Shown in pieces: positions 1 to 64,000 of a DNA stretch of 64,000 nt. A program made the translations under genes and the position numbers. The notes under the pieces are model-generated. The model was not told where the DNA came from. It worked only from the letters and a program-made list of their open reading frames with translations, and did no database searches. The DNA is from Paenarthrobacter sp. GOM3 (GTDB lineage: Bacteria > Actinomycetota > Actinomycetes > Actinomycetales > Micrococcaceae), in NCBI RefSeq assembly GCF_018215265.2, contig NZ_CP136562.1, positions 62,001 through 126,000 of the forward strand, given 5' to 3'. Within the stretch, counting starts at the first letter, position 1, and each line of letters opens with the position of its first letter.

Positions 1-61
1 CGATAGTTCCGCACGAGGCCTGACGCACTTAGCCGGGGCGGACGTCGGCTACGCTACGGGT

Positions 62-841
62 GTGACGCTGCCCTATTTCCTCCGCAAGGACGGTTCAGTA
101 GGCCCTTTGGCCTTCGCGCACCGAGGTTTCTCGTTGGACGGCTTGGAGAATTCCATGTCCGCCTTCAAGGCTGCAGTGGAATTGGGGACTGCGCACCTGG
201 AAACGGACGTGCACACCACGCTGGACGGCGTGGTCCTGGTTTTCCACGACCCGTCCCTGGATCGCGTGACTGACTCCGAGGGAAAGATTTCTTCTCTGAC
301 CGCCGCTGACGTCTCCCGGGCTCGCATCGGTGGGTTGGAGCCGGTGCCAACGTTCGACGAGCTGGTCACCTCGTTGCCGGACGCCCGGATGAACCTGGAC
401 GTCAAGGACTGGAACTCGGTGCGGCCCTTGGCGGAGGCCATTGAGAAACACGGAATCCACCACCGGGTCCTGGTCACGAGCTTTTCGGACAAGCGCCGCA
501 GGGCCGTCCTTCGGCTGTTATCACGGCGTGTGGCCTCCTCGGCCGGCAGCACTCTGACGGCGCTTTTTGTTCTTCTGGGCCCTGTCCTGCCCGCCGCTTT
601 GGCACGGAAGCTGCTTGCCGGCGTCGACGTTTTCCAAGTCCCGGTCCGCTACGGGAGGCTGACCGTGGTGACTCCGGGGTTCGTCCGTCGCGCCCATCGC
701 CTGGGCCTGCAGGTGCATGTGTGGACCATCAACGAACCCGCTGAAATGGAACGGCTACTGGATCTTGGGGTGGACGGTATCGTGTCCGATCGGCTCGACC
801 TTCTCAAGGAAGTCCTGGTCCGTCGCGGCCAGTGGGTGTGA
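62..841 (+). CDS. Glycerophosphodiester phosphodiesterase family protein
   Basis: This is a 259-residue GDPD-family protein, predicted to hydrolyse glycerophosphodiesters to glycerol-3-phosphate and an alcohol. The family signature is intact: the HRG motif at residues 20-22, metal-binding E47 and D49 in LETD, and catalytic H62 in FHD. The C-terminal VDGIVSDRLD is the usual end of the TIM barrel. There is no signal peptide, so it should act in the cytosol. The GTG start has no Shine-Dalgarno sequence, but a TACGCT hexamer lies 6 nt upstream (50-55), which fits a leaderless transcript as is common in actinobacteria. The gene runs into a 32-bp tandem repeat at its 3' end. The family call is secure; the substrate is not known. 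Confidence 0.93.
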   Translation: MTLPYFLRKDGSVGPLAFAHRGFSLDGLENSMSAFKAAVELGTAHLETDVHTTLDGVVLVFHDPSLDRVTDSEGKISSLTAADVSRARIGGLEPVPTFDELVTSLPDARMNLDVKDWNSVRPLAEAIEKHGIHHRVLVTSFSDKRRRAVLRLLSRRVASSAGSTLTALFVLLGPVLPAALARKLLAGVDVFQVPVRYGRLTVVTPGFVRRAHRLGLQVHVWTINEPAEMERLLDLGVDGIVSDRLDLLKEVLVRRGQWV

Positions 842-969
842 GCGAGCGTCGGGTTGAAGCGGGTGGGATGTGAGCGAGCGTCGGGTTGAAGCGGGTGGAA
901 TGTGAGCGAGCGTCGGGTTGAACCGGGTGGGGTGTGAGCGAGCGTCGGGGAAACCAGACCCTCGCTCAC
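837..969. repeat. Three and a half copies of a 32-bp tandem repeat ending in a hairpin
   Basis: Copies begin at 837, 869, 901 and 933, an exact 32-bp step. Each starts TGTGAGCGAGCGTCGGG and continues with a GGTGGG-rich half. The last copy is cut short and its GTGAGCGAG (934-942) pairs perfectly with CTCGCTCAC at 961-969, giving a 9-bp stem that covers the stop codon of the convergent GH2 gene. The hairpin may stop transcription in both directions. The same family recurs, inverted, at 15836-15903. There are no unique spacers between copies, so this is not CRISPR. Confidence 0.9.
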
Positions 970-2804
970 TTCCGAGGGGTTTCGACGGCGGCCTGCCGGG
1001 TTTGGCTGGCGCGGATCCTTGCGAGGTCGAACTTGTTGCTCCGGTCAAAGGCGAAGATGCCGTTCTTCTCCTGGAACACGTCCGTGAGCTGCGTGTAGCA
1101 GTAGCCGAACATGTCCGGGTTTTCCAGGAGGACGCTGCATAGTCCGTCGAAGCGGGCGTAGAACTCTTCCTCGCTGCCGACCCGTTGGCCGTAGCCCCAG
1201 GACGTGGACACGTCCGTGCCGTCGGCCGCCTGCTTCGCTTCGCCCTCGTTCCACCAGATGCCGCCGAATTCCGAGACGAAGTAGGGCTGGCCGGCGTAGG
1301 GCACCGAATATTCCTGGCCATCTTCCTTGCGGTTGCTGTATGGCTTATTCTCTGCGAGGCCTTCCTGTTCGATCCGGAACCGTTCCGGGTCCTGCTGGTA
1401 GGAGTGGGAGTCGTAAATGTCGGTCTCCCTGATCCGGTGGGAGTATCCGGACGCGTCGATCACCGGTCGGGTGGGATCGGCAAGCTTGGTAGCCAGGAAC
1501 ATTGCCTGAGTAACATCGTCCAACACGGTCAGGCGATCGTGCAGGACCTGGTGTGTTTCGTTGAGGGGGCACCAGCCGATGATGGCGGGGTGGTTGTAGT
1601 CGCGCCTGAGCACTTCCAGCCATTGCGCCACGAAGCTCGGTGTAGGTTGCTGGTTGTGCCCTACCGTTCCGGCGCCGGAAACGCCCCAGTCGCCGAACTC
1701 GCCCCACACCAGGTAGCCGAGCCGGTCAGCGTGGTAGAGGAAACGTTCCTCGAAGATCTTTTGGTGCAGGCGGGCACCGTTGAATCCAGCGGCCATGGAC
1801 AGCTCAATGTCCTTGATCAAAGCGGCCTCGTCAGGGGAGGTCATCAGCGAATCCGGCCAGTAGCCCTGGTCCAGGACAAGCCGCTGGAAAACGGCCTCGC
1901 CATTGATGCGGACCACCTTGCCGTCCAGCGCTATGGAGCGAATTGCCGCATAGCTGTCCACATGGTCCACAACGTTGCCCGCGCCGTCCAGCACGTTCAC
2001 CTCGAGGTCGTAAAGGAACGGGTCCTCGATTGACCATGGACGAAGCAATTCGGCAGGGATGTCCAGGTGCAGGGTTGGCGTAAGGTCCAGATCAGCTTTG
2101 ACGGACGCTTCGACCCGCCCGCCTGAACCGCCGGACAGGATCGCGGACACTGTATGCCCCGTCCGGTTCTGGCTGATGGGGACTTCCACTGTGATGCTGC
2201 AATCAGCCAGGTTAGGCGTCATTCGCAGGTGCTTGATATAGACCTCGGGAACCGCCTCCAACCACACCGTCTGCCAGATTCCCGTGGTCCGCGTGTACTG
2301 GCAATGCGTGTTATTGTACCAGGTGGCCTGCTTCCCGCGTGCCTGCATCCCGTGCCGCGAATCCCTGGCCCGGACCACGATCACTGCGTCGGCGCCCGGC
2401 TCAACAACTCCGCCAAGATCGGCCGTGAATGGGGTGAAGCCACCGCGATGCCTGGCAACTTCGACGCCGTTGACCCACACGGTGGCGTCGTGATCCACTG
2501 CGCCGAAATGGAGCAGGACATTCTGGCCGGCCCAGTCCGCCGGAATCGTCACCGTCCGGCGATACCAGACTGCCTCCATGAAATCGACGTGCTCAATCCC
2601 CGAAAGCACCGATTCGGGCGCGAAGGGCACCAAAATACTGCTGTTGAGTTCACGGGTGGTGAGGCCGCGTTCCAAACCCGAGTCGCCGGCGTCGATCTCA
2701 AAACCCCAGGTGCCGTTGAGGTTCATCCACTTTTCGCGGACCAGTTGCGGGCGGGGATGCTCAGGTTTGGGTATGGCTGAGGTCACATTCTGGCTCACAC
2801 TCAA
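966..2804 (-). CDS. Glycoside hydrolase family 2 protein (beta-glucuronidase/beta-galactosidase type)
   Basis: The 612-residue protein has the usual GH2 order: an N-terminal sugar-binding jelly roll (about residues 20-190, with VWVNGVEVARHRGGF), an immunoglobulin-like middle domain, then a TIM barrel. The acid/base Glu is E416 in WCPLNETHQ and the nucleophile is E512 in YFVSEFGG. There is no signal peptide, so it probably cleaves imported oligosaccharides in the cytosol. It is short for LacZ and nearer to the glucuronidase-like subfamily, but the substrate cannot be read from sequence. It is divergent from the 2-hydroxyacid dehydrogenase gene and convergent with the phosphodiesterase gene, with its stop inside the repeat hairpin. 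Confidence 0.92.
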   Translation of the reverse strand: MSVSQNVTSAIPKPEHPRPQLVREKWMNLNGTWGFEIDAGDSGLERGLTTRELNSSILVPFAPESVLSGIEHVDFMEAVWYRRTVTIPADWAGQNVLLHFGAVDHDATVWVNGVEVARHRGGFTPFTADLGGVVEPGADAVIVVRARDSRHGMQARGKQATWYNNTHCQYTRTTGIWQTVWLEAVPEVYIKHLRMTPNLADCSITVEVPISQNRTGHTVSAILSGGSGGRVEASVKADLDLTPTLHLDIPAELLRPWSIEDPFLYDLEVNVLDGAGNVVDHVDSYAAIRSIALDGKVVRINGEAVFQRLVLDQGYWPDSLMTSPDEAALIKDIELSMAAGFNGARLHQKIFEERFLYHADRLGYLVWGEFGDWGVSGAGTVGHNQQPTPSFVAQWLEVLRRDYNHPAIIGWCPLNETHQVLHDRLTVLDDVTQAMFLATKLADPTRPVIDASGYSHRIRETDIYDSHSYQQDPERFRIEQEGLAENKPYSNRKEDGQEYSVPYAGQPYFVSEFGGIWWNEGEAKQAADGTDVSTSWGYGQRVGSEEEFYARFDGLCSVLLENPDMFGYCYTQLTDVFQEKNGIFAFDRSNKFDLARIRASQTRQAAVETPRK

Positions 2805-2860
2805 AAACCTAACGTGAGATGGTGGTCAGTACCAGCAGCCACTGTGCGAGGGAGATTGGC

Positions 2861-3823
2861 GTGACCCTTTTCCGTTTAGCGATCCTTGATGACTACCAGC
2901 AGGTCTCCGGGGACTACGCCCCGTGGGAGTCACTGCTCGACGACGACGTGAAGGTCAGCGTTTTCAGCGCACCTTTCGTTTCGGAGGAGCAGGCCGTGGC
3001 AGCTTTGGCGCCGTTCGACATCATTGTGGCGATGCGCGAACGCACCCGGTTCCCGCAGAGTGCCTTGGATGCCCTGCCGAACCTCAAGCTCCTGGTGACC
3101 ACGGGCATGGCCAACGCCGCCATTGATATGGAAGCGGCAAAGGAGCGCGGCATTGTGGTGTGCGGTACGGCTGGCTCGCCGGCCGCGGCACCTGAGCTGG
3201 CGTGGGCGCTCCTGTTGGCGTTTGCCCGGAATCTTCCTGTGGAGGAGAACTCGCTCAGGGCAGGTGATTGGCAAACGGGCGTTGGCTTCGAACTCGAAGG
3301 AAAGACGCTGGGGATTGTAGGCCTGGGCAAGATCGGATCGCGGATGGCCCGCTACGCCAAGGCCTTTGGGATGGACGTCCTGGCATGGAGCCAGAACCTC
3401 ACTGCTGAAGCAGCCGAATCTGCGGGCGCCCGCAAAGTGGCAAAGGAGGAACTGTTCCGGGAGTCCGACGTGGTCACGCTTCACCTCCGGTTGTCCGGCC
3501 GAACGGAAGGCATTGTCGGGGCCAAGGAACTCCGGCTTCTGGGCCCGGAGGGTTTACTGGTGAACACGGCTCGTGGGCCCTTGGTGGACGAGGCTGCACT
3601 GATGCAGGCCTTGGAGGAAGGGTGGATCCGGGGTGCTGCCTTGGATGTGTTCGACGAGGAGCCACTCCCGTCAGGGCATGCGCTGCTGCACTCTCCCCGG
3701 ACGGTGCTTTCGCCGCATATCGGCTACGTGACGCACGAGAGCTACCGGCAGTTTTATGGAGGTGCGTTCGAGGACGTCAAGGCGTGGCTTGCTGAAGCGC
3801 CTGTGCGCGTACTCAACCCTTAG
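2861..3823 (+). CDS. D-2-hydroxyacid dehydrogenase (NAD-dependent)
   Basis: This 320-residue enzyme belongs to the D-isomer-specific 2-hydroxyacid dehydrogenase family, which interconverts 2-keto and D-2-hydroxy acids with NAD(P)H. The Rossmann motif GLGKIG lies at 154-159, the catalytic Arg is in NTARGP (R238), the Glu is in DVFDEEPLP (about E267) and the His is in SPHIG (H286). I chose GTG 2861 because GAGGGAGA lies just upstream; the frame is open back to 2819, but that start has no ribosome site. The next gene is glycerate kinase, so a role as glyoxylate or hydroxypyruvate reductase feeding glycerate is plausible, though this is inferred from position only. Confidence 0.9.
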   Translation: MTLFRLAILDDYQQVSGDYAPWESLLDDDVKVSVFSAPFVSEEQAVAALAPFDIIVAMRERTRFPQSALDALPNLKLLVTTGMANAAIDMEAAKERGIVVCGTAGSPAAAPELAWALLLAFARNLPVEENSLRAGDWQTGVGFELEGKTLGIVGLGKIGSRMARYAKAFGMDVLAWSQNLTAEAAESAGARKVAKEELFRESDVVTLHLRLSGRTEGIVGAKELRLLGPEGLLVNTARGPLVDEAALMQALEEGWIRGAALDVFDEEPLPSGHALLHSPRTVLSPHIGYVTHESYRQFYGGAFEDVKAWLAEAPVRVLNP

Positions 3824-3843
3824 CCGCCGCAAGGTTACACACT

Positions 3844-3860
3844 TGGGAAGCGCTTTCCCA
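3844..3860. promoter_or_regulatory. LacI-family-type operator upstream of glycerate kinase
   Basis: TGGGAAGCGCTTTCCCA is a near-perfect palindrome around a central CGC, the pattern bound by LacI/GalR/CcpA-type repressors. It lies between the hydroxyacid dehydrogenase stop and the glycerate kinase ATG, 22 bp before the start codon, where a bound repressor would block initiation. No LacI-family gene is in this window, so the regulator is encoded elsewhere. Confidence 0.6.
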
Positions 3861-3882
3861 GCAAAGCTGGCAAGATGGGTCC

Positions 3883-5025
3883 ATGCGTATCCTCATCGCC
3901 CCCGACAAGTTCAAGGGATCCCTGACCGCCGCCGAAGCCGCGTCAGCCATGGCCGAAGGCGCCCTCCGGGTCTACCCTGACGCCGTGACCACCCAGTTCC
4001 CGGTTGCTGACGGCGGCGAAGGTACGCTGGATGCCGCAGTCGCTGCAGGCTACGAAGAGCGAAACAACGCAGTTGTCGGCCCCATCCTCAAACCCGTCGG
4101 TGCTTCCTGGGCGATCCGCAAGGACGCATTCGGCGGCGCCACGGCCGTGATCGAAACCGCGCAGGCATCCGGCCTGGCGCACATGGAGCCCACTCCCGAG
4201 AACGCACTCCGCGCCCACAGCTACGGCTGTGGCCAGCTGATTGCAGCCGCCCTCGAAGCCGGTGCCACTGAGATCGTGCTGGGGTTGGGCGGTTCGGCAA
4301 TGTCCGACGGCGGCAGCGGAGCCTTGCGCGCGCTGGGGCTTAAACCCCTCGACTCCGCCGGTAACGTGGTGCCCCTCGGCGGCGGTTCGCTGGCCGACGT
4401 CGTCGCCTTGGACGCCTCCGGGCTGGATCCGCGGCTGTCGGCCGTGAAGTTCCGCATCGCCGTCGACGTCCAGAACCCGCTGTACGGGCCCGATGGTGCC
4501 GCGCATGTCTTTGGTCCGCAGAAAGGCGCCGATGAGGACGCGGTTGAGAAGCTCGACGCCGGTCTCCGCAACTGGGCGTCGCTCCTGCGGGAAACCACCG
4601 GCCGGGACGTGAACGTACCCGGAGCCGGAGCGGCAGGCGGGTTCCCGGCGTCGTTCCTGGCCTTTACTGACGCTGCGCTGGAAGGCGGCTTCGCGTTGGT
4701 CGCAGGCCTCACTGGCCTCGCTTCGCATTTGGGTGAGGCTGACCTGGTCATCACAGGGGAGGGGTCCATGGACGAGCAATCTCTCACGGGCAAGGCGCCG
4801 ATCGCGCTCGCCGACGCCGCCAGCGTCCACGGCATACCGGTGGTGGCCGTTGCGGGGCGCATCACGGTCACGCCCGAAGACCTCGCGAAACACGGCATTG
4901 TGGCTGCCGCGCAGTTGTTGGACGTCGCACAGCGCAAGGACGGCGTTCCCGACGTCGCCGATGCCGTAGCCAACGCGGCCAAGTACTTGGCGTGGGCAAC
5001 CAGCCAGGTGCTTGAAGGGGCGTAG
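3883..5025 (+). CDS. Glycerate kinase
   Basis: This 380-residue protein belongs to the type I (GarK/GlxK) glycerate kinase family, which phosphorylates D-glycerate, usually to 2-phosphoglycerate, for entry into lower glycolysis. Visible family marks are the N-terminal APDKFKGSLTA (residues 6-16), VADGGEGT (41-48), the glycine-rich GLGGSAMSDGG (about 134-144) and GEGSMDEQSLTGKAP toward the C-terminus. The length is normal. It follows a 2-hydroxyacid dehydrogenase gene and is preceded by a LacI-type palindrome, which suggests carbon-source control of a small glyoxylate/glycerate module. It converges with the DUF2630 gene, with only 3 bp between the stop codons. Confidence 0.94.
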   Translation: MRILIAPDKFKGSLTAAEAASAMAEGALRVYPDAVTTQFPVADGGEGTLDAAVAAGYEERNNAVVGPILKPVGASWAIRKDAFGGATAVIETAQASGLAHMEPTPENALRAHSYGCGQLIAAALEAGATEIVLGLGGSAMSDGGSGALRALGLKPLDSAGNVVPLGGGSLADVVALDASGLDPRLSAVKFRIAVDVQNPLYGPDGAAHVFGPQKGADEDAVEKLDAGLRNWASLLRETTGRDVNVPGAGAAGGFPASFLAFTDAALEGGFALVAGLTGLASHLGEADLVITGEGSMDEQSLTGKAPIALADAASVHGIPVVAVAGRITVTPEDLAKHGIVAAAQLLDVAQRKDGVPDVADAVANAAKYLAWATSQVLEGA

Positions 5026-5028
5026 CGC

Positions 5029-5274
5029 CTACTGGCGGTAGCCCTCAACCTCGTTGACTGGCCGGGCCTCGGCCTCGTCCGGGTTTTCGCCCGCGTCCTT
5101 CTTGGCGCGGCGTTGGCGCAGCAGGTCCCAGCACTGGTCCAGCTGTGCCTCCAGCTGGGCTAGCCTGGCGCTGTTGTTGCCGCCGTCGTCGGCGTCGGAG
5201 CCCGCGGTGTCGCGGAGGCGGTGTTCCTCCTCGACCAGCGACTGAATGCGTTCCAGCAGGTCCTGGTTGTCCAT
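5029..5274 (-). CDS. DUF2630 family small protein
   Basis: This 81-residue acidic protein has a helical N-terminal half (starting MDNQDLLERIQSLVEEEHRL), a short acidic linker, and a second helix with LEAQLDQCWDLLRQRRA, the usual pattern of DUF2630 proteins in actinobacteria. Its function is not known. I took the ATG at 5274 because AAGGAGAC lies just upstream on the minus strand; a longer reading to 5949 would cross the DUF1905 gene on the other strand and is a shadow. It probably folds as a two-helix hairpin in the cytosol. Confidence 0.85.
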   Translation of the reverse strand: MDNQDLLERIQSLVEEEHRLRDTAGSDADDGGNNSARLAQLEAQLDQCWDLLRQRRAKKDAGENPDEAEARPVNEVEGYRQ

Positions 5275-5364
5275 GGTCTGTCTCCTTGGTGGTGGGGCGG
5301 TTACGTTCGAACGTAGCCCAGCCGAAGGGGTGCGTCTACTGCCAGCCGACGGCATACTTGGGTC

Positions 5365-5808
5365 ATGAAATTCACTACGACCATCGTGGGCGATGGCAAC
5401 AAGGCCGGCATTGAGGTTCCAGGCGAAATTGTGGACGGACTTGCCGCAGGAAAGCGCCCCCCGGTGGTGGTGACCATCAACGGCCAGAGCTATCGCAGCA
5501 GCGTTGCGGTGATGGGCGGCAAGTATATGGTGGGCGTCAGTGCGGCGAACCGGGAGCTGACCGGTGCTGCCGCCGGGGACACGGTTGAGGTCGGACTTGA
5601 GGTGGACAACGAACCGCGCGTCGTGGAGGTCCCCGAAGACCTCGCTGCTGCCCTCGACGCGGAGCCTGCGGCCAAAGCTTTTTACGGCACCCTGAACTAC
5701 AGTGCCCAGCGGAGGTACGTGGAGCCGATTGGGGACGCCAAGACCGAGGAGACCCGGGCCCGGCGGATCGCGAAGGTGGTTTCGGATCTGAAGGCCGGCA
5801 AGAAGTAG
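5365..5808 (+). CDS. YdeI/OmpD-associated family protein with DUF1905 domain
   Basis: The 147-residue protein has an N-terminal DUF1905 beta barrel (MKFTTTIVGDGNKAGIEVP, then VTINGQSYRSSVAVMGGKYMV) and a short C-terminal YdeI/OmpD-like tail containing SAQRRYVEPIGDAKTEETRARRI. DUF1905 and YdeI modules often occur fused like this. The biochemical role is unknown; no catalytic residues are evident. It is a single gene, divergent from DUF2630 and convergent with the MFS transporter gene, and no regulatory site stands out. Confidence 0.85.
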   Translation: MKFTTTIVGDGNKAGIEVPGEIVDGLAAGKRPPVVVTINGQSYRSSVAVMGGKYMVGVSAANRELTGAAAGDTVEVGLEVDNEPRVVEVPEDLAAALDAEPAAKAFYGTLNYSAQRRYVEPIGDAKTEETRARRIAKVVSDLKAGKK

Positions 5809-5858
5809 GCGTCGCTCGTGTGTTTTCGCGGGAGTCATTGATCTGCAAGTCCTCTCGC

Positions 5859-7124
5859 CTAGGCGAGCCCCGCCGTCGTCGTGGTTTTCCGCGCTATCAG
5901 CGCGACGCCCGCCGCCGATGTGAAGAAGATTGCACCAAGGACCGCCCACCCCAGAGGGCCATGTTCGACCACGGTGGCCGTCACCACGAGCGGCGCGAGC
6001 ATGGCACCCAGGGCAGATCCCATTCCGAACATGCCCTGGTAAGCACCGGCTTGGAGCGGGTTAGCGAGTTCAAAGCTGAGTCCCCACGCTCCCGCCTGGG
6101 AAAGGATCTCCGCCAGGGAGTGCAGGAGTGCGGCACCGCAGAGGAGGGTGATGGCGGCGACCATCGGCACTCCGCCCGCCAGTGCGTAGAGCGTGCAGGC
6201 CACGCTCATCAGGACGCCCCCTGTCATCACGATCTTTCCTGCACGCCGAGGGTCGTCAGTACCTCGCGAGAGCGGCACTTGCAGCAGGACGACGCACACG
6301 GTGTTGATCACAAGGACCACGGATATGAGCACATCGGGCGCGCTGGTGTTCTGGGAGATCCACAGCGGCACCCCCATCTCGGCGAGCCCGAACTGCATGC
6401 CGAATATGCCCGAGAGGACGGTCAGCAGTACGTACCGACGGTCCCGGAAGGGGGAAATGCCCCGCATCGGAGCGGGGTTGGTGGGATCGTGGCGCGGTGC
6501 GTCAACGCGGTCGGGCAGGCGGCGGAGGTGCAGCGCGCTCAGGATGTAGACCAGGCCGGCGCTGACCAGCATCCCCCTGAACGCGTCGGCGGTGCCGGCC
6601 GTCAGCGCGAGTCCGGCGATCATGCCGCCTACGGCGATGCCAAGGTTGGTGATGGTGCGTAGGACCGCGCGGGCATTCACTCGGTGAGGACCGTCGAATG
6701 CCCGGGCAATGATCGCGGAGCGTGTGGCGTTGGCGCCGCGGTCGACGCCCACCGTGATGCAGGCAATCACGACGGCGGTGCTGAAGTTTCCGGCGAACGC
6801 ATAGGCTGCAATCGCGAGACCTTGGATGGCGACCATTCCGACCAGGAGCCGCCGTGCGGAAAAGCGATCGGCAAGTCGACCGCCAATGTAGGAGGTGCCG
6901 ACGCCGACGCCGCTGGAAACGGAGAGAATCACGGCTATTTCCACGGCACTCAGGCCGACGAAGCGGCTGAAGTACAAGACAGTCAGGGTGAGGAAGATGC
7001 CGCGGCCCAGTGTAGACACGAGTATGGCGGACGCGAGGATCTTGAGGGTGGGATCGGAGAGCGCTGCGCGGAGGGTGCGCTTCGGAGCGGGGGTGGTCTC
7101 TGCGGGGGATGTAGTCACAGCCAC
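5859..7124 (-). CDS. MFS transporter
   Basis: This 421-residue protein has about 12 hydrophobic segments and a Major Facilitator loop signature near residues 80-90 (GGRLADRFSARRLL). It is a predicted inner-membrane exporter or permease of unknown substrate. The GTG start at 7124 leaves only 50 bp to the divergent ArsR-like regulator gene, a common arrangement for a drug or metabolite pump with its own regulator. The stop codon lies in a perfect 14-bp palindrome (5854-5867, CTCGCCT/AGGCGAG). Confidence 0.9.
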   Translation of the reverse strand: MAVTTSPAETTPAPKRTLRAALSDPTLKILASAILVSTLGRGIFLTLTVLYFSRFVGLSAVEIAVILSVSSGVGVGTSYIGGRLADRFSARRLLVGMVAIQGLAIAAYAFAGNFSTAVVIACITVGVDRGANATRSAIIARAFDGPHRVNARAVLRTITNLGIAVGGMIAGLALTAGTADAFRGMLVSAGLVYILSALHLRRLPDRVDAPRHDPTNPAPMRGISPFRDRRYVLLTVLSGIFGMQFGLAEMGVPLWISQNTSAPDVLISVVLVINTVCVVLLQVPLSRGTDDPRRAGKIVMTGGVLMSVACTLYALAGGVPMVAAITLLCGAALLHSLAEILSQAGAWGLSFELANPLQAGAYQGMFGMGSALGAMLAPLVVTATVVEHGPLGWAVLGAIFFTSAAGVALIARKTTTTAGLA

Positions 7125-7174
7125 AATTTGGCCAGTCTCGCAAGGCTGTCGGTATTGATGTAGCGTTGTGCTTC

Positions 7175-8128
7175 ATGTTGAAGTACGAGTTGTCAGACGC
7201 AGATCTGGGCGGCGTGCGCTTTGGCATCTCTCCTCTGTGCGAACTTGGTCTTTCCCTGAGGGCAATTCGAGATCCCAGCCAGTACCCCCTTCAGCTGCCC
7301 TGGCTGCGTCGGACAGAAGAGGCCCGCGCACGCCTGGACCTTGATGGGTTGCTCGCCTTGGTCGATGACCGATTGTGGACGCCGGACTTTCTGAACCCCA
7401 GGCCCCAGTCGCCACTCACCCGGATCGATGACGAGTTTGCGGCACTGGAGCGGATCTCCGCCGAACAATTCCATGGGGACCTGATCCGGGTCCATGGCGC
7501 CGTGCCCCCGGTCTTTGCCGGACCGGCCCGTCCTGCGATCCGGCGCATGGCCGGTATCCTCCGGGGGTTCTGGGACACCTGCTTCTCGCCGCACTGGCTG
7601 CGCATGCGGACCATCCTGGAAGCGGACATCGTCTACCGCGGCCGGCAGATCGCCCAGGGTGGGCTGTTCACGATGCTCAACGATTTGTCCGGTGCTGTGG
7701 AATTCGACGGCCGCGTCATTTCCGTGAGGTTGAAGAATCCGGCGTCGCGAACTGAGAAGACTGATGGGCTGGGGCTGACCCTTGTTCCTACGATGTTTAC
7801 CCGCAGGGCCTCTGCCCCTGTGAACCATGGAGACCCGCCGATGCTGATGTACCCGGCGCGAGGGCAAGGGGCTATGTGGGAAGCGGAGCAGGTCCGGAAC
7901 CCTGCCGCTGTTGTGGCGGTACTCGGCGAGGTCCGGACCAGCTTACTGACTGCCTTGGCCGCACCCGCATCGTCCACTGAACTCGGAGTGCGCTTCGGCG
8001 TCACTACCTCCGCCGTGAACCAGCACCTCAGGGCGCTCAGGGAGGCCGGCCTCGTGACGTCCACCCGCTACGGCCACAGCGTGCTTTATTTCAGAAGCGA
8101 ACTGGGGTCGGCCTTGCTGCTGGGGTGA
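7175..8128 (+). CDS. ArsR-like winged-helix transcriptional regulator with DUF5937-type N-terminus
   Basis: This protein of about 317 residues has a long N-terminal domain (MLKYELSDADLGGVRFGISPL..., resembling DUF5937 regulators) and a C-terminal winged helix-turn-helix (SSTELGVRFGVTTSAVNQHL, then REAGLVTSTRYGHSVLYF), which is an ArsR-type DNA-binding and wing segment. It has no CxC metal site typical of metal-sensing ArsR proteins. Translation could begin at TTG 7166, but ATG 7175 matches the usual start MLKYEL. It is divergent from the MFS gene and is the likely regulator of it and of itself. The ligand is unknown. Confidence 0.85.
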   Translation: MLKYELSDADLGGVRFGISPLCELGLSLRAIRDPSQYPLQLPWLRRTEEARARLDLDGLLALVDDRLWTPDFLNPRPQSPLTRIDDEFAALERISAEQFHGDLIRVHGAVPPVFAGPARPAIRRMAGILRGFWDTCFSPHWLRMRTILEADIVYRGRQIAQGGLFTMLNDLSGAVEFDGRVISVRLKNPASRTEKTDGLGLTLVPTMFTRRASAPVNHGDPPMLMYPARGQGAMWEAEQVRNPAAVVAVLGEVRTSLLTALAAPASSTELGVRFGVTTSAVNQHLRALREAGLVTSTRYGHSVLYFRSELGSALLLG

Positions 8129-8174
8129 ACGCACGCGAGGTGGCCGCCCCAGGCGGGCTCCGCCGTCGTGCGTT
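8128..8174. terminator. Bidirectional hairpin between convergent genes
   Basis: An 8-bp outer stem AACGCACG (8128-8135) pairs with CGTGCGTT (8167-8174), and inside it GGCGG (8152-8156) pairs with CCGCC (8160-8164). The structure starts at the stop of the regulator gene and ends at the stop of the reductase gene, so it can serve both transcripts. Confidence 0.6.
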
Positions 8175-8725
8175 TAGTCTTTCCGCACGCTATACGTAGT
8201 CACCACGTTGCCCTTGCTGGTGGCGTACTGGTCCTCAAGCACCAGCCTGTTCTGCGGGTCCCCGTCCTCAAAGAGCCGCCGCCCACTGCCCGCGATCACC
8301 GGGTGGGTCATGAGTGTCAACTCGTCCAGCACGCCTGAGAACAGCAGTTGCCGCACGAGGGAGATGCTGCCGCATACCGCGATTTCGCCGCCGTCGCGGT
8401 TCTTGAGGTCCGTGACGAACTGCTCAACGTCGCCGTCAATCAGGTGGGAGTTTTCCCATTCCAGGGGCTCAGCCAACGTGCGGGACGCGACGAACTTCTC
8501 GACGGGGTTAATGAATTTGGCGAAGTCGTCGTCCTGCGTCGCGTTCGGCCAATACTGGGCCCACTCCTGGTAACTGACGCGCCCAAGGATCACGGTGTCC
8601 ACCGTGTTGATCATCTTGCTCAGGCCCTTGCCCAGGTCCTCGTCGAAGCTGTCGAACTGGAACTTGAACGGGTCCTGGACCACGCCATCGACGGAGTGGA
8701 AAAGTCCGGCGGTAACTTTGCGCAT
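8174..8725 (-). CDS. Dihydrofolate reductase family protein (RibD C-terminal domain type)
   Basis: The 183-residue protein is a single-domain member of the RibD_C/YwjB group: MRKVTAGLFHSVDGVVQDP at the N-terminus, TVILGRVSYQEW in the middle, and VCGSISLVRQLLFSGVLDELTLMTHPVIAGSGRRLF near the C-terminus. These proteins share the DHFR fold and bind NADPH, but most have no proven substrate and they are usually not the folate-pathway DHFR. The gene may be followed in the same direction by nothing, since it converges with the regulator gene. It lies just downstream of a small STAS-like gene (12-bp gap), with which it may be cotranscribed. Confidence 0.88.
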   Translation of the reverse strand: MRKVTAGLFHSVDGVVQDPFKFQFDSFDEDLGKGLSKMINTVDTVILGRVSYQEWAQYWPNATQDDDFAKFINPVEKFVASRTLAEPLEWENSHLIDGDVEQFVTDLKNRDGGEIAVCGSISLVRQLLFSGVLDELTLMTHPVIAGSGRRLFEDGDPQNRLVLEDQYATSKGNVVTTYSVRKD

Positions 8726-8737
8726 GGGTGCCTCCTG

Positions 8738-9043
8738 TTAGGCTGCTCGGCTTGCTGTTTGGAATTCGCGGGACGGAAGAGCAGTCACGTTGCCGGGGCT
8801 GAGTTTGACCGGCATCTCGTGAAGCTCAGCATAAACCGTGAGCTGGTCGAGGGCTTCGGCATCCACAATCGCCTCTGTCAGGTCCATTTCGACGCCGAGC
8901 CCGCCGCCCAGGCTCCTGGTCCGCTGAACCACCGGGTACAGGCCCTGCAGGCTGGCGGTTGTCACGCGCCCGGTTGCTGCGATCTGGATCTGTTCGCCGT
9001 CAACGTCGACGCGAACAACTACTGAGAGCTTCTCGCTGGCCAA
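8738..9043 (-). CDS. Hypothetical small protein, possibly STAS-like
   Basis: This 101-residue protein alternates strands and helices (IQIAATGRVTTASLQGLYPVVQRTRSLGGGLGVEMDLTEAIVDAEALDQL), which resembles a STAS/anti-sigma-factor-antagonist fold, although the phosphorylatable Ser of SpoIIAA proteins is not clear. The TTG start at 9043 is the only one available near the first conserved-looking residue, which makes the start uncertain. It lies 12 bp upstream of the reductase gene in the same direction. The function is unknown and the STAS assignment is tentative. Confidence 0.6.
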   Translation of the reverse strand: MASEKLSVVVRVDVDGEQIQIAATGRVTTASLQGLYPVVQRTRSLGGGLGVEMDLTEAIVDAEALDQLTVYAELHEMPVKLSPGNVTALPSREFQTASRAA

Positions 9044-9271
9044 AGTGGTGCGTTTCCATCGGTGCTGCCACGCTGCAGCGTCCCCAGCGTATGTGGCGAG
9101 TGTGACGTGCGCAACATTACGACGGCGATCCTGGCGCGTCTTTCGTTGTTGGCTTGCCGTCTGATAGCACGTAATTCTGCGAGGAAACTGTATCCTCTAG
9201 CGAGAGGCCTCTATCAGGCTCTCCACAGCCTGAATATTGGGGGAGAAGTGCGCTCAAGTACCGCCGGCGAC

Positions 9272-11134
9272 ATGCCGGAGAACTCGTGGAAGAGAAGCTT
9301 TCTCGCTCGAGTGGTTGCCTCGTTCACGGCGATGATATTTTTGGTGGTCGCGCTCCCCGCCCTTCCAGCCAATGCGGTTACGGCAGCTACCGAAGCGCCC
9401 AAGCTGACAGCCGTGAAGCTGATCTCCGGCCCCGCCCTCACGCCCGGGCAAACCGCAAAGGTTCGGTTTTCGTTGAGCCAGCCTGCCCAACGCGTCGAGT
9501 TCAACTACCGCGATGCTTCCTTGTCCGAGCCTCGTAGCCTGATTTGGACGGGAAACCCTGGGCCGGGCCCGTTCACAGCTGAAGTAACGGCAGTCATAGG
9601 CGCTGCTGATTTCTACGACGGGGGTCAGAAATTGACCGACGTCCGGATTGTCTTCCAAAAGAGTGGCCAGGACTACCCGGCTGAAACTGGGGCCAGGAGG
9701 AGCAGTTCATCCGATTATCTGTTTAGCGACAACGCTGGAGATCCGCTGCTTCAAAATGCTGACTTCGCCGTAAACAACCCTTCAAGAGTTTTGCGGACCC
9801 CTCAAGCCTCGGTTTTGCCTAAATTCCAAGCGAAACAAGATTTGTGGAGCGACTGGAATTATGGGGTCGGCGGCACAATATCTCCTGGCACGTGGACCGC
9901 AGGCGTCACTAAGGTGCATGTGCAGTGGGTTTCGGGGGGAGCTGCGAAGCTCTATCGCTACCAATCCGGAACGGAGCCTTACGAGGGCTCGACCCTTTAC
10001 GCTGATGCGGGGAAAGAGGTGGCCCTGCGGATCACGACAGTGACCCCGGGTTTCAAATCGGTATCCGCAGAATCGGAGTCCTACCTGTTCGTCACGAGCG
10101 GCCCGATCGCTGTGTCGGGGAAGCCTTGGATCAACTCCCCATTGAAGGCAAGCTTTGATGTCTCGTCCATCAAGGGTATTCCGGTCGGCGTGACTCCCAA
10201 GGTGGAACTTTTTTGGATGACTAAGTCCACGCCGTATCCCGCTGGCGTAGGGCTTGCCCCTGGCGTGGACTATGTTGTCAAAGACGCGGACGGCGGAGGA
10301 ACTGTTCGCGTTGCCGCCGTTGTTTCGCTTGAGGGCAAAGTTGTAGGCCGTTTCGTCAGTGATTCCACTGCATATGTGACTAATTCAGCCCCGTCCCGGA
10401 ACTATGTCAATCGGGAAGTCAGCGACTTCATGATGACTCGAACCACTGACGGCAGGCTGTGGATGTGGGGCCGATACTTCGGAGCGTTCCCCAAGGTGGT
10501 TGGATCGGGTTGGAATGCCTTTGACAAGATCTTCTCGCCGGGAGACTTTGATGAGGACGGGCACGCCGATGTGCTGGCCCGGAAGCCCTCCGGGGAACTG
10601 TGGATGTATCCCGCCGACGGCCAGTACTGGTGGAAATCCGCGACCGTGGTGGGCGTTGGCTGGCAAGGTATGAGCGAACTCATGGCTCCTGGCGATTTCG
10701 ATGAGGACGGTCACGATGACGTCCTGGCCAAAGACCGCGATGGCCGGCTGCTCCTCTACCCAGGTAACGGCAAGGGCGGCTGGCTGGCTCCACGGCAAGT
10801 TGGTGCCGGGTGGAACATGTTCAATAGGGTCTTCTCAACCGGTGACTTCGACGGAGACTCACATGCGGACGTCCTTGCCACGAACGCAAGCGGCCAGTTG
10901 TTCCTCTATTCGTCTAACGGTAGGGGCGGTTGGCTTGGGGCTAAAGTGATCGGCTCCGGTTGGCAGTCCTTCAAGGGCGTACTCAGCGCGGGTGACCGTG
11001 ACTACGACGGATGGACCGATATTTACGGCATCGACGGCGCCGGGTACATGTATCTCTACCCCTTCAAGTCGGGAAGCTGGAAACCGCGGGTTCTCGTCGG
11101 AGCCGACTGGGACGTCTTCACCGCACTGTTCTAG
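9272..11134 (+). CDS. Secreted protein with FG-GAP/VCBS-type repeats
   Basis: The 620-residue protein has a Sec signal peptide (basic n-region with KR, hydrophobic core VVASFTAMIFLVVALPAL, cleavage near ANA-VTA). A middle beta-rich region (about residues 40-380) has no assigned family. The last 240 residues carry about five repeats of roughly 48 residues with calcium-loop-like motifs DFDEDGHADV, DFDEDGHDDV, DFDGDSHADV and DRDYDGWTDI, each followed by a LxxYP strand. These are FG-GAP/VCBS beta-propeller-like blades, often found in actinobacterial secreted hydrolases and adhesins. I chose ATG 9272 to fit the signal peptide; GTG 9248, just after GGGGGAGAA, is the alternative, and the frame is open back to 9062. 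It ends at a strong terminator. I see no catalytic domain. Confidence 0.8.
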   Translation: MPENSWKRSFLARVVASFTAMIFLVVALPALPANAVTAATEAPKLTAVKLISGPALTPGQTAKVRFSLSQPAQRVEFNYRDASLSEPRSLIWTGNPGPGPFTAEVTAVIGAADFYDGGQKLTDVRIVFQKSGQDYPAETGARRSSSSDYLFSDNAGDPLLQNADFAVNNPSRVLRTPQASVLPKFQAKQDLWSDWNYGVGGTISPGTWTAGVTKVHVQWVSGGAAKLYRYQSGTEPYEGSTLYADAGKEVALRITTVTPGFKSVSAESESYLFVTSGPIAVSGKPWINSPLKASFDVSSIKGIPVGVTPKVELFWMTKSTPYPAGVGLAPGVDYVVKDADGGGTVRVAAVVSLEGKVVGRFVSDSTAYVTNSAPSRNYVNREVSDFMMTRTTDGRLWMWGRYFGAFPKVVGSGWNAFDKIFSPGDFDEDGHADVLARKPSGELWMYPADGQYWWKSATVVGVGWQGMSELMAPGDFDEDGHDDVLAKDRDGRLLLYPGNGKGGWLAPRQVGAGWNMFNRVFSTGDFDGDSHADVLATNASGQLFLYSSNGRGGWLGAKVIGSGWQSFKGVLSAGDRDYDGWTDIYGIDGAGYMYLYPFKSGSWKPRVLVGADWDVFTALF

Positions 11135-11162
11135 GCCGAGGCAACTTTGAAGCGAAACGGCA

Positions 11163-11205
11163 AGTGCCGCCGTCGTACTTCTTGTGAAAGTACGACGGCG
11201 GCACT
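11163..11205. terminator. Strong bidirectional terminator with 18-bp perfect stem
   Basis: An 18-nt arm at 11163-11180 is the exact reverse complement of 11188-11205, with the 7-nt loop CTTGTGA. It contains the core GCCGCCGTCGTAC. It sits between the convergent FG-GAP and PfpI-family genes. The core ACGACGGCGGC is shared with the terminators at 19407 and 52183. Confidence 0.9.
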
Positions 11206-11229
11206 GGCCTTGAGTGGCTCGGCTGGCCG

Positions 11230-11796
11230 CTAGGCGGTCTGGCCGGCGTGCTGGCCTTCGGAGATTTCCTCGACCACCTTTGCGTTGAAGGCGGGGAGGT
11301 CGTCCGGGTTGCGGCTGGTGACCAGGCCCTGGTCCACGACGACTTCCTCGTCGGTCCAGTTGGCGCCTGCGTTCTTCAGGTCCGTCTGGAGCGTGTGGTA
11401 CGAGGTGACGTTGCGGCCCTTGATGACGCCGGCCTCGATGAGGAGCCAGGGGCCGTGGCAGATCGATGCCACGGGCTTGTGCTGCTCAAAGAAGGCGCGC
11501 GTGAAGTTCTGGGCGTCCTTGTCGACGCGGAGGTTGTCCGCATTCACGACGCCGCCCGGGAGTACAAGGGCGTCGAAGTCGGATGCGTTGGCGTCTGACA
11601 CCGCAAGGGTTGCATCGAAAGTGTCAGCCGGTTCAGTGCCGTTGTAGCCCTGGATGGTGCCCTTTTCGGGGGCAATGAGCGTAGGTTCGCCGCCCGCGTC
11701 CTTCACTGCTTGCCATGGGCTGGTGAGTTCCACCTGCTCCACGCCGTCCGTCAGCAGGAATGCGACCTTCTTGCCTGAGATGTTGTGTTCTGACAT
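11230..11796 (-). CDS. Type 1 glutamine amidotransferase, PfpI/DJ-1 family
   Basis: This 188-residue protein belongs to the DJ-1/PfpI superfamily. The nucleophile Cys is in ASICHGPWLL, and the nearby Glu is in the N-terminal LLTDGVEQVELTSPW. The region FDALVLPGGVVNADNLR is the usual pre-elbow segment. Members include intracellular protease-like, deglycase-like and stress proteins. The exact activity here is not determined. It begins with ATG 11796 after GAGGAACA on the minus strand. It is a single gene with the 11163 terminator downstream. Confidence 0.92.
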   Translation of the reverse strand: MSEHNISGKKVAFLLTDGVEQVELTSPWQAVKDAGGEPTLIAPEKGTIQGYNGTEPADTFDATLAVSDANASDFDALVLPGGVVNADNLRVDKDAQNFTRAFFEQHKPVASICHGPWLLIEAGVIKGRNVTSYHTLQTDLKNAGANWTDEEVVVDQGLVTSRNPDDLPAFNAKVVEEISEGQHAGQTA

Positions 11797-11955
11797 TGTT
11801 CCTCCTCTTGTTCGGCTGCTTTTTGGGCGTATGCCGGTGCTGCGAGAGTTGTTTGTCTGACCTGTTCCAGCCTAGGGAACACGGTCTTAGTAAGCAAGCT
11901 GACTATTTTGTTCCGGCGGGTAGTGCCGCGTTTTCGGGTGGCGTCCCGCCCGGGC

Positions 11956-11983
11956 TTGACCCGGCGGGTGGCTACTGGATAGT
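11956..11983 (+). promoter_or_regulatory. Predicted promoter of the GH25 muramidase gene
   Basis: TTGACC (11956-11961) and GATAGT (11978-11983) are separated by 16 bp, fitting a housekeeping sigma promoter. The -35 box lies in a GC-rich imperfect inverted repeat (about 11945-11968, CCCGCC...GGCGGG), which could be an operator. The start codon at 12043 leaves a leader of roughly 50 nt. Confidence 0.5.
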
Positions 11984-12042
11984 AGGCTGAGTCGCATGAC
12001 GTGGGGGCGCCGGTTCCTCCCGCACCCCGGAGGACTCACCGC

Positions 12043-13485
12043 ATGTTCAGAACGCTCACGCCCGTCAAAACGCAGTACCGTGTCGCCCTCGGAGCCAGAG
12101 TTGCTGCGATTCTCTTGGCCGCCGCGACCCTTGCCGTCTCGGGGGCAGGGGCAGCTACCGCCGCCGAGGAACCGGGCCAAGGCGACCACGCCATGGGATC
12201 CACTCTTCGCGATCACGAAAGCGAGGGCCAGGATTTGGCCATTATCCAGGAGGCTTCGCCTTTGGCAGTGCCGGCTGGCGTACGTGGAATGGACGTCAGC
12301 AGCCACCAGGGCGTGGTGGACTGGTCCAAGGCTGCAGCGAACGGGGCGAAGTTCGCTTACGTCAAGGCCAGCGAAGGGACCGGGTACAGCAATCCCTACT
12401 TCTCTGCGCAGTACGCGGGGGCTGCTTCTGTCGGCATGCTCCGCGGCGCCTATCACTTCGCCCTTCCCAATGCCTCGTCCGGTGCAGCGCAAGCGAACTA
12501 CTTCCTTCAGAGCGGTGCGGCCTGGAAACCGGACGGCAAGACACTTCCGGCCTTGCTGGACCTTGAATACAGCCCCTATGGCGACGGCGCCTGCTACGGA
12601 ATGACCCCTGGTCAAATGGTTTCGTGGATCTCCGATTTTTCCACCACCATCCTGGCCCGAACCGGACGTCTCCCAGCGATCTACACGACCACCGAGTGGT
12701 GGAACACGTGCACCGGGAAGGCTGATGGCTTCGGGAACCACCCGCTCCACATCGCCAACTGGGCATCCACGCCCGGAGTGCCTCCCGCCGGCTGGAAGAC
12801 CTACACCCTGTGGCAGCACGCCGACTCGGGCGTCTTCCCGGGGGACCAGAACGTTTTCAACGGAACGCTGACTCAGTTGAAGTCCTTCGCCACCAACCCC
12901 GGACCGATCTTCTCTGATATCTCCGGCGGCCAGTTCACCACCGAGATCAACTGGCTCGGGTCCCGCGGCATCTCCACTGGATGGACCGAAGCGAACGGAG
13001 CTCGGACCTACCGGCCACTCGCGCCCGTTGCACGTGATGCCATGGCTGCGTTCATGTACCGCTTGGCCGGCTCGCCGTCCTTCACCCCGCCGGCAAAGTC
13101 GCCGTTTGCGGACGTGGCCACGAACAACCCGTTCTACAAGCAGATCACCTGGCTCGCCAGCAAGGGCATCAGCACGGGCTGGACGGAGGCCAACGGGACC
13201 AAGACCTACAGGCCGTTGGAGCCGGTTGCGCGTGACGCTATGGCTGCGTTTATGTACCGCTTGGCCGGTTCGCCCGCCTACACCCCGCCCGCGAAGTCGC
13301 CGTTTGCGGACGTGGCCACGAACAACCCGTTCTACAAGCAGATCACCTGGCTGGCGGCCAGCGGCATCAGTACCGGCTGGACGGAGGCCAACAGCACCAA
13401 GACCTACCGGCCGTTTGAGCCTGTGGCGCGCGACGCCATGGCCGCGTTCATGAGCCGCTACGACGCGAAGTTCGGGAGCAAGTAG
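12043..13485 (+). CDS. Secreted GH25 muramidase with three SLH-like repeats
   Basis: The 480-residue protein has a signal peptide (residues about 1-40, hydrophobic core AAILLAAATLAVSGAGAATA), a GH25 lysozyme domain (about 80-280) and a C-terminal region of three near-identical modules. GH25 marks are GMDVSSHQGVVDW, with its catalytic-region Asp, and the acidic DLEYSPYG. The modules (SPFADVATNNPFYKQITWL...GISTGWTEAN...YRPLEPVARDAMAAFMYRLAG) resemble S-layer-homology domains and recur widely in Arthrobacter secreted proteins as cell-wall anchors. The enzyme should cleave the glycan strand of peptidoglycan at the cell surface. ATG 12043 has GGAGG 9 nt upstream, which decides the start over the open frame from 12001. 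It converges with the permease gene. Confidence 0.92.
   Translation: MFRTLTPVKTQYRVALGARVAAILLAAATLAVSGAGAATAAEEPGQGDHAMGSTLRDHESEGQDLAIIQEASPLAVPAGVRGMDVSSHQGVVDWSKAAANGAKFAYVKASEGTGYSNPYFSAQYAGAASVGMLRGAYHFALPNASSGAAQANYFLQSGAAWKPDGKTLPALLDLEYSPYGDGACYGMTPGQMVSWISDFSTTILARTGRLPAIYTTTEWWNTCTGKADGFGNHPLHIANWASTPGVPPAGWKTYTLWQHADSGVFPGDQNVFNGTLTQLKSFATNPGPIFSDISGGQFTTEINWLGSRGISTGWTEANGARTYRPLAPVARDAMAAFMYRLAGSPSFTPPAKSPFADVATNNPFYKQITWLASKGISTGWTEANGTKTYRPLEPVARDAMAAFMYRLAGSPAYTPPAKSPFADVATNNPFYKQITWLAASGISTGWTEANSTKTYRPFEPVARDAMAAFMSRYDAKFGSK
13096..13485 (+). repeat. 198-bp coding tandem duplication in the SLH-like modules
   Basis: The second module (from 13096) and third module (from 13294) are offset by exactly 198 bp, or 66 codons. 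About 60 bp at the start of each, including the codons for SPFADVATNNPFYKQITW, are nearly identical base for base, while the first module (about 12898-13095) is more diverged. This suggests a recent in-frame duplication or gene conversion. Confidence 0.8.
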
Positions 13486-13500
13486 CGGGGCGTTGCGGCG

Positions 13501-14856
13501 CTACTTCCCCTTGCGTCCCGTCCGCTTGGCGGCAGCGTTCATAGCCGACTTCACCGCAGGCGGCAGCCCCGCCGTCTCGGTCTCGGGTTCAGCCACCGTC
13601 CCGCGCCAACGGGCCAGGCCCTTCATGCCGTGGTAGATCACCAGCGCTGCAGCTGACCCAAGGGCGATGCCCGTGAACTTCAGCTCGCCAATGGTCCACG
13701 TGTAGTCCGCGATGCCAATGATCAAGGCCACGGCAGCGGTGGTCAGGTTGATCGGGTTGGAGAAGTTGACCTTGTTCTGCACCCAGATCTTCACGCCGAG
13801 GACGCCGATCATGCCGTAGAGCATCGTCGCGGCGCCACCCAGGACGCCCGGCGGGACGGTCGCGATCAGTTCGCCGAATTTCGGGGAGAAGCTCAGCAGG
13901 ATGGCGAAGATACCGGCCACCCAATAGGCCGCCGTCGAATAGACCTTGGTAGCGGCCATGACGCCGATGTTCTCGGCGTAAGTGGTTGTGCCCGAACCGC
14001 CGCCGAATCCGGCGAGTACCGTTGCGGCACCGTCGGCCATCAGTGCGCGGCCGGAGACGCCGTCGAGGTTTTGGCCGGTCATCGCGGCCACCGACTTCAC
14101 GTGCCCGACGTTCTCAGCCACCAGCACCAGCACCACCGGCACAAACAGGCCCACAACCCCAATGTGGAACTCCGGCGTCTGGAAGAACGGAAGGCCAACC
14201 CAGGCCGCCGCGTCCATCTTTTCGTAGCTGACTTCGCCGCGCATCATCGCCACGAGGTACCCCACCACAACGCCCACCAGGATGCTGAGCCGCCCCAGGA
14301 TTCCCCGGAACAAAACGGAGACGAGGATGATCGTAACCAGCGTGATCAGCGCGGTAACTGGTGCGAGGTCGAAGTTGTTCTTCGCGGCAGGCGCCAGGTT
14401 GAGGCCGATCAGGGCGACGATCGCACCGGTGACGATTGGCGGCATCAGCCGGTTGATCCATTCGGCGCCAAACTTCTGCACAATCGCACCTATAAGGGCC
14501 AGTACGACGCCGGCCAGCACCACGCCGCCCAATGCGCCACTTACGCCGTACTGCTGCTGCGAGGCCATGATCGGGGCGATGAACGCGAAGCTTGAACCGA
14601 GGTAGCTGGGCACGCGGCCCTTGGTGATCACCAGGAAGAGCAGCGTCCCGATGCCCGAGAAGAACAAGGTGGTAGCTGGGGGCATGCCGGTGATGATGGG
14701 GACCAGGAACGTCGCGCCGAACATGGCCACCACGTGCTGCATGCCGATGCCGATGGTAAGGGGCCACGCGAGCCGCTCGTCGGGAGCTACAACGTGGCCT
14801 GGGCGAATGGACTTGCCGTTGCCGTGGAGCTTCCATTTGGTGCCGAGCATGCTCAT
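13501..14856 (-). CDS. Uracil-xanthine permease family transporter (NCS2)
   Basis: The 451-residue protein is a nucleobase:cation symporter-2 family membrane protein with 14 or so hydrophobic segments. The family marks are QHVVAMFGATFLVPI near residue 40, AGFGGGSGTTTYAENIGVMAATKVYS in the middle (the usual GGxxxTTY(A/S)ENIG stretch) and a short charged tail. TTYAENIG favours the uracil-type branch (UraA/RutG/PyrP). It should import uracil or a related base with protons. It is divergent from a RutE-like gene, which fits pyrimidine use. It converges with the GH25 gene with 15 bp between. Confidence 0.9.
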   Translation of the reverse strand: MSMLGTKWKLHGNGKSIRPGHVVAPDERLAWPLTIGIGMQHVVAMFGATFLVPIITGMPPATTLFFSGIGTLLFLVITKGRVPSYLGSSFAFIAPIMASQQQYGVSGALGGVVLAGVVLALIGAIVQKFGAEWINRLMPPIVTGAIVALIGLNLAPAAKNNFDLAPVTALITLVTIILVSVLFRGILGRLSILVGVVVGYLVAMMRGEVSYEKMDAAAWVGLPFFQTPEFHIGVVGLFVPVVLVLVAENVGHVKSVAAMTGQNLDGVSGRALMADGAATVLAGFGGGSGTTTYAENIGVMAATKVYSTAAYWVAGIFAILLSFSPKFGELIATVPPGVLGGAATMLYGMIGVLGVKIWVQNKVNFSNPINLTTAAVALIIGIADYTWTIGELKFTGIALGSAAALVIYHGMKGLARWRGTVAEPETETAGLPPAVKSAMNAAAKRTGRKGK

Positions 14857-15109
14857 GGCGGGCCTTCCTCAGAAGAGTGTTGGGATTCGGTGCAACATTA
14901 CCGCCATTGCGGGGCCCGCTCTACGCGCCTCGCGCTCGATGTAGTGCGCAAAACGGGCCTCTCAACGTGGAGCCACGCCGCCTGGACGGGTCACTGTGCG
15001 CAACGTCACGGGCCGTCATGGGAAGAGGACAACGGAAGTTGAAGTTGCAACCATGGAAAGCAGAAGTGCCCGGCCGCCCACAAGGCCTGGCCCAGCGAAA
15101 GGTTTACGA

Positions 15110-15715
15110 ATGACGATCGCCCACGAAGAAGCAGTCATTGACGCCGCAGCAGTCGACGCCATTTTTGCCGAAGCCCGTACCGCCAACAGCTTCGCCGGTG
15201 AGGTCACCGACGAGCAGGCCCGTGCCATCTACGAGCTCACCAAGTTCGGCCCGACGGCTTTCAACTCCCAGCCACTCCGCGTGACCTATGTCCGCTCGGA
15301 CGAAGCCCGCGCCAAGCTGGTTGACCACCTTTCCCGCGGAAACCAGGCGAAGACCGCGTCCGCGCCTTTGGTCGCACTCCTGTCGTACGACACCGACTGG
15401 CAGGGTCAGTGGGACAAGTTCCTCCCTGAGTACGGCGCCCCCAAGGCCATGTACGACGACAACGCCGAACTCGCTGCAGCCACGGGCAACAACAACGCCC
15501 ACCTTCAGGCCGGCTACTTCATCCTCGCCGTCCGCTCGCTCGGTTTCGCAGCAGGCCCGATGACCGGCGCTGACTTCGCCGCGATCGACGCCGAATTCTT
15601 CCCGAACGGTGACCAGAAGAGCTTCCTCGTAGTCAACATCGGCCAGCCGGGCCCGGACGCCTGGGGCGCAGCCAAGCCGAAGTTCTCCTACGACGATGTG
15701 GTCCGCACCGTCTAA
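15110..15715 (+). CDS. Malonic semialdehyde reductase-like nitroreductase (RutE/HadB family)
   Basis: This 201-residue flavin-dependent protein belongs to the RutE/HadB subgroup of nitroreductases: TKFGPTAFNSQPLRVTYVRSDEAR near residue 45 and LAVRSLGFAAGPMTGAD near 145. RutE reduces malonic semialdehyde to 3-hydroxypropionate at the end of the Rut pyrimidine route. ATG 15110 follows AAAGG with 7 nt spacing, so the longer frame to 14996 was rejected. The divergent uracil permease supports a role in pyrimidine catabolism, but no other Rut gene is here, and related proteins also act on quinones or nitro compounds. A strong terminator follows. Confidence 0.85.
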   Translation: MTIAHEEAVIDAAAVDAIFAEARTANSFAGEVTDEQARAIYELTKFGPTAFNSQPLRVTYVRSDEARAKLVDHLSRGNQAKTASAPLVALLSYDTDWQGQWDKFLPEYGAPKAMYDDNAELAAATGNNNAHLQAGYFILAVRSLGFAAGPMTGADFAAIDAEFFPNGDQKSFLVVNIGQPGPDAWGAAKPKFSYDDVVRTV

Positions 15716-15728
15716 GGCTTCAAAAGCA

Positions 15729-15763
15729 GAAACGCCCGCTCACCTGAGGTGAGCGGGCGTTTC
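15729..15763 (+). terminator. Terminator of the RutE-like gene, 17-bp stem
   Basis: GAAACGCCCGCTCACCT (15729-15745) pairs with its reverse complement at 15747-15763 around a single central G, so the true loop is about 5 nt. It starts 14 bp after the stop and is followed by CTGTTTA. Confidence 0.88.
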
Positions 15764-15835
15764 CTGTTTAAAAGGGTCAGTGGTGCTTCAAGAGGCCGGG
15801 ATGTGCGAGGGGGTTGGGAAATCCCGTCGGTTTCG

Positions 15836-15903
15836 TGAGTGAGGGTTGGTACTTACCGACGCTCTCTCACTTCCCGCCTGCTTGGGGCGGACGCTCGCTC
15901 AAC
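15836..15903. repeat. Two-copy 32-bp repeat, inverted relative of the 837 repeat
   Basis: GACGCTCTCTCAC begins at 15858 and GACGCTCGCTCA at 15890, a 32-bp step. The first 26 positions of the unit match the reverse complement of the 837-969 repeat with few differences. An upstream GTGAGTGAG (15836-15844) pairs with CTCTCTCAC (15862-15870) with one mismatch, so it too forms a hairpin. It ends at the pgm stop codon, mirroring the first locus, which ends on the GH2 stop. Confidence 0.75.
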
Positions 15904-17565
15904 CTACGAGATGACCCCGTCCACCAGCGCCTTGGCTTCCTGCTGGACCTGGGCCAGGTGGTCTGCGCCCTTGAAGGACTCCGCGTAGATCTTGTAGACG
16001 TCCTCAGTGCCGGAGGGGCGCGCCGCGAACCAGGCGTTCTCCGTGACGACCTTCAGGCCGCCAATGGATGCGCCGTTGCCTGGGGCCTCGGTGAGCTTGG
16101 CGGTGATTTCTTCGCCTGCAAGGGAGGTCGCGGTGACATCGGCAGCGGAGAGCTTGCCCAGCTTGGACTTCTGCTCACGCGTGGCAGCGGCATCGATGCG
16201 CGCGTAGACGGGTGCGCCGAACTGGTCGGTGAGGCCCTTGTAGAGCTGCGAAGGGGAGGACCCGGTTACTGCCGTGATTTCCGAAGCGAGCAGGGCCAGC
16301 AGGATGCCGTCCTTGTCCGTGGTCCACACGCTGCCGTCGAGCTTGTTGAAGGACGCTCCGGCTGATTCCTCGCCACCGAATGCGCCTTCGCCGGAGAGCA
16401 GGCCAGGCACGAACCACTTGAAGCCGACCGGTACCTCAACCAGCTTCCGTCCGAGTCCACCGGCAACGCGGTCGATGATCGAGGACGAAACCAGTGTTTT
16501 GCCCACCACTGACTCCGGGTTCCAGCCGCTGCGGTTCCGGTAAAGGTAGTCGATGGCGACGGCGAGGTAGTGGTTAGGGTTCATGAGGCCGCCGTCGGGG
16601 GTGACGATGCCGTGCCGGTCAGCGTCGGCGTCGTTACCGGTGGCGACGTCGTAGGCGGCGGTGCCGTCCGCAGCCAAAGACATTCGCTGGATCAGGGAGG
16701 CCATGGCCGACGGCGAGGAGCAATCCATGCGGATCTTCTCATCCCAGTCGAGGGTCATGAACGCCCACTGCGGATCGACGGTGGGGTTCACCACTGTGAG
16801 GTTCAACTGGTGGCGCTCGCCGATCTCACCCCAGTAGTCCACGGACGCTCCGCCCATGGGATCTGCGCCGATGCGGACGCCGGCGTTGCGGATCGCGTCG
16901 AGGTTGAGCACCGACGGGATGTCGTCCACGTAGCTGCTGAGGAAGTCGAACTTGCCGGTGGTTTCCGCGTTCAAGGCATCGTTCAGCGGCATGCGCTTCA
17001 CGCCACGGAGGCCGTTCTCCAGCAGTTGGTTTGCGCGATCGGCGATCCAGCCCGTTGCGTCGGTGTCAGCCGGGCCACCATGCGGAGGGTTGTATTTGAA
17101 GCCGCCATCACCGGGCGGGTTGTGGCTGGGGGTGACTACGATGCCGTCGGCCTGGGGCGTGCCCGGGGCGGCTTCGCGGTTGTACTTCAGGATGGCGTGG
17201 CTCAGCGCCGGGGTGGGTGTGTAGGCGTGGCGTGCGTCAACCAGCACGGTGACCCCGTTGGCGGCCAAAACTTCCAGCGCGGAGTTCTGCGCAGGCTCGC
17301 TGAGGGCGTGGGTGTCGCGTCCAATGAACAGCGGCCCAGTGATGCCCTGGCGCCCGCGGTACTCGACTATTGCCTGCGTAATCGCGAGGATGTGCGGTTC
17401 GTTGAAAGACGCCTTCAAGCTGGATCCGCGGTGTCCAGACGTTCCAAACGCCACACGCTGCGCGGGATCACCCAGGTCGGGAGCGACGTCGAAGTACGCG
17501 TCCAGAAGGGCTGTGATGTCTACAAGGTCTTGGGGAAGGGCAACTGTGCCCGCTCGGCTAGCCAT
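15904..17565 (-). CDS. pgm: Phosphoglucomutase (alpha-D-glucose phosphate-specific)
   Basis: The 553-residue protein is a full-length bacterial phosphoglucomutase, interconverting glucose-1-phosphate and glucose-6-phosphate for glycogen and glycan precursors. The phosphoserine loop is in [12 protein letters not shown], the Mg2+ loop in [11 protein letters not shown], and the sugar-binding loop in [20 protein letters not shown] near residue 40 is the usual N-terminal signature. I chose ATG 17565 because the protein then starts [16 protein letters not shown], as family members do; the open frame to 17724 has no matching sequence. The gene ends in the 32-bp repeat hairpin. Confidence 0.95.
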
Positions 17566-17706
17566 GGGGTCCAGCATGCCAGACCTCGGGGCTTGCTGAC
17601 AGGAAATGTCCGGGATCCGGCCCCTGTGACGCCGAATGGCGCCCCCGGCTCCCGCGGTGGGACGAAGATTCACCTCTTGTTCAGGAATGGTTGCTAGCCA
17701 AAAGAA

Positions 17707-17740
17707 CGCCCCGCCCAGATCCAAGGAACCGGGCGGAGCG
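17707..17740 (-). terminator. Probable terminator downstream of the SDR gene
   Basis: CGCCCCGCCC (17707-17716) pairs with GGGCGGAGCG (17731-17740) with one mismatch around a 14-nt loop. It lies about 25 bp past the SDR stop in the direction of that gene. Confidence 0.5.
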
Positions 17741-17763
17741 AGGGTGTCACTGAGGAGGCGCCG

Positions 17764-18519
17764 TTAGACGGCCGTGTAGCCGCCGTCGACGAGTACGTAC
17801 GAACCGGTCATGAAGCTGGCCTTGTCAGAGAGGAGGAACGTGGTGACGTTCGCGATCTCTTCTGCCTTGCCCAGACGGCCCAGCGAGTGCTTGGCTTCGA
17901 GCCCGTCGATAACTTCCTTCGGGGCGTTGGCCAGGAGCGGGGTGTCGATGTAGCCCGGGCCGATGGCGTTGACGCGCAGGCCCTGTGCACCATATTCGGC
18001 GGCTGCGTTCTTGGTCAGGCCGACGACGCCGTGCTTGGCTGCGGTGTAGGCGGCGTTGCCGGGTGCGGCGACGGCACCGTGGATCGATGCCATGTTGACG
18101 ATTGCGCCTTCGGAAGCGCCCGCTGCGAGGATGGCCGGGACCTGGTAGCGCATTCCATACAGGACACCGCTCAGGTTAATGCCGATGACCCGGTCCCAGT
18201 CGGCGATGTCGACTTCGCCAACGGGGGCGTTGGCTCCGCCGATTCCGGCGTTGTTGACCGCGTAGTTGAGGGAACCATAGGTCTCGACCGCGAAGTCGAC
18301 GGCTTTCTTGCTGTCCTCGGCAACAGCTGTGTTGCCCTGGAAGGGTACGGCCTTCCCGCCTGCGGCAGTGATCTCATTGGCTACCCGTGTGGCGGCGTCG
18401 AGGTTGACGTCCGTGACAACCACGTTGACGCCGTTCTTCGCGAGGTCCTTGCTGATCGCTTCTCCGAGCCCTGAACCGCCGCCGGTGACGAGTGCGGTCT
18501 TGCCTTCGAAGTTACCCAT
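17764..18519 (-). CDS. Short-chain dehydrogenase/reductase
   Basis: This 251-residue classical SDR has the NAD(P) motif TGGGSGLGEA (about 12-21), NNAGIGG, the catalytic YTAAK (Tyr and Lys, about residues 158-162) and the SDR end LVDGGYTAV. D38 after VVVTD favours NAD over NADP. It may be a 3-hydroxyacyl, acetoin or sugar-alcohol dehydrogenase; the substrate is not determinable. The ATG at 18519 follows GAAGGAGGAAT. The upstream region carries a hairpin GCGGGA-CGAA-TCCCGC (18532-18547) and a palindrome at 18613, so it is probably regulated. Confidence 0.88.
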   Translation of the reverse strand: MGNFEGKTALVTGGGSGLGEAISKDLAKNGVNVVVTDVNLDAATRVANEITAAGGKAVPFQGNTAVAEDSKKAVDFAVETYGSLNYAVNNAGIGGANAPVGEVDIADWDRVIGINLSGVLYGMRYQVPAILAAGASEGAIVNMASIHGAVAAPGNAAYTAAKHGVVGLTKNAAAEYGAQGLRVNAIGPGYIDTPLLANAPKEVIDGLEAKHSLGRLGKAEEIANVTTFLLSDKASFMTGSYVLVDGGYTAV

Positions 18520-18612
18520 GATTCCTCCTTCGCGGGACGAATCCCGCAGATTTCGTAGTTAGCGCTGCTTACGTCGCTACTAGGGTCAACCCCGTCCATC
18601 GCCTCCATATTC

Positions 18613-18626
18613 CATGCATTTGCATG
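18613..18626. promoter_or_regulatory. Palindrome CATGCA-TT-TGCATG upstream of the SDR gene
   Basis: A perfect 6+2+6 inverted repeat lies 93 bp from the SDR start and 84 bp from the DUF4190 gene, in their shared divergent region. It looks like a dimer-binding operator. The regulator is unknown and it may be chance. Confidence 0.35.
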
Positions 18627-18710
18627 AATCCCGTCACATGTGTCCTACTTATGCACTGCCCCGGACGGCGGTAGTGTTGGGATCAAAGACCAGATAGCAG
18701 GGGGATTCCT

Positions 18711-19352
18711 ATGTCAGACCAGCCGTCCAAGGACAACGAGGACAAGCCTGCGGGCTACCAGCCGCCGCAGTACGTTCCGCCCGCACAGTTCAGCGCACCG
18801 GAGGCCAGCGCGCCGCAGCCCGCCACGCCGGATTACAGCGCACCGGATCAGGGCGCCAACGCCACCCAGCCGATCCCGCCGCATGAGCAGAGCGCGTATA
18901 CGCAGAACGCCCAGGGCCAGAACGACTTCTACACCCAGCCGCAGCCCCCAAGCCAGGGTGCGTATTCGCCGGGCGACTACAGCCAGCAGCCGCAGTCCCC
19001 GTACGGCCAACCGCCCAGCCCGTACCAGCAGCAGGCATTTGGCCAGCAGCCCTACGGCCAACCCAGCCCCTACGGTCAGCCCGCGTACTACGCCATGCAG
19101 GCTGAGCCCAAAGGCCTGAGCATCGCCAGCATGTGCTGCGGCATCGCCATCTTTGTGGGCTTCGGCTTCTTCATCCTGCCGCAGATCGCCGCGGTTATCC
19201 TTGGCCACCTCGCCCTCAAGCGCGAACCCGCGGGCAAGGGCATGGCAATTGCCGGCCTGGTGATGGGATACATCGGCGTGGCCCTCACGTTGATCTTCGG
19301 CATCATTTTCTTCGCTGCCATCGCAACGTCCAGGAGCAGCTACAACTATTGA
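18711..19352 (+). CDS. DUF4190 domain membrane protein with proline/glutamine-rich N-terminus
   Basis: The 213-residue protein has a disordered first 130 residues rich in P, Q, S and Y, with repeats such as SPYGQP and QQPYGQP, followed by two membrane segments around GLSIASMCCGIAIFVGFGFFILPQIAAVILGHLALKREPAGKGMAIAGLVMGYIGV, which fit DUF4190. It is anchored in the membrane, most likely with its long tail in the cytosol; function is not known. ATG 18711 follows AGGGGG at 6 nt. Such proteins are frequent in actinobacteria near division or envelope genes, but here it stands alone. Confidence 0.85.
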   Translation: MSDQPSKDNEDKPAGYQPPQYVPPAQFSAPEASAPQPATPDYSAPDQGANATQPIPPHEQSAYTQNAQGQNDFYTQPQPPSQGAYSPGDYSQQPQSPYGQPPSPYQQQAFGQQPYGQPSPYGQPAYYAMQAEPKGLSIASMCCGIAIFVGFGFFILPQIAAVILGHLALKREPAGKGMAIAGLVMGYIGVALTLIFGIIFFAAIATSRSSYNY

Positions 19353-19406
19353 GTTTTCGTACAGCTGATGCGCGCCGCTGGCGGCAGCAGCTGTACAACA
19401 AAGCCG

Positions 19407-19462
19407 ACGACGGCGGCCCTTGCGTCAGGTGGAATCCCACCCAACGCAAGGGCCGCCGTCGT
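19407..19462. terminator. Strong bidirectional terminator with 19-bp perfect stem
   Basis: ACGACGGCGGCCCTTGCGT (19407-19425) is the exact reverse complement of 19444-19462, around an 18-nt loop. It lies between the convergent DUF4190 and POT genes. The ACGACGGCGGC core is shared with terminators at 11163 and 52183. Confidence 0.9.
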
Positions 19463-19496
19463 TATTTGCGTGTCTTCAGCCGGTGGCCAAAGCTGC

Positions 19497-20966
<1,470 letters not shown>

Positions 20967-21057
20967 TTTCTTAATGCTGGCACTGACCGCGGGCATTGTC
21001 ACATCGATAAATGCCCAAGGCAACCACTTTCCATATGCTAGACACGCCTGCCTGCGG

Positions 21058-22497
21058 TCAGGAATGCGCCTCCAGGGCAGCCGCCAGTTGGAGAAGCTGC
21101 AGCTCAGAACCCATCCGGCCAATGAGCTGGATCCCCATCGGCAAGCCACCCGCGGTTGTATGGACCGGGATGCTGATGGCCGGCAGCCCGCACACGTTCA
21201 CCATGGAGGACCACGGCGCGTATTCGCACTGCCTTCTGTAGTCATCGTCGGCGTCGCCGGACCACTCGCTCGGCCAGCGCTCGCCGCTGTGCCCACCGCC
21301 CGTAAACCAGCCTATGGGGCGCGGCGTCTGCGCCAGGGTGGGCATGAGGATCAGGTCCCACGCAGCGTACTGCGCGATCGTGTCGTGCTGGAACTGCCGG
21401 AGGAAACCCAGCGCTTCGTTGACCTTGGAGGCGCTCCGCTGTTGCGCCCGACGCCGGAACGTCCGGGTCAGCGGGGTCAGCAGCGCCTCCCGCCGGGGTG
21501 CTATCCGGGCGCTCCCGACGCCGGCGGTCCAGGCTGCGGTAAACGCTTCCGGATAGCGGTTGTCGTACCTTATCTCCGCCTCAGTGACGGTGTGCCCTGC
21601 CTTTTCCAGCAGTTCGCGGCCCTTCGCCAGGGCCTCCATCGCTTCAGGTTCAATGTCGAACGGGTAGATCCCGGCCCATGGACTATCCAGACTCACGCCG
21701 ATCTTCAGGGGCTCCGGCGCCCGACCCACGCTGGCGAGGTATCCGTCGTCGGGCGCTTGCTCGCGGGGGACCAGGGCGTCCATGAGCAAGGCAGCGTCGG
21801 CGGCTGTTCGGGCGAGTGGCCCGGTGACCACCAACTGCGCGGCATCTCCCGGGCTGGTCCCCACGGGTACGGCACCCCGCCCGGGCTTCAGGCCCACCAG
21901 TCCGCAGGCGCCGGCGGGAATCCGGATGGACCCGCCGCCGTCGGTCCCCGGCGCGAACGGCACCAAGCCCGCGGCCACCGCGGCAGCGCTGCCGCCCGAC
22001 GAGCCGCCGGAGCTTCGCCCCGCCGAATGCGGATTGCGCACCGGCGGTGCCACTCGGTTCTCGCTGTAGGCCGTCAGTCCAAACTCCGGAACCTGCGTCT
22101 TACCCAGCGGGATGACTCCTTGGCGCCTCAGGTGTGCCGCCAAAGCGCCATCCTCGGACGCGGGCTTGTGATCCAGCGCCGCGCTGCCGTGGGTGGTGGG
22201 AACTCCCGCGACGTCGGTGAGGTCCTTGAATGCCGTGGGCATTCCGTGAAGCAAGGGAAGTTCATCCAGCCGGTCCTGCCGCGAGAGGCGGGCATGAAGC
22301 TGATCGGCGGTGTGGGCTGCAACCAGGGCTTGTTCCTGGATGACCGTGACGAACGCACCGAGATGCTTGTTTCGCTCTTCGATGACGGAGAGGAAGTGCC
22401 CAGTGGCCTCGCGGGCCGAGAGAGCGCCGGAGGCCAAGGCATCACGGAGTCCTACGGCGGTCAGCCCGGACAGGTCCTGCGACGACGGATCAGCCAA
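21058..22497 (-). CDS. Amidase (amidase signature family)
   Basis: This protein of about 479 residues carries the amidase-signature core, GRSSGGSSGGSAAAVAAGLVP and GGSIRIPAGACGLVGLKPGRG. The triad residues Lys (in TAFKDL), cis-Ser and the Ser nucleophile are all present. It hydrolyses amide bonds of unknown substrates in the cytosol. The start is uncertain: TTG 22497 has GGAG 9 nt upstream and overlaps the peptidase gene by 8 bp, typical of coupled translation; GTG 22554 is an alternative with a 65-bp overlap. It lies between the dipeptidase and the POT transporter genes. Confidence 0.9.
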   Translation of the reverse strand: MADPSSQDLSGLTAVGLRDALASGALSAREATGHFLSVIEERNKHLGAFVTVIQEQALVAAHTADQLHARLSRQDRLDELPLLHGMPTAFKDLTDVAGVPTTHGSAALDHKPASEDGALAAHLRRQGVIPLGKTQVPEFGLTAYSENRVAPPVRNPHSAGRSSGGSSGGSAAAVAAGLVPFAPGTDGGGSIRIPAGACGLVGLKPGRGAVPVGTSPGDAAQLVVTGPLARTAADAALLMDALVPREQAPDDGYLASVGRAPEPLKIGVSLDSPWAGIYPFDIEPEAMEALAKGRELLEKAGHTVTEAEIRYDNRYPEAFTAAWTAGVGSARIAPRREALLTPLTRTFRRRAQQRSASKVNEALGFLRQFQHDTIAQYAAWDLILMPTLAQTPRPIGWFTGGGHSGERWPSEWSGDADDDYRRQCEYAPWSSMVNVCGLPAISIPVHTTAGGLPMGIQLIGRMGSELQLLQLAAALEAHS

Positions 22498-23233
22498 GGA
22501 AACGTGACTCCAACCGTTCCTCCACTGCAACGGCGTCCACGCTCTCGCCGGCACCGGCCGTCACCCGGAAGGCTGCCTTGTTCTTCACCTCGGAGACCAC
22601 GTCCACCAGTTCCGTACCCCGGTAAACCAGCCCGACGCCGTCGTCCGTGCAGTGGGTTTCCCCTAGCGTGCCGTTGGCCACCAGCGCATGGATGGCCGGT
22701 GCGCGGCGGGGTTCGGAGTCGTAGTGCACGCCGCTGGCGTAGGGCAGGAAGCCGAGGGAGTCTGTGACGGGGCGCAGTTCCGGACCGAAGGAGTCGGTCA
22801 CGCCGCCCTGGTACCAGCAGATCGAACCGGCCGAAACGCCGGCTAGCACCACGCCGCCCTCCCAGGCCTTCCGCAGGGCCCGGTCCAGGCCATGCGCGCG
22901 CCACACCGCCAGCAGGTTCACCACCGAGCCTCCGTTGACCCACACCACGTCCTGCTCCAGTAGATGCGCTTCCGGGTCATCGATGTTCGGCATGGTGAAA
23001 AGGTTGAGGTGGCTGAAATCGAAACCCGCAATCCTCGCGGCCTGGTCCATCTCGGCGGCCCACCAGCGTTGGTCGCCGGACGCTGTGCCGATGTGCGTCA
23101 CCCGTGGCGCGCGGCCCGTCACGCCGGAGAGTTCCACGGCGTAGTGCATCAGGTGGTTGAACTCGATCCTGGTGCGTTCGCCCGGCTTGTATCCGCCGGA
23201 CGTCGCCAGGATGGTGGGTTGTCCAGCAGACAC
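22490..23233 (-). CDS. Peptidase E-like serine dipeptidase (family S51)
   Basis: The 247-residue protein has the S51 fold: the nucleophilic Ser in GVSAGSICWYQGG, the aspartyl-dipeptidase-type VNGGSVVNLLAVW, and the N-terminal ILATSGGY. Peptidase E cleaves N-terminal Asp-Xaa dipeptides. GTG 23233 has GAGGAG at 6 nt and gives the usual length, so the open frame to 23440 was rejected. It is first in the minus-strand group dipeptidase-amidase-POT transporter, which together suggests scavenging of small peptides and amides. Confidence 0.88.
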   Translation of the reverse strand: MSAGQPTILATSGGYKPGERTRIEFNHLMHYAVELSGVTGRAPRVTHIGTASGDQRWWAAEMDQAARIAGFDFSHLNLFTMPNIDDPEAHLLEQDVVWVNGGSVVNLLAVWRAHGLDRALRKAWEGGVVLAGVSAGSICWYQGGVTDSFGPELRPVTDSLGFLPYASGVHYDSEPRRAPAIHALVANGTLGETHCTDDGVGLVYRGTELVDVVSEVKNKAAFRVTAGAGESVDAVAVEERLESRFLG

Positions 23234-23387
23234 GGGGTGCTCCTCACAGCGGGTTTTTCGGTGGATTGCTTCGGGTCCAGTCTTAACGCCCGCGCTCCGG
23301 TAAGCAACCGCCTGCGGGTCCAAGTTACTGCTCCGGGCTGCGAGGACTAGGCTGGATGCTGGACTTAATCGATGGGAAGGGACCGCA

Positions 23388-23714
23388 ATGAGCGACTTCG
23401 ACACTGTGCCTGTTGGCGACATTCCGGCTGATGCCAGCATCCTGGACGTCCGCGAAGACTACGAGTGGGTGGCAGGGCACGCCGAGGGCGCACGCCACAT
23501 CCCCATGGACCAGTTGTCGGCGCGCCTGGACGAGCTTGACCCGGACGATGACCTCTTCGTCATCTGCCGCACGGGCGGCCGTTCCTTCCGGGCGGTTCAG
23601 TGGCTGGTAGGCCAGGGCTACTCGGCGGTGAATGTTGCCGGCGGGATGGACATGTGGCTGGAAGCCGGTAAGCCGATGGTCTCCGACAACGGGCTCAAGC
23701 CGGTCGTTCTGTAA
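23388..23714 (+). CDS. Rhodanese-like domain protein
   Basis: The 108-residue protein is a single rhodanese domain with the active-site Cys in VICRTGGRS and the usual ILDVREDYEWVAGHAEGARHIPM. It could transfer sulfur to an acceptor or act as a small thiol-dependent regulator. ATG 23388 follows GGGAAGGGACCGCA. It lies 31 bp before pheA in the same orientation and may be cotranscribed with it. It is divergent from the dipeptidase gene. Confidence 0.92.
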   Translation: MSDFDTVPVGDIPADASILDVREDYEWVAGHAEGARHIPMDQLSARLDELDPDDDLFVICRTGGRSFRAVQWLVGQGYSAVNVAGGMDMWLEAGKPMVSDNGLKPVVL

Positions 23715-23745
23715 ACCAGCGCATATAACCAGCAAGGAATATTCG

Positions 23746-24678
23746 ATGTCAGCAGTCACCTACACGTTCCTCGGCCCCGAGGGCACCTTCACCGAGGCCG
23801 CCCTCATGCAGGTGCCAGGCGCTGCTGATGCCACCCGCATTCCATGCACCAACGTGAATACCGCCCTGGACCGGGTCCGGGCAGGCGAAGCCGACGCGGC
23901 CATGGTCCCCATCGAGAACTCGGTGGAAGGCGGGGTCACTGCAACCCTGGATTCGATCGCCACGGGCCAGGAGCTTCGGATCATCCGTGAGGCGCTTGTT
24001 TCCATCACCTTCGTGCTGGTGGCGAGGCCCGGCGTCGCGCTTTCCGACGTCAAGCGGATCTCGACGCACGGCCACGCCTGGGCCCAATGCCGTCTCTGGG
24101 TGGACGAACACCTTCCGAACGCGGACTACGTTCCCGGTTCCTCGACGGCGGCCTCCGCCATGGGCCTGCTGGCGGACGATGCGCCCTACGAAGCGGCGAT
24201 TTGCGCCCCGCTGATTGCGTCCGAACAACCAGGCCTGAACGTCCTGGCCGAGAACATTGGCGATAACCCGGACGCCGTCACCCGCTTCATCCTGGTGAGC
24301 CGCCCCGGCCCGCTTCCGGAACGGACCGGGGCCGACAAGACCACTGTGGTGGTGCCGCTTCCCCAGGACCATCCCGGCGCCCTCATGGACATCCTGGACC
24401 AGTTCGCGTCCCGCGGCGTGAACCTCAGCCGGATCGAATCGCGTCCCACAGGCCAGTACCTGGGCCACTACTTCTTCAGTATCGACGCCGATGGCCACGC
24501 CTCGGATTCCCGGGTAGCCGACGCGTTGGCAGGCCTGCACAGAATCAGCCCGGCAACCCGTTTCCTGGGCTCCTATGCCCGGGCGGACCGGCAACCGGCC
24601 GTCGTGGCTCCGCACACCTCAGACGCGGCTTTTGCCTCCGCCCATGCGTGGGTGGACTCGCTGCTCAGGGGCTCGTAG
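23746..24678 (+). CDS. pheA: Prephenate dehydratase
   Basis: The 310-residue protein converts prephenate to phenylpyruvate in phenylalanine synthesis. The catalytic domain starts YTFLGPEGTFTEAA, the prephenate-binding signature VTRFILVSR is near residue 185, and a C-terminal ACT domain (GALMDILDQFASRGVNLSRIESRPTG) carries the ESRP motif for phenylalanine feedback control. It is monofunctional, without chorismate mutase, as is usual in actinobacteria. ATG 23746 follows AAGGAA; the open frame back to 23632 overlaps the rhodanese gene. A hairpin terminator follows the stop. Confidence 0.95.
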   Translation: MSAVTYTFLGPEGTFTEAALMQVPGAADATRIPCTNVNTALDRVRAGEADAAMVPIENSVEGGVTATLDSIATGQELRIIREALVSITFVLVARPGVALSDVKRISTHGHAWAQCRLWVDEHLPNADYVPGSSTAASAMGLLADDAPYEAAICAPLIASEQPGLNVLAENIGDNPDAVTRFILVSRPGPLPERTGADKTTVVVPLPQDHPGALMDILDQFASRGVNLSRIESRPTGQYLGHYFFSIDADGHASDSRVADALAGLHRISPATRFLGSYARADRQPAVVAPHTSDAAFASAHAWVDSLLRGS

Positions 24679-24689
24679 GCGCTGTCCAC

Positions 24690-24709
24690 AGGGCAACAAG
24701 CGTTGCCCT
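24690..24709 (+). terminator. Terminator of pheA
   Basis: AGGGCAAC (24690-24697) and GTTGCCCT (24702-24709) form an 8-bp stem with the tetraloop AAGC, 12 bp after the pheA stop codon. Confidence 0.7.
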
Positions 24710-24784
24710 TTCGCAGTGATGGAAGTGTGCGTATGCTTGCCTGATCCATAAACGGTGGATGAATTACCAACGAAGGGAGCGGTC

Positions 24785-25015
24785 ATGACTGTCCACAGCG
24801 ATGACAAAGACGGCCAGGGCATGATCGTCAATCCCAAGCCCTCAAGTGAGAACAATGATGACTGGGACGGCGACGAAGCTGATCGTGCGGATCGCCTGCG
24901 TTTTGAAGAAGAACAGGCCATGATCAAGGAGCAGTCCGAGGCCCGGGCTGCCGCGAAGGCCGCAGCCGAAGAAGCCGAGAGGAATGCAGCCCAGCCTGAC
25001 GCCGGGGCTATCTAG
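24785..25015 (+). CDS. Hypothetical small acidic protein
   Basis: The 76-residue protein is rich in Asp, Glu, Ala and Lys. An acidic N-terminus (SSENNDDWDGDEADRADRL) leads into a helix with EEEQAMIKEQSEARAAAKAAAEEAERN that could form a coiled coil. I recognise no family. ATG 24785 has AAGGGAGC 8 nt upstream, so the open frame to 24755 was rejected. It overlaps the end of the lipid kinase gene by 4 bp tail to tail. Confidence 0.7.
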   Translation: MTVHSDDKDGQGMIVNPKPSSENNDDWDGDEADRADRLRFEEEQAMIKEQSEARAAAKAAAEEAERNAAQPDAGAI

Positions 25016-26073
25016 GCGGTCTTCGCCTTCGGTACACGCACAAGCAGGGATGCTGGTTCGACCTGCACGGTGACCTTCGTGGCTTCACCTGAGGGATCGC
25101 CGTCGAGCTGTGTGGCCATGGGTTCCTGGCTGCGGATGGTTACCTTGCCCGAGCGGTAGAAGCTCATCATGGGCAGGTTGTGTTTGTGCTTGAACAGGAT
25201 CTTTGTGTACATGGCGAGCCAACCAAATGCGCTGCGCGGGCTCATCACCACAATGTCCAGCATGCCGTCGTCAATCATGGCCTGCGGAATGAAGTCGATG
25301 CCGCCAGGGATCAGTCCGCAGTTGGCGAAGAGCACGCTGCGGATCTTGCGTGCCTGTTCGGGCTCGTCATCCATGGTGATGCTGACGCGCTTCCGGCGCC
25401 CCGGCAGGTGGCGGACGCCGGCTTCGGTGTAGGCAAGCCAGCCGACGGTCTTCTTGAGGTCTTCCCTGGTATCCCCGACAACCTCGGCGTCCAGGCCCAT
25501 GCCCGCGATCACCAGGAACGTGTGCGTGGATGCGTGGCCGGTGATGCTGTTGCTGATGGCCATGGTGGCAGTGTCGATGTAGCGCTGGTGGCCGAACAGC
25601 GCAGTCTGGATGCAGTCCTCCATGTCCGTGACGTCCAAGTCGACATTGCGCGCCAGCAGGTTTCCGGTGCCGACGGGGATGAGGCCCATCGCCACATTTT
25701 TGTGGGCCAGGCACTCGGCCACCACGCGGACGGTTCCGTCGCCGCCGCACGCCAGGACGACGTCGGCCCCGTGGGCCAACGCTTGTCGTGACTGGCCGTA
25801 ACCGGGGTCGTCCACCGTAGTTTCATAGAAGCGGGGCGCGTCCCAGCCTGCGAGCTCGCACGCGTCGATGATTGCCTTGCGGGCAACCTCGGCGTTGTTC
25901 TTCACTGGGTTCAGGATGACGGCGACCTTCTGGTCCCCGGGGTTCGGCTTGTGCGCATCCTCCCGAACGGCGCTCCTGATGTGGCGGGCTTTCAATCGGC
26001 GCACGCCCCACCAACTGGAGACGGCAAACGCCACGCCCCCAGCCAGAATCGCGTACAGGATCCAGTCGCTCAT
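25012..26073 (-). CDS. Diacylglycerol kinase family lipid kinase
   Basis: The 353-residue protein has the DAGK catalytic domain: [15 protein letters not shown], then the nucleotide-binding [13 protein letters not shown] and [14 protein letters not shown]. An N-terminal hydrophobic segment ([17 protein letters not shown]) is a likely membrane anchor. It should phosphorylate diacylglycerol or another lipid with ATP, as DgkB and YegS do. The start at ATG 26073 gives the anchor and the family start. It is convergent with the small acidic gene and divergent from serS. Confidence 0.9.
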
Positions 26074-26184
26074 GGTGCTCCAACACTATCCCGCTGCGCC
26101 GCCCTGTTTTGCCGGATCGTGGGCTGTGCGGGGTTTGGACGCCGTCGCACCGGGAAATCGCGGCCGGTTCGATACTCTTGTGTG

Positions 26185-27465
26185 GTGATCGACGTAAAAG
26201 ACCTCAGCGAAAATCCGGACAAGTTCCGTGCCAGCCAGCGCGCCCGTGGGGCCGACGAGTCCGTTGTGGACGCGATCATCTCCGCTGACGCCGACCGCCG
26301 TGCTGCGCTGATCCGCCACGAGACCCTCCGCGCCGAGCAGAATGCTTTCGGCAAGAAGGTGGCCCAGGCCAAGGGTGAGGAAAAGCAGGCCCTGCTGGCC
26401 GAGGTCAAGGAGCTCGCCAACTCGGTCAAGGCCGCTTCCGCTGAAGCCGCCGCCGCCCAGGCCAAGCAGGAGGAGCTCCTGCGTGTCATCCCGAACCTGG
26501 TTGTGGACGGTGTTCCTGAGGGTGGCGAAGACGACTACGTGGTGGTCAAGACCGTAGGTACTCCCCGTGAATTCACCGATTTCGAGCCGAAGGACCACCT
26601 GGAAATCGGCGAACTCATCGGCGCGATCGACATGGAACGCGGTGCCAAGGTTTCCGGCTCACGCTTCTACTTCCTCCGCGGCGTTGGCGCCCGGCTGGAA
26701 ATGGCATTGCTGCAGATGGCCATGGAACAGGCAATCGACGCCGGCTTCGTCCCCATGATCACCCCCACTTTGGTGCGTCCCGAGACCATGCAGGGCACCG
26801 GTTTTGATGTAAAGCACGACGCCGAGATCTACCGTCTTGCTGAAGACGACCTTTACCTTGTGGGAACCTCGGAGGTGGCCCTCGCCGGCTACCACGCGGA
26901 CGAGATCCTGGACCTCTCCGCAGGTCCCATCCGCTACGCAGGCCAAAGCTCCTGCTACCGCCGCGAGGCTGGTTCGCACGGCAAGGACACCCGCGGCATC
27001 ATCCGCGTGCACCAGTTCAACAAGGTGGAGATGTTCATCTACACCACCGTTGAAGAGGCTGCCGCCGAGCATGAGCGCCTGCTGGCCTGGGAAGAGGAGA
27101 TGCTGGCCAAGTGCGAGCTCCCGTACCGCGTGATCGACACCGCCGCCGGTGACCTGGGCATGTCCGCAGCCCGCAAGTTCGACTGCGAAGCCTGGGTCCC
27201 CACGCAGAACGCCTACCGCGAGCTCACCTCGACGTCCAACTGCACCACGTTCCAGGCACGCCGCCTCAACATCCGTGAACGCGTGATCAACGACGAAGGT
27301 GTCGCCAAGGGCACCCGTGCCGTGGCCACATTGAACGGTACGTTGGCTACCACCCGTTGGATCGTGGCCATCCTCGAGCACCACCAGAACCCCGACGGCT
27401 CGGTCAATGTTCCCAAGGCACTGCAGAAGTACCTTGGCGGGCTTGAGGTCCTGCCGGTTCTCTAG
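26185..27465 (+). CDS. serS: Seryl-tRNA synthetase
   Basis: The 426-residue class II synthetase charges tRNA-Ser. An N-terminal coiled-coil arm (about residues 30-105, rich in K/E/A) precedes the catalytic core. Motif 2 is in [28 protein letters not shown], motif 3 near [24 protein letters not shown], and the serine site is in [16 protein letters not shown] 26185 has no ribosome site, but TACTCT (26173-26178) sits 6 nt upstream, which fits a leaderless mRNA. It converges with a HAD phosphatase gene after 15 bp. Confidence 0.97.
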
Positions 27466-27480
27466 GGTTTTCGCTGGCAG

Positions 27481-28326
27481 TTACAGCAGGCCGCGCAGTA
27501 CCAAGGCGGCGCCGTCGTCGAGCACTGACGCGGTGACTTCATCCGCGACGGCAATCACTTCGTCGGGGGCCTGGCCCATGGCGACACCGCGGCCTGCCCA
27601 AGTGAGCATTTCGATGTCATTCCGGCCGTCGCCCACAGCGACTGTGTTGGACACGTCCGTGCCGAGCTTCTGGCGCAGGGCCTCCAAGGCGCTGGCCTTG
27701 GTGACGCCCTCAGCGGCGATGTCCAGCCACGCGGTCCAGCCCACCGAGTAGGTCACGCCCGAAAGCCCGATGTGCCGGATGGCCTCGTTGAACTCGTCCG
27801 AGGTGTTCTCGCTGCTGAAGACCACAACACGGACGGCTGTGGCATCAAGCATGGTCTGGAAATCGACGCCGATGGACTCCACGCCGAAGCTGGCGTCCTG
27901 GAAGCGTTCGGTGGAAAGGAAGTTGCCGTCCTCGTCCTCCAAGGCGTATTTGGCGTTGGGCAGCCGCTCCCGCAGCGCCTTCAGGGCAGGAGCGGGATCG
28001 AAGGTGGCCTTGTGGATGATCTCGTACCCGGACTCCAACGCGGGGTCCAGGCGAAGGGTCACGCCACCGTTGCAGCACACTGCGTAGCCGCGTTCCAGGC
28101 CGATCTGTTCAATGATGGGAAGCGTGGCATTGAGCGAGCGGCCGGTAGCGATCATGACGTCGTGGCCACTGTCCACAACGGCCTGGGCGGCGGAGCGGAC
28201 GCCGGGGGACATGTGGCCGTCATGGTCGACGAGCGTGCCGTCGACATCCAAGGCAACCATGAGCTTGTTGTTGTTGTTGGGCTGGTCATCGATGCCAGCA
28301 ACTGGAGTATCAGTCAAAATAGTCAT
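27481..28326 (-). CDS. HAD family hydrolase (Cof type)
   Basis: The 281-residue protein has HAD motif I in VALDVDGTLVDHDG, motif II in MIATGRS, and motif IV in VAVGDGRNDIEMLTWAG, with a Cof/SupH-type C2 cap. These phosphatases act on sugar phosphates, pyridoxal phosphate or flavins; the substrate is unknown. The N-terminal residues 1-20 (MTILTDTPVAGIDDQPNNNN) are not conserved and could mark a later real start. It is convergent with serS. Confidence 0.9.
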   Translation of the reverse strand: MTILTDTPVAGIDDQPNNNNKLMVALDVDGTLVDHDGHMSPGVRSAAQAVVDSGHDVMIATGRSLNATLPIIEQIGLERGYAVCCNGGVTLRLDPALESGYEIIHKATFDPAPALKALRERLPNAKYALEDEDGNFLSTERFQDASFGVESIGVDFQTMLDATAVRVVVFSSENTSDEFNEAIRHIGLSGVTYSVGWTAWLDIAAEGVTKASALEALRQKLGTDVSNTVAVGDGRNDIEMLTWAGRGVAMGQAPDEVIAVADEVTASVLDDGAALVLRGLL

Positions 28327-28402
28327 GCCTCCAGTACAGCAGACACCTCCGACACTGAACTAGGACCGGCGCCACAGCGGGGGATTAACGGAGCGTGAAC
28401 AG

Positions 28403-30616
28403 TCACCCAGCGGAGCTGGAGCCGCTGTGCAGGATGACGAGCTGGCTGGTTGCCCTGGTCATTGCTACATAACGGTCCACTGCGCTTTCGATTCCGGCGC
28501 CTACGGTTCCCTCGCCGAAGGTTTCGGGATCGATCAAAACGACGAGGTCGAACTCCAGCCCTTTCGACACTTCGGGGGTCAGCCAGCGGACGCGGCTTGC
28601 CTCGAGACCGGCGTCGGAGCGTCCTTGCTTACTGATGACGCAAGCAGTTCCTTCCGCGTGGGCGGCAAGCCAGGTGTCCAGGACCGAATGGAGAGTGTCC
28701 GCGTGTTGGTGGGTGACGGGAATCCCGGTGCTGCGGACTGAAACCGGCACGTTCGCGTCAGGGAGCACCGCCCTGATCACAGAGGCAGCCTCGGTCATGA
28801 CTTCTTCCGGGGTTCGGTAGTTGATGCTCAGGCCAGCCAACGTCACGCTGCCCAATCCCACGCGTTCCAGCCGCTCCTCCCACGATTCCGTGAACCCGTG
28901 ACGTGCCTGGGCCCGGTCTCCCACCACGGTGAAGCTCCGTGACGGGCAGCGAAGAAGCAGCATCCGCCACTCCGCATCGCTCAGCTCCTGGGCCTCATCC
29001 ACCACAATGTGCGCGAAAGGCCCCATGAGGACATCAGGATCGCCCGACTCCAGGCCGTCCTCGTCCACTAGTTTGTCTCGCATGTCATCGCCGCGCAGCA
29101 TGTACATCTCCATGTTTTCGGAGTCGTCCGCTGCGATCAGGTCTTCGACAACCCGGTCCATCAGTTCCCGCTCGGCGGCCAAGGTGACTTTCCGACGTCG
29201 TCGTCGTTGCGCCGCCTCCGGGTCGCCGAGCCGCTGCCTGGCCGCATCCAACAGGGGCAGGTCCGGTACCGTCCACGCGGCGGGCTCGGCGCGCTGCAGC
29301 GCAGCGACGTCCTCGGCCCCCAGCCACGGCGCCGAAAAACGAAGGTATGCCGGGACGCTCCAGAGGTCCGCCACCAAACCCCGGTAATCCAGCAGGGGCC
29401 ACGCCCGGTTGAAGGCCGCCCGCAGTTCCGCGTTGTGCGATAAGGAGCTGTGGAGCATGCCCTCCGGAACACCCTGCTGGTCCAGCTTGTCCACGAGGAT
29501 GGCCATCAAAGCCTCCCAGATATCGTCCCGGGATTCGTTGTGCGGGGTGCCGGGTTCCGCTGCGTCGAAGGCCTCAGCCCAGTCGTCTGCGCTTAGCCAA
29601 ACGTCCGCAAACGGCGTTTCCACCTGCATTCCTTTCGACGGCGGCTGCTCATGGAAGCGGACTGCTGACTCAATCGCCTTGACCATGCCCACGGACGACT
29701 TGAGGCGCGCCACCTCCGGGTCCCGTTCCGGCGTAGCTATGGCGCCCTCCGGCACGAGGTCCCGCAGCGTGCACGCCTGGACGCCCTCTTCACCCAGGCT
29801 GGGGAGGACGTCGGCCACGTACGCCAGGTAGGCCTGGTGCGGGCCGACGAGCAGGACGTCACTCCTGCGATGGTTGCTGCGGTGCCCCAGCCGGGGGTCC
29901 GCATACAGCAGGTAGGCCGCGCGGTGCAGGGCAACCACGGTCTTGCCGGTGCCCGGACCTCCGTCAACTACCAGGGCACCCCGTGAGCCGGCCCGGATGA
30001 TCGCGTCCTGATCGGTCTGGATGGTCCCCAGCACATCCCGCATCCGTGGGGAGCGGCTGCTGCCCAGACTGGCAATGAAGGCAGACTGGTCGTCCAGGGC
30101 ATCGTTTCCCTGCAGGCCCTCTGCGGTGAAGACTTCGTCCCAATAGTCACTGATCCGGCCCCGGGTCCAGCGGTACCTGCGGCGGCTCAGCAGATTCATG
30201 GGGTTGGCGTGGGTTGCGCCAAAGAAGGGCTCAGCGGCCGGGGAACGCCAGTCCACCAGCAACCTGCGGCCATACCTGTCAGTGAGGCCCAAACGGCCCA
30301 CGTAGACGGGCTCCGGGTTGTCCGCGCTGACCATTCGGCCCAGGCAGAGATCCAAGCCGAAGCGGCGCAGTGCCCTGAGCCGGGAAGTCAGTCGGTGGAT
30401 CTCCTGGTCGCGATCCAATGCCCGTTGGCCTCGACCCGCCGGTTGTTTGCGGGTTTCCTGAAGTCGTTCCGACAGCTCAGCGATGGACTCTGTGAGGGTC
30501 TCAGCGATGGCCGCGAAATGCTGCTCATCGCCGCCGATCAGCTCGGGGTTGGCTTTTCGGGAAAGGTGCCCGGGCAGGGCGAATACGGCGGATTTCAGAG
30601 GACTGGTTTCGGGCAT
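28403..30616 (-). CDS. helR: HelD/HelR-type RNA polymerase recycling ATPase
   Basis: The 737-residue protein is a UvrD-like ATPase of the HelD family. The Walker A is in VVDGGPGTGKTVVALHRAA, Walker B in HIVVDEAQELSDAEW, a helicase motif IV-like in LSINYRTPEE, and motif VI near RYVAMTRATSQLVIL. The N-terminal 80 residues are coiled coil (IAETLTESIAELSERLQETRK), the arm that in HelD reaches into RNA polymerase channels. HelD proteins pull stalled polymerase off DNA; the HelR subgroup also removes rifamycin and gives resistance. The adjacent RAE-like repeat makes the HelR assignment likely. ATG 30616 follows AAGGGAG. It is a single gene with no operon partner. Confidence 0.88.
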   Translation of the reverse strand: MPETSPLKSAVFALPGHLSRKANPELIGGDEQHFAAIAETLTESIAELSERLQETRKQPAGRGQRALDRDQEIHRLTSRLRALRRFGLDLCLGRMVSADNPEPVYVGRLGLTDRYGRRLLVDWRSPAAEPFFGATHANPMNLLSRRRYRWTRGRISDYWDEVFTAEGLQGNDALDDQSAFIASLGSSRSPRMRDVLGTIQTDQDAIIRAGSRGALVVDGGPGTGKTVVALHRAAYLLYADPRLGHRSNHRRSDVLLVGPHQAYLAYVADVLPSLGEEGVQACTLRDLVPEGAIATPERDPEVARLKSSVGMVKAIESAVRFHEQPPSKGMQVETPFADVWLSADDWAEAFDAAEPGTPHNESRDDIWEALMAILVDKLDQQGVPEGMLHSSLSHNAELRAAFNRAWPLLDYRGLVADLWSVPAYLRFSAPWLGAEDVAALQRAEPAAWTVPDLPLLDAARQRLGDPEAAQRRRRRKVTLAAERELMDRVVEDLIAADDSENMEMYMLRGDDMRDKLVDEDGLESGDPDVLMGPFAHIVVDEAQELSDAEWRMLLLRCPSRSFTVVGDRAQARHGFTESWEERLERVGLGSVTLAGLSINYRTPEEVMTEAASVIRAVLPDANVPVSVRSTGIPVTHQHADTLHSVLDTWLAAHAEGTACVISKQGRSDAGLEASRVRWLTPEVSKGLEFDLVVLIDPETFGEGTVGAGIESAVDRYVAMTRATSQLVILHSGSSSAG

Positions 30617-30673
30617 CCCACGACTCCCTTGTTCTTTGGTGATGGGGTTCGTGGGTCAATTGTTCGGCAAGCA

Positions 30674-30695
30674 GGGGGCCTTGCCGCAAGCCCCC
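30674..30695 (-). promoter_or_regulatory. Rifamycin-associated element (RAE)-like inverted repeat upstream of helR
   Basis: On the minus strand this 22-bp sequence contains GGGGCTTGCGGCAAGGCCC (30694-30676), which matches the RAE consensus as I recall it; the flanks extend the inverted repeat to GGGGGC...GCCCCC. The RAE is described upstream of rifamycin-inducible resistance genes such as rox, arr, rph and helR in actinobacteria. It lies 58 bp before the helR start codon. TATAAC at 30707-30702, six bases further upstream, would be a -10 box, placing the RAE at or just after the start of transcription. Confidence 0.85.
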
Positions 30696-30717
30696 ATGTG
30701 GGTTATACATTGAATAT

Positions 30718-30744
30718 GGAAGGGAATATTTCCCTTCCTTTTTT
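30718..30744 (+). terminator. Canonical intrinsic terminator on the plus strand, with no upstream gene
   Basis: GGAAGGGAA (30718-30726) pairs perfectly with TTCCCTTCC (30730-30738) around a TAT loop, followed by six T residues. The U-tract makes it a plus-strand terminator. The gene to the left (helR) is on the minus strand and begins before it, so no annotated gene ends here. It could end a short RNA starting beside the RAE, stop antisense reading, or be a leader attenuator of the methyltransferase gene. Confidence 0.8.
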
Positions 30745-30832
30745 GTGCCCTGCTTTCCGTTTCAGGCTGCGGATCCCGCCCTCGTACGAAGATCGGCCTA
30801 CGAATATCCGCCGGCGGCTGTAGGGTAGGCGG

Positions 30833-31573
30833 ATGCCTTCGAGACTGACGGAATCCCAGGAGGCCGCCCTCTACGACGCAGAGAACATTTGGGCGGCCGA
30901 CGACGACTTTTTTCTGGCGTTCGCCAACCAACGGCCAAACAGCCGGCTCCTCGACCTGGGCTGCGGTACCGGGCGATTCAGCCTTGCTGCTGCAGCTGCG
31001 GGACACGCAGTTGTTGGCATCGACCCGCATGCGCCGTCGCTGGAAGCGGCGCGCCGCAAACCCGGCGCAGAGCACGTGACCTGGGTGCATGGGACCTCGG
31101 CTCAGATCCCGCACGGAGCGACCTTTGATGTGGTGGTCATGACTGCCCATGTTGCCCAGGCGATCAGCGACGACTCGGAATGGTCGCGCACCCTTGCTGA
31201 CGTGTACAGGGCACTCGTACCTGGCGGATTGATGGCTTTCGATTCCCGTGATCCTGGAGCCCGCGCCTGGGAGCATTGGACCCGCGAAGAAACCCTGGAC
31301 CTCCACGTCCTTCCGGGCGGTGCCATCGTGGAAACCTGGATCGAATGCAGCCCTGAGATAGCGGGTCTGGTTGTGCTGACCGAGCACCGGATACTCGCGG
31401 GCGACGCGCACGAGCCCCGTATCTCCACCCTTGCGTTCCGCAGCGAGGAAAAACTGCGCGCGGACCTGGGCGAGGCAGGATTCTCGGTGGAGACGACTCT
31501 GGGCGGTTGGGACGGGGAAGGCGTGGGAAGCGCCCAGGGCGAGCTGATCTTTGTGGCGCACAAGCCCAGGTAG
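30833..31573 (+). CDS. Class I SAM-dependent methyltransferase
   Basis: The 246-residue protein has the SAM-binding motif I LLDLGCGTGRFSL (about residues 40-52), motif II-like GIDPHAPSL, and motif IV-like FDVVVMTAHVAQAI. It is a small-molecule methyltransferase of unknown substrate. ATG 30833 lies after a GC-rich spacer, without a strong ribosome site. It is divergent from helR with a 216-bp region between that holds the RAE and a terminator. It converges with the GAF-ANTAR gene. Confidence 0.88.
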   Translation: MPSRLTESQEAALYDAENIWAADDDFFLAFANQRPNSRLLDLGCGTGRFSLAAAAAGHAVVGIDPHAPSLEAARRKPGAEHVTWVHGTSAQIPHGATFDVVVMTAHVAQAISDDSEWSRTLADVYRALVPGGLMAFDSRDPGARAWEHWTREETLDLHVLPGGAIVETWIECSPEIAGLVVLTEHRILAGDAHEPRISTLAFRSEEKLRADLGEAGFSVETTLGGWDGEGVGSAQGELIFVAHKPR

Positions 31574-31652
31574 GCCTCCACCCACTGGGAGGTTGGCAGG
31601 TGGAACCCGCGCCGGGACCGAGGGCTTGCGATTAACCCACCCGGCCTGCGGG

Positions 31653-32393
31653 CTACTTAAACACGGTCTGGATCGGGCCGCCGCCGGCCGAATCGACGAT
31701 CGCCTGGGCCACTACGCGGAGCTTGACGTTCCGGTTGCTGGAGGCCTTCTTGATGAGTTCCATGGCTTCGACCTGTGTGCAGCGGTTCTGGGCGATGATG
31801 ATGCCCGTTGCCACGTCGATCACCGTCCGGGATTCCATGGCGGCCCTCAGGTTGGCGGCGGTTTGGCTGTGTTGTGCAATCAGTACCGCGAGTTGAAGGC
31901 CCTTGGATGCCTGTTGGACGTAGTCGTTGGCGCGCTGCACTGCGGCCTGGTCGAAAGCGTTGGGGCGGTCGGCGTACAGGTTCAGGCCGGCCATGGCGAT
32001 GTTGTCGGACAAAGGGAAGGGTAGGGCCAGGACGGAGCGGACGCCGTGGTCGGTGATGGCCTTGTTGTACTCGGGCCAGGTGTTGTCCTTCTCGAAGTCC
32101 GGGATGTAGACCTGGGTCGCCTCGCGGCAGGCGTGCAGGCAGGGCCCATCGGCGTAGGCGTACTGGATTTCGTCGAGCAGCCGGGCACGTTCACTGCTGC
32201 TGGCGACGGTGCCGGCGTTGCGCTGCCGCATCAGGGTTATGCCGCAATACACGTCCCTTTCGGGTGTGCTGAACATGGCAGCTGAGTGACGGGCCAGCTC
32301 ATCAAGAAAGGCCTCGACGTCAGGAGTGGCGAGCAGCAGGTCCTGAATATCAGCCACCACGGAACTCGACTCGACGAGCTGTGGGTCTTCCAT
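31653..32393 (-). CDS. GAF and ANTAR domain regulator
   Basis: The 246-residue protein has an N-terminal GAF sensor domain (about 15-165, with DGPCLHACREATQVYIPDF) and a C-terminal ANTAR RNA-binding domain (about 175-245, RTVIDVATGIIIAQNRCTQVEAMELIKKASSNRNVKLRVVAQAIV). ANTAR proteins prevent transcription termination by binding paired hexaloop RNA hairpins. No such hairpin pair was found next to it. It is divergent from a stress-type sigma factor, an association that fits a signal-response pair. Confidence 0.93.
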   Translation of the reverse strand: MEDPQLVESSSVVADIQDLLLATPDVEAFLDELARHSAAMFSTPERDVYCGITLMRQRNAGTVASSSERARLLDEIQYAYADGPCLHACREATQVYIPDFEKDNTWPEYNKAITDHGVRSVLALPFPLSDNIAMAGLNLYADRPNAFDQAAVQRANDYVQQASKGLQLAVLIAQHSQTAANLRAAMESRTVIDVATGIIIAQNRCTQVEAMELIKKASSNRNVKLRVVAQAIVDSAGGGPIQTVFK

Positions 32394-32494
32394 GTGGATC
32401 TCCGATCCGTGGATGTGGCTACCTTTCGAGACTAACCCCCTGTACCCGTTGAAAGCTAATAGTAAGTGTGCTTCTCTTTTTAAGGAGTCTTGCC

Positions 32495-32527
32495 GTGGGC
32501 TCTCCCCTTATCCGGTCAAAGGATTGA
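32495..32527 (+). CDS. Possible 10-codon leader peptide of the sigma factor gene
   Basis: A strong AAGGAG (32482-32487) precedes GTG 32495 by 7 nt, and the frame closes at TGA 32525-32527 after VGSPLIRSKD. The sigma ATG follows 5 nt later. The GTG lies in a different frame from the sigma gene, so the good ribosome site does not drive the sigma protein directly. Translation of this leader could couple to or limit the sigma gene. There is no homology support. Confidence 0.4.
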   Translation: MGSPLIRSKD

Positions 32528-32532
32528 AGCCC

Positions 32533-33306
32533 ATGCGTCAAACCCGACCTTTCGACGTCAGTACCAGGCCTCCGGCTGCACCTGAAGGAAGCATCCGCCA
32601 AAGCTTTCAGGACAGCCTGGTCCTGGACCACCTCAATCTGGCCAAATCCATTGCGGCCAGGTATTCCGCCCATACCCACGACCTGGACGATGTCAGGCAG
32701 GTCGCGTACATGGGCCTCATCAAGGCCTCACGCGGCTATGACGAGTCCAAGGGCGTCAGTTTTCCTGCCTATGCTGCCCCCACCATTGCCGGTGAGGTCA
32801 AGCGGTACCTCCGTGACCATTGCTGGGTTGTCCGGCCGCCCCGCACCATCCAGGACGTTCGGCGCCAGGTGCTGGCCCGGACGGAGGAAATGACCCAGGT
32901 GCTGCAACGGACCCCCTCCCCGGAGGAAGTCGCAGAAGACCTCCGGCTGGAACCCTGCCAAGTGCGTGAAGCGCTGATGGCGGGCACCAGCAAGCGCCCG
33001 GATTCCCTGGACGCTCCCGCATCAGAGGGGCGTGAAGGCTTGCAGGGTTCCCTGTCCGCTTTTGGCTGCCCCACTGACCGCTTGGAGGACGTGCTGGCTC
33101 TCCGGAACGCCATTCGGGGGCTGAGCGCGGAGGACCGCCATCTGCTGTACAGGCGCTACTACCGCGAGGAGACGCAGTCCACGATCGCCGAGGCCCTGGG
33201 AATGTCCCAGATGCAGGTTTCACGCAAGCTTTCCAAGATCCTCGTCTCGCTCCAAACCAGACTGCTGGACGACGAAGCCCAGCTTCAGGACGGAACCGCC
33301 CCTTAG
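32533..33306 (+). CDS. Stress-type sigma-70 family RNA polymerase sigma factor
   Basis: The 257-residue protein has regions 2, 3 and 4 but no region 1.1, as in SigB/SigF/SigG proteins: region 2 is LAKSIAARYSAHTHDLDDVRQVAYMGLIKASRGYDESKGVSFPAYA, region 3 PPRTIQDVRRQV, region 4 ETQSTIAEALGMSQMQVSRKLSKIL. It should direct polymerase to stress promoters. I chose ATG 32533 (MRQTRPFDV) because the upstream open frame to 32392 encodes no conserved residues. No anti-sigma gene is beside it, but a GAF-ANTAR regulator is divergent. Confidence 0.88.
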   Translation: MRQTRPFDVSTRPPAAPEGSIRQSFQDSLVLDHLNLAKSIAARYSAHTHDLDDVRQVAYMGLIKASRGYDESKGVSFPAYAAPTIAGEVKRYLRDHCWVVRPPRTIQDVRRQVLARTEEMTQVLQRTPSPEEVAEDLRLEPCQVREALMAGTSKRPDSLDAPASEGREGLQGSLSAFGCPTDRLEDVLALRNAIRGLSAEDRHLLYRRYYREETQSTIAEALGMSQMQVSRKLSKILVSLQTRLLDDEAQLQDGTAP

Positions 33307-33343
33307 CCATAGCCGAACCGCCATGAGGCCGAACCACTATGAG

Positions 33344-34294
33344 CTAGCAGCCCAGGCGCTCCACGGCGTCCAGGACATCGCGCACGCTCACCGCGAGGAG
33401 TGCGGGGTCGGGGTCGGCTGAGAAGACGTCGCCGCGGCGAAGTTCGACGGCGGTAAGCACCACGTGCGGGCCCGGCGGCGGACCCCATTCCTCGGCGGGT
33501 GCGGGACCAAACAAAACGACGGACGGCCGCTCATAGGCGGAGGCCAGATGAGCAGCGCCAGTGTCAGCTGAGACCACCAGCCGCGCCTCAGCGATGGTGG
33601 CCGCGAACTCGGCGAGACCCTGCCGCCCGGCCAGCAGGCCGTCGTCGAGGTTTGCTCCTTTGAGGTTGGCCAGGGCGGCCGTCTCCTCGGCGCGCCCACG
33701 CTCCGACACGCCGCCCGTCAGGACGATCCGGTGCCCTGCCGCAGCGAGTTCCACTGCGACGTCGGCGAACCGCTCCACCGGCCACAACCTGCTGCCGTAA
33801 GCCGCGCCCACGTGGATCACTGTGGCGCCGGGACTAGGCGAGGGAACGGCGGGGCGGTTCAGCCGGAAGTCCAGGGGATCGGCATCGATCCCGTGCCAGG
33901 TCAACAGCTTGGTCCAGCGCTCGCGCTCGGGCAAGCCGGTGGACCAGGGAGGTCCGGCGAGCCCGGGCGACTCATGGGCAATCACCCGCTTGGCCTGCAA
34001 CTCGTCGATCCTCAGGCGGCTCTCCGCCCCGTTTCCGTGCAGGTTCACCGCGATGTCGACCGCGCCCCGGGGTACCGTCAGCGGATCGTCGAGGCCCGGT
34101 GTGGGCAGATGGTGGATGCCTCCAACCAGTTCCAAAGCTTCAGCGATCCAGGCCGGCGCGGCGTACAGGATCCGGTGTTCGGGGAACGCCTTCCGTAGTC
34201 CCCGAAGTGCCGGAACCGCGACCAGGAGGTCGCCAAGCTTCAGGGCGCGCAGGGCGAGCAGCAAGGGTTGTTCGGTGCTATCGACAGTGTCCAT
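33344..34294 (-). CDS. Glycosyltransferase family 9 (heptosyltransferase-like), copy 1
   Basis: This 316-residue GT-B enzyme has the GT9 pattern: RALKLGDLLVAVPALRGLR at the N-terminus, VIHVGAAYGSRLWPVERFADV for the start of the C-terminal domain, and VVSADTGAAHLASAYERPSVVLFGP for the nucleotide-sugar site. GT9 enzymes typically transfer heptose from ADP-heptose in lipopolysaccharide core; in a Gram-positive the acceptor must be different. It is divergent from gmhB, across 86 bp. ATG 34294 starts MDTVDSTEQPLLLALRALK. Confidence 0.88.
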   Translation of the reverse strand: MDTVDSTEQPLLLALRALKLGDLLVAVPALRGLRKAFPEHRILYAAPAWIAEALELVGGIHHLPTPGLDDPLTVPRGAVDIAVNLHGNGAESRLRIDELQAKRVIAHESPGLAGPPWSTGLPERERWTKLLTWHGIDADPLDFRLNRPAVPSPSPGATVIHVGAAYGSRLWPVERFADVAVELAAAGHRIVLTGGVSERGRAEETAALANLKGANLDDGLLAGRQGLAEFAATIAEARLVVSADTGAAHLASAYERPSVVLFGPAPAEEWGPPPGPHVVLTAVELRRGDVFSADPDPALLAVSVRDVLDAVERLGC

Positions 34295-34380
34295 GGAGGC
34301 CTCCCGCTAGGAGTCTAGCCCCATGAAACTTCTCACGGCCGCACTGTTTAGCGTCCGGAGAACTGGGGAACGTTGCGGGT

Positions 34381-34944
34381 ATGGGAGGAACCGGAACGTT
34401 GAAGGCGGTCCTGTTTGACCGCGATGGAACGCTCGTCGTTGACGTGCCATACAACGGCGACCCGCAGCTGGTGCGGCCCATGGAAAGTGCCCGATCGGCC
34501 CTCGAAAGAGTGCGTCGGGAAGGACTGGCTACGGGCGTTGTGAGCAACCAGTCGGGCATTGCCCGTGGGCTGGTGGGACGTGCCCAGGTGGACGCAGTCA
34601 ACCAGCGGGTGGAGCAACTCCTGGGCCCGTTCGATGTGTGGCAGATTTGCCCGCACGGGCCCGAGGACGGCTGTCCGTGCCGTAAGCCCGCCCCCGGAAT
34701 GATCCTCGCCGCGTGCCGCGATCTGGGCATAGAACCGTCGGAGGCAGCCTACGTGGGTGACATCGGCGCCGATATGGACGCGGCGACGGCGGCTGGCGCC
34801 CGCGCCGTGCTGGTGCCAACGTCCGTGACCCTCCAGGCGGAGATCGAGGCCGCCGCGGTAGTCGCAGGGGACCTGGCCCACGCGGTTGAACTGCTCCTAC
34901 AAGGGGAACGTTCAGCCACGTCCAGAGAGGATGCTCCTGCATGA
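34381..34944 (+). CDS. gmhB: D-glycero-D-manno-heptose 1,7-bisphosphate 7-phosphatase-like (GmhB)
   Basis: The 187-residue HAD-IIIA phosphatase has motif I FDRDGTL (D13, D15), motif II SNQSGIARG, motif III in CRKPAPGM and motif IV GDIGADMDAA. The insert CPHGPEDGCPCRKP is the zinc-binding Cys/His cluster of GmhB and HisB phosphatases. It should remove the 7-phosphate from heptose-1,7-bisphosphate. ATG 34381 is possible, but GGAGG right after it could serve TTG 34399, giving LKAVLFDRDGTLV. Its stop overlaps the next ATG by 4 bp, the first of five such overlaps through hldE. Confidence 0.88.
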   Translation: MGGTGTLKAVLFDRDGTLVVDVPYNGDPQLVRPMESARSALERVRREGLATGVVSNQSGIARGLVGRAQVDAVNQRVEQLLGPFDVWQICPHGPEDGCPCRKPAPGMILAACRDLGIEPSEAAYVGDIGADMDAATAAGARAVLVPTSVTLQAEIEAAAVVAGDLAHAVELLLQGERSATSREDAPA

Positions 34945-36029
34945 GCCGGGTCCTGGTGGCCCGGCTGGACAGCATGGGCGATGTCCTCCTCTCCGGACCT
35001 GCGCTGCGCGCTGTGGCGAACGGAAGCCGGCCCGATGGTAGCCGCCCCAATGATGTGGTCCTGCTCTGCGGACCTGAAGGCGCGAGCGCGGCCGAGATGC
35101 TGCCCGGCGTGACCCAAGTACACACGTGGGCCTGCCCGTGGATCGTGAATCCTGCGCCCCCGGCCACGGAAGACATGACCAACGCCCTGATCGAGTTCGT
35201 CCGCAGTTCCCGCATCGAGGAAGCCCTGATCCTCACGTCTTTCCACCAATCGCCGCTTCCGCTGGCGTTGTTGCTCCGATTGGCCGGGGTCGGAAAGATC
35301 ACGGGGGCTTCCACGGATTACGCCGGTTCGCTGCTGGACGTCCGGCTCAAACCAGGCGAGGACTTCCCCGAAGACCAGCCCGAAGCAGTCCGGGCCCTGG
35401 CGCTCGCGGACGCCGGAGGGTATGTCCTGCCCAACGGCGACGACGGCAAACTGCGCATCACGCCCAACCCGGACCCGGACGACGTGGCCCAGGAACTGGC
35501 CGACGAAGGCCCGTACATTGTGGTCCACCCCGGCGCGACGGCCCCTGCCCGGGCCTGGCCTGCCCTGCACAACGCGGCAACCGTGGAACTCCTGGAAGCG
35601 TACGGGCACCGGGTGGTGGTCACCGGGGGGCCCAGCGAAACATCGCTCACGGCAACGGTTGCGGGTCCTTCGGCCAGGAACCTTGGGGGCGGAACCAACC
35701 TGCGCACGCTCGCAACGGTACTGGCGGGCGCCGCCGTCGTTGTTACCGGCAATACCGGCCCCGCCCATCTGGCCGCCGCGGTGGGAACCCCTGTGGTGTG
35801 CCTGTTCGCGCCGGTGGTTCCGGCTATCCGCTGGGCGCCGTACGGCGTTCCCATGGAGTTGCTGGGCGACCAGGAAGCGGCGTGCAAGAACACCAGGGCC
35901 CGGACCTGTCCCGTGCCGGGGCATCCGTGCTTGAGTTCGGTCACCCCGGAGCAGGTCCTGGAGGCTGTCGAACGGTTGCTGGGCGGCGTGTCCTCGCTCT
36001 CCACCCGACGGAAGGTCTGGAAACCATGA
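34941..36029 (+). CDS. Glycosyltransferase family 9 (heptosyltransferase-like), copy 2
   Basis: This 362-residue GT-B enzyme starts MSRVLVARLDSMGDVLLSGPALRAVA, has VVHPGATAPARAWPALHNAATV at the domain hinge and VVVTGNTGPAHLAAAVGTPVVCLFAP for donor binding, all typical of GT9. The C-terminal CKNTRARTCPVPGHPCL has four cysteines and resembles a feature of some actinobacterial GT9 proteins. It is translationally coupled to gmhB upstream and to the next glycosyltransferase, both by ATGA overlaps. Its acceptor is not known. Confidence 0.9.
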   Translation: MSRVLVARLDSMGDVLLSGPALRAVANGSRPDGSRPNDVVLLCGPEGASAAEMLPGVTQVHTWACPWIVNPAPPATEDMTNALIEFVRSSRIEEALILTSFHQSPLPLALLLRLAGVGKITGASTDYAGSLLDVRLKPGEDFPEDQPEAVRALALADAGGYVLPNGDDGKLRITPNPDPDDVAQELADEGPYIVVHPGATAPARAWPALHNAATVELLEAYGHRVVVTGGPSETSLTATVAGPSARNLGGGTNLRTLATVLAGAAVVVTGNTGPAHLAAAVGTPVVCLFAPVVPAIRWAPYGVPMELLGDQEAACKNTRARTCPVPGHPCLSSVTPEQVLEAVERLLGGVSSLSTRRKVWKP

Positions 36030-37087
36030 GGATCCTGGTGTGGCACGTCCACGGCGGATGGATGGAAGCGTTCGTCCGGGGCCGGCACGAATACCTCCTG
36101 CCCACACTGCCCGACGGCGGCCCGTGGGGTTTGGGTCGCGGCGGACGTGACTGGCCGCTCACCGCCCAGGAAGTGGACCTGGCGACGCTGGATCCGGACA
36201 GCGTGGACGCCGTTGTCCTGCAACGGCCGGAGGAAATCGCGGCAGTCGCCAAGGCCTTGGGCCGCCGCCCCGGAGTGGACGTTCCGGCGGTCTACCTGGA
36301 ACACAACACCCCCAAGGGCGATGTCCCCTTTTCGCTCCATCCGCTTGCCGACCAGGGCAGCATCCCGGTGGTCCACGTGACCCATTTCAACCAGCTCTTC
36401 TGGGATACGGGCTCGGCTCCCACGGTCGTGATCGCGCACGGGATTCCGGATCCAGGGCACCTCTACACCGGTGTTCAGGAGGAGCTGGGCGTGGTGGTCA
36501 ACGAGCCCGTCCGGCGTGGACGGGTCACCGGGACGGACTTGCTTCCCGGCTTCGCCCGGGTTGGACCTTTGCGGGTGTTCGGGATGGGCACGGAAGCTTT
36601 GCCGTCGGCTTTGGACCTCGGCAGCCACGGCCTGGGCGGGGATCGAATCCGGATCGCGGGCGACGTTCCAGCCGCCCGCCTCCACCGGGAACTGGCCAGA
36701 TGCCGTCTCTACCTGCACCCGCTGCGCTGGACCTCGCTGGGACTTGCCCTGTTGGAGGCGATGCACCTTGGCATGCCCGTCGTTGCGCTCGCCACCACCG
36801 AAGCAGCCCGGGCAGTCCCGCACGGTACCGGCCTGGTGTCCAACGACGTCGACGATCTCCAAAGGTTCGCGCGGCGCCTCCTGGACGACCCCGATGACGC
36901 CTACGCGATCGGTATGAGGGCCCGGCAGGCAGCACTGGAACGCTACGGCCTGGGCAAATTCCTCCGGGCCTGGGACGAGCTCCTTGCCGATCTCCCCGCC
37001 AAGCATGGACACCGCCCGCAATCCGGGCATGTACCCGTCAGCCACCACACCCAGGCCAGCCATGACACCGAGAGGATGCACCCATGA
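36026..37087 (+). CDS. Glycosyltransferase, GT4-like
   Basis: The 353-residue protein has a degenerate N-terminal GT-B half (MRILVWHVHGGWMEAFVRGRHEYLLP...) and a C-terminal donor half with TSLGLALLEAMHLGMPVVALATTEA, matching the GT4 EX7E region. The N-terminal domain is less conserved, so the family is less certain than for its neighbours. The open frame that extends back to 35126 runs inside the preceding gene and is not real. It overlaps both neighbours by 4 bp and is part of the heptose operon. Confidence 0.82.
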   Translation: MRILVWHVHGGWMEAFVRGRHEYLLPTLPDGGPWGLGRGGRDWPLTAQEVDLATLDPDSVDAVVLQRPEEIAAVAKALGRRPGVDVPAVYLEHNTPKGDVPFSLHPLADQGSIPVVHVTHFNQLFWDTGSAPTVVIAHGIPDPGHLYTGVQEELGVVVNEPVRRGRVTGTDLLPGFARVGPLRVFGMGTEALPSALDLGSHGLGGDRIRIAGDVPAARLHRELARCRLYLHPLRWTSLGLALLEAMHLGMPVVALATTEAARAVPHGTGLVSNDVDDLQRFARRLLDDPDDAYAIGMRARQAALERYGLGKFLRAWDELLADLPAKHGHRPQSGHVPVSHHTQASHDTERMHP

Positions 37088-38352
37088 AAATCTCCATGGT
37101 CTCCGAACACGCCAGTCCGCTGGCCGCCCTGGGAGGCGTCGACGCCGGTGGACAGAACGTCCACGTAGCGGCGCTCTCGTCCAGCCTGGCCGGGCGCGGC
37201 CACCAAGTCACGGTCTACACGCGGCGCGACGACCCCGATCTGCCGGCAAAGGTGCAGGTGGGCCCGGGACTGACTGTGGTGCACATCGACGCGGGTCCGG
37301 CCCGGCACATCCCCAAAGACGATCTCCTGCCGTTCATGGGCGAGTTGGCGGACGGGATCTGCGCGGACTGGGGCGATGACCTCCCGGATGTTGTGCACGC
37401 GCATTTCTGGATGTCCGGGCTGGCAGCGATCCAGGCCTCCAAACGTGCCGGAGCCGCCGACCCCGTGCCCGTGGTCCAGACTTTCCACGCCCTTGGTTCG
37501 GTCAAGCGCCGCCACCAGGGCTCCGCGGACACCAGCCCACCCGCCCGGGCCTGGTTGGAGCCGTGGGTGGGCCGCACCGCGGATTGGGTCATCGCCACTT
37601 GCCCCGATGAGGTCTTCGAACTCAAGGCCCTGGGCATCAGCCGATCCAAGATCTCCATTGCCCCCTGCGGTGTGGACCTGACGCTGTTCCCCGGAACGTC
37701 CGACGCCGAACCCACCTCGCGCACGCATCGGATCCTGAGCGTGGGACGCCTCGTGCAACGCAAGGGGGTGGACCTGATCATCCGCGCACTCCCACTCCTG
37801 GCGGACGCAGGCTTCAACGATGTGGAGTTGCTGATTGTGGGCGGTTCCGGTGACGCGCTCACCCTTGAGGAAGATCCCGAAGCGCAGCGCCTTCATGCCC
37901 TGGCCAAGGAACTCGGCGTCGAAGACAAGGTGACCCTGCGCGGACAGGTTCCCAGGGATGCGATGCCGGGCATTTTCCGCAGCGCCGACGCCGTGGTGTG
38001 CACCCCCTGGTATGAGCCGTTCGGGATCGTGCCGCTCGAGGCCATGGCCTGCGGGGTGCCCGTGGTGGCGGCCGCCGTGGGCGGACTTCGGGAGACCGTC
38101 GTCGACCAGAAAACGGGCTTGCACGTCCCGCCGCGGGACCCGGAAGCGATAGCCGAGGCGGTGGGGAAGCTACTCGCCGATCCCGCCCTGCGGGCCGAAA
38201 TGGGCCGAGCCGGCGCACGCCGTGCCCGCTCGCGCTACACCTGGGACAGGATCGCCGCGGACACCGAGAAAGCCTACCGATCCGTCCTGGCTGCCGGCCT
38301 CTCCCGGCAAGCAGGCGATGGTGTGGAATCACTGGAAGGAACGGCACTGTGA
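37084..38352 (+). CDS. Glycosyltransferase family 4
   Basis: The 422-residue retaining GT-B enzyme starts MKISMVSEHASPLAALGGVDAGGQNVHVAALSSSLA, the usual GT4 start with GGQNVHV, and has VVHAHFWMSGL, SIAPCGVDLTLF, and the catalytic EPFGIVPLEAMACGVPVVAAAVGGL. It resembles the MshA and sucrose/trehalose-type subgroup rather than the LPS type. It overlaps the preceding and following genes by 4 bp. It probably adds one sugar to the heptose-containing glycan. Confidence 0.92.
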   Translation: MKISMVSEHASPLAALGGVDAGGQNVHVAALSSSLAGRGHQVTVYTRRDDPDLPAKVQVGPGLTVVHIDAGPARHIPKDDLLPFMGELADGICADWGDDLPDVVHAHFWMSGLAAIQASKRAGAADPVPVVQTFHALGSVKRRHQGSADTSPPARAWLEPWVGRTADWVIATCPDEVFELKALGISRSKISIAPCGVDLTLFPGTSDAEPTSRTHRILSVGRLVQRKGVDLIIRALPLLADAGFNDVELLIVGGSGDALTLEEDPEAQRLHALAKELGVEDKVTLRGQVPRDAMPGIFRSADAVVCTPWYEPFGIVPLEAMACGVPVVAAAVGGLRETVVDQKTGLHVPPRDPEAIAEAVGKLLADPALRAEMGRAGARRARSRYTWDRIAADTEKAYRSVLAAGLSRQAGDGVESLEGTAL

Positions 38353-39029
38353 CCATCAACAGCCATGTGGCCAGCGAAGCAACACTGCCCCCCACCGCCC
38401 TGCCCCGGTGGACTCCCGACACCAACGGGCCCACCCACCAGAAGGCTGTGACAACCCACCTGGACAACGTCCTGCCCGCACTTGAATCCCTGCGCTCGCA
38501 ATCCGGGCGGTTGTGTGAGTGGGGGACCGAACTCGCCAACCGGCTGCTGTCGGGGCACCGGCTGCTGGCTGCCGGCAACGGCGGATCGGCAGCCGAAGCG
38601 CAGCACCTCACAGCTGAGCTCGTGGGCAGGTTCGACGACGAACGGGCTCCCTTCTCGGCGATTTCCCTCCACGCCGAATCGTCAGCCGTGACGGCGCTCT
38701 CCAACGACTACGGCTACGAGGAAGTGTTCGCCCGCCAGGTCAGGGCCCACGGCCGTGCCGGTGACATCCTGGTCCTCCTGTCCACCAGCGGACGCAGCCC
38801 CAACCTGCTCAAAGCGGTCCGCGCTGCCCGGGAACGCGGCATCACCACCTGGGCCCTCACCGGAACGGGCCCCAACCCACTGGCCGACGCCTGCGACCAA
38901 GCGATCACCGTGGACGCCATCGCCGCCAACGCCCAGGAAGGCCACCTTATTGCGGTCCACGCCGTCTGCCGGGCCTTCGACGCCGAGGTGGCACGGCGGA
39001 CCGGCCCTTACGCCGGTGGGCAGCCATGA
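38349..39029 (+). CDS. gmhA: Sedoheptulose-7-phosphate isomerase-like (GmhA), SIS domain
   Basis: The 226-residue SIS-domain protein has the GmhA sites: LLAAGNGGSAAEAQHLTAELVGRF, with His and Glu in the zinc position, AISLHAESSAVTALSNDYGYEEVFARQV, LSTSGRSPNLLKAV, and QEGHLIAVH near the C-terminus. GmhA turns sedoheptulose-7-phosphate into D-glycero-D-manno-heptose-7-phosphate, the first step of ADP-heptose synthesis. An N-terminal extension of about 30 residues is unlike E. coli GmhA. It overlaps GT4 and hldE by 4 bp on either side, so the product and its next enzyme are made together. Confidence 0.9.
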   Translation: MTINSHVASEATLPPTALPRWTPDTNGPTHQKAVTTHLDNVLPALESLRSQSGRLCEWGTELANRLLSGHRLLAAGNGGSAAEAQHLTAELVGRFDDERAPFSAISLHAESSAVTALSNDYGYEEVFARQVRAHGRAGDILVLLSTSGRSPNLLKAVRAARERGITTWALTGTGPNPLADACDQAITVDAIAANAQEGHLIAVHAVCRAFDAEVARRTGPYAGGQP

Positions 39030-40426
39030 GGATCACGGTGGTGGGTGACGTCCTCCTCGACGTGGATATCAACGGCGCCGCCACCCGCCTCAGCCCTGAC
39101 GCCCCGGTGCCCGTGGTGGAGGTCGCAGGCATCCGCCGCCGTGCAGGAGGAGCCGGCCTGGTGGCCACGGTCCTTGCCCAGGACGGTCACGACGTGACGC
39201 TGGTCACGGCCCTATCGGACGACGATGGCGCAAGCCACCTCAGGCGCGCACTGGCCGGTGTGTCGGTGCTCGCCGGAGCTCCACTCGCCCCAACCCCCAC
39301 CAAGACCCGCGTACGGATCGGGACCCACCCGATGGTTCGTTTCGACGAAGGGTGCGCACCGGCGCCCGTTCCGTCCAGCACTCCCGCGATGCTTGCGGCG
39401 ATCACCTCCGCCGAGGCTGTGGTCGTGGCCGACTATGGCCGTGGAATCACCGCCAACACAGCGATCCGCGCCACCCTGGCCGAGGTTGTTGGCCGCACCC
39501 CGGTGGTGTGGGACCCGCATCCTGCCGGTTCCGAACCCGTGCCCGGAGTCGCCGTCGTGACCCCCAACCTGGCCGAAGCCCTTGCCTCCGCCAAAGCGGG
39601 CGGACTCGACCCAGCCCGGACCGGTGCCGGGGAAGCTGCCCAACACCTGAGGGAAAAGTGGCAGAGCGACGCCGTGTTGGTCACCAGGGGCGAGGACGGG
39701 GCGGTATTGTTCGAAGCATCCGGCGGACCCGTGGCAATTCCCGCCCCCAGGACATCAGTGAGCGATCCGTGCGGCGCCGGTGACCGGCTCGCGGGGAGCC
39801 TGGCCGTGTACCTGGGCCTTGGGCTTGAACTGCCCGAAGCCGCAGCGAGGGCCGTGGAGGATGCTTCGGCCTTCCTCGCCAGGGGCGGCGCGGCGGCGCT
39901 GCCGGAAGCACCGGCGGTGAGTCCCGCCGTCGAACTTAACAACCGTGAACCCATCCGCGCTCAAAGCCACAGCCACGACGGCGTCCAACTCGCCCGAACC
40001 ATCCGCGACGCAGGCGGAACGGTGGTGGCAACCGGGGGTTGCTTCGACCTCCTCCACGCCGGCCACGCCCGAACACTGGCGGCGGCACGCAGCATGGGCG
40101 ATTGCCTGGTGGTGTGCCTCAACTCTGACGAATCCGTCAGGCGGCTCAAGGGCGCACATCGCCCCATTGTCAGCGTCGAGGACCGTGCGGAGCTGCTCCT
40201 GGCACTCGAATGCGTCGACGCCGTGGTGATCTTCGACGAGGACACTCCCGAGGCCTGCCTCACCGGGATCCGGCCCGATATCTGGGTCAAGGGCGGGGAC
40301 TACGAACCCGATGAACTGCCGGAAGCCCGCCTCGTTGCGGGCTGGGGAGGGCGATGCGTCACAGTGCCCTTCCACCCGGCACGCTCCACCAGCGGCCTGG
40401 CTGCAGCACTGGCCAAAGTCAGCTGA
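39026..40426 (+). CDS. hldE: Bifunctional heptose-7-phosphate kinase/heptose-1-phosphate adenylyltransferase (HldE-like), copy 1
   Basis: The 466-residue fusion protein has an N-terminal ribokinase/PfkB kinase domain (about 1-300, GDVLLDVDINGAATRLSPDAPVPVVEV... DPCGAGDRLAGSLA) and a C-terminal cytidylyltransferase-like domain (about 325-466, ATGGCFDLLHAGHARTL with the HxGH motif, IWVKGGDYEPDEL). This is the HldE/RfaE layout that phosphorylates heptose-7-phosphate at O-1 and attaches AMP. It overlaps gmhA by 4 bp. It is shorter than its second copy, and the kinase active-site Asp is retained in the GAGD motif. Confidence 0.92.
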   Translation: MRITVVGDVLLDVDINGAATRLSPDAPVPVVEVAGIRRRAGGAGLVATVLAQDGHDVTLVTALSDDDGASHLRRALAGVSVLAGAPLAPTPTKTRVRIGTHPMVRFDEGCAPAPVPSSTPAMLAAITSAEAVVVADYGRGITANTAIRATLAEVVGRTPVVWDPHPAGSEPVPGVAVVTPNLAEALASAKAGGLDPARTGAGEAAQHLREKWQSDAVLVTRGEDGAVLFEASGGPVAIPAPRTSVSDPCGAGDRLAGSLAVYLGLGLELPEAAARAVEDASAFLARGGAAALPEAPAVSPAVELNNREPIRAQSHSHDGVQLARTIRDAGGTVVATGGCFDLLHAGHARTLAAARSMGDCLVVCLNSDESVRRLKGAHRPIVSVEDRAELLLALECVDAVVIFDEDTPEACLTGIRPDIWVKGGDYEPDELPEARLVAGWGGRCVTVPFHPARSTSGLAAALAKVS

Positions 40427-40458
40427 CCCACGAGTTGGAAATCAACGAAAGGAACCGC

Positions 40459-41154
40459 ATGAACACGCAATCACCTGGCCGCGTCATCGTCACTGGAGGC
40501 GGCTCCGGCCTTGGAGCAGCAATCGTGGAAGCCATCCGGGACGCCGGCGGTACGCCGTTCGTCTTCGACCGGGACGTCAGCAACGTCTCGGGTGCCAAGG
40601 CCCTGGAAGTGGACGTTTCCAACCGCGAAGCAGTGGAAGCTGCCGTCAAGGAAGCCGCGGACCGCCTGGGCGGCCTGGACGCGGTGGTCACTGCGGCCGG
40701 GATCGACCGCTGCGGAAAGCTCGGCGACGTCCCCGCGGAGGAGTGGGAGAAGGTCATTGGAGTGAACCTCCTCGGCACGGTCTCCGTGATCCGTGCCGCG
40801 CTCCCATACCTTAAGGGATCCCGCGGACGCGCAATCACCATCGCGTCCACGCTGGGCCTCCGCGCCCTGCCGGACGCCACGGCCTACTGCGCCTCGAAGT
40901 TCGGCGTGATCGGTTTCAGCCGCGCCCTCGCAGCGGAGACCGGGGGAGTCATCGGCGTCACCACCATCATCCCGGGCGGCATGAAGACCCACTTCTTCGA
41001 CGACCGCGATGAGCAGTACAAGCCGCAGGACGACTCCAAACTCAACGATCCCGCCAATGTGGCCCAGGCCGTGGTGTTCGCCCTCTCCCAGCCGTTCGGC
41101 AGCGAGGTGCGCGAACTCCTCATCACCCCCGCAGAAGAAGGCTCGTGGCCGTAA
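40459..41154 (+). CDS. Short-chain dehydrogenase/reductase in the heptose operon
   Basis: This 231-residue classical SDR has TGGGSGLGAA near residue 15, DVSNREAVEAAV, and the catalytic YCASK (Tyr-x-x-x-Lys). It is too short and too different to be HldD, the ADP-heptose 6-epimerase, which is an extended SDR. It might oxidise or reduce a sugar in the pathway. ATG 40459 follows AAAGGAA; the open frame to 40354 overlaps hldE. It converges with the third GT9 gene, and the ends overlap by 32 bp. Confidence 0.85.
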   Translation: MNTQSPGRVIVTGGGSGLGAAIVEAIRDAGGTPFVFDRDVSNVSGAKALEVDVSNREAVEAAVKEAADRLGGLDAVVTAAGIDRCGKLGDVPAEEWEKVIGVNLLGTVSVIRAALPYLKGSRGRAITIASTLGLRALPDATAYCASKFGVIGFSRALAAETGGVIGVTTIIPGGMKTHFFDDRDEQYKPQDDSKLNDPANVAQAVVFALSQPFGSEVRELLITPAEEGSWP

Positions 41155-42286
41155 GGTCCAGCACGTCCTGAACAACGTCGGCCACGGCGATGCCCTCAAT
41201 GAGGGTGTCGTCGTGGCCGCAGTGCGGAGCGGTCCAACCCACCTGCGTCACATCGGACCCGCAGCGTGGGCAGTGAGTCACCCAGGACATGTGGACGCGG
41301 TGCAGGCTTCGTCCCCGCGGTGCGGCATTGAACGCATTGCCCACCCAATAGATGCCGACTGTCGCGGTGCCAACAGCCTGCGCCAAATGCCGGGGCCCGC
41401 TGTCGCTGGCAAGCATCACGGTGGCCTCGGCCAGAAGTGCCGCCAACTCGCCGATGTCCAATTCGCCTGCGACTGATCGCACCGCTTGCCGGTCCGTAGC
41501 TGGGAGTTGGCGAACCGCCAACTCCGCTACTTCCTGGGCCAAAGCCTTCTCGGAGCGATCGCCCACCACCAGCACCTGGGCACCTTCGGCCGCCAAGGAG
41601 GCAGCCGCCTCAGCGAAGTTCGACGCCGGCCAACGACGTCGTGGATCGGTGGCACCAGGGTGGATGACCACCAGGGAATTCCGGGTTTGGTCCCGCAGGC
41701 CAGCAACGTCCTGCCGGTGGTCAGCGCGTGGCCGCAGCGGCGGCGACATCACTGTGGGTGCCCCGGCGAGGCCCGCCACTTCCAGCCACCTGTCAGGTTC
41801 GTTCTGGTAATAGACGTAGTCGAGGTTCCGTTCCAAAGGCAGGGCATCCTTGGTGCGCGTTCCCACGGTGTGCCGCGCCCCCAGCTTGAGGAGGAAGGGA
41901 TTGGAAAACCGTCCACCTCCGTGCATCTGGACGGCCAGGTCAAACGCTTCAGCGCGCATCGCCTCGAAGAATTCCTGCTGGGCAGCAACGTCCTCAGCGT
42001 CGTCGTCGAAACGCTCGCCGTTGCGGGGGCCATCGTGGACGCCGCGCGCCACGGGCAACATCACGACGTCGTCGACAGGCCCCGTGGTTGCTTCCGCCAC
42101 TGCCGCATGGACCGGTGTTCCCAAGAGCGTGATGGTGGCATCCGGGTAGGCGACCTTCAGGGCATGCAGGGCCGGGTAGGTGTAGATCAGGTCTCCCAAA
42201 CCGCCACCCCTGAGGACTGCGATCCGTTTCACGCCGCCGAACTTTTCCAGTACGGGACCTATGCCGGTGCCAGCAGGAACGTCCAT
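41123..42286 (-). CDS. Glycosyltransferase family 9 (heptosyltransferase-like), copy 3
   Basis: The 387-residue protein has IAVLRGGGLGDLIYTYPALHALK, VVIHPGATDPRRRWPASNFAEAAASL and VMLASDSGPRHLAQAVGTATVGIYWVG, the GT9 pattern. Near the C-terminus it carries CPRCGSDVTQVGWTAPHCGHDDT, a short Cys/His cluster that may bind zinc. ATG 42286 has AAGGGAAG upstream on the minus strand, so the open frame to 42433 was rejected. It shares its 3' end with the SDR gene and is divergent from the second hldE, with 130 bp between starts. Confidence 0.9.
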   Translation of the reverse strand: MDVPAGTGIGPVLEKFGGVKRIAVLRGGGLGDLIYTYPALHALKVAYPDATITLLGTPVHAAVAEATTGPVDDVVMLPVARGVHDGPRNGERFDDDAEDVAAQQEFFEAMRAEAFDLAVQMHGGGRFSNPFLLKLGARHTVGTRTKDALPLERNLDYVYYQNEPDRWLEVAGLAGAPTVMSPPLRPRADHRQDVAGLRDQTRNSLVVIHPGATDPRRRWPASNFAEAAASLAAEGAQVLVVGDRSEKALAQEVAELAVRQLPATDRQAVRSVAGELDIGELAALLAEATVMLASDSGPRHLAQAVGTATVGIYWVGNAFNAAPRGRSLHRVHMSWVTHCPRCGSDVTQVGWTAPHCGHDDTLIEGIAVADVVQDVLDLTATSLLLRG

Positions 42287-42416
42287 GGTCGCTTCCCTTC
42301 TCCAATGGCTCTTCAACGGCTTTTCACTGGCGGAAACTGCCCGGCCCGGCGTGTGAAGCGCGCACCGCGGGGTACCTGTCGGGAACAGGAACATGCCGCC
42401 AACCGGAAGGTACCCC

Positions 42417-43937
42417 ATGGCACGCCTATCCAATCAAGAAGGCTTGGCTGACTGGTTGCCAGGTCGTTTGGCCGAGGAACGTCCTGTTGTGACGGTCATC
42501 GGCGATTCCATCCTGGACGGCTGGTGGGATGGAATTATTGAGCGGTTCTGCCGCGAAGCGCCTGCCCCCGTGGTCCAAGTGCAGCGCCGCGACTTCGCGC
42601 CTGGAGGGGCAGCCAACACAGCCATGAACCTGGCTGCGATGGGAGCGGATGTACGGTTCGTCTCCGTTGTGGGAGAAGACTCCGCGGGCCTGCAGCTCCT
42701 TGAACGGCTCGAGGACGCCGGCGTGGACGTCTCCCACGTCGTATCCCATCCGGGGATGGTCACCACCACCAAATACAGGGTCAGCAGCGGAGGACAAGTG
42801 ATGCTGCGCCTGGATGACGCAGCCACTGAGTTGCCGGCTGAGGGACTCGAAGTGATGGCCGCGTTCGTACCGGAAGCCATTGAGGGCGCTGCTGCGGTGG
42901 TGCTGTGCGATTACGGTACGGGTGCCCTGGGAGGGCCCGCCCGCTCGGCACTCCTCGACCTTCTGGCTCCCGCGAAGCGCAAGGACAGGCTGGTGGTGGT
43001 TGATGCCCACGATCCCGGCGGCTGGTCACAGTTGAAGCCAGACCTCGCCACCCCAAACGCGCAGGAAGCCTCACGCTTGCTTGGCGTCGAATTCCCGGGA
43101 GGCGCCGCGCGGTGCCCCTTCGTAGAAGCCCACGCGGAGCAGCTCGTCCGCGCCTCCGGTGCGGCCGCCGTCGTCGTAACACTGGACCGGGAAGGAACGC
43201 TGACGTTGAAGTCCGGCACCGATACCGGCGAGGTTGCCACCCACCGGACCTGGGCCCGCCCGCAAGCCGAGAAGCAGGCCTCCGGCGCGGGCGATACCTT
43301 CGTGGCTGCCTTGACCCTGGCCCGCGCTGCCGGCCTGCCGCTGACCACCAGCGTCGACCTTGCCCAGGCCGCTGCCGACGTCGTGGTCCACCGGCCAGGC
43401 ACGTCGGTTTGCACTACCGAGGAACTGACGCGGCACCTGAGTGGGTTCGCGGATACGGCACTGACCGCAGCGGAGTTGGCGCGGCAGGTCGAAGAGCACC
43501 GCCGTGAGGGCCGCAGGATAGTGCTGACCAACGGATGCTTCGACGTCCTGCACCGCGGCCACACCCGCTACCTCAACCAGGCCAAGCAACTGGGTGATGT
43601 TCTGGTGGTGGCCCTGAACAGTGACTCGTCGGTGCGGCAGCTCAAGGGACCGGACCGGCCCGTCAACCACGAGGCCGACCGGGCCGCCGTGATTGCTGCC
43701 CTCAGTTGCGTGGACCACGTAACGGTCTTCGACACTCCAACACCCATACCGTTGATCGAGCTTCTCCGGCCTGACGTCTATGCCAAAGGCGGCGACTACA
43801 CGCCGGAAATGTTGGCAGAAACCGTGGCTGTGGAACGCTGCGGCGGCACCGTGACCATCCTGGACTACGTGCCCGAGCACTCCACCACGGCCGTACTGGA
43901 ACGTATCCGCTCGACGGGCGACAACCCGCAACCCTGA
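42417..43937 (+). CDS. hldE: Bifunctional HldE-like kinase/adenylyltransferase, copy 2
   Basis: The 506-residue protein repeats the HldE layout: an N-terminal ribokinase-like domain (VTVIGDSILDGWWDGIIERF, FAPGGAANTAMNLAAMGADVRFVSVVGED, VVLCDYGTGALGG, ASGAGDTFVAALTLA) and a C-terminal nucleotidyltransferase domain (LTNGCFDVLHRGHTRYLNQAKQLGDVLVVALNSDSSVRQLKG, YAKGGDYTPEML). It matches the canonical HldE signatures more fully than copy 1, including the GGAANTAMN loop. ATG 42417 follows GGAAGG at 7 nt; ATG 42393 is an alternative. Why two copies are needed is unclear: one may act on a different sugar or nucleotide. Confidence 0.92.
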   Translation: MARLSNQEGLADWLPGRLAEERPVVTVIGDSILDGWWDGIIERFCREAPAPVVQVQRRDFAPGGAANTAMNLAAMGADVRFVSVVGEDSAGLQLLERLEDAGVDVSHVVSHPGMVTTTKYRVSSGGQVMLRLDDAATELPAEGLEVMAAFVPEAIEGAAAVVLCDYGTGALGGPARSALLDLLAPAKRKDRLVVVDAHDPGGWSQLKPDLATPNAQEASRLLGVEFPGGAARCPFVEAHAEQLVRASGAAAVVVTLDREGTLTLKSGTDTGEVATHRTWARPQAEKQASGAGDTFVAALTLARAAGLPLTTSVDLAQAAADVVVHRPGTSVCTTEELTRHLSGFADTALTAAELARQVEEHRREGRRIVLTNGCFDVLHRGHTRYLNQAKQLGDVLVVALNSDSSVRQLKGPDRPVNHEADRAAVIAALSCVDHVTVFDTPTPIPLIELLRPDVYAKGGDYTPEMLAETVAVERCGGTVTILDYVPEHSTTAVLERIRSTGDNPQP

Positions 43938-43948
43938 GGAATTCCGCC

Positions 43949-44983
43949 ATGCGCATTGTGATCACTGGAGCCACCGGACACGTCGGGACGGAGGTCCTGA
44001 AGCGGCTTCAGGCGGCCCGCTCAGAGGAAGGCGCCGACCTTGAACTGGTAGGCGTGGTCCGTCGCCACCCCGACCAGGACGCCGCCCCGTACCGGAACGT
44101 CGACTGGCGCACGCTGGACATCGGCGCCAACGTGGACCAGCCGGCCTTGGAGGCTGCGTTGTCCGGGGCGGATGCCGTGGTGCACCTTGCCTGGTTGATC
44201 CAGCCGAACCACCACCGGGAAATGCTCCGGCAAACCAACGTGGCAGGAACGGCAAATGTCTTGGCTGCGGCACGGAAAGCCGGGGTTCGGCACATCGTGT
44301 GTGCTTCCTCGGTGGGTGCGTACTCTCCGGCTCCGAAGGACCAGCGAACCCAGGAGGGCTGGCCCGCAGCCGGGATCCCGAAGTCGCACTACAGCGTGGA
44401 TAAGGCCGCGCAGGAGCGGCTCCTGGACGATTTCGCGAAGGACAACCCGGACATTGTGGTGGCCCGGCTTCGTCCGGCATTGACGTTCAGCGCCGGAGCC
44501 GGGAGTGAGGTGGGGCGGTACTTCCTGGGCCGCCTCCTGCCCCGGCTGGTACCGCCTAAGCCGTGGTTCCCGTTGCTCGCCCTGCCTAAGGAGCTGGTGT
44601 TCCAGGCGGTGCACGCGTCCGACGTCGCCGACGCCTACTGGCGCGTCCTCGAGCGCAAGGCGGAGGGCGCTTTCAACATAGCCGCCGAGCCCGTCATCGA
44701 CCCCAATGCCCTGGCATGGACCTTCAACACCCGACGGCTGCTGCCATTCCCGCTTCCGGTGCTGCGCGCCGTCGTCGAGGTCAGTTGGCGGCTCCGCCTC
44801 CAGGCGACCGACGGCGGCTGGGTGGACATGGCCGCGAACGCGCCCATCATGGACACGGGACGCGCACGCAGGCTGCTGGGTTGGTCGCCTAAGCATTCAT
44901 CGCTGGAATCCCTGGCCGAAATGCTGGACGGGCTGGGGACGGGGAAGGGCCGGAAAGCATCACCGCCGCTCAAGCCCCGCTAG
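43949..44983 (+). CDS. NAD-dependent epimerase/dehydratase family protein (extended SDR)
   Basis: The 344-residue extended SDR starts MRIVITGATGHVGTEVLKRL with the GxxGxxG motif, and has the catalytic YSVDKAAQE (YxxxK) and a typical substrate-binding C-terminal half ending FNIAAEPVIDPNALAWTFN. It follows hldE by 11 bp, so it may be the last step of sugar modification, or an unrelated reductase. It does not begin with the HldD-type signature MIIVTGGAGFIGSN and is unlikely to be ADP-heptose epimerase. It converges with FUSC, with 1 bp between. Confidence 0.82.
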   Translation: MRIVITGATGHVGTEVLKRLQAARSEEGADLELVGVVRRHPDQDAAPYRNVDWRTLDIGANVDQPALEAALSGADAVVHLAWLIQPNHHREMLRQTNVAGTANVLAAARKAGVRHIVCASSVGAYSPAPKDQRTQEGWPAAGIPKSHYSVDKAAQERLLDDFAKDNPDIVVARLRPALTFSAGAGSEVGRYFLGRLLPRLVPPKPWFPLLALPKELVFQAVHASDVADAYWRVLERKAEGAFNIAAEPVIDPNALAWTFNTRRLLPFPLPVLRAVVEVSWRLRLQATDGGWVDMAANAPIMDTGRARRLLGWSPKHSSLESLAEMLDGLGTGKGRKASPPLKPR

Positions 44984-44984
44984 C

Positions 44985-46067
44985 CTACTCGGCGGACAAC
45001 ACCACGGTGAGGATCCGCCGCAGGCTCATGGCCACCGACGCCGGCGCGTTCACTGGGGACTGTCCCGCGGCGGCCTCGGCCACTGCATCGCTCAGCGCGG
45101 ATATCGAGTCCTTCGCCTCCGTCAACAGGGTGCCGAGATCATTCGATTCGCCGTCCCGCCAATGGTCAATGACCAAGGCCGTGGACTCCAACGCGTCCGA
45201 AAGGTAGCCCACCAGGGCGTCGGGGATGACCGTCCCCGCGTCCCTCTCCCAGATGGCGCTCGCAAGGACGTCGGTGATGTCCTGGACGTGGAACGTGAGC
45301 CGTTCCAACGTCCGTAAACCAGCCAGGTCGCCAGGCAATCGGGTTGCCAGGCGCCGGGATCGGGGGTTCGCCTTTGCACTCAGTTCGGCTTGGTGGACAG
45401 CAGTCCGGACGCCGGCGGCCGTCAGGGAAAGATCGTCGCTCCTGCTGGCCCACGCTTCATGGTTGGGGGGCCACGATTCCTCCATGGCCCGTGCCATGTC
45501 CTTGAGCTGCCGGGAGAGTGCGTCCTGGTGGCCGCTGATGGCGGGATCGATGTCGTCCAGGTGCAGCGGGGGAATCACCAACCAGTTCACGGCGAATCCC
45601 ACCGTCACCCCCAGGGCCATTTGGAGGACATACCCGAAGGAGAAGCCCTCTGCGTTCGAGCCGCCCAGCACCAGCACGAACAGTGCAGCCATGGGGATCC
45701 AGTCCGACCCCGATCCCAGGCGTGGAAGGCCGCCGATCAGCACTCCCAGCCCAACCACCAGCGCCACGGAGAAGGAGTTGGGTTCGGCAAAGGAAGTGAC
45801 AACGAAGGCCATGCCGATCCCGAGGACCAGCCCGGCGAGGCTCTGCAACCCGTGCTTGGCGGAGTCCGCCACAGTGGGATGCATGCTGACCAATGCGCCC
45901 AGCGGCGCGTAGTAGGGGTAGGCCGCGGCAGGACCGGGCATGTAGGGGGCAAGCCACCAGGCAAGACCTGCTGCAACCGCTGTTTTGGCGGCAAGGAGGA
46001 TCCGGTGTCTGGTGATGGTTTTCCGAAGCGCGGGAATCAGCCGCCGCCTGAAGGGCATGTGGCTCAT
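44985..46067 (-). CDS. FUSC/aromatic acid exporter family membrane protein
   Basis: The 360-residue protein has five or six N-terminal membrane segments (AKTAVAAGLAWWLAPYM, YPYYAPLGALVSMHPTVADS, FVVTSFAEPNSFSVALVVGLGVLIGGL, ...) and a soluble helical C-terminus, a layout of the FUSC/ArAE group of efflux proteins, the half with TM segments followed by a long helical domain. No substrate is known. ATG 46067 gives MSHMPFRRRLIPALRKTI. ATG 46133 is an alternative with GAAAAG just upstream. It is divergent from the envelope operon across a 22-bp inverted repeat. Confidence 0.8.
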   Translation of the reverse strand: MSHMPFRRRLIPALRKTITRHRILLAAKTAVAAGLAWWLAPYMPGPAAAYPYYAPLGALVSMHPTVADSAKHGLQSLAGLVLGIGMAFVVTSFAEPNSFSVALVVGLGVLIGGLPRLGSGSDWIPMAALFVLVLGGSNAEGFSFGYVLQMALGVTVGFAVNWLVIPPLHLDDIDPAISGHQDALSRQLKDMARAMEESWPPNHEAWASRSDDLSLTAAGVRTAVHQAELSAKANPRSRRLATRLPGDLAGLRTLERLTFHVQDITDVLASAIWERDAGTVIPDALVGYLSDALESTALVIDHWRDGESNDLGTLLTEAKDSISALSDAVAEAAAGQSPVNAPASVAMSLRRILTVVLSAE

Positions 46068-46183
46068 CGATCCAACGTTCGCAGGTATTCCTGGAAGTGT
46101 CGAGCGGGACTGTGCTTCATGTGATGCGACCATCTTTTCAAAATTGCGCGATTAGAACAGTGGCAAGCGGGTACACAACCATT

Positions 46184-46205
46184 GATAGTAACGATACTTA
46201 CTATC
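46184..46205. promoter_or_regulatory. 8+6+8 inverted repeat between the FUSC gene and the envelope operon
   Basis: GATAGTAA (46184-46191) and TTACTATC (46198-46205) are exact reverse complements around CGATAC. It is A+T-rich in an otherwise GC-rich region and lies 45 bp before the ATG at 46250 and 117 bp before the FUSC start, so a repressor or activator could control both transcripts. Confidence 0.5.
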
Positions 46206-46249
46206 CCGGCTGCTGTCCGCAGCCTGCCAACTGTGGAAAGAGAGCGACA

Positions 46250-47206
46250 ATGACTGAGAGCCAATCGCCGCAGGACGGAAGCTTCGCGGCACCAAGGAAC
46301 GGCGGCACCGCGGGTACCGAACCGTTCACCGGAAGCTACCTGGACTCGCCGGACGTAGAATTCGACACCGCAGGCACCACCACCACCAGCCCCTCGGGCA
46401 CCGGAAGTGACAGCTCCGGCAAGGTTGACGCCGCAAAGCACGAAGCCGCAGGAGTGGCCGGCGCCGTCGGTGACGCTGCCGGCGGAGTGGTCGATACCGC
46501 CAAGACCGAGGCTGGGCACGTTGCCCAGGAGGTCAAGGTGAACGCCCGGCAACTGCTCACCCAGACCAAGGGCGAGTTGTCCGACCAAGCACAGGCCCAG
46601 CAGCAGCGTGTTGCCGAAGGCCTGCGCTCCATCTCCGACGAGCTGTCCACCATGGCCAAGTCGACGAATAACGGTGGTGTCGCCACGGACCTGGTCCAGC
46701 AGGCAGCACAGCGTTCATCCTCGATCGCCCACTGGCTGGAGAGCCGGGATCCCGGTTCGCTGCTGGATGAAGTCAAGGGCTTCGCACGCCGCAAGCCGGG
46801 AACGTTCCTGTTGCTGGCAGCCGGAGCCGGTGTCCTCGCCGGTCGCCTGGGCCGTGGCATGGCAGGCGACGCCACCGAATCCGCCTCGACAAGCGGTACT
46901 GCTGCTACCGGGACGCCGCGCGCTGTGTACTACCCCACCCAGGGCGGCGCCGTGACTCCACCGGCCGTTGACCTGCCGGGACCCACCGCCACCACCGCGG
47001 GATACGGTTCAGCCACCACCACCGGATACGACGCCGGAACCACCGGATACGACGCCGGAACCACCGGCGGCTACGACGGATCCACGCTTCCCTACCCGGA
47101 GACCGACGCCGGCGGCGTCAAGGCGCAGGGCGACCCGCTGGCCGGCCCCCTTGATCCCGACGGACTCGAGCGCCCCGACGATCCCCAGTACGGAGGTCAC
47201 CGATGA
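46250..47206 (+). CDS. Hypothetical membrane-associated protein with a low-complexity C-terminus
   Basis: The 318-residue protein has a Ser/Thr/Gly-rich first 100 residues, a helical middle (VNARQLLTQTKGELSDQAQAQQQRVAEGLRSISDEL), a short hydrophobic stretch (PGTFLLLAAGAGVLAGRLGRG) like those of YtxH/DUF883 proteins, and a Gly/Thr/Tyr-rich tail with two exact 21-bp DNA repeats coding GYDAGTT (about 47026-47070). It is first in an operon with a Holin-X protein and a DUF3618 protein, overlapping the next gene by 4 bp. The three genes together probably act at the membrane. The function is unknown. Confidence 0.75.
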   Translation: MTESQSPQDGSFAAPRNGGTAGTEPFTGSYLDSPDVEFDTAGTTTTSPSGTGSDSSGKVDAAKHEAAGVAGAVGDAAGGVVDTAKTEAGHVAQEVKVNARQLLTQTKGELSDQAQAQQQRVAEGLRSISDELSTMAKSTNNGGVATDLVQQAAQRSSSIAHWLESRDPGSLLDEVKGFARRKPGTFLLLAAGAGVLAGRLGRGMAGDATESASTSGTAATGTPRAVYYPTQGGAVTPPAVDLPGPTATTAGYGSATTTGYDAGTTGYDAGTTGGYDGSTLPYPETDAGGVKAQGDPLAGPLDPDGLERPDDPQYGGHR

Positions 47207-47637
47207 GTAGTCCTGCCGACCTGCCTCCCACAACGACTGCGCACGAGAAGGCTGAAACCCTTCCCCTGGGTGAGCTGTTGAGCGACCTGACGCGCGACGT
47301 TTCCACGTTGATGCGCCAGGAAGTGGAGCTGGCCAAGGCGGAACTCAAGGAGTCCGCCACCAAGGCTGGCAAGGGCGCGGGAATGCTGGGCGGTGCAGCT
47401 TACGCCGGCCACATCACCGTGCTGTTCCTGTCCATTGCCCTCTGGTGGGCTTTGGGCCAGCTCATTGGCCTTGGATGGTCCGCCGTTGTCGTGGCGGTCA
47501 TCTGGGGAATCATCGCTGCCGTGCTGGCCTCCATGGGCCGCAAGGAACTGAAGACCATCAACGGCATGCCGCGTACGGCCGAAACCGTCAAGGAAATACC
47601 CCCCGCTTTGAAACCGAACACTGAGGAGACACGATGA
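47203..47637 (+). CDS. Holin-X/phage holin family (Phage_holin_3_6) membrane protein
   Basis: The 144-residue protein has an amphipathic N-terminal helix (LSDLTRDVSTLMRQEVELAKAELKESATKAG) and two membrane segments (AYAGHITVLFLSIALWWALGQLIG and WSAVVVAVIWGIIAAVLASMG), the layout of the actinobacterial Holin-X superfamily. Despite the name it is a chromosomal envelope protein, and there are no phage genes nearby. It is coupled to both neighbours by ATGA overlaps. Confidence 0.88.
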   Translation: MSSPADLPPTTTAHEKAETLPLGELLSDLTRDVSTLMRQEVELAKAELKESATKAGKGAGMLGGAAYAGHITVLFLSIALWWALGQLIGLGWSAVVVAVIWGIIAAVLASMGRKELKTINGMPRTAETVKEIPPALKPNTEETR

Positions 47638-48230
47638 CGCAGAACCCCGACGCCCTGCGCGCCGATATCGAAGAAACTCGCCGGCGGCTGAGCACCAACG
47701 TTGATGCCGTGGCGGACAAGGTCACCCCGTCCCACATCGTCAACCGCCGGGTGGACAGGATGAAGACGGCCGTGTTCGGTGCCCGCGACGACGTCCAGGA
47801 CCGTGCCGGTGACGTAGCCAACCGCGCCGGGGACGCTGTCTCCGGCGTAGCCAGCAACGTGTCCGGTGCCGTCTCGGATCTGGGCGACGCACCGCAGGTG
47901 TTGAAGAGCAAGGCCCAGGGCAGCCCGATCGCCGCGGGGCTCATCGCCTTCGGCGCAGGCCTCCTGGTGTCCGCCCTCTTCCCGCCGTCGGAGAAGGAAC
48001 GCGAAGCCGCCCACGCCCTCAAGGACGCGGCCCAGCCCCTCACCGACGAGCTGAGCCACGCTGCGCAGGAAGTCGCTGAGCACCTCAAGGAACCCGCCCA
48101 GGACGCGATGCAGAACGTCAAGGACTCCGCCACGGAGGCTGCGGCCAACGTCAAGGACGAAGGGCAGGCCGCAGCCGCCGATGTTCAGGACCGCGCCGGC
48201 GCAGCCAAGGACAACATCAGCAACCAGTAA
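47634..48230 (+). CDS. DUF3618 family protein
   Basis: The 198-residue protein starts with the DUF3618 signature DALRADIEETRRRLSTNVDAVADKVTPSHIVNRRVDRMK, has a single hydrophobic segment near the middle (PIAAGLIAFGAGLLVSALFPPS), and a long Ala/Lys/Glu C-terminal helix with repeats of the kind AQDAMQNVKDSATEAAANVKDEGQA, similar to LEA-like or apolipoprotein-like helices. It is last in the envelope operon and probably a peripheral membrane protein involved in stress or cell shape; this is a guess from the helix pattern. A terminator follows. Confidence 0.88.
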   Translation: MTQNPDALRADIEETRRRLSTNVDAVADKVTPSHIVNRRVDRMKTAVFGARDDVQDRAGDVANRAGDAVSGVASNVSGAVSDLGDAPQVLKSKAQGSPIAAGLIAFGAGLLVSALFPPSEKEREAAHALKDAAQPLTDELSHAAQEVAEHLKEPAQDAMQNVKDSATEAAANVKDEGQAAAADVQDRAGAAKDNISNQ

Positions 48231-48253
48231 CCTGCGAGCCCACGTACGTGAGT

Positions 48254-48297
48254 GACAGCTAACGCCCTTCTGACCGTTCTGAAGGGCGTTAGCTGTC
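48254..48297 (+). terminator. Terminator of the envelope operon, 17-bp stem
   Basis: GACAGCTAACGCCCTTC (48254-48270) pairs with its reverse complement at 48281-48297 around a 10-nt loop. It begins 24 bp after the DUF3618 stop. It also lies downstream of the convergent SatD-like gene, so it may serve both. Confidence 0.85.
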
Positions 48298-48342
48298 TCT
48301 CATTACTGCTTTAAAGCGGTGAGACTGTTTTAAACCGGCGCG

Positions 48343-48942
48343 TCAGCGCACTTCCAGGATCATTTGAAGCAGGCGTGCGGCGGCCGGGCGGGCGGCATGT
48401 TCTTCGGCCCACTGCGCACGGGCCAGTGTCTTGCTGACGGCCTGGGTTGAGATGCCAAGTTCCTGCGCCACGGTCTTCTGCTGGCCGCGCACCCCGGGCG
48501 TCAACAGGTCCAGTACGCGCCATTCCGCGGCGCTTCGGTGCTGCACGATGTGTCCGAGGAGCCGCAATACAGCCTCGGCTTCTGACGCCAGCGCCGTCAG
48601 GGGGCCGTCCACCGCCACCGGAATCCGCTCTTTGCCGTTGCGCAAACGGTCCACAGCCCGGCGGGCATAGACGAGTCCATGGCCGGAAGCATCCCGGACC
48701 AGGTTGGGCAGCGGTTCGTTGATCGGCCCCACCCCGATCCCCACATACCACTGGCTGGACCGAAGGGCGATCAACGCCGTCTCCACGGCCTGATGGCTGG
48801 ACTCGACAATGCCCTGCACTTCATCCTCCACCGAACGGTCGAAATCCAACCGCGCTGGAATGTGGCGAAGGTCCTTGAGCAACTGGGGCACAAGGTCGCC
48901 GTCGCGGCGGCTGTCGCGTTGGTTGATGGTGAGAGTGAACAT
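48343..48942 (-). CDS. SatD-like protein with C-terminal helix-turn-helix
   Basis: The 199-residue protein begins FTLTINQRDSRRDGDLVPQLLKDL, in keeping with SatD-family proteins (I-x-x-R-D-S-R), has WYVGIGVGPINEPLPNLVRDASGHGLVYARRAVDRL in the middle, and a C-terminal winged-helix stretch TVAQELGISTQAVSKTLARAQW. SatD is of uncertain function; the HTH suggests a DNA-binding regulator. It is a single gene, with the envelope operon converging on it from the left. Family assignment is moderate. Confidence 0.65.
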   Translation of the reverse strand: MFTLTINQRDSRRDGDLVPQLLKDLRHIPARLDFDRSVEDEVQGIVESSHQAVETALIALRSSQWYVGIGVGPINEPLPNLVRDASGHGLVYARRAVDRLRNGKERIPVAVDGPLTALASEAEAVLRLLGHIVQHRSAAEWRVLDLLTPGVRGQQKTVAQELGISTQAVSKTLARAQWAEEHAARPAAARLLQMILEVR

Positions 48943-49023
48943 AGTGGATCACATGCTACCGGCTGGTAGCGCCTCTGCAAGGGGAAAATCTGCCTGTTAC
49001 TTTGTCCGGAGCGACGCTTCCGG

Positions 49024-49659
49024 CTAGCCCAGCGCGGTGCGTTCGGTCAGCACGACGGCGGGCAGCGCGCCTGCCGCCGCAAGGTCGGCGCCGGGTATCC
49101 CGGCGTGGCGCAAGGAGGTGTGGACAGCTCCCACCATGGCTTCCAGGTCTTCGTTCGTGGCGAACACCCAGAAGGTTTCGCGTGCCCGGAACACCAGTGC
49201 GTTGACTCCGCCTGCTCCCAGCGACACCTTCTGCTTCGCCACCAGGCGCCGGTCTGGGTCGGTGCCGTCCATAGTGGTCACCACTTTGAGGGACGCGGGA
49301 GCGATATCAGCCCACGGGAACACCAGCAGGGTGTGTTTCTGCGAGTATCTGGCAACCATCCCGCCGTCGAACACCAGCAGCTTCCGGAAGCTGCCCAGGA
49401 AGGTCATGGACCACAGCACCAGCCCCGTGAGGATGCTGGTCAGGACAAAGAAGAGGGGATCGTTGAAGTGGCCGGCTTCCCGGGTCGAGCGGATGGGGCT
49501 GATGAACTCGGCGATGGTCCCGAACACGAACCCCACCACCAGGCAAGGGACCAGCACCTTCCAGAAGATGCGCCGGGAAGCAGCCACGTAGCGGAGCTGC
49601 CCAAGCTGGGTTTCCAGCCGCCGCTCAACCCGGCGGACCAGCCAGTTACGGCCTCGCAT
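49024..49659 (-). CDS. Hypothetical protein with two membrane segments (YcxB-like)
   Basis: The 211-residue protein has two hydrophobic segments (FWKVLVPCLVVGFVFGTIAEFI and PLFFVLTSILTGLVLWSMTFLGSF) followed by a beta-rich domain (KLLVFDGGMVARYSQKHTLLVFPWADIAPASLKVV ... NALVFRARETFWVFATNEDLEAMVGAV) like YcxB-type PH-like proteins. Its ATG at 49659 overlaps the end of the RDD gene by 14 bp. The open frame to 49824 was rejected because it runs inside the RDD gene. It is the fourth gene of the WXG100 operon. The role is unknown. Confidence 0.75.
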   Translation of the reverse strand: MRGRNWLVRRVERRLETQLGQLRYVAASRRIFWKVLVPCLVVGFVFGTIAEFISPIRSTREAGHFNDPLFFVLTSILTGLVLWSMTFLGSFRKLLVFDGGMVARYSQKHTLLVFPWADIAPASLKVVTTMDGTDPDRRLVAKQKVSLGAGGVNALVFRARETFWVFATNEDLEAMVGAVHTSLRHAGIPGADLAAAGALPAVVLTERTALG

Positions 49660-50281
49660 CCGGGCGCTGGCCGTAAAGGTTGGGGAGGTTTTCCTGCTCC
49701 GCGGCGGCGGCTTTTTGGGCAGCGGCAGCTTTGGGATCAGTAACCGGCGGCATGCCCTGGGCCAGGCCCGAACGGCGGTCCACGGCGGCGAACTTAGGGT
49801 CCCACGTGTCGCCGGATCCGCCACTGAAGGCCGCGGCGATGACCATCACCACGAAGAACGGGAAGAAGGACCAGCAAATGGCCCGCCAACCACCCAACCA
49901 GGCACCCGCCGTCGTGCCATCCTTGATCCGCACCGACCGCATGCCCGCAGCGGCGTCGCCGACGCTTCCCACGATGCCCCAGATCATGCCGTACACGAAC
50001 AGGCCAACAAACCAGAGGGCAACATACAGGGTCAGCCACAGGCCGTCGTTGTAGCCCAGGGCCGAGCCGCTGTTCATCATGGATTCGCGCACCACTGCGA
50101 GGATCACGGCCAGGACCACGTACCCGGCGAGGAAAACGATCGCGTCCAGGACCCGCCCCCAGAAGTGCGCGGTGCCAGAGGCTTTGACGAAGTACGCCCC
50201 GGTGTCGGTGTGGCGGCGGACGGCGCGGCCGTTGGCGGCGTCAACCAGTCCGGTGGCGGTGGTGGACTTCGGATTGCTCAT
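49646..50281 (-). CDS. RDD family membrane protein
   Basis: The 211-residue protein has an RDD domain with four or so hydrophobic segments: FWGRVLDAIVFLAGYVVLAVILAVV, LWLTLYVALWFVGLFVYGMIWGIVGS, GDAAAGMRSVRI and the third segment GWRAICWSFFPFFVVMVIAAAF. The conserved Arg and Asp residues are in GRVLDAI. RDD proteins may be transporters or envelope factors. It is the third gene of the WXG100 operon, with a disordered C-terminal tail (AAAAQKAAAAEQEN). Confidence 0.85.
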   Translation of the reverse strand: MSNPKSTTATGLVDAANGRAVRRHTDTGAYFVKASGTAHFWGRVLDAIVFLAGYVVLAVILAVVRESMMNSGSALGYNDGLWLTLYVALWFVGLFVYGMIWGIVGSVGDAAAGMRSVRIKDGTTAGAWLGGWRAICWSFFPFFVVMVIAAAFSGGSGDTWDPKFAAVDRRSGLAQGMPPVTDPKAAAAQKAAAAEQENLPNLYGQRPDARP

Positions 50282-50328
50282 GAGGGGCTTTCAGGCTCGA
50301 CGGCGGTGTGCAGCGCGGGTGCGGAAGG

Positions 50329-51105
50329 TCAGGCCAGTCCGGCGAGTCCGCCCAGGACGCTGGCCAAGGATGCCTGGGACGTTTCCTTGAGCTCAAGGGT
50401 GACGGTCTCGCCGGTCACCCGGGGCGTCAGGACGTGGACGCCCGAGGGGCCGGTATAGACGGTGACGGTGGGGAACTCGTCCGTGTCGGCATTGAATGCA
50501 ACGACGTTGCTGGCCGCCTGGGTGTCCGCGAGTGCTGTGGCCGCGTGTTCCTCGAACTGGGGTTCGGTGTACACGGTAGCGTCGGTGTCACGGTTGGCTG
50601 CCTTCTCCGGGTCCACGAATTCGGCCAGCCGGGGCACCAACTGGTCGCGGGTCACCACGGTGAAGCCGTGCAGGCCGCCCTCGTCCACTTCTTCGAGCAG
50701 GACGCCGTCGTCGTGGAGGTACCCGTACAACCAGCGCTTGCCGGTGGATACCGTGCGCTCAATGGAGATCACGCTGCTGCCGCTGCGCCGCAGGGTCAGG
50801 GCTCCGGTGATGTCCTCGGTTGCATGGAGGCGGGAGGGCTCCGTTTCGCCCTCGAAGACCACCGGGTACACGAGCTCCTTGGCGAGCAGGCCCCGCAAGG
50901 CGATGGCGCACATCAGTTCTTTGTTGGCATCCTGGGCCGAAAGCCAGGGTGTCGCCACCAGTTGCTCATGTTGGACGCCGTCCAGGGCCACTACTTCTTC
51001 GTCGGTCAACGTGGGCAGCGCCGTTCCTGTGGCGCTGGCTGATGCCAGTACCTTGGCTGCGGCCTCTATGTCCCGCTGGGTCCATTTCATGGTGCTGGTG
51101 GTCAT
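50329..51105 (-). CDS. Hypothetical protein, possibly EspG-like
   Basis: The 258-residue protein has no catalytic motif. It is mixed alpha/beta with an N-terminal helical stretch, then LTLRRSGSSVISIERTVSTGKRWLYGYLHDDGVLLEEVDEGGLHGFTVVTRDQLVPRL and ending with VTLELKETSQASLASVLGGL. Its size and its position right after a WXG100 protein gene, with which it overlaps by ATGA, recall EspG, the chaperone of ESX substrates, but sequence alone does not prove this. It is the second gene of the operon. Confidence 0.6.
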   Translation of the reverse strand: MTTSTMKWTQRDIEAAAKVLASASATGTALPTLTDEEVVALDGVQHEQLVATPWLSAQDANKELMCAIALRGLLAKELVYPVVFEGETEPSRLHATEDITGALTLRRSGSSVISIERTVSTGKRWLYGYLHDDGVLLEEVDEGGLHGFTVVTRDQLVPRLAEFVDPEKAANRDTDATVYTEPQFEEHAATALADTQAASNVVAFNADTDEFPTVTVYTGPSGVHVLTPRVTGETVTLELKETSQASLASVLGGLAGLA

Positions 51106-52082
51106 CCGAATATCCCTCCGACAAAGTTTCCAACTGACTTGGCGGCATTACCGACCCCGTCTGCCACCTTACTGCCTACGTCCTTGGCGAAACCGGCCAC
51201 TTCCTTGGCGCCGTCGGCAAGGTAACTGCCGGGGTTCCGCGCGAAGTTGGAGATGGAGTCCCAGTTGTCCGCCACGAGGTTGCCCAGCGCCCAGGCTCCG
51301 GCAACAATGCCTGCGCCGATGACGATGGGGGCGCCGATGGGTCCCAGCAGTGCCGCGCCACCGGCGGTCATGAGCATGATGCTGCCCACGCCGCCCACCA
51401 CGGACAGGCCGCCGGCCACCCGGTCACCCGTACCGCGCCAGCCGTCGTGCTCCGGGTTGATCATGTCGCTGATGCCGCCCACGATGTTCAGCGGGGCGGC
51501 CAACGCGCCCGCGACGCGGAGGCCCTTGGAGAACTTGCTCGCATCCTGGAACGCCTGGCTGTAAGGGATGTTGGCCTTCAGGTCAGTGAGGACATCGGTG
51601 ACCTTCTCGCCGTTGCGCAGCGCGGTCAGGGCGTCGCGGACCACGGTGCCGCCCGCGCGCCAGTTGGTGAGGACTTCGCGGGTCTTGACCCATTCCGCGT
51701 GGCCCAGCTTGCCGTACTTGTAGGCAGTCCAGAGCTGCGCTGCCAGGTCCTTGACGCCCATGCCGCTGTCGTAGACGTCCTTCAGGACTCCAACCGACGT
51801 GCCCGAGCCGTCGTTGTGGCTGGCGAATTCCTGCTGGTTGGCGTGCTTCTTCAGCTGGCTCGCATTTTCCCGCAGCATGTTCGCGGCCTTCATCAGGCTC
51901 TGCCGGTGCTGGGTGTTCCAGTCGCCCTTGAACACTGTGGCGTCCCTGCCCTGCCACGCCGTCGTGGAGTTGATGGCGTTGGACAATTGCGTGCCCTGCA
52001 GGCTGATGGCGTCGGCGGCTTTGCCCATGACGCCCGCCAGACTGCGAAGCTGCGCGATGTCTGCGCCGTAGAACCCAGCCAT
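51102..52082 (-). CDS. WXG100-domain protein with a glycine-rich hydrophobic C-terminus (putative type VII effector)
   Basis: The 326-residue protein has an N-terminal helical hairpin of about 90 residues with the W-x-G turn in STTAWQGRDATVFKGDW, the ESX/type VII signal-like core, then a middle helical region, a glycine/alanine-rich hydrophobic stretch (about 190-260, GGVGSIMLMTAGGAALLGPIGAPIVIGAGIVAGAWALG) and a C-terminus with repeated AKEVAGFAKDVGSKVADG. It has no toxin motif. ATG 52082 has AGGGGG 6 nt before it, which sets the start; the open frame to 52106 was rejected. It is first in a four-gene operon, with no EccC or EccB gene in the window. Confidence 0.85.
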   Translation of the reverse strand: MAGFYGADIAQLRSLAGVMGKAADAISLQGTQLSNAINSTTAWQGRDATVFKGDWNTQHRQSLMKAANMLRENASQLKKHANQQEFASHNDGSGTSVGVLKDVYDSGMGVKDLAAQLWTAYKYGKLGHAEWVKTREVLTNWRAGGTVVRDALTALRNGEKVTDVLTDLKANIPYSQAFQDASKFSKGLRVAGALAAPLNIVGGISDMINPEHDGWRGTGDRVAGGLSVVGGVGSIMLMTAGGAALLGPIGAPIVIGAGIVAGAWALGNLVADNWDSISNFARNPGSYLADGAKEVAGFAKDVGSKVADGVGNAAKSVGNFVGGIFG

Positions 52083-52182
52083 GTTGAACCCCCTGTGTAC
52101 ATGCATTGAAAAGTCTCGTCCCAGCCTAGGGGGACCAGCGGCATGTCGCGATGGGGAGCGCTGCCCATCATTGCTTAAAGAA

Positions 52183-52228
52183 CGACGGCGGCTGGTGGGT
52201 TCACGGGGAACCGCACCAGCCGCCGTCG
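52183..52228 (-). terminator. Terminator of ppa with 15-bp stem
   Basis: CGACGGCGGCTGGTG (52183-52197) pairs with its reverse complement at 52214-52228. Inside the loop GGTTC pairs with GAACC. It starts 10 bp downstream of the ppa stop on the minus strand. The ACGACGGCGGC core is shared with terminators at 11163 and 19407. Confidence 0.85.
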
Positions 52229-52237
52229 AGCGTTAAA

Positions 52238-52729
52238 TCAGTGTCCCGCAGCCGGAACGTAGCGCTTGATGGAAGCTTCCAGCTCGGCCTCGGCGGCGGC
52301 ACGGTCGCCCCAGCCCTCAGCCTTGACCCACTTGCCGGGCTCCAGGTCCTTGTAACGCGTGAAGAAGTGCTCGATTTCCTTGATCAGGAACTCGCTGACG
52401 TCGCTGACTTCCTGGATGTGGTCGAAACGTGCGTCAACAGGAACGCAGAGGACCTTGGCGTCTCCGCCGCCGTCGTCGGTCATGTTGAAGACGCCGATGG
52501 GGCGGGATTCAACGATGACGCCCGGGTGGAGGTCGAAGTCCTGGAGGAGCACCAGTGCGTCCAAGGGATCGCCGTCTTCGCCCAGCGTGTTCTCGAAGAA
52601 ACCGTAGTGCGTGGGGTACTGCATGGAGGTGAACAGTACGCGGTCCAGGCGGACACGGCCGGTTTCGTGGTCAACTTCGTACTTGACGCGCGATCCCTTG
52701 GGGATCTCGATGGTCACGTCGTGCTTCAT
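52238..52729 (-). CDS. ppa: Inorganic pyrophosphatase (family I)
   Basis: The 163-residue protein hydrolyses pyrophosphate to drive biosynthesis. It has the signature [12 protein letters not shown] with metal-binding aspartates, the substrate residues in [12 protein letters not shown], and [20 protein letters not shown] lies 6 nt upstream of ATG 52729. The length is typical for family I enzymes. It is divergent from dacB, and a terminator separates it from the WXG100 operon downstream. Confidence 0.97.
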
Positions 52730-52939
52730 GGAATGCTCCTTGACGGGTGTGGGTGGGGCGTCGCTCCGCCGAAGCGGCCGTCACGGGTGACGGTGCCTCA
52801 GGCAGGCTGCTCAGCCCGGGGCTGGCGGCAGGCAAAAATAGCAGCCGGTGCCGCCGACTACTATTGAGGATATAGCGAGAGGCCCGGGTTTCTTGAACCG
52901 GCGGGGACATTTCAGGACTGACAGGATCAAGCAACTTCC

Positions 52940-54388
52940 ATGATGGGCGTTAAAAACGGGGATGCCCGCTCAGGGTTATCCGCGGCGTGGGGGCGCTTGA
53001 AATGGCCGGTGCTGTTGGCCTCCGTCCTGCTGTGCCTCGGTGCCGTAGTGGTGGCCGGGATGATGCCCGGGCTGCTTTCACTGCCCAAACCGACGCCGTC
53101 AACACCCGCCTGGCAGCAGGAACCGCAGCACCTTTCCAACGCGCGCGGGGTCCTTCCCCTGGACGCAAACGCCCCGCTCCCGGCGTCCGCGGAGGTCACG
53201 GCACTCCTCGATGCCACGTTGAAACCGGACGGTGCGGGCAGCATCAGCGGCGTCGTCATGGACGCTTCCACCGGCAAAGTCCTCTTTGACCGCGACGCCT
53301 CGGCCAACCGGATCCCGGCGTCGAACATGAAACTGCTGACCGCCGTCGCAGCCCTGAAAGCCCTGGGTCCGGACACGCGCTTCACCACCCGCGTGCTGGG
53401 ATCCGACAATCCCTCCACGGTTGTACTGACCGGGGGAGGGGACGTGCTGCTGGGTGCTTCCCCCTCCGATCCCAACGCCGTCATGGGCAGGGCAGGCCTG
53501 GCGTCCTTGGCCGCAGATACGGCCACCGCGTTGACGGCCGCTGGAGTCAAAGGCCCAGTCACCGTTCAGGTGGACGACACCCTGTTCAGCGGCGCGCCCC
53601 TCAACCCGGCCTGGAGCCTGGACGACGTCGCCGCCGGCGAGACAGCACCCCTGTTTTCGCTGGCGTTGAATTCGGGCCGATACTCGCCGACCGTGATGAG
53701 CGGGCCCCGGCCCCAGGATTCTGCGGTCACCACCGCCCAGGCGTTCGCCGAGCAGTTGGCGGCTGCCGGCGTAGCGGTGAGTCCCGGCGTCGAACGCGGA
53801 AAGGGCCTCCCCACCAAGGTGCTGGCCGCAGCTGAGTCCGCCACCGTCAGCGAACAGGTCGACCTCATGCTGGAGACCTCGGATAACTTCCTCGCCGAGG
53901 CCTTGGGCCGGATGACCGCAGCCGCGTCCGGCAAGGAAGCCACGTACGACGGCGCCACTGCGGCCGTGCGGCAAAGGTTGGCGGAGTTGGGGATCGCCAC
54001 GGATTCGATGCAGTTGGCCGACGTATCGGGCCTTGCCTTGGAAAACCAGGTCAGCGCCCGGCAGTTCGTCGAGGTTGTCCGTGCAATCACCAGCGGCCCG
54101 GACCTTTCCCTCCGCACGGCATTGGACGGTTTCCCGGTAGCTGGACTGACCGGCACCCTGGATAACAGGTACGTGGATGCCAGCACGGCCGAAGGTGCTG
54201 GACTGGTCCGCGCCAAGACCGGGACGTTGAATTCAGTGATCGCACTGAGCGGCTATGTGGTTGACGCCGATGGCCGGCTGCTGGTGTTCTCGTTCATCGG
54301 CAATGGACTCGAACCCGGTGCCGCCGGAAACAAGGTAGCTATGGACCGGGCAGCGTCAGGTCTGGCCTCGTGCGGCTGCCGCAGTTGA
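52940..54388 (+). CDS. dacB: D-alanyl-D-alanine carboxypeptidase/endopeptidase (PBP4, class C)
   Basis: This 482-residue penicillin-binding protein trims peptidoglycan stem peptides. A single N-terminal membrane segment or signal (about 21-48, WPVLLASVLLCLGAVVVAGMM) places the enzyme outside. The active-site serine is in SNMK (S128, K131), the second motif is SDN (314-316) and the third is KTG (426-428), in the right order and spacing. It is the first gene of a cluster that continues with DUF2342, tilS and hpt. It is divergent from ppa. Confidence 0.95.
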   Translation: MMGVKNGDARSGLSAAWGRLKWPVLLASVLLCLGAVVVAGMMPGLLSLPKPTPSTPAWQQEPQHLSNARGVLPLDANAPLPASAEVTALLDATLKPDGAGSISGVVMDASTGKVLFDRDASANRIPASNMKLLTAVAALKALGPDTRFTTRVLGSDNPSTVVLTGGGDVLLGASPSDPNAVMGRAGLASLAADTATALTAAGVKGPVTVQVDDTLFSGAPLNPAWSLDDVAAGETAPLFSLALNSGRYSPTVMSGPRPQDSAVTTAQAFAEQLAAAGVAVSPGVERGKGLPTKVLAAAESATVSEQVDLMLETSDNFLAEALGRMTAAASGKEATYDGATAAVRQRLAELGIATDSMQLADVSGLALENQVSARQFVEVVRAITSGPDLSLRTALDGFPVAGLTGTLDNRYVDASTAEGAGLVRAKTGTLNSVIALSGYVVDADGRLLVFSFIGNGLEPGAAGNKVAMDRAASGLASCGCRS

Positions 54389-54439
54389 AGCTCCGCGTCC
54401 AGCGAACTTAACGGCTCATTGTCAGTCACGTGTGGTGTG

Positions 54440-55570
54440 ATGGTCCGTATGGTGTCATCTGCCCGCGAATCGTCAGCAGGGGCCCCGTCCCTGATCAATT
54501 GGGACCTGGCCGCCTCTACGGCTGCTCGGCTTGCCCCTCCAGGTCCTGAGCTCAGCGCAGGGGAGATCGGCAAGGCGGTGGATAACCTGCGGTTCAACGC
54601 GGACATCTCCGTCCCCCACGTGCACGACATCACGGGCCTGGATGCCGCGAGGGACCTGCGTGACTCCCATGTCCTGGTGGTGGACCGTGCCTCCTGGTCC
54701 AAGGCCAACACGCAGAGCTTCGCCGTGATGCTCCAACCCGCGCTGCAGAAAATGGTTGAGAGCCGCAGCAGTGTGGCCATGACCCCGGCAGCCGCAGCCG
54801 CCAGCGGTGCCATCACCGGCACCCAGCTCGGGGCCGTCCTCGCCTTCCTGTCCAGCAAGGTCCTGGGACAGTACGACCCCTTCGCGGCCCTTGCCCCGGG
54901 CGCAAACGTTCCTCCGGGCGGCAGGCTCCTCCTGGTGGCGCCCAACATCATCTCCGTGGAGCGCGAACTCAACGTCCACCCCGACGATTTCCGGCTCTGG
55001 GTCTGCCTCCATGAGCAAACCCACCGTGTGCAGTTTGCCGCGGCGCCGTGGCTCCGGCATCACATGCTGGACGAGATCGAAAAGCTCAGCGGCAACCTGC
55101 TGGGCAACATGGATTCCTTGGTTGACCGGGCAGGCGCCATCGCCAAGTCCCTGCGAGATCGCAATCCCTCAGACAAGGTGCCCGGCCGCGGGGCCATCCT
55201 GGACCTGCTCCAGAACCCCGAGGAAAAGGCCTCCCTCTCCCACATCACCGCCGTGATGAGCCTCCTGGAGGGTCACGCCAACGTGGTGATGGACGCGGTG
55301 GACGCCAGCATCGTTCCGTCCGTGCGTACCATCCGCCAGCGCTTCAACGAGCGCGGCAAAGAACGGGGCGTGGTGGAGAAATTCATCCGCAACCTCCTCG
55401 GCCTGGACGCCAAGATGCGGCAATACACGGACGGCGCCAAGTTCGTCCGCCAAGTTGTTGCCGTGGCCGGGATGGAAGGCTTCAACAAGGTTTGGGACGC
55501 CGCCGAGCATCTCCCCACGGAAGAGGAAATCCATAACTCCAAATTGTGGCTGGAGCGGATGGGGCTTTGA
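54440..55570 (+). CDS. DUF2342/zinc-dependent metalloprotease-like protein
   Basis: The protein of about 376 residues contains HEQTH (in WVCLHEQTHRVQF, near residue 190), a gluzincin-type HExxH zinc motif, followed by a helical domain. It belongs to the family often annotated as a zinc-dependent metalloprotease or coenzyme F420-associated protein (DUF2342), conserved next to tilS in actinobacteria. The start is uncertain: ATG 54440 is my choice, ATG 54449 and TTG 54419 also fit, and none has a clear ribosome site. It overlaps tilS by 4 bp. Confidence 0.8.
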   Translation: MVRMVSSARESSAGAPSLINWDLAASTAARLAPPGPELSAGEIGKAVDNLRFNADISVPHVHDITGLDAARDLRDSHVLVVDRASWSKANTQSFAVMLQPALQKMVESRSSVAMTPAAAAASGAITGTQLGAVLAFLSSKVLGQYDPFAALAPGANVPPGGRLLLVAPNIISVERELNVHPDDFRLWVCLHEQTHRVQFAAAPWLRHHMLDEIEKLSGNLLGNMDSLVDRAGAIAKSLRDRNPSDKVPGRGAILDLLQNPEEKASLSHITAVMSLLEGHANVVMDAVDASIVPSVRTIRQRFNERGKERGVVEKFIRNLLGLDAKMRQYTDGAKFVRQVVAVAGMEGFNKVWDAAEHLPTEEEIHNSKLWLERMGL

Positions 55571-56790
55571 GTTTTTCCGATGAAGCGGGCGCTTCGGCTG
55601 GTACGGCGGGCGACGCTCCCGTTCCTACAGCCGCCGCTGGTAGGGGACGACGGCGGCCAGGGCGTTTAGCGCCGGTCGTCGGCAAGGCACGGAAGCAGTT
55701 GCAAAACGCCCTCGCCACCGCAGGTTATCCGTCACATGTGCTTGTGGCCTGCAGTGGAGGCCCGGATTCCTTGGCGCTCGCAGCAGTTGCCGCGTACTTT
55801 GCCAGGCGTGGACACGTGGATGGGCATCCGGTGTCAGTAGCGGGGGTGGTGGTTGACCACCAATTGCAGCCCGGCTCGGCTGACGTCGCTGCCCGGACTG
55901 CATCGGTGTTGCGCGAGTTGGGGCTCGCCCCGGTGGAAGTGCGCACCGTGGACGTTGCTGCCACCGGGTTTGGGCCCGAGGCCGCCGCCCGGGATGCCCG
56001 TCACGCCGCCCTCGACGCCGCCGCTGATGACCTCGGTTGTGGGGCGATCCTCCTGGGCCACACCTTGGACGACCAAGCCGAACAGGTGCTTCTGGGGCTT
56101 GCCCGCGGTTCCGGCACGCGATCCCTGGCTGGCATGAGGCCCGCCCGCGGGCGCCTACTCCGGCCCTTCCTCGGTCTTCGGCGCGAAGAGACGTTGGAGA
56201 TCTGCGAGGTTGAAGAACTAGATCCCTGGCATGATCCGAGCAACGCCGATCCGTCCTTTGCCCGCTCCCGGACGCGCGTGGAAGTCATGCCTGTCCTGGA
56301 AGAGAAGCTCGGGCCGGGAGTGGCCGAGTCCTTGGCCCGGACCGCGGCCATCCTTCAGCAGGACGCCGATTTCCTCGAGGACCTTGCCAACGAGACCTAT
56401 CTCTCACTTGTCCGGCGCGAGGATGGGGACGCGTGGTTGCCCGAGGACGCCGTCCGGGAACTGCCCGCGGCCCTGAGGTTCCGCGTCATTGCGAAGGCAG
56501 CCTCCGACGTCGGGGGCCAGCAGCCCGGCTACGGGCGGCTCCAAGCCGCGGAAGCCCTGCTTCGGCGGCAGGGATCGGCCGGCCCGGTGGAACTCCCCGG
56601 GCACGTGAGCGTATTCCGTTTATCCCTCAGCGATCTGGAACAGCAGCGGTGGGACCTGCCAGGTTCCGCGACCGCTGCGCCCCTGCCCGCAGCCACCTCC
56701 GCAAGCCAGGATTCGGCCGGGGTCGGTCCCCGCGATGCCGCGCGCTGTGGGAAGCTAGTATTCCGGCATCAGAAACCGTCCCAACAGTAG
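55567..56790 (+). CDS. tilS: tRNA(Ile)-lysidine synthetase
   Basis: The 407-residue N-type ATP pyrophosphatase modifies the wobble cytidine of tRNA-Ile(CAU) with lysine, so the tRNA reads AUA. The PP-loop SGGPDS is at 63-68, and [21 protein letters not shown] and the [16 protein letters not shown] region are typical. The first 35 residues are poorly conserved. TTG 55567 overlaps the preceding stop codon by 4 bp and has GGAG/GGATGGGG before it; GTG 55546 is an alternative. It is followed by hpt, the conserved order. Confidence 0.93.
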
Positions 56791-56821
56791 CCGCACCCGA
56801 GCATCAAAACAGGAGCCATTG

Positions 56822-57373
56822 GTGGATTCAAACGACGTCCAGGCAGATCTCAAGCACGTTCTTTACACCAAAGAGCAGATCCAAACACGCATCGCGGAAC
56901 TCGCGGCGCAGATCGACAAGGACTACGAGGGCCGCGACATCCTTGTCGTCGGCGTCCTCAAGGGTGCGGTGATGGTCATGGCTGACCTGGCACGCGCGCT
57001 GCACAGCCACGTCAGCATGGACTGGATGGCAGTCTCTTCGTACGGTTCGGGAACGCAATCGTCAGGTGTTGTCCGGATCCTCAAGGACCTGGACACCGAC
57101 CTCATGGGCAAGGATGTCCTGATCGTCGAGGACATCATCGATTCCGGCCTGACCCTTTCCTGGCTCAAGTCCAACCTCGAATCCCGCGGCACGGCCAGCG
57201 TCGAGATCTGCACGGCATTCCGTAAGCCGACCGCAGCCAAGGTGGAAATCGACGTCAAGTACGTCGGCTACGACATCCCCAACGAATTCGTCGTGGGCTA
57301 CGGCCTCGACTACGCCGAAAAGTACCGCAACCTGGACTTCGTCGGCACCCTGGCTCCGCACGTCTACGAGTAG
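56822..57373 (+). CDS. hpt: Hypoxanthine phosphoribosyltransferase
   Basis: The 183-residue enzyme makes IMP and GMP from hypoxanthine or guanine and PRPP in purine salvage. The PRPP-binding motif is [13 protein letters not shown] near residue 105, and [16 protein letters not shown] and [12 protein letters not shown] mark the active site and flexible loop. GTG 56822 has AGGAG 6 nt upstream, which decides it over TTG 56819. In related genomes ftsH usually follows directly; here a 2.5-kb accessory region intervenes. Confidence 0.96.
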
Positions 57374-57458
57374 GCAGCGCCGCACCACCCGCTTTCACAG
57401 CGCCGCACCACTTGCCGCTTTTCGCACCCACAATCACTGGTGCGCTGGGCGGGAAGGG

Positions 57459-57640
57459 GTGCGGCGTGTGCGCTTAAGGGGTGCGTCCGGCGGAACCGTG
57501 TGCGCTGGAGGGGTGCGTCCGGCGGCACCGTGTGCGCTGGAGGGGTGCGTCCGGCGGAACCGTGTGCGCTGGAGGGGTGCGTCCGGCGGAACCGTGTGCG
57601 CTTCAGGGGTGCGTCCGGCGGCACCGTGTGCGCTTGTGGT
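57459..57640. repeat. Five perfect-period 32-bp tandem repeats in a gene-free gap
   Basis: Full copies start at 57481, 57513, 57545, 57577 and 57609, each 32 bp (GTGCGTCCGGCGG followed by AACC or CACC and GTGTGCGCTGGAGGG variants). A shortened 22-bp copy lies at 57459-57480. Because 32 is not a multiple of three, the unit cycles through all frames and leaves long open frames on both strands that are not genes. The 332-bp gap between hpt and the C39-like gene contains little else except a CGCCGCACCAC direct repeat near 57378 and 57400. The period matches the 837 and 15858 repeats, but the sequence does not. Confidence 0.92.
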
Positions 57641-57705
57641 GACGGGGGTCCGGTTGGGCTGCCCCCGGCCTCGGAACGCGGCCCTGCCCGGCGCTAAACT
57701 GGAAT

Positions 57706-58548
57706 ATGACCGGTGCCCCCGCCCGTCCATTCCTTTGGCTCGTCGTCGTGGCGACCGTCCTTACGGGATGCACTCCTTCTTCCGGTGCCGGGGAAATCGC
57801 CTCCGCTCAGCCGCAGGCATCCATCACAGTGACCCCGCCGCAGGCCGCGCCCACACCGTCGTCGCCGCTCCCGGGCGATTCGCAGAGCACCGCCCCGCCG
57901 CAGGCCGCGCCCACAACCCCGCCCCCGCCGCCGGTGCCTCAGCCGTTCGCGCTGAACCTCTTCCGTGAGGGCGACTTTGTGCCGCAATACACGTTTGACT
58001 GGTGCGTTGCCGCGAGCATCCAGATGGCCCACAATCTGGTGGACGACACCGGTGGTGGAACCTGGGCCGCTTCTGCGCAGCAAGGCGAGTTGTGGGAAAT
58101 GGCCAGGGCGAGGTCGTCGGATTCGTTCAACGGGGCAAACCCCTTTGGCTGGGCGCAGGTACTCAACGAGGTTGGAATGGGTCCCTACAAAGTAGTGAGC
58201 GTCGCCAATTACGACGATTCACTCCGGACTGCGGCGCGGGCGATCACCGAAACCGGCCGACCCGTGGGCTTGGTGATGTGGAGTGGCCGTCATGCCTGGG
58301 TCATGAGTGGGTTCGAATCCTTGGGGGATCCTCGGGTATTCACGGACTTCTCCGTCACGGGTGTTCGTGTTCTGGATCCGTTGTATCCGCACGGGAGCGG
58401 CCAGTGGGGGCCATCGCCGGAACCCAACAGCCTGATCACTCCCGGGCAATTGGCTACCCAATTCGTGGTCCGCGAGCCACGGCGGTGGAGCAATCAGTTG
58501 CCCGCAGGCTACTTGCTGGTCCTGCCGGTGGGCGCCGTCAATGGTTAG
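57706..58548 (+). CDS. Secreted lipoprotein with a C39-like papain-fold peptidase domain
   Basis: The 280-residue protein has a signal peptide ending in a lipobox (VVVATVLTGC, Cys 22), a proline/serine-rich linker of about 60 residues (TPPQAAPTPSSPLPGD, TPPPPPVPQPF), and a C-terminal domain with the catalytic Cys in DWCVAASIQM, the His in GRHAWVMSGF and the Asp in VLDPLYP, a papain-like C39-type triad. It should be tethered outside the cell and cleave peptides or cell-wall bridges. It lies between hpt and ftsH, on the same strand. Its role is unknown. Confidence 0.8.
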   Translation: MTGAPARPFLWLVVVATVLTGCTPSSGAGEIASAQPQASITVTPPQAAPTPSSPLPGDSQSTAPPQAAPTTPPPPPVPQPFALNLFREGDFVPQYTFDWCVAASIQMAHNLVDDTGGGTWAASAQQGELWEMARARSSDSFNGANPFGWAQVLNEVGMGPYKVVSVANYDDSLRTAARAITETGRPVGLVMWSGRHAWVMSGFESLGDPRVFTDFSVTGVRVLDPLYPHGSGQWGPSPEPNSLITPGQLATQFVVREPRRWSNQLPAGYLLVLPVGAVNG

Positions 58549-58556
58549 GTCCCGAG

Positions 58557-59534
58557 TCACGCCGCACGCCTGGACTTCAGCCCTCCGTCATTCAAGATCC
58601 GTGCGAAGGTTCGGGGGTTCATCATCTCCGCCCAGTCCCAGCGGATGACGGTTAGCCCCAGAGCCCGCAGCCCGTTCTCGCGGGCTTTTTCGGCCATCAC
58701 GGCTTGCTGAATGGTCTGCTGGCCGCGCAGCTTGTTGCGCAGGTATTTTCCCTGACCGTCGAATTCACCCACGAGATCGAGCTCTGGCCACCAAAAGTCT
58801 GTTCGTGCAGTTCGCCCGCTCCTTAAAGTGAACGAACCTTGGAGCCTGGGTTCCGGGAAGTTGAGCAGAATCATCTGCGCCCGGCTGATGGATTCACCCA
58901 CGGATTCGGACTTGTCTGTCGATAGATCGAGAATCCGGGCGACACGTCGTTGTCTTGTCTGATGACCAAGGGCGGAAGCGGCGTCGCGCAAATCCCCTGC
59001 GTTCGATGGTGAACCCCACGCTTTCTCCTTGTCCCAACTGCCGGCATCCACGGAGTCGCCGGGCGCGTGTTTCCGTAGGCTGCTGTCCACGACGGCCAAC
59101 GCTTCGGCGAAGTTCAATGTTGAAGCCAGTTCAACGGTTGTCCGTAGCTTGTCCGTGACGCGAAAGCCGCCCAGCTGCGTCACCCCAACATCCAAACTTC
59201 CAAGGGTTCTTTGGATGCCGTGCTTCGATCGTCCCCCTCTCGGGTCCGAGGTGACGGTACATAGTTGGCTGGGCGTCCCTACTACACCCAGCCCCCAGAG
59301 GAGTGCGGCTGTCTGCAGGTTGAAGGTGGGCGGCGTCAATGTTGTGTTGACCAGTGCTGCTGCCCGAAGTCCATGGCGCTGGAGGTCGTTCAGGTGGGCC
59401 CAGTAGTCCGCAGGAACGTAGGCGCCCCTACGAACACGGACCAACTCGCCACGCTTGCAGCGCTTAGCGAGGATACGGGGATCCTGTCCTATCCGCGCCG
59501 TATCTGAAGAGAGAATCAACTCGATGGCTGCCAT
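58557..59534 (-). CDS. AbiEi-like/DUF559-type protein
   Basis: The 325-residue protein starts with a winged-helix-like domain (DPRILAKRCKRGELVRVRRGAYVPADYW) of the AbiEi antitoxin-type N-terminal group, and ends with a DUF559/very-short-patch-repair-like domain (TDFWWPELDLVGEFDGQGKY ... NGLRALGLTVIRWDW). The D-x-x-E-F-D and the R-x-D residues resemble those of the nuclease fold. No AbiEii-type toxin is adjacent. Many Micrococcaceae carry several such genes, whose function is unknown. The ATG at 59534 is followed by the usual MAAIE start. Confidence 0.75.
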   Translation of the reverse strand: MAAIELILSSDTARIGQDPRILAKRCKRGELVRVRRGAYVPADYWAHLNDLQRHGLRAAALVNTTLTPPTFNLQTAALLWGLGVVGTPSQLCTVTSDPRGGRSKHGIQRTLGSLDVGVTQLGGFRVTDKLRTTVELASTLNFAEALAVVDSSLRKHAPGDSVDAGSWDKEKAWGSPSNAGDLRDAASALGHQTRQRRVARILDLSTDKSESVGESISRAQMILLNFPEPRLQGSFTLRSGRTARTDFWWPELDLVGEFDGQGKYLRNKLRGQQTIQQAVMAEKARENGLRALGLTVIRWDWAEMMNPRTFARILNDGGLKSRRAA

Positions 59535-59609
59535 AGGCCAACACTTTCAGCGGCGCAAAGGATCCACGACTGGAAACTCCTTCTATGTGGATAACAAGAG
59601 GAGCCCGGC

Positions 59610-59720
59610 GACGCGCCCTTTCCCGCCCTGCGCCCCCGTGCGTAGTTCGCGTCGCGCCCTTTACCGCCGGCCGCCCCCGAGGTTACGGGTGCGGCGGGCG
59701 TCAAAGGGTGCGCACCGCCC
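59610..59720. repeat. GC-rich inverted repeats upstream of ftsH
   Basis: GACGCGCCCTTT (59610) and GTCGCGCCCTTT (59651), 41 bp apart, are direct copies, each followed by CCGCC and a GCGCCCCC- or GCCGCCCCC-like tail. A third, inverted copy lies at about 59690-59715 (GGCGGGCGTCAAAGGGTGCG), so the second and third could fold into a long imperfect hairpin. This fills most of the 391-bp gap before ftsH. It has the look of a dispersed extragenic palindrome. Confidence 0.6.
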
Positions 59721-59750
59721 GGCACCCCCGTGTTTGGTGAGCAACAAACC

Positions 59751-59780
59751 CTGTCATGTCGCCCCGGACACGAGTATCCT
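59751..59780 (+). promoter_or_regulatory. Predicted ftsH promoter
   Basis: CTGTCA (59751-59756) and TATCCT (59775-59780) are 18 bp apart and match the housekeeping promoter at four of six positions each. The mRNA would have a leader of about 140 nt before ATG 59926, containing AGGAGGG at 59898. Confidence 0.45.
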
Positions 59781-59925
59781 GTGTACGCCCAGAGGGAACT
59801 TTTGGACTTTCCGGTGCGTGAATTACTGGGAACGGTGTATAGCTTGAAACTGAAGCAGCACCACTCGCGCGCAGAAGTTGCGCCTTGCAGCACTACCAGG
59901 AGGGACGGGGCAAAACCCCGATCAG

Positions 59926-61995
59926 ATGAAAGCTAAGAGTTTCTTCAAGGGCCCGGGCATCTGGATTGTTGTCGTCGTTGGCTTGCTCCTGGTGGCATTC
60001 GCGACACTTGCTCCGGGCGGTTCCACGCGCATTGACACCAAGGAAGGCCTCGAGCTCCTTTCCCAGAGCGGGAAGGTTGAGCAGGCCAAGATTTTCGACG
60101 CCGAGAATCGTGTTGACCTGGTACTCAAGGACAACCTGAACCTCGATGGTCAGGACAAGGGCAAGAACGTCCAGTTCTTCTACGTCACGGATCGCGGTCC
60201 TGATGTGGTGAAGGCTGTTACCAACGCCAACCCGGATAAGGGCTTCACGGACCAGCCGGTCGAGAACAATTGGTTCTCCGGCCTTTTCTCGCTTCTCATC
60301 CCGGTGCTGCTGCTGGGTGTCCTGTTCTGGTTCTTGCTTTCTCGCATGCAGGGCGGCGGTTCCAAGGTAATGCAGTTCGGCAAGTCCAAGGCCAAACTGG
60401 TCAACAAGGACATGCCGCAGGTGACTTTCTCCGACGTCGCCGGTGCTGACGAGGCCGTGGAAGAGCTCCAGGAAATCAAGGAATTCCTCCAGGAGCCCGC
60501 TAAGTTCCAGGCCGTAGGCGCCAAGATCCCTAAGGGTGTGCTGCTCTACGGCCCTCCAGGTACGGGTAAGACCCTGCTGGCCCGTGCTGTTGCTGGTGAA
60601 GCCGGTGTTCCCTTCTTCTCCATTTCGGGCTCGGACTTTGTGGAAATGTTCGTCGGTGTCGGTGCTTCCCGTGTCCGCGACCTCTTCGAGCAGGCCAAGG
60701 CAAGCTCTCCGGCCATCATCTTCGTCGACGAGATCGACGCTGTGGGCCGTCACCGTGGCGCCGGTATCGGCGGCGGTAATGACGAGCGCGAGCAGACGCT
60801 CAACCAGCTCCTCGTGGAGATGGACGGCTTCGACGTCAAGACCAACGTCATCCTCATCGCAGCCACCAACCGTCCGGACGTCCTGGACCCGGCATTGCTG
60901 CGCCCGGGCCGTTTCGACCGCCAGATCACCGTGGAAGCCCCGGACATGATCGGCCGCGAACAGATCCTCAACGTTCACGCCAAGGGCAAGCCGATGGCAC
61001 AAGGCATCGATCTACGGGCTGTGGCCAAGAAGACCCCCGGCTACACCGGTGCTGACTTGGCCAACGTGCTCAATGAGGCCGCACTGCTGACCGCGCGTTC
61101 CAACGCCAACCTGATTGACGACCGTGCCCTGGACGAGGCAATCGACCGCGTCATGGCCGGCCCGCAGAAGCGCAGCCGTGTCATGAAGGAACTTGAGCGC
61201 AAGATCACCGCTTACCACGAGGGTGGCCACGCGCTGGTTGCTGCGGCGCTGCGCAACTCGGCCCCGGTCACCAAGATCACCATCCTTCCCCGTGGTCGCG
61301 CCCTCGGTTACACCATGGTCATCCCCGAGGACGACAAGTACTCGGTTACCCGCAACGAACTGCTGGACCAGATGGCCTACGCCATGGGCGGCCGTGTTGC
61401 TGAGGAAATCGTGTTCCACGACCCCTCCACGGGTGCTTCCAACGACATTGAGAAGGCCACATCCACGGCCCGGAAAATGGTCACGCAGTACGGTATGAGC
61501 GAACGCGTTGGTGCCGTGAAGCTGGGCCAGGGCGGCGGCGAGCCGTTCCTCGGCCGCGATGCCGCACAGGAGCGCAACTTCTCGGACCAGATCGCCTACG
61601 TGGTGGATGAGGAAGTTCGTCGCCTGATCGACCAGGCACACGACGAGGCCTACGCCATCCTCACCGAAAACCGCGACGTCCTGGATCGCCTGGCGCTGGA
61701 ACTCCTGGAACGGGAAACCTTGAACCAGGCTGAGATCGCAGAGATCTTCCACGACATCCGGAAACGTGATTTCCGCGAGATCTGGCTGTCCAAGGAATCC
61801 CGCCCGGTCCAGTCGATCCCGCCGGTTGAAAGCCGTGCCGAGAAGGCTGAACGTGAGGCCCAGGAAGAAGCCAAGAAGGCCCGCCTGGACGAACCGTTGG
61901 ATGTCGTGGCCCCGCACGCCCAGGGCGTCAGCAGCCAAGAGTCCTTCGAGGCGCCGAATCCCAACGGCGGCCCTGACAACCCTCATCACGGCTAA
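59926..61995 (+). CDS. ftsH: ATP-dependent zinc metalloprotease FtsH
   Basis: The 689-residue membrane AAA protease degrades misassembled membrane and regulatory proteins. Two membrane segments (about 11-30 and 117-138) flank an extracytoplasmic domain; then the AAA domain with Walker A GPPGTGKT (209-216), Walker [12 protein letters not shown] (264-274) and the second region of homology LRPGRFDR, and the peptidase domain with zinc motif HEGGH (431-435). The C-terminal 60 residues are acidic and poorly conserved. ATG 59926 gives [18 protein letters not shown]; upstream AGGAGGG is too far to help, so the start rests on similarity. folE starts 11 bp after its stop. Confidence 0.97.
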
Positions 61996-62005
61996 GCTTT
62001 CTGCT

Positions 62006-62638
62006 GTGACTCATTTCGACGACGACGACCTCGCCGCCGCCCACGGTTCTGCCGCGGGCTCCAAGCACGGCCATAAAGTGGATCGCCCGCGCATTGAAGC
62101 GGCGGTTCGCGAGATTCTCCTTGCAATCGGGGAAGATCCCGAGCGTGGGGGCCTCCAGGACACGCCAAAGCGCGTGGCCAAGGCCTATGCCGAGGTCTTC
62201 GCGGGCCTTCATCAGCACCCGGAAGAGGTGCTGTCCACTACCTTCGACCTCGACCATGAAGAGCTTGTCCTCGTCAAGGACATTCCCTTCTACTCGACGT
62301 GCGAACACCATCTGGTGCCTTTCCACGGCGTCGCGCATGTCGGTTATATTCCGTCACATGACGGCAAGGTCACTGGGCTTAGCAAGTTGGCGCGGCTGGT
62401 GGATATCTACGCCCGCCGGCCCCAGGTGCAGGAGCGGCTCACTACGCAGATCGTTGAGGCCCTTGTAACGCACCTGAACCCGCGCGGGGCGATTGTCGTC
62501 GTCGAATGCGAGCATATGTGCATGTCCATGCGCGGCATTCGCAAGCCCGGCGCGAAGACCGTCACCAGCGCGGTGCGCGGTCAGCTCCATGACCCGGCCA
62601 CCCGCGCCGAGGCCATGAGCCTCATACTCGGAAGGTAA
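62006..62638 (+). CDS. folE: GTP cyclohydrolase I
   Basis: The 210-residue enzyme opens GTP to dihydroneopterin triphosphate, the first step of folate synthesis. Zinc ligands are in [11 protein letters not shown] (C99, H102) and in EHMCMSMRG (C172), and the [26 protein letters not shown] core is typical. GTG 62006 is the likely start; the open frame to 61766 runs through the 3' end of ftsH. It is followed by folP with 5 bp between and then folB and folK, a complete early folate operon. Confidence 0.97.
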
Positions 62639-62643
62639 GCATT

Positions 62644-63549
62644 ATGGACTCCCTCGCTGCAGCACCCGGAACCGGCCCGGCCACAAGCCCGCTGCCGGTT
62701 CTCCGTAAGCCGCGGCCCGCGGCCAGGTTCGAGGACCTGCCGACGGACCGCACGCTCGTCATGGGAATCCTGAACGTCACCCCGGATTCCTTCAGCGACG
62801 GCGGCACCCACCGGACGCCGGATACGGCCATCGCCCTCGGTTTGCGTATGTTCTACGCGGGTGCAGACATCATCGACGTCGGAGGCGAATCGACGCGCTC
62901 CGGTGCGGAACCGGTTTCCCCCGAAGAGGAACAGCGCCGGGTTATCCCGGTCATTGAGGCGCTGGTCAAAGCGGGCGCGCTGGTCAGTATCGACACGATG
63001 CACACGTCCACTGCCGCGGCAGCCGTGGAGGCAGGCGCGGCGATCATCAACGATGTTTCCGGCCTGACCATCGAGCCGGACATGCCCGAACTCGTGGCCC
63101 GCACCAAGGTTCCCTACATCCTCACGCACCGCCGTGGGGACGCCCTGACCATGGACAGCCTCACGCACTATGACAACGTCGTTGACGATGTCGTGGCGGA
63201 ACTCAGCGGCGTCCGGGACAAGTTGTACGCAGCGGGCGTTGCCCCGGAGCAGATCATCATCGATCCGGGCGTTGGTTTTTCCAAGAACGAGGACCAGAAC
63301 TGGGAGATCCTCAAGAACCTCGACAAGCTTTTTGGTCTCGGCCACAAGGTGATGGTTGCTGCTTCCCGGAAGCGGTTCCTCGGTTCGCTCCTGACTGTTT
63401 CCGGCAAGTCGGCTGCCCCTCTTGAACGTGACGCCGCTACGGCGGCCATCACCGCTTTGAGCGCCACCAAGGGCGCCTGGGCTGTCCGCGTTCACGACGT
63501 CGGTCCCAGCCTTGACGCCGTCAAGGTCGCCGCCCGTATCGCCCGCTGA
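62644..63549 (+). CDS. folP: Dihydropteroate synthase
   Basis: The 301-residue enzyme joins p-aminobenzoate to hydroxymethyl-dihydropterin diphosphate. The first signature GILNVTPDSFSDGG lies near residues 40-53, GADIIDVGGESTRSGA near 77-92, and DPGVGFSKNEDQNW and ASRKRFLGSLL complete the pterin and sulfonamide site. The N-terminal 30 residues (AAAPGTGPATSPLPV) are extra. It is the sulfonamide target. It lies 5 bp after folE and overlaps the folB frame closely. Confidence 0.97.
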   Translation: MDSLAAAPGTGPATSPLPVLRKPRPAARFEDLPTDRTLVMGILNVTPDSFSDGGTHRTPDTAIALGLRMFYAGADIIDVGGESTRSGAEPVSPEEEQRRVIPVIEALVKAGALVSIDTMHTSTAAAAVEAGAAIINDVSGLTIEPDMPELVARTKVPYILTHRRGDALTMDSLTHYDNVVDDVVAELSGVRDKLYAAGVAPEQIIIDPGVGFSKNEDQNWEILKNLDKLFGLGHKVMVAASRKRFLGSLLTVSGKSAAPLERDAATAAITALSATKGAWAVRVHDVGPSLDAVKVAARIAR

Positions 63550-63561
63550 TTGGAAAACGCT

Positions 63562-63921
63562 GTGGACAGGATCACGCTGACCGGCGTTACCGCCGTCGGT
63601 TATCACGGGGTGTTCGATTTCGAGCGCCGTGACGGCCAGCCGTTCGTGGTGGACGCAGTGCTGCACACGGATTTCACCAAGGCCGCCGAGACCGATGACC
63701 TGCAGTACACGGCGCATTACGGCCAAGTTGCCGAGCTGATCACCAAGCACATCAAGGGTGAACCACTGAACCTGATCGAGGCCCTGGCCGTCAGGATCGC
63801 CGAGGGCATCCTGGCGAACTACGCCGTGGCGGCCGTCGATGTCACCGTCCACAAGCCCAAAGCGCCTATCGAGGTGCCGTTCGGTGACGTCACGGTCAGT
63901 GTCCACAGGGAGCGATCATGA
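63562..63921 (+). CDS. folB: Dihydroneopterin aldolase
   Basis: The 119-residue enzyme cleaves dihydroneopterin to hydroxymethyl-dihydropterin and glycolaldehyde. The N-terminal VDRITLTGVTAVGYHGVFDFER is the FolB signature, followed by HYGQVAELITKHIKGEPLNLIEALAVRIAEGIL and VTVHKPKAPI with the catalytic Lys. GTG 63562 has TTGGAAA at 6 nt; TTG 63550 is possible. The gene overlaps folK by 4 bp. Confidence 0.95.
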   Translation: MDRITLTGVTAVGYHGVFDFERRDGQPFVVDAVLHTDFTKAAETDDLQYTAHYGQVAELITKHIKGEPLNLIEALAVRIAEGILANYAVAAVDVTVHKPKAPIEVPFGDVTVSVHRERS

Positions 63922-64000
63922 CGTCTGTCTACACCAAGGCCATCCTGGCGCTTGGCAGCAACCTGGGCGAGCGGAACGACACGCTCTCCACCGCAGTCGC
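63918..64000 (+). CDS. folK: 2-amino-4-hydroxy-6-hydroxymethyldihydropteridine pyrophosphokinase, partial at window end
   Basis: Only the first 27 codons are in the window, ending in frame at the edge. The translation MTSVYTKAILALGSNLGERNDTLSTAV contains ALGSNLGER, the HPPK signature, and ATG overlaps the folB stop codon by 4 bp, which fits folK. The rest is outside the window. Confidence 0.9.
   Translation, partial: MTSVYTKAILALGSNLGERNDTLSTAV

Follow-up and report, generated by a model that had tools for sequence, protein, structure and literature searches.

A rearranged cwg-type gene island, likely for activated heptose, in Paenarthrobacter sp. GOM3

The island and its genes

The locus considered here is an island spanning 11.6 kb of the soil actinobacterium Paenarthrobacter sp. 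GOM3, whose genome was searched as one contig of 4,464,400 bases. All positions are given on the window, i.e., the whole stretch of 64,000 nucleotides that was analysed, with the start codons on it being our own choice. The island is flanked on the left by a sigma factor gene (32392..33306, plus strand, Sigma-70 regions 2, 3 and 4) and on the right by a gene for a FUSC-like membrane protein (44985..46133, minus strand, PF13515 35.3 bits), both of which are present at the empty site described below (82% and 83%, respectively, in locus L174).

The core of the island consists of six plus-strand genes, which occupy in turn the cwgD to cwgI positions of the Streptomyces operon discussed below. They encode the putative heptose-1,7-bisphosphate phosphatase GmhB (34381..34944, NF006506 116.4 bits against a cut-off of 178), the heptosyltransferase-type glycosyltransferase GT9a (34941..36029, PF01075 86.7 bits), the GT4-type glycosyltransferase GTx (36026..37087, PF13692 50.8 bits, with a conserved place in the order), a GT4 glycosyltransferase distantly related to MshA (37084..38352, PF00534 155.1 bits, TIGR03449 249.9 bits against 462.5), the putative sedoheptulose-7-phosphate isomerase GmhA (38349..39029, GTG start, TIGR00441 151.6 bits against 209.45) and HldE1, a putative fused heptose-7-phosphate kinase and heptose-1-phosphate nucleotidyltransferase (39026..40426, NF008454 299.8 bits against 521). 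Next comes the classical short-chain dehydrogenase SDR1 (40459..41154, plus strand, PF00106 140.0 bits). An earlier note described seven genes coupled by 4-bp overlaps as one operon. The single operon stands, with such overlaps at the five junctions gmhB/GT9a, GT9a/GTx, GTx/GT4, GT4/gmhA and gmhA/hldE1, while the likely ATG of SDR1 at 40459 lies 32 bases past the hldE1 stop with no overlap; the unit is therefore better described as six overlapping genes with SDR1 as a close seventh.

Convergent with SDR1, and overlapping its 3' end by 32 bases, is the gene of another GT9 protein, GT9b (41123..42286, minus strand, PF01075 86.8 bits), followed by that of HldE2, a second putative fused kinase/nucleotidyltransferase (42417..43937, plus strand, the start at 42417 being probable; NF008454 350.4 bits against 521). 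With PF01075 exactly three GT9 places are found in the genome, all in the island. The three GT9 proteins named before do exist, with two of them inside 34381-44983 and the third, GT9c (33344..34294, minus strand, PF01075 79.4 bits), just outside it. All the other genes named then (GmhA, GmhB, two HldE, the other glycosyltransferases and the SDRs) are likewise found by profile searches. SDR2, of the extended SDR/epimerase family (43949..44983, plus strand, PF01370 89.4 bits), was set aside as a pathway member: it is probably a neighbour outside the unit, because the relative with locus L175 keeps SDR2 beside the sigma factor gene without any heptose gene.

Heptose enzymes, HldD and the glycosyltransferases

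An activated-heptose pathway, as proposed earlier, is well backed by the enzyme families and motifs, from which the reactions are predicted. In a comparison of GmhA with the PDB, 15 of the 16 matches are phosphoheptose isomerases or DiaA, and the residues H, E, Q and H at what we take to be the zinc-site positions are kept in 104/104 aligned rows, the window included. The best PDB relatives of GmhB are a HAD hydrolase and heptose-bisphosphate phosphatases, with the DRDGT (DxD) motif and the zinc loop C-P-H...C-x-C invariant in all 79 aligned rows, the window again included. Each of the two HldE proteins of the window keeps the GAGD kinase motif and the HxGH nucleotidyltransferase motif. Among NCBIfam models the best matches of GmhA, GmhB, HldE1 and HldE2 are all heptose enzymes, with all four scores under the whole-protein equivalog cut-offs; the exact substrates are therefore not assured. 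With the domain II model TIGR02199, HldE2 scores 192.9 bits, over the cut-off of 181.5 and the only such case among the heptose equivalog models, while HldE1 scores 180.8 bits, just under it.

The product had been named ADP-heptose. According to the commentary PMC11461863, sets of enzymes of this kind from several kingdoms are reported to make ADP-heptose, and Tang et al. 2024 connect an arginine at the STTR5 place with CTP and UTP as substrates. HldE1 carries an arginine at this position, within F-H-P-A-R-S-T-S, the remainder of the published motif being inexact, whereas HldE2 carries a histidine. The activated heptose in the proposal is thus retained, while "ADP" may be too narrow.

The absence of an HldD-like gene is confirmed by a genome-wide search with TIGR02197, which gives seven matches, none scoring above 133.5 bits (cut-off 274.6). 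At this cut-off HldD is found in none of the 44 genomes with HldE relatives (the window genome included), among them G246, a Streptomyces genome with a cwg-type operon, and in 2 of the 14 control genomes. The suggestion that a local SDR replaces HldD then falls on SDR1, not SDR2. Within 400 bases of HldE1, SDR1 is found in 9/9 loci of the window genus and in 19 of the 26 HldE1-holding loci of other families, and in 0/80 Streptomyces loci. The residues N, S, Y and K, at what are presumably its active-site positions, are kept in 30, 31, 31 and 31 of the 31 rows, respectively. Among 574 PDB sequences at E <= 0.001, the best 60 are general SDRs that give no hint of the substrate. For a heptose-modifying role not filled by HldD, SDR1 would be the strongest candidate.

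The three GT9 proteins all score under the cut-offs for LPS heptosyltransferases, and the family also includes N-acetylglucosaminyltransferase activity, as stated in PMC12113805; the GT9a counterpart SCO6183/cwgE is described as a putative heptosyl transferase (PMC5882110). One position of the x-[ST]-G/A-x-x-H motif is D in GT9b and GT9c but N in 105/105 rows of GT9a, which could indicate a different sugar donor. GT9c has 38-46% identity (tblastn) to the GT9 protein encoded behind HldE1/SDR1 in other families and is likewise matched in Streptomyces, with its gene here lying upstream and reversed relative to that position.

Relation to the cwg operon and distribution of the island

The cwg operon of Streptomyces coelicolor (SCO6179-6190) is described as vancomycin-induced, sigma-E-controlled and predicted to make a cell wall glycan (PMC6767563). 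The order gmhB-GT9a-GTx-GT4-gmhA-hldE1 of the window recurs in an operon of 80 named Streptomyces loci. Of these, 71 have an epimerase, a carbamoyltransferase, gmhB, GT9a, GTx, GT4, gmhA and hldE in this succession (one gene being matched as two segments in five of the 71), and the remaining 9 are cut by contig ends. This operon is likely the counterpart of S. coelicolor cwg, a link made via other Streptomyces only and drawn from the gene count, the annotations and the published promoter. In the annotations, SCO6186 as phosphoheptose isomerase and SCO6187 as bifunctional synthase/transferase fit the gmhA and hldE positions, with SCO6182, at the gmhB position, listed as a putative dehydratase (PMC5839063), being a poorer fit. 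Of the 70 loci holding the stretch concerned, 12 have the 29-base cwg promoter (PMC6767563 Table 1), with 1-5 mismatches and 142-213 bases upstream of the epimerase match, and in the other 58 it is not found at <=5 mismatches; ten shuffled patterns give no match in the same 80 loci.

The core occurs in the same order across many actinobacterial families (all gene-order counts being tblastn-based), and this conservation, together with that in the named Streptomyces loci, rules out chance. In the HldE tree, built without four overly short matches (L051, L061, L066 and L068), the HldE1 of the window falls with the Streptomyces cwg-type HldE in a clade of 38 rows with support 100/100, seven of them from Streptomyces. 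As in the cwg type, the six core genes lie on one strand, and GT9c is the counterpart of cwgJ. By contrast, cwgJ lies directly behind hldE in the cwg operon; SDR1, GT9b and HldE2 are additions of the window locus, and the epimerase, the carbamoyltransferase and the GT2 of the cwg head are not found in the stretches of any of the nine genus loci. No carbamoyltransferase is found in the window genome or in 27/27 genus genomes searched, while the same search matched 4 of the 5 genomes outside the genus. With these three parts lacking, the product is therefore hardly the same as in Streptomyces. Based on these comparisons, the island is a rearranged relative of the Streptomyces operon, likely cwg. 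The earlier statement that this gene set has no described function is thus half right at most, since it has a likely counterpart in cwg, the glycan of which is only predicted. The cwg-type operon is known, though chemically unsolved; new is the arrangement in the window genus, without three cwg parts and with HldE2.

With HldE1 as the query, two places in the genome are found at E <= 1e-20, HldE1 itself and HldE2, which have about 35% identity. HldE2 forms a separate group distant from HldE1 in the tree, by which a recent duplication of HldE1 is rejected. Among 150 genomes of the window genus, HldE1 is found at threshold in 93 and falls below it in 57, one of which, G412, proves on reading to have the gene. 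The two HldE genes co-occur in 92 of the 94 genomes with either at the thresholds, or in 93 of the 94 once G412 is read; in 90 of the 92 pairs the two genes share a contig, and in each of these 90 also a strand, with a median gap of 2384 bases. The flanking sigma factor is found in 2 of the 12 genus genomes without HldE (G317 and G298), to which the reading of the empty site is limited, and in one of these relatives, G317, the site between the same flanking genes is empty. A rule that HldE2 is present where the carbamoyltransferase is missing is suggestive only: 9/9 genus loci fit it, and G204 and G279, with loci L055 and L051 lacking the carbamoyltransferase, have HldE2-like genes elsewhere (L068 and L069), but the G441 core has neither and L073 has both.

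Proposed pathway and its product

The best explanation, to which we give a probability of about 0.7, is that this cwg-type island makes activated heptose, likely built into an envelope glycan; heptose is chiefly familiar as a sugar of the outer membranes of Gram-negatives. GmhA would isomerise sedoheptulose-7-phosphate, the kinase half of HldE1 or HldE2 would convert the product to the 1,7-bisphosphate, GmhB would remove the 7-phosphate, and the nucleotidyltransferase half of HldE would give NDP-heptose. Because no HldD is found, the D,D form of the sugar would persist, except if SDR1 modifies it at C6 or another position. Heptose transfer would then fall to GT9a, GT9b and GT9c, with the two GT4-type enzymes handling other sugars. 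The pathway resembles that for the Gram-negative LPS core (GmhA, HldE, GmhB, HldD, WaaC/WaaF) in GmhA, GmhB, the fused HldE, the GT9 proteins and the kept motifs, and differs from it in HldD and in the scores under the cut-offs. In an actinobacterial host the acceptor would have to differ from lipid A, and an envelope-type product, as suggested earlier, would be in line with the analogy to cwg.

Activated heptose in a Gram-positive is not new as such, since Streptomyces fimbriatus and S. hygroscopicus are described as making ADP-heptose for septacidin and hygromycin B (review PMC10221265), from sedoheptulose-7-phosphate, as predicted here (Tang 2018, as cited in PMC10221265 and PMC10948575); there, however, it feeds secondary metabolites, and in a Pfam scan of the island and four neighbouring genes no scaffold or nucleoside-antibiotic genes are recognised. 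Actinobacterial tridomain NDP-heptose synthetases (Tang 2022) are described as carrying the isomerase, the kinase and the nucleotidyltransferase on a single chain (PMC11573728), whereas in the island GmhA is a protein of its own and HldE a two-domain one. Our literature searches found nothing on carbamoyltransferase together with heptose in actinobacterial gene clusters, and nothing useful on heptose in Arthrobacter among the matches listed.

The septacidin and hygromycin B precedent would fit an island product that is a small heptose-containing secondary metabolite or glycolipid instead of a wall or capsule polymer, as would the variable presence of the island in the genus and the fact that Pfam recognises no lipid-carrier glycosyltransferase, flippase or polymerase among the island genes (the PF01943 and PF03816 matches in the genome fall outside it). 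We consider this unlikely, however: the core order is common to many families, unlike a strain-specific metabolite cluster, S. coelicolor cwg is under the envelope-stress sigma factor and, with five glycosyltransferases and no scaffold-making enzyme recognised in the genes scanned, an oligosaccharide is suggested. A redundant second copy without a role of its own is also a quite improbable reading of HldE2 and GT9b. G441 has the core at the same site without both of them, GT9b is found in 6 and missing from 3 of the 9 genus loci, and the HldE2 matches of G364, G416 and G424 have in-frame stops, but HldE2 is intact here with its motifs kept, is no recent duplicate and travels with HldE1. That HldE, GmhA and GT9 act on another sugar (e.g., a hexose or an unusual ketose), with no heptose made, would agree with the low whole-protein scores, the deep HldE1 clade apart from E. 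coli HldE and the N of GT9a, but is very improbable given four heptose-route activities encoded together, the motifs of GmhA and GmhB in all rows, heptose enzymes as best matches and the ADP-heptose reported for comparable enzyme sets.

A wider reading would join these elements into a widespread HldD-independent actinobacterial heptoglycan, with SDR1 a new heptose epimerase or reductase replacing HldD outside Streptomyces and, in the window genus, NTP-promiscuous HldE1 and ADP-specific HldE2 supplying two differently activated heptoses to the three GT9 proteins for a two-heptose glycan in place of the O-carbamoylated glycan of the ancestral cwg. We hold this combination to be rather unlikely.

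Finally, the preferred reading, activated heptose likely carried onto an envelope glycan, would give a testable chemical claim for cwg, an operon that was among the first two targets to be recognised for the envelope-stress sigma factor of Streptomyces and whose glycan is described only as "predicted". The glycan would likely be O-carbamoylated in the lineages that retain the carbamoyltransferase. The pathway extends well past Streptomyces, with Arthrobacter-type bacteria offering natural comparisons through the genomes below the HldE1 threshold and one clean empty site, and SDR1 is singled out as the enzyme that may modify the heptose in place of HldD.

Gene content and the predicted activated sugar

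The host genome is one contig of 4,464,400 bases, of which the window takes bases 62001-126000. It had been claimed in the earlier note that GmhA, GmhB, two HldE enzymes, three GT9 and two further glycosyltransferases are encoded as a group, and all of them are present at 33344-44983, in the order GT9c (minus strand), gmhB, GT9a, GTx, GT4, gmhA, hldE1, SDR1, GT9b (minus strand), hldE2 and SDR2. The claim of a tight seven-gene operon from gmhB to the SDR gene holds in part: 4-bp overlaps occur at five junctions, gmhB through hldE1, but SDR1 starts without overlap, 32 bases past hldE1. The island holds all three GT9 genes of the genome (PF01075 profile search) and both of its HldE genes (HldE1 query, E <= 1e-20). 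Among the best 120 of 3859 relatives of the window HldE2, the closest are from Arthrobacter sp. LFS091 (94%), with Paenarthrobacter at 86% or less.

The GmhA residues that we take to form the zinc site are kept in 104/104 aligned rows, the DxD and zinc loop of GmhB are kept in 79/79, and both window HldE proteins have the GAGD and HxGH motifs. Two points count against the heptose reading, namely that GmhA, GmhB, HldE1 and HldE2 all score under the whole-protein equivalog cut-offs and that GT9a has N where GT9b and GT9c carry D (105/105 rows). The earlier note saw no gene like HldD (the C6 epimerase) in the set, and HldD is above its cut-off in 0/44 genomes with HldE relatives (the window genome included, and some of them matching only half of HldE), against 2 of 14 control genomes.

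At the STTR5 position, HldE1 has arginine in 9/9 rows of the genus and in 24/29 other rows, with the remainder of the motif inexact in the window protein; the window HldE2 has histidine there, and 8 of the 12 HldE2-like rows have arginine. Arginine at this position is linked to CTP and UTP use in a commentary (PMC11461863). The activated sugar may therefore be ADP-, CDP- or UDP-heptose.

Inheritance and insertion site

Among 150 genomes of the genus, HldE1 was detected in 93 (E <= 1e-90), HldE2 in 93 (E <= 1e-60) and both in 92. Two genomes thus had only one of the pair at these thresholds. Inspection of the G412 sequence shows that HldE1 is present after all; in G441 the core sits at the same site but lacks HldE2, GT9b and SDR2. 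With G412 corrected, the two enzymes occur together in 93 of the 94 genomes having either; the pairs lie on one contig in 90/92 cases and on the same strand in 90/90, and the median distance between the two genes is 2384 bases. Note that the genomes are related and therefore the co-occurrences are not independent events. HldE1 and HldE2 are read as one unit. In-frame stops are present in HldE2 of G364 and G424 and in both enzymes of G416, where the two matches (C1:3496516-3501596) suggest joint decay of the unit.

In genome G317 (locus L174) an ANTAR gene, a sigma factor and a FUSC gene are adjacent with nothing between them, which constitutes an empty site; in the window the same three genes (82-85% identity to L174) are separated by the island. 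G298 (L175) has a related sigma factor (49%) with SDR2 next to it but no heptose genes there, so that SDR2 is probably a mere neighbour of the island. Of 12 HldE-less genomes of the genus, these two are the ones in which the flanking sigma factor was found. The GAF-ANTAR regulator and the sigma factor (regions 2-4) that border the island at 31653-33306 persist at the empty site, and a similar sigma factor (46-51%) borders the island in other members of the genus. Note also that a protein of about 300 amino acids (c7; no Pfam match at E 0.001) lies behind hldE2 in L046, L079, L081, L082, L083 and L085, one part of the genus, with 82-88% identity to the L083 copy; it too is retained in L175.

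Relation to the Streptomyces cwg operon

HldE1 relatives occur in 38 of 296 sampled genomes of the phylum, the window genome counted (E <= 1e-20). When up to 20 kb of sequence surrounding each of 40 such matches is compared, the recurrent order, with variations, is carbamoyltransferase, about 1 kb with GT2, gmhB, GT9a, GTx, GT4, gmhA, hldE1, SDR1 and GT9c. A Streptomyces HldE query on named genomes identified 338 relatives; the 80 top-ranking ones, all from Streptomyces, were used. Epimerase, carbamoyltransferase, gmhB, GT9a, GTx, GT4, gmhA and hldE follow in order in 71 of these 80 loci (in five of them one gene is matched as two segments); contig ends interrupt the remaining nine. The commonest full order, counting GT2 between carbamoyltransferase and gmhB, has 12 genes and is equal in size to the S. 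coelicolor cwg ("cell wall glycan") operon, SCO6179-6190.

A sigma-E promoter of the cwg operon is given in PMC6767563. Among the 70 Streptomyces loci with at least 400 bases upstream of the epimerase match, it is found 142-213 bases upstream of that match in 12, with 1-5 mismatches in 29 bases, and is unmatched in 58 at up to five mismatches; ten shuffled patterns gave zero matches across the same 80 loci. By position along the 12 genes, GT9a would be SCO6183, gmhA SCO6186 and hldE SCO6187. These are annotated as putative heptosyl transferase (PMC5882110), phosphoheptose isomerase and bifunctional synthase/transferase (both PMC5839063), respectively; the label putative dehydratase of SCO6182, at the gmhB position (PMC5839063), fits less well. 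Based on the other Streptomyces loci, the gene count, the promoter and the published labels, we strongly infer that the Streptomyces operon is the counterpart of cwg.

The genus of the window departs from this type in several respects. None of the 9 locus stretches of the genus gave a match to epimerase, carbamoyltransferase or GT2, and the carbamoyltransferase was also absent from the matches in 27/27 genomes of the genus, in a search that did detect it in 4 of 5 other genomes. The 12 PDB relatives of the carbamoyltransferase are all carbamoyltransferases, including TobZ; GdmN is likewise described as one. The ancestral glycan therefore probably carried O-carbamoyl groups, and that of the window genus probably does not. 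GT9c lies behind hldE1/SDR1 in cwg-type loci, whereas in the window it is relocated to the island start on the minus strand. SDR1, a candidate HldD substitute in which the presumed active-site residues are kept, stands behind HldE1 in 9/9 loci of the genus, 19/26 HldE1 loci of other families and 0/80 Streptomyces loci. Natural GT2-GmhB fusions, in one stop-free open frame, are seen at L049:4043-5551 and 21 further loci (22, all outside Streptomyces); in the window genus GmhB occurs by itself.

HldE2 has been added in 9/9 and GT9b in 6/9 loci of the genus. In a midpoint-rooted tree of 53 HldE rows, HldE1 is a single clade of 38 rows (100/100), and the HldE2-like proteins are a separate group of 12 (95/55), on the side of E. 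coli HldE. The cwg-like cluster at L073:1789-12134 includes carbamoyltransferase and GT2 and has an HldE2-like enzyme in place of the HldE1 type. In a different actinobacterial cluster (L074:7981-18303), a single open frame encodes both GmhA and GmhB, and behind it come genes for an HldE2-like protein, GT9s, an SDR1-like protein, an aldehyde dehydrogenase and a GT9b-like protein. HldE2 also has an aldehyde dehydrogenase beside it in 6/9 loci of the window genus, though not in the window.

Proposed product

The best reading is that the heptose enzymes would make an activated heptose, which would feed the three GT9 and two GT4-type enzymes and be built into an envelope glycan. An envelope product is favoured by the cwg regulation in Streptomyces together with the glycosyltransferases of the operon. 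In S. coelicolor, cwg is under sigma-E control, responds to vancomycin and is predicted to specify a cell wall glycan (PMC6767563). No polymerase or flippase, for which a genome check had been suggested, was recognised within the island, which leaves room for a glycolipid or small heptoside. Elsewhere the genome has four genes of the LCP family and a single flippase-type match above cut-off. This flippase-type match lies within 16 kb of the best HldD-like and a second epimerase match (C1:2332602-2348288), suggesting a separate polysaccharide locus.

No word beginning "heptose" occurs in PMC6767563 or PMC13011467, and no description of the cwg glycan was found among the literature matches listed. 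Activated heptose has precedents in Gram-positives: a review states that two Streptomyces produce ADP-heptose for antibiotics (PMC10221265), and the commentary on Tang 2024 describes NDP-heptose enzymes from several kingdoms (PMC11461863). The statement in the earlier note that it knew of no described function for this set holds only in part, as the core order is that of the known cwg-type operon. The island is real, coherent and conserved, and is a variant of a known operon type with unsolved chemistry.
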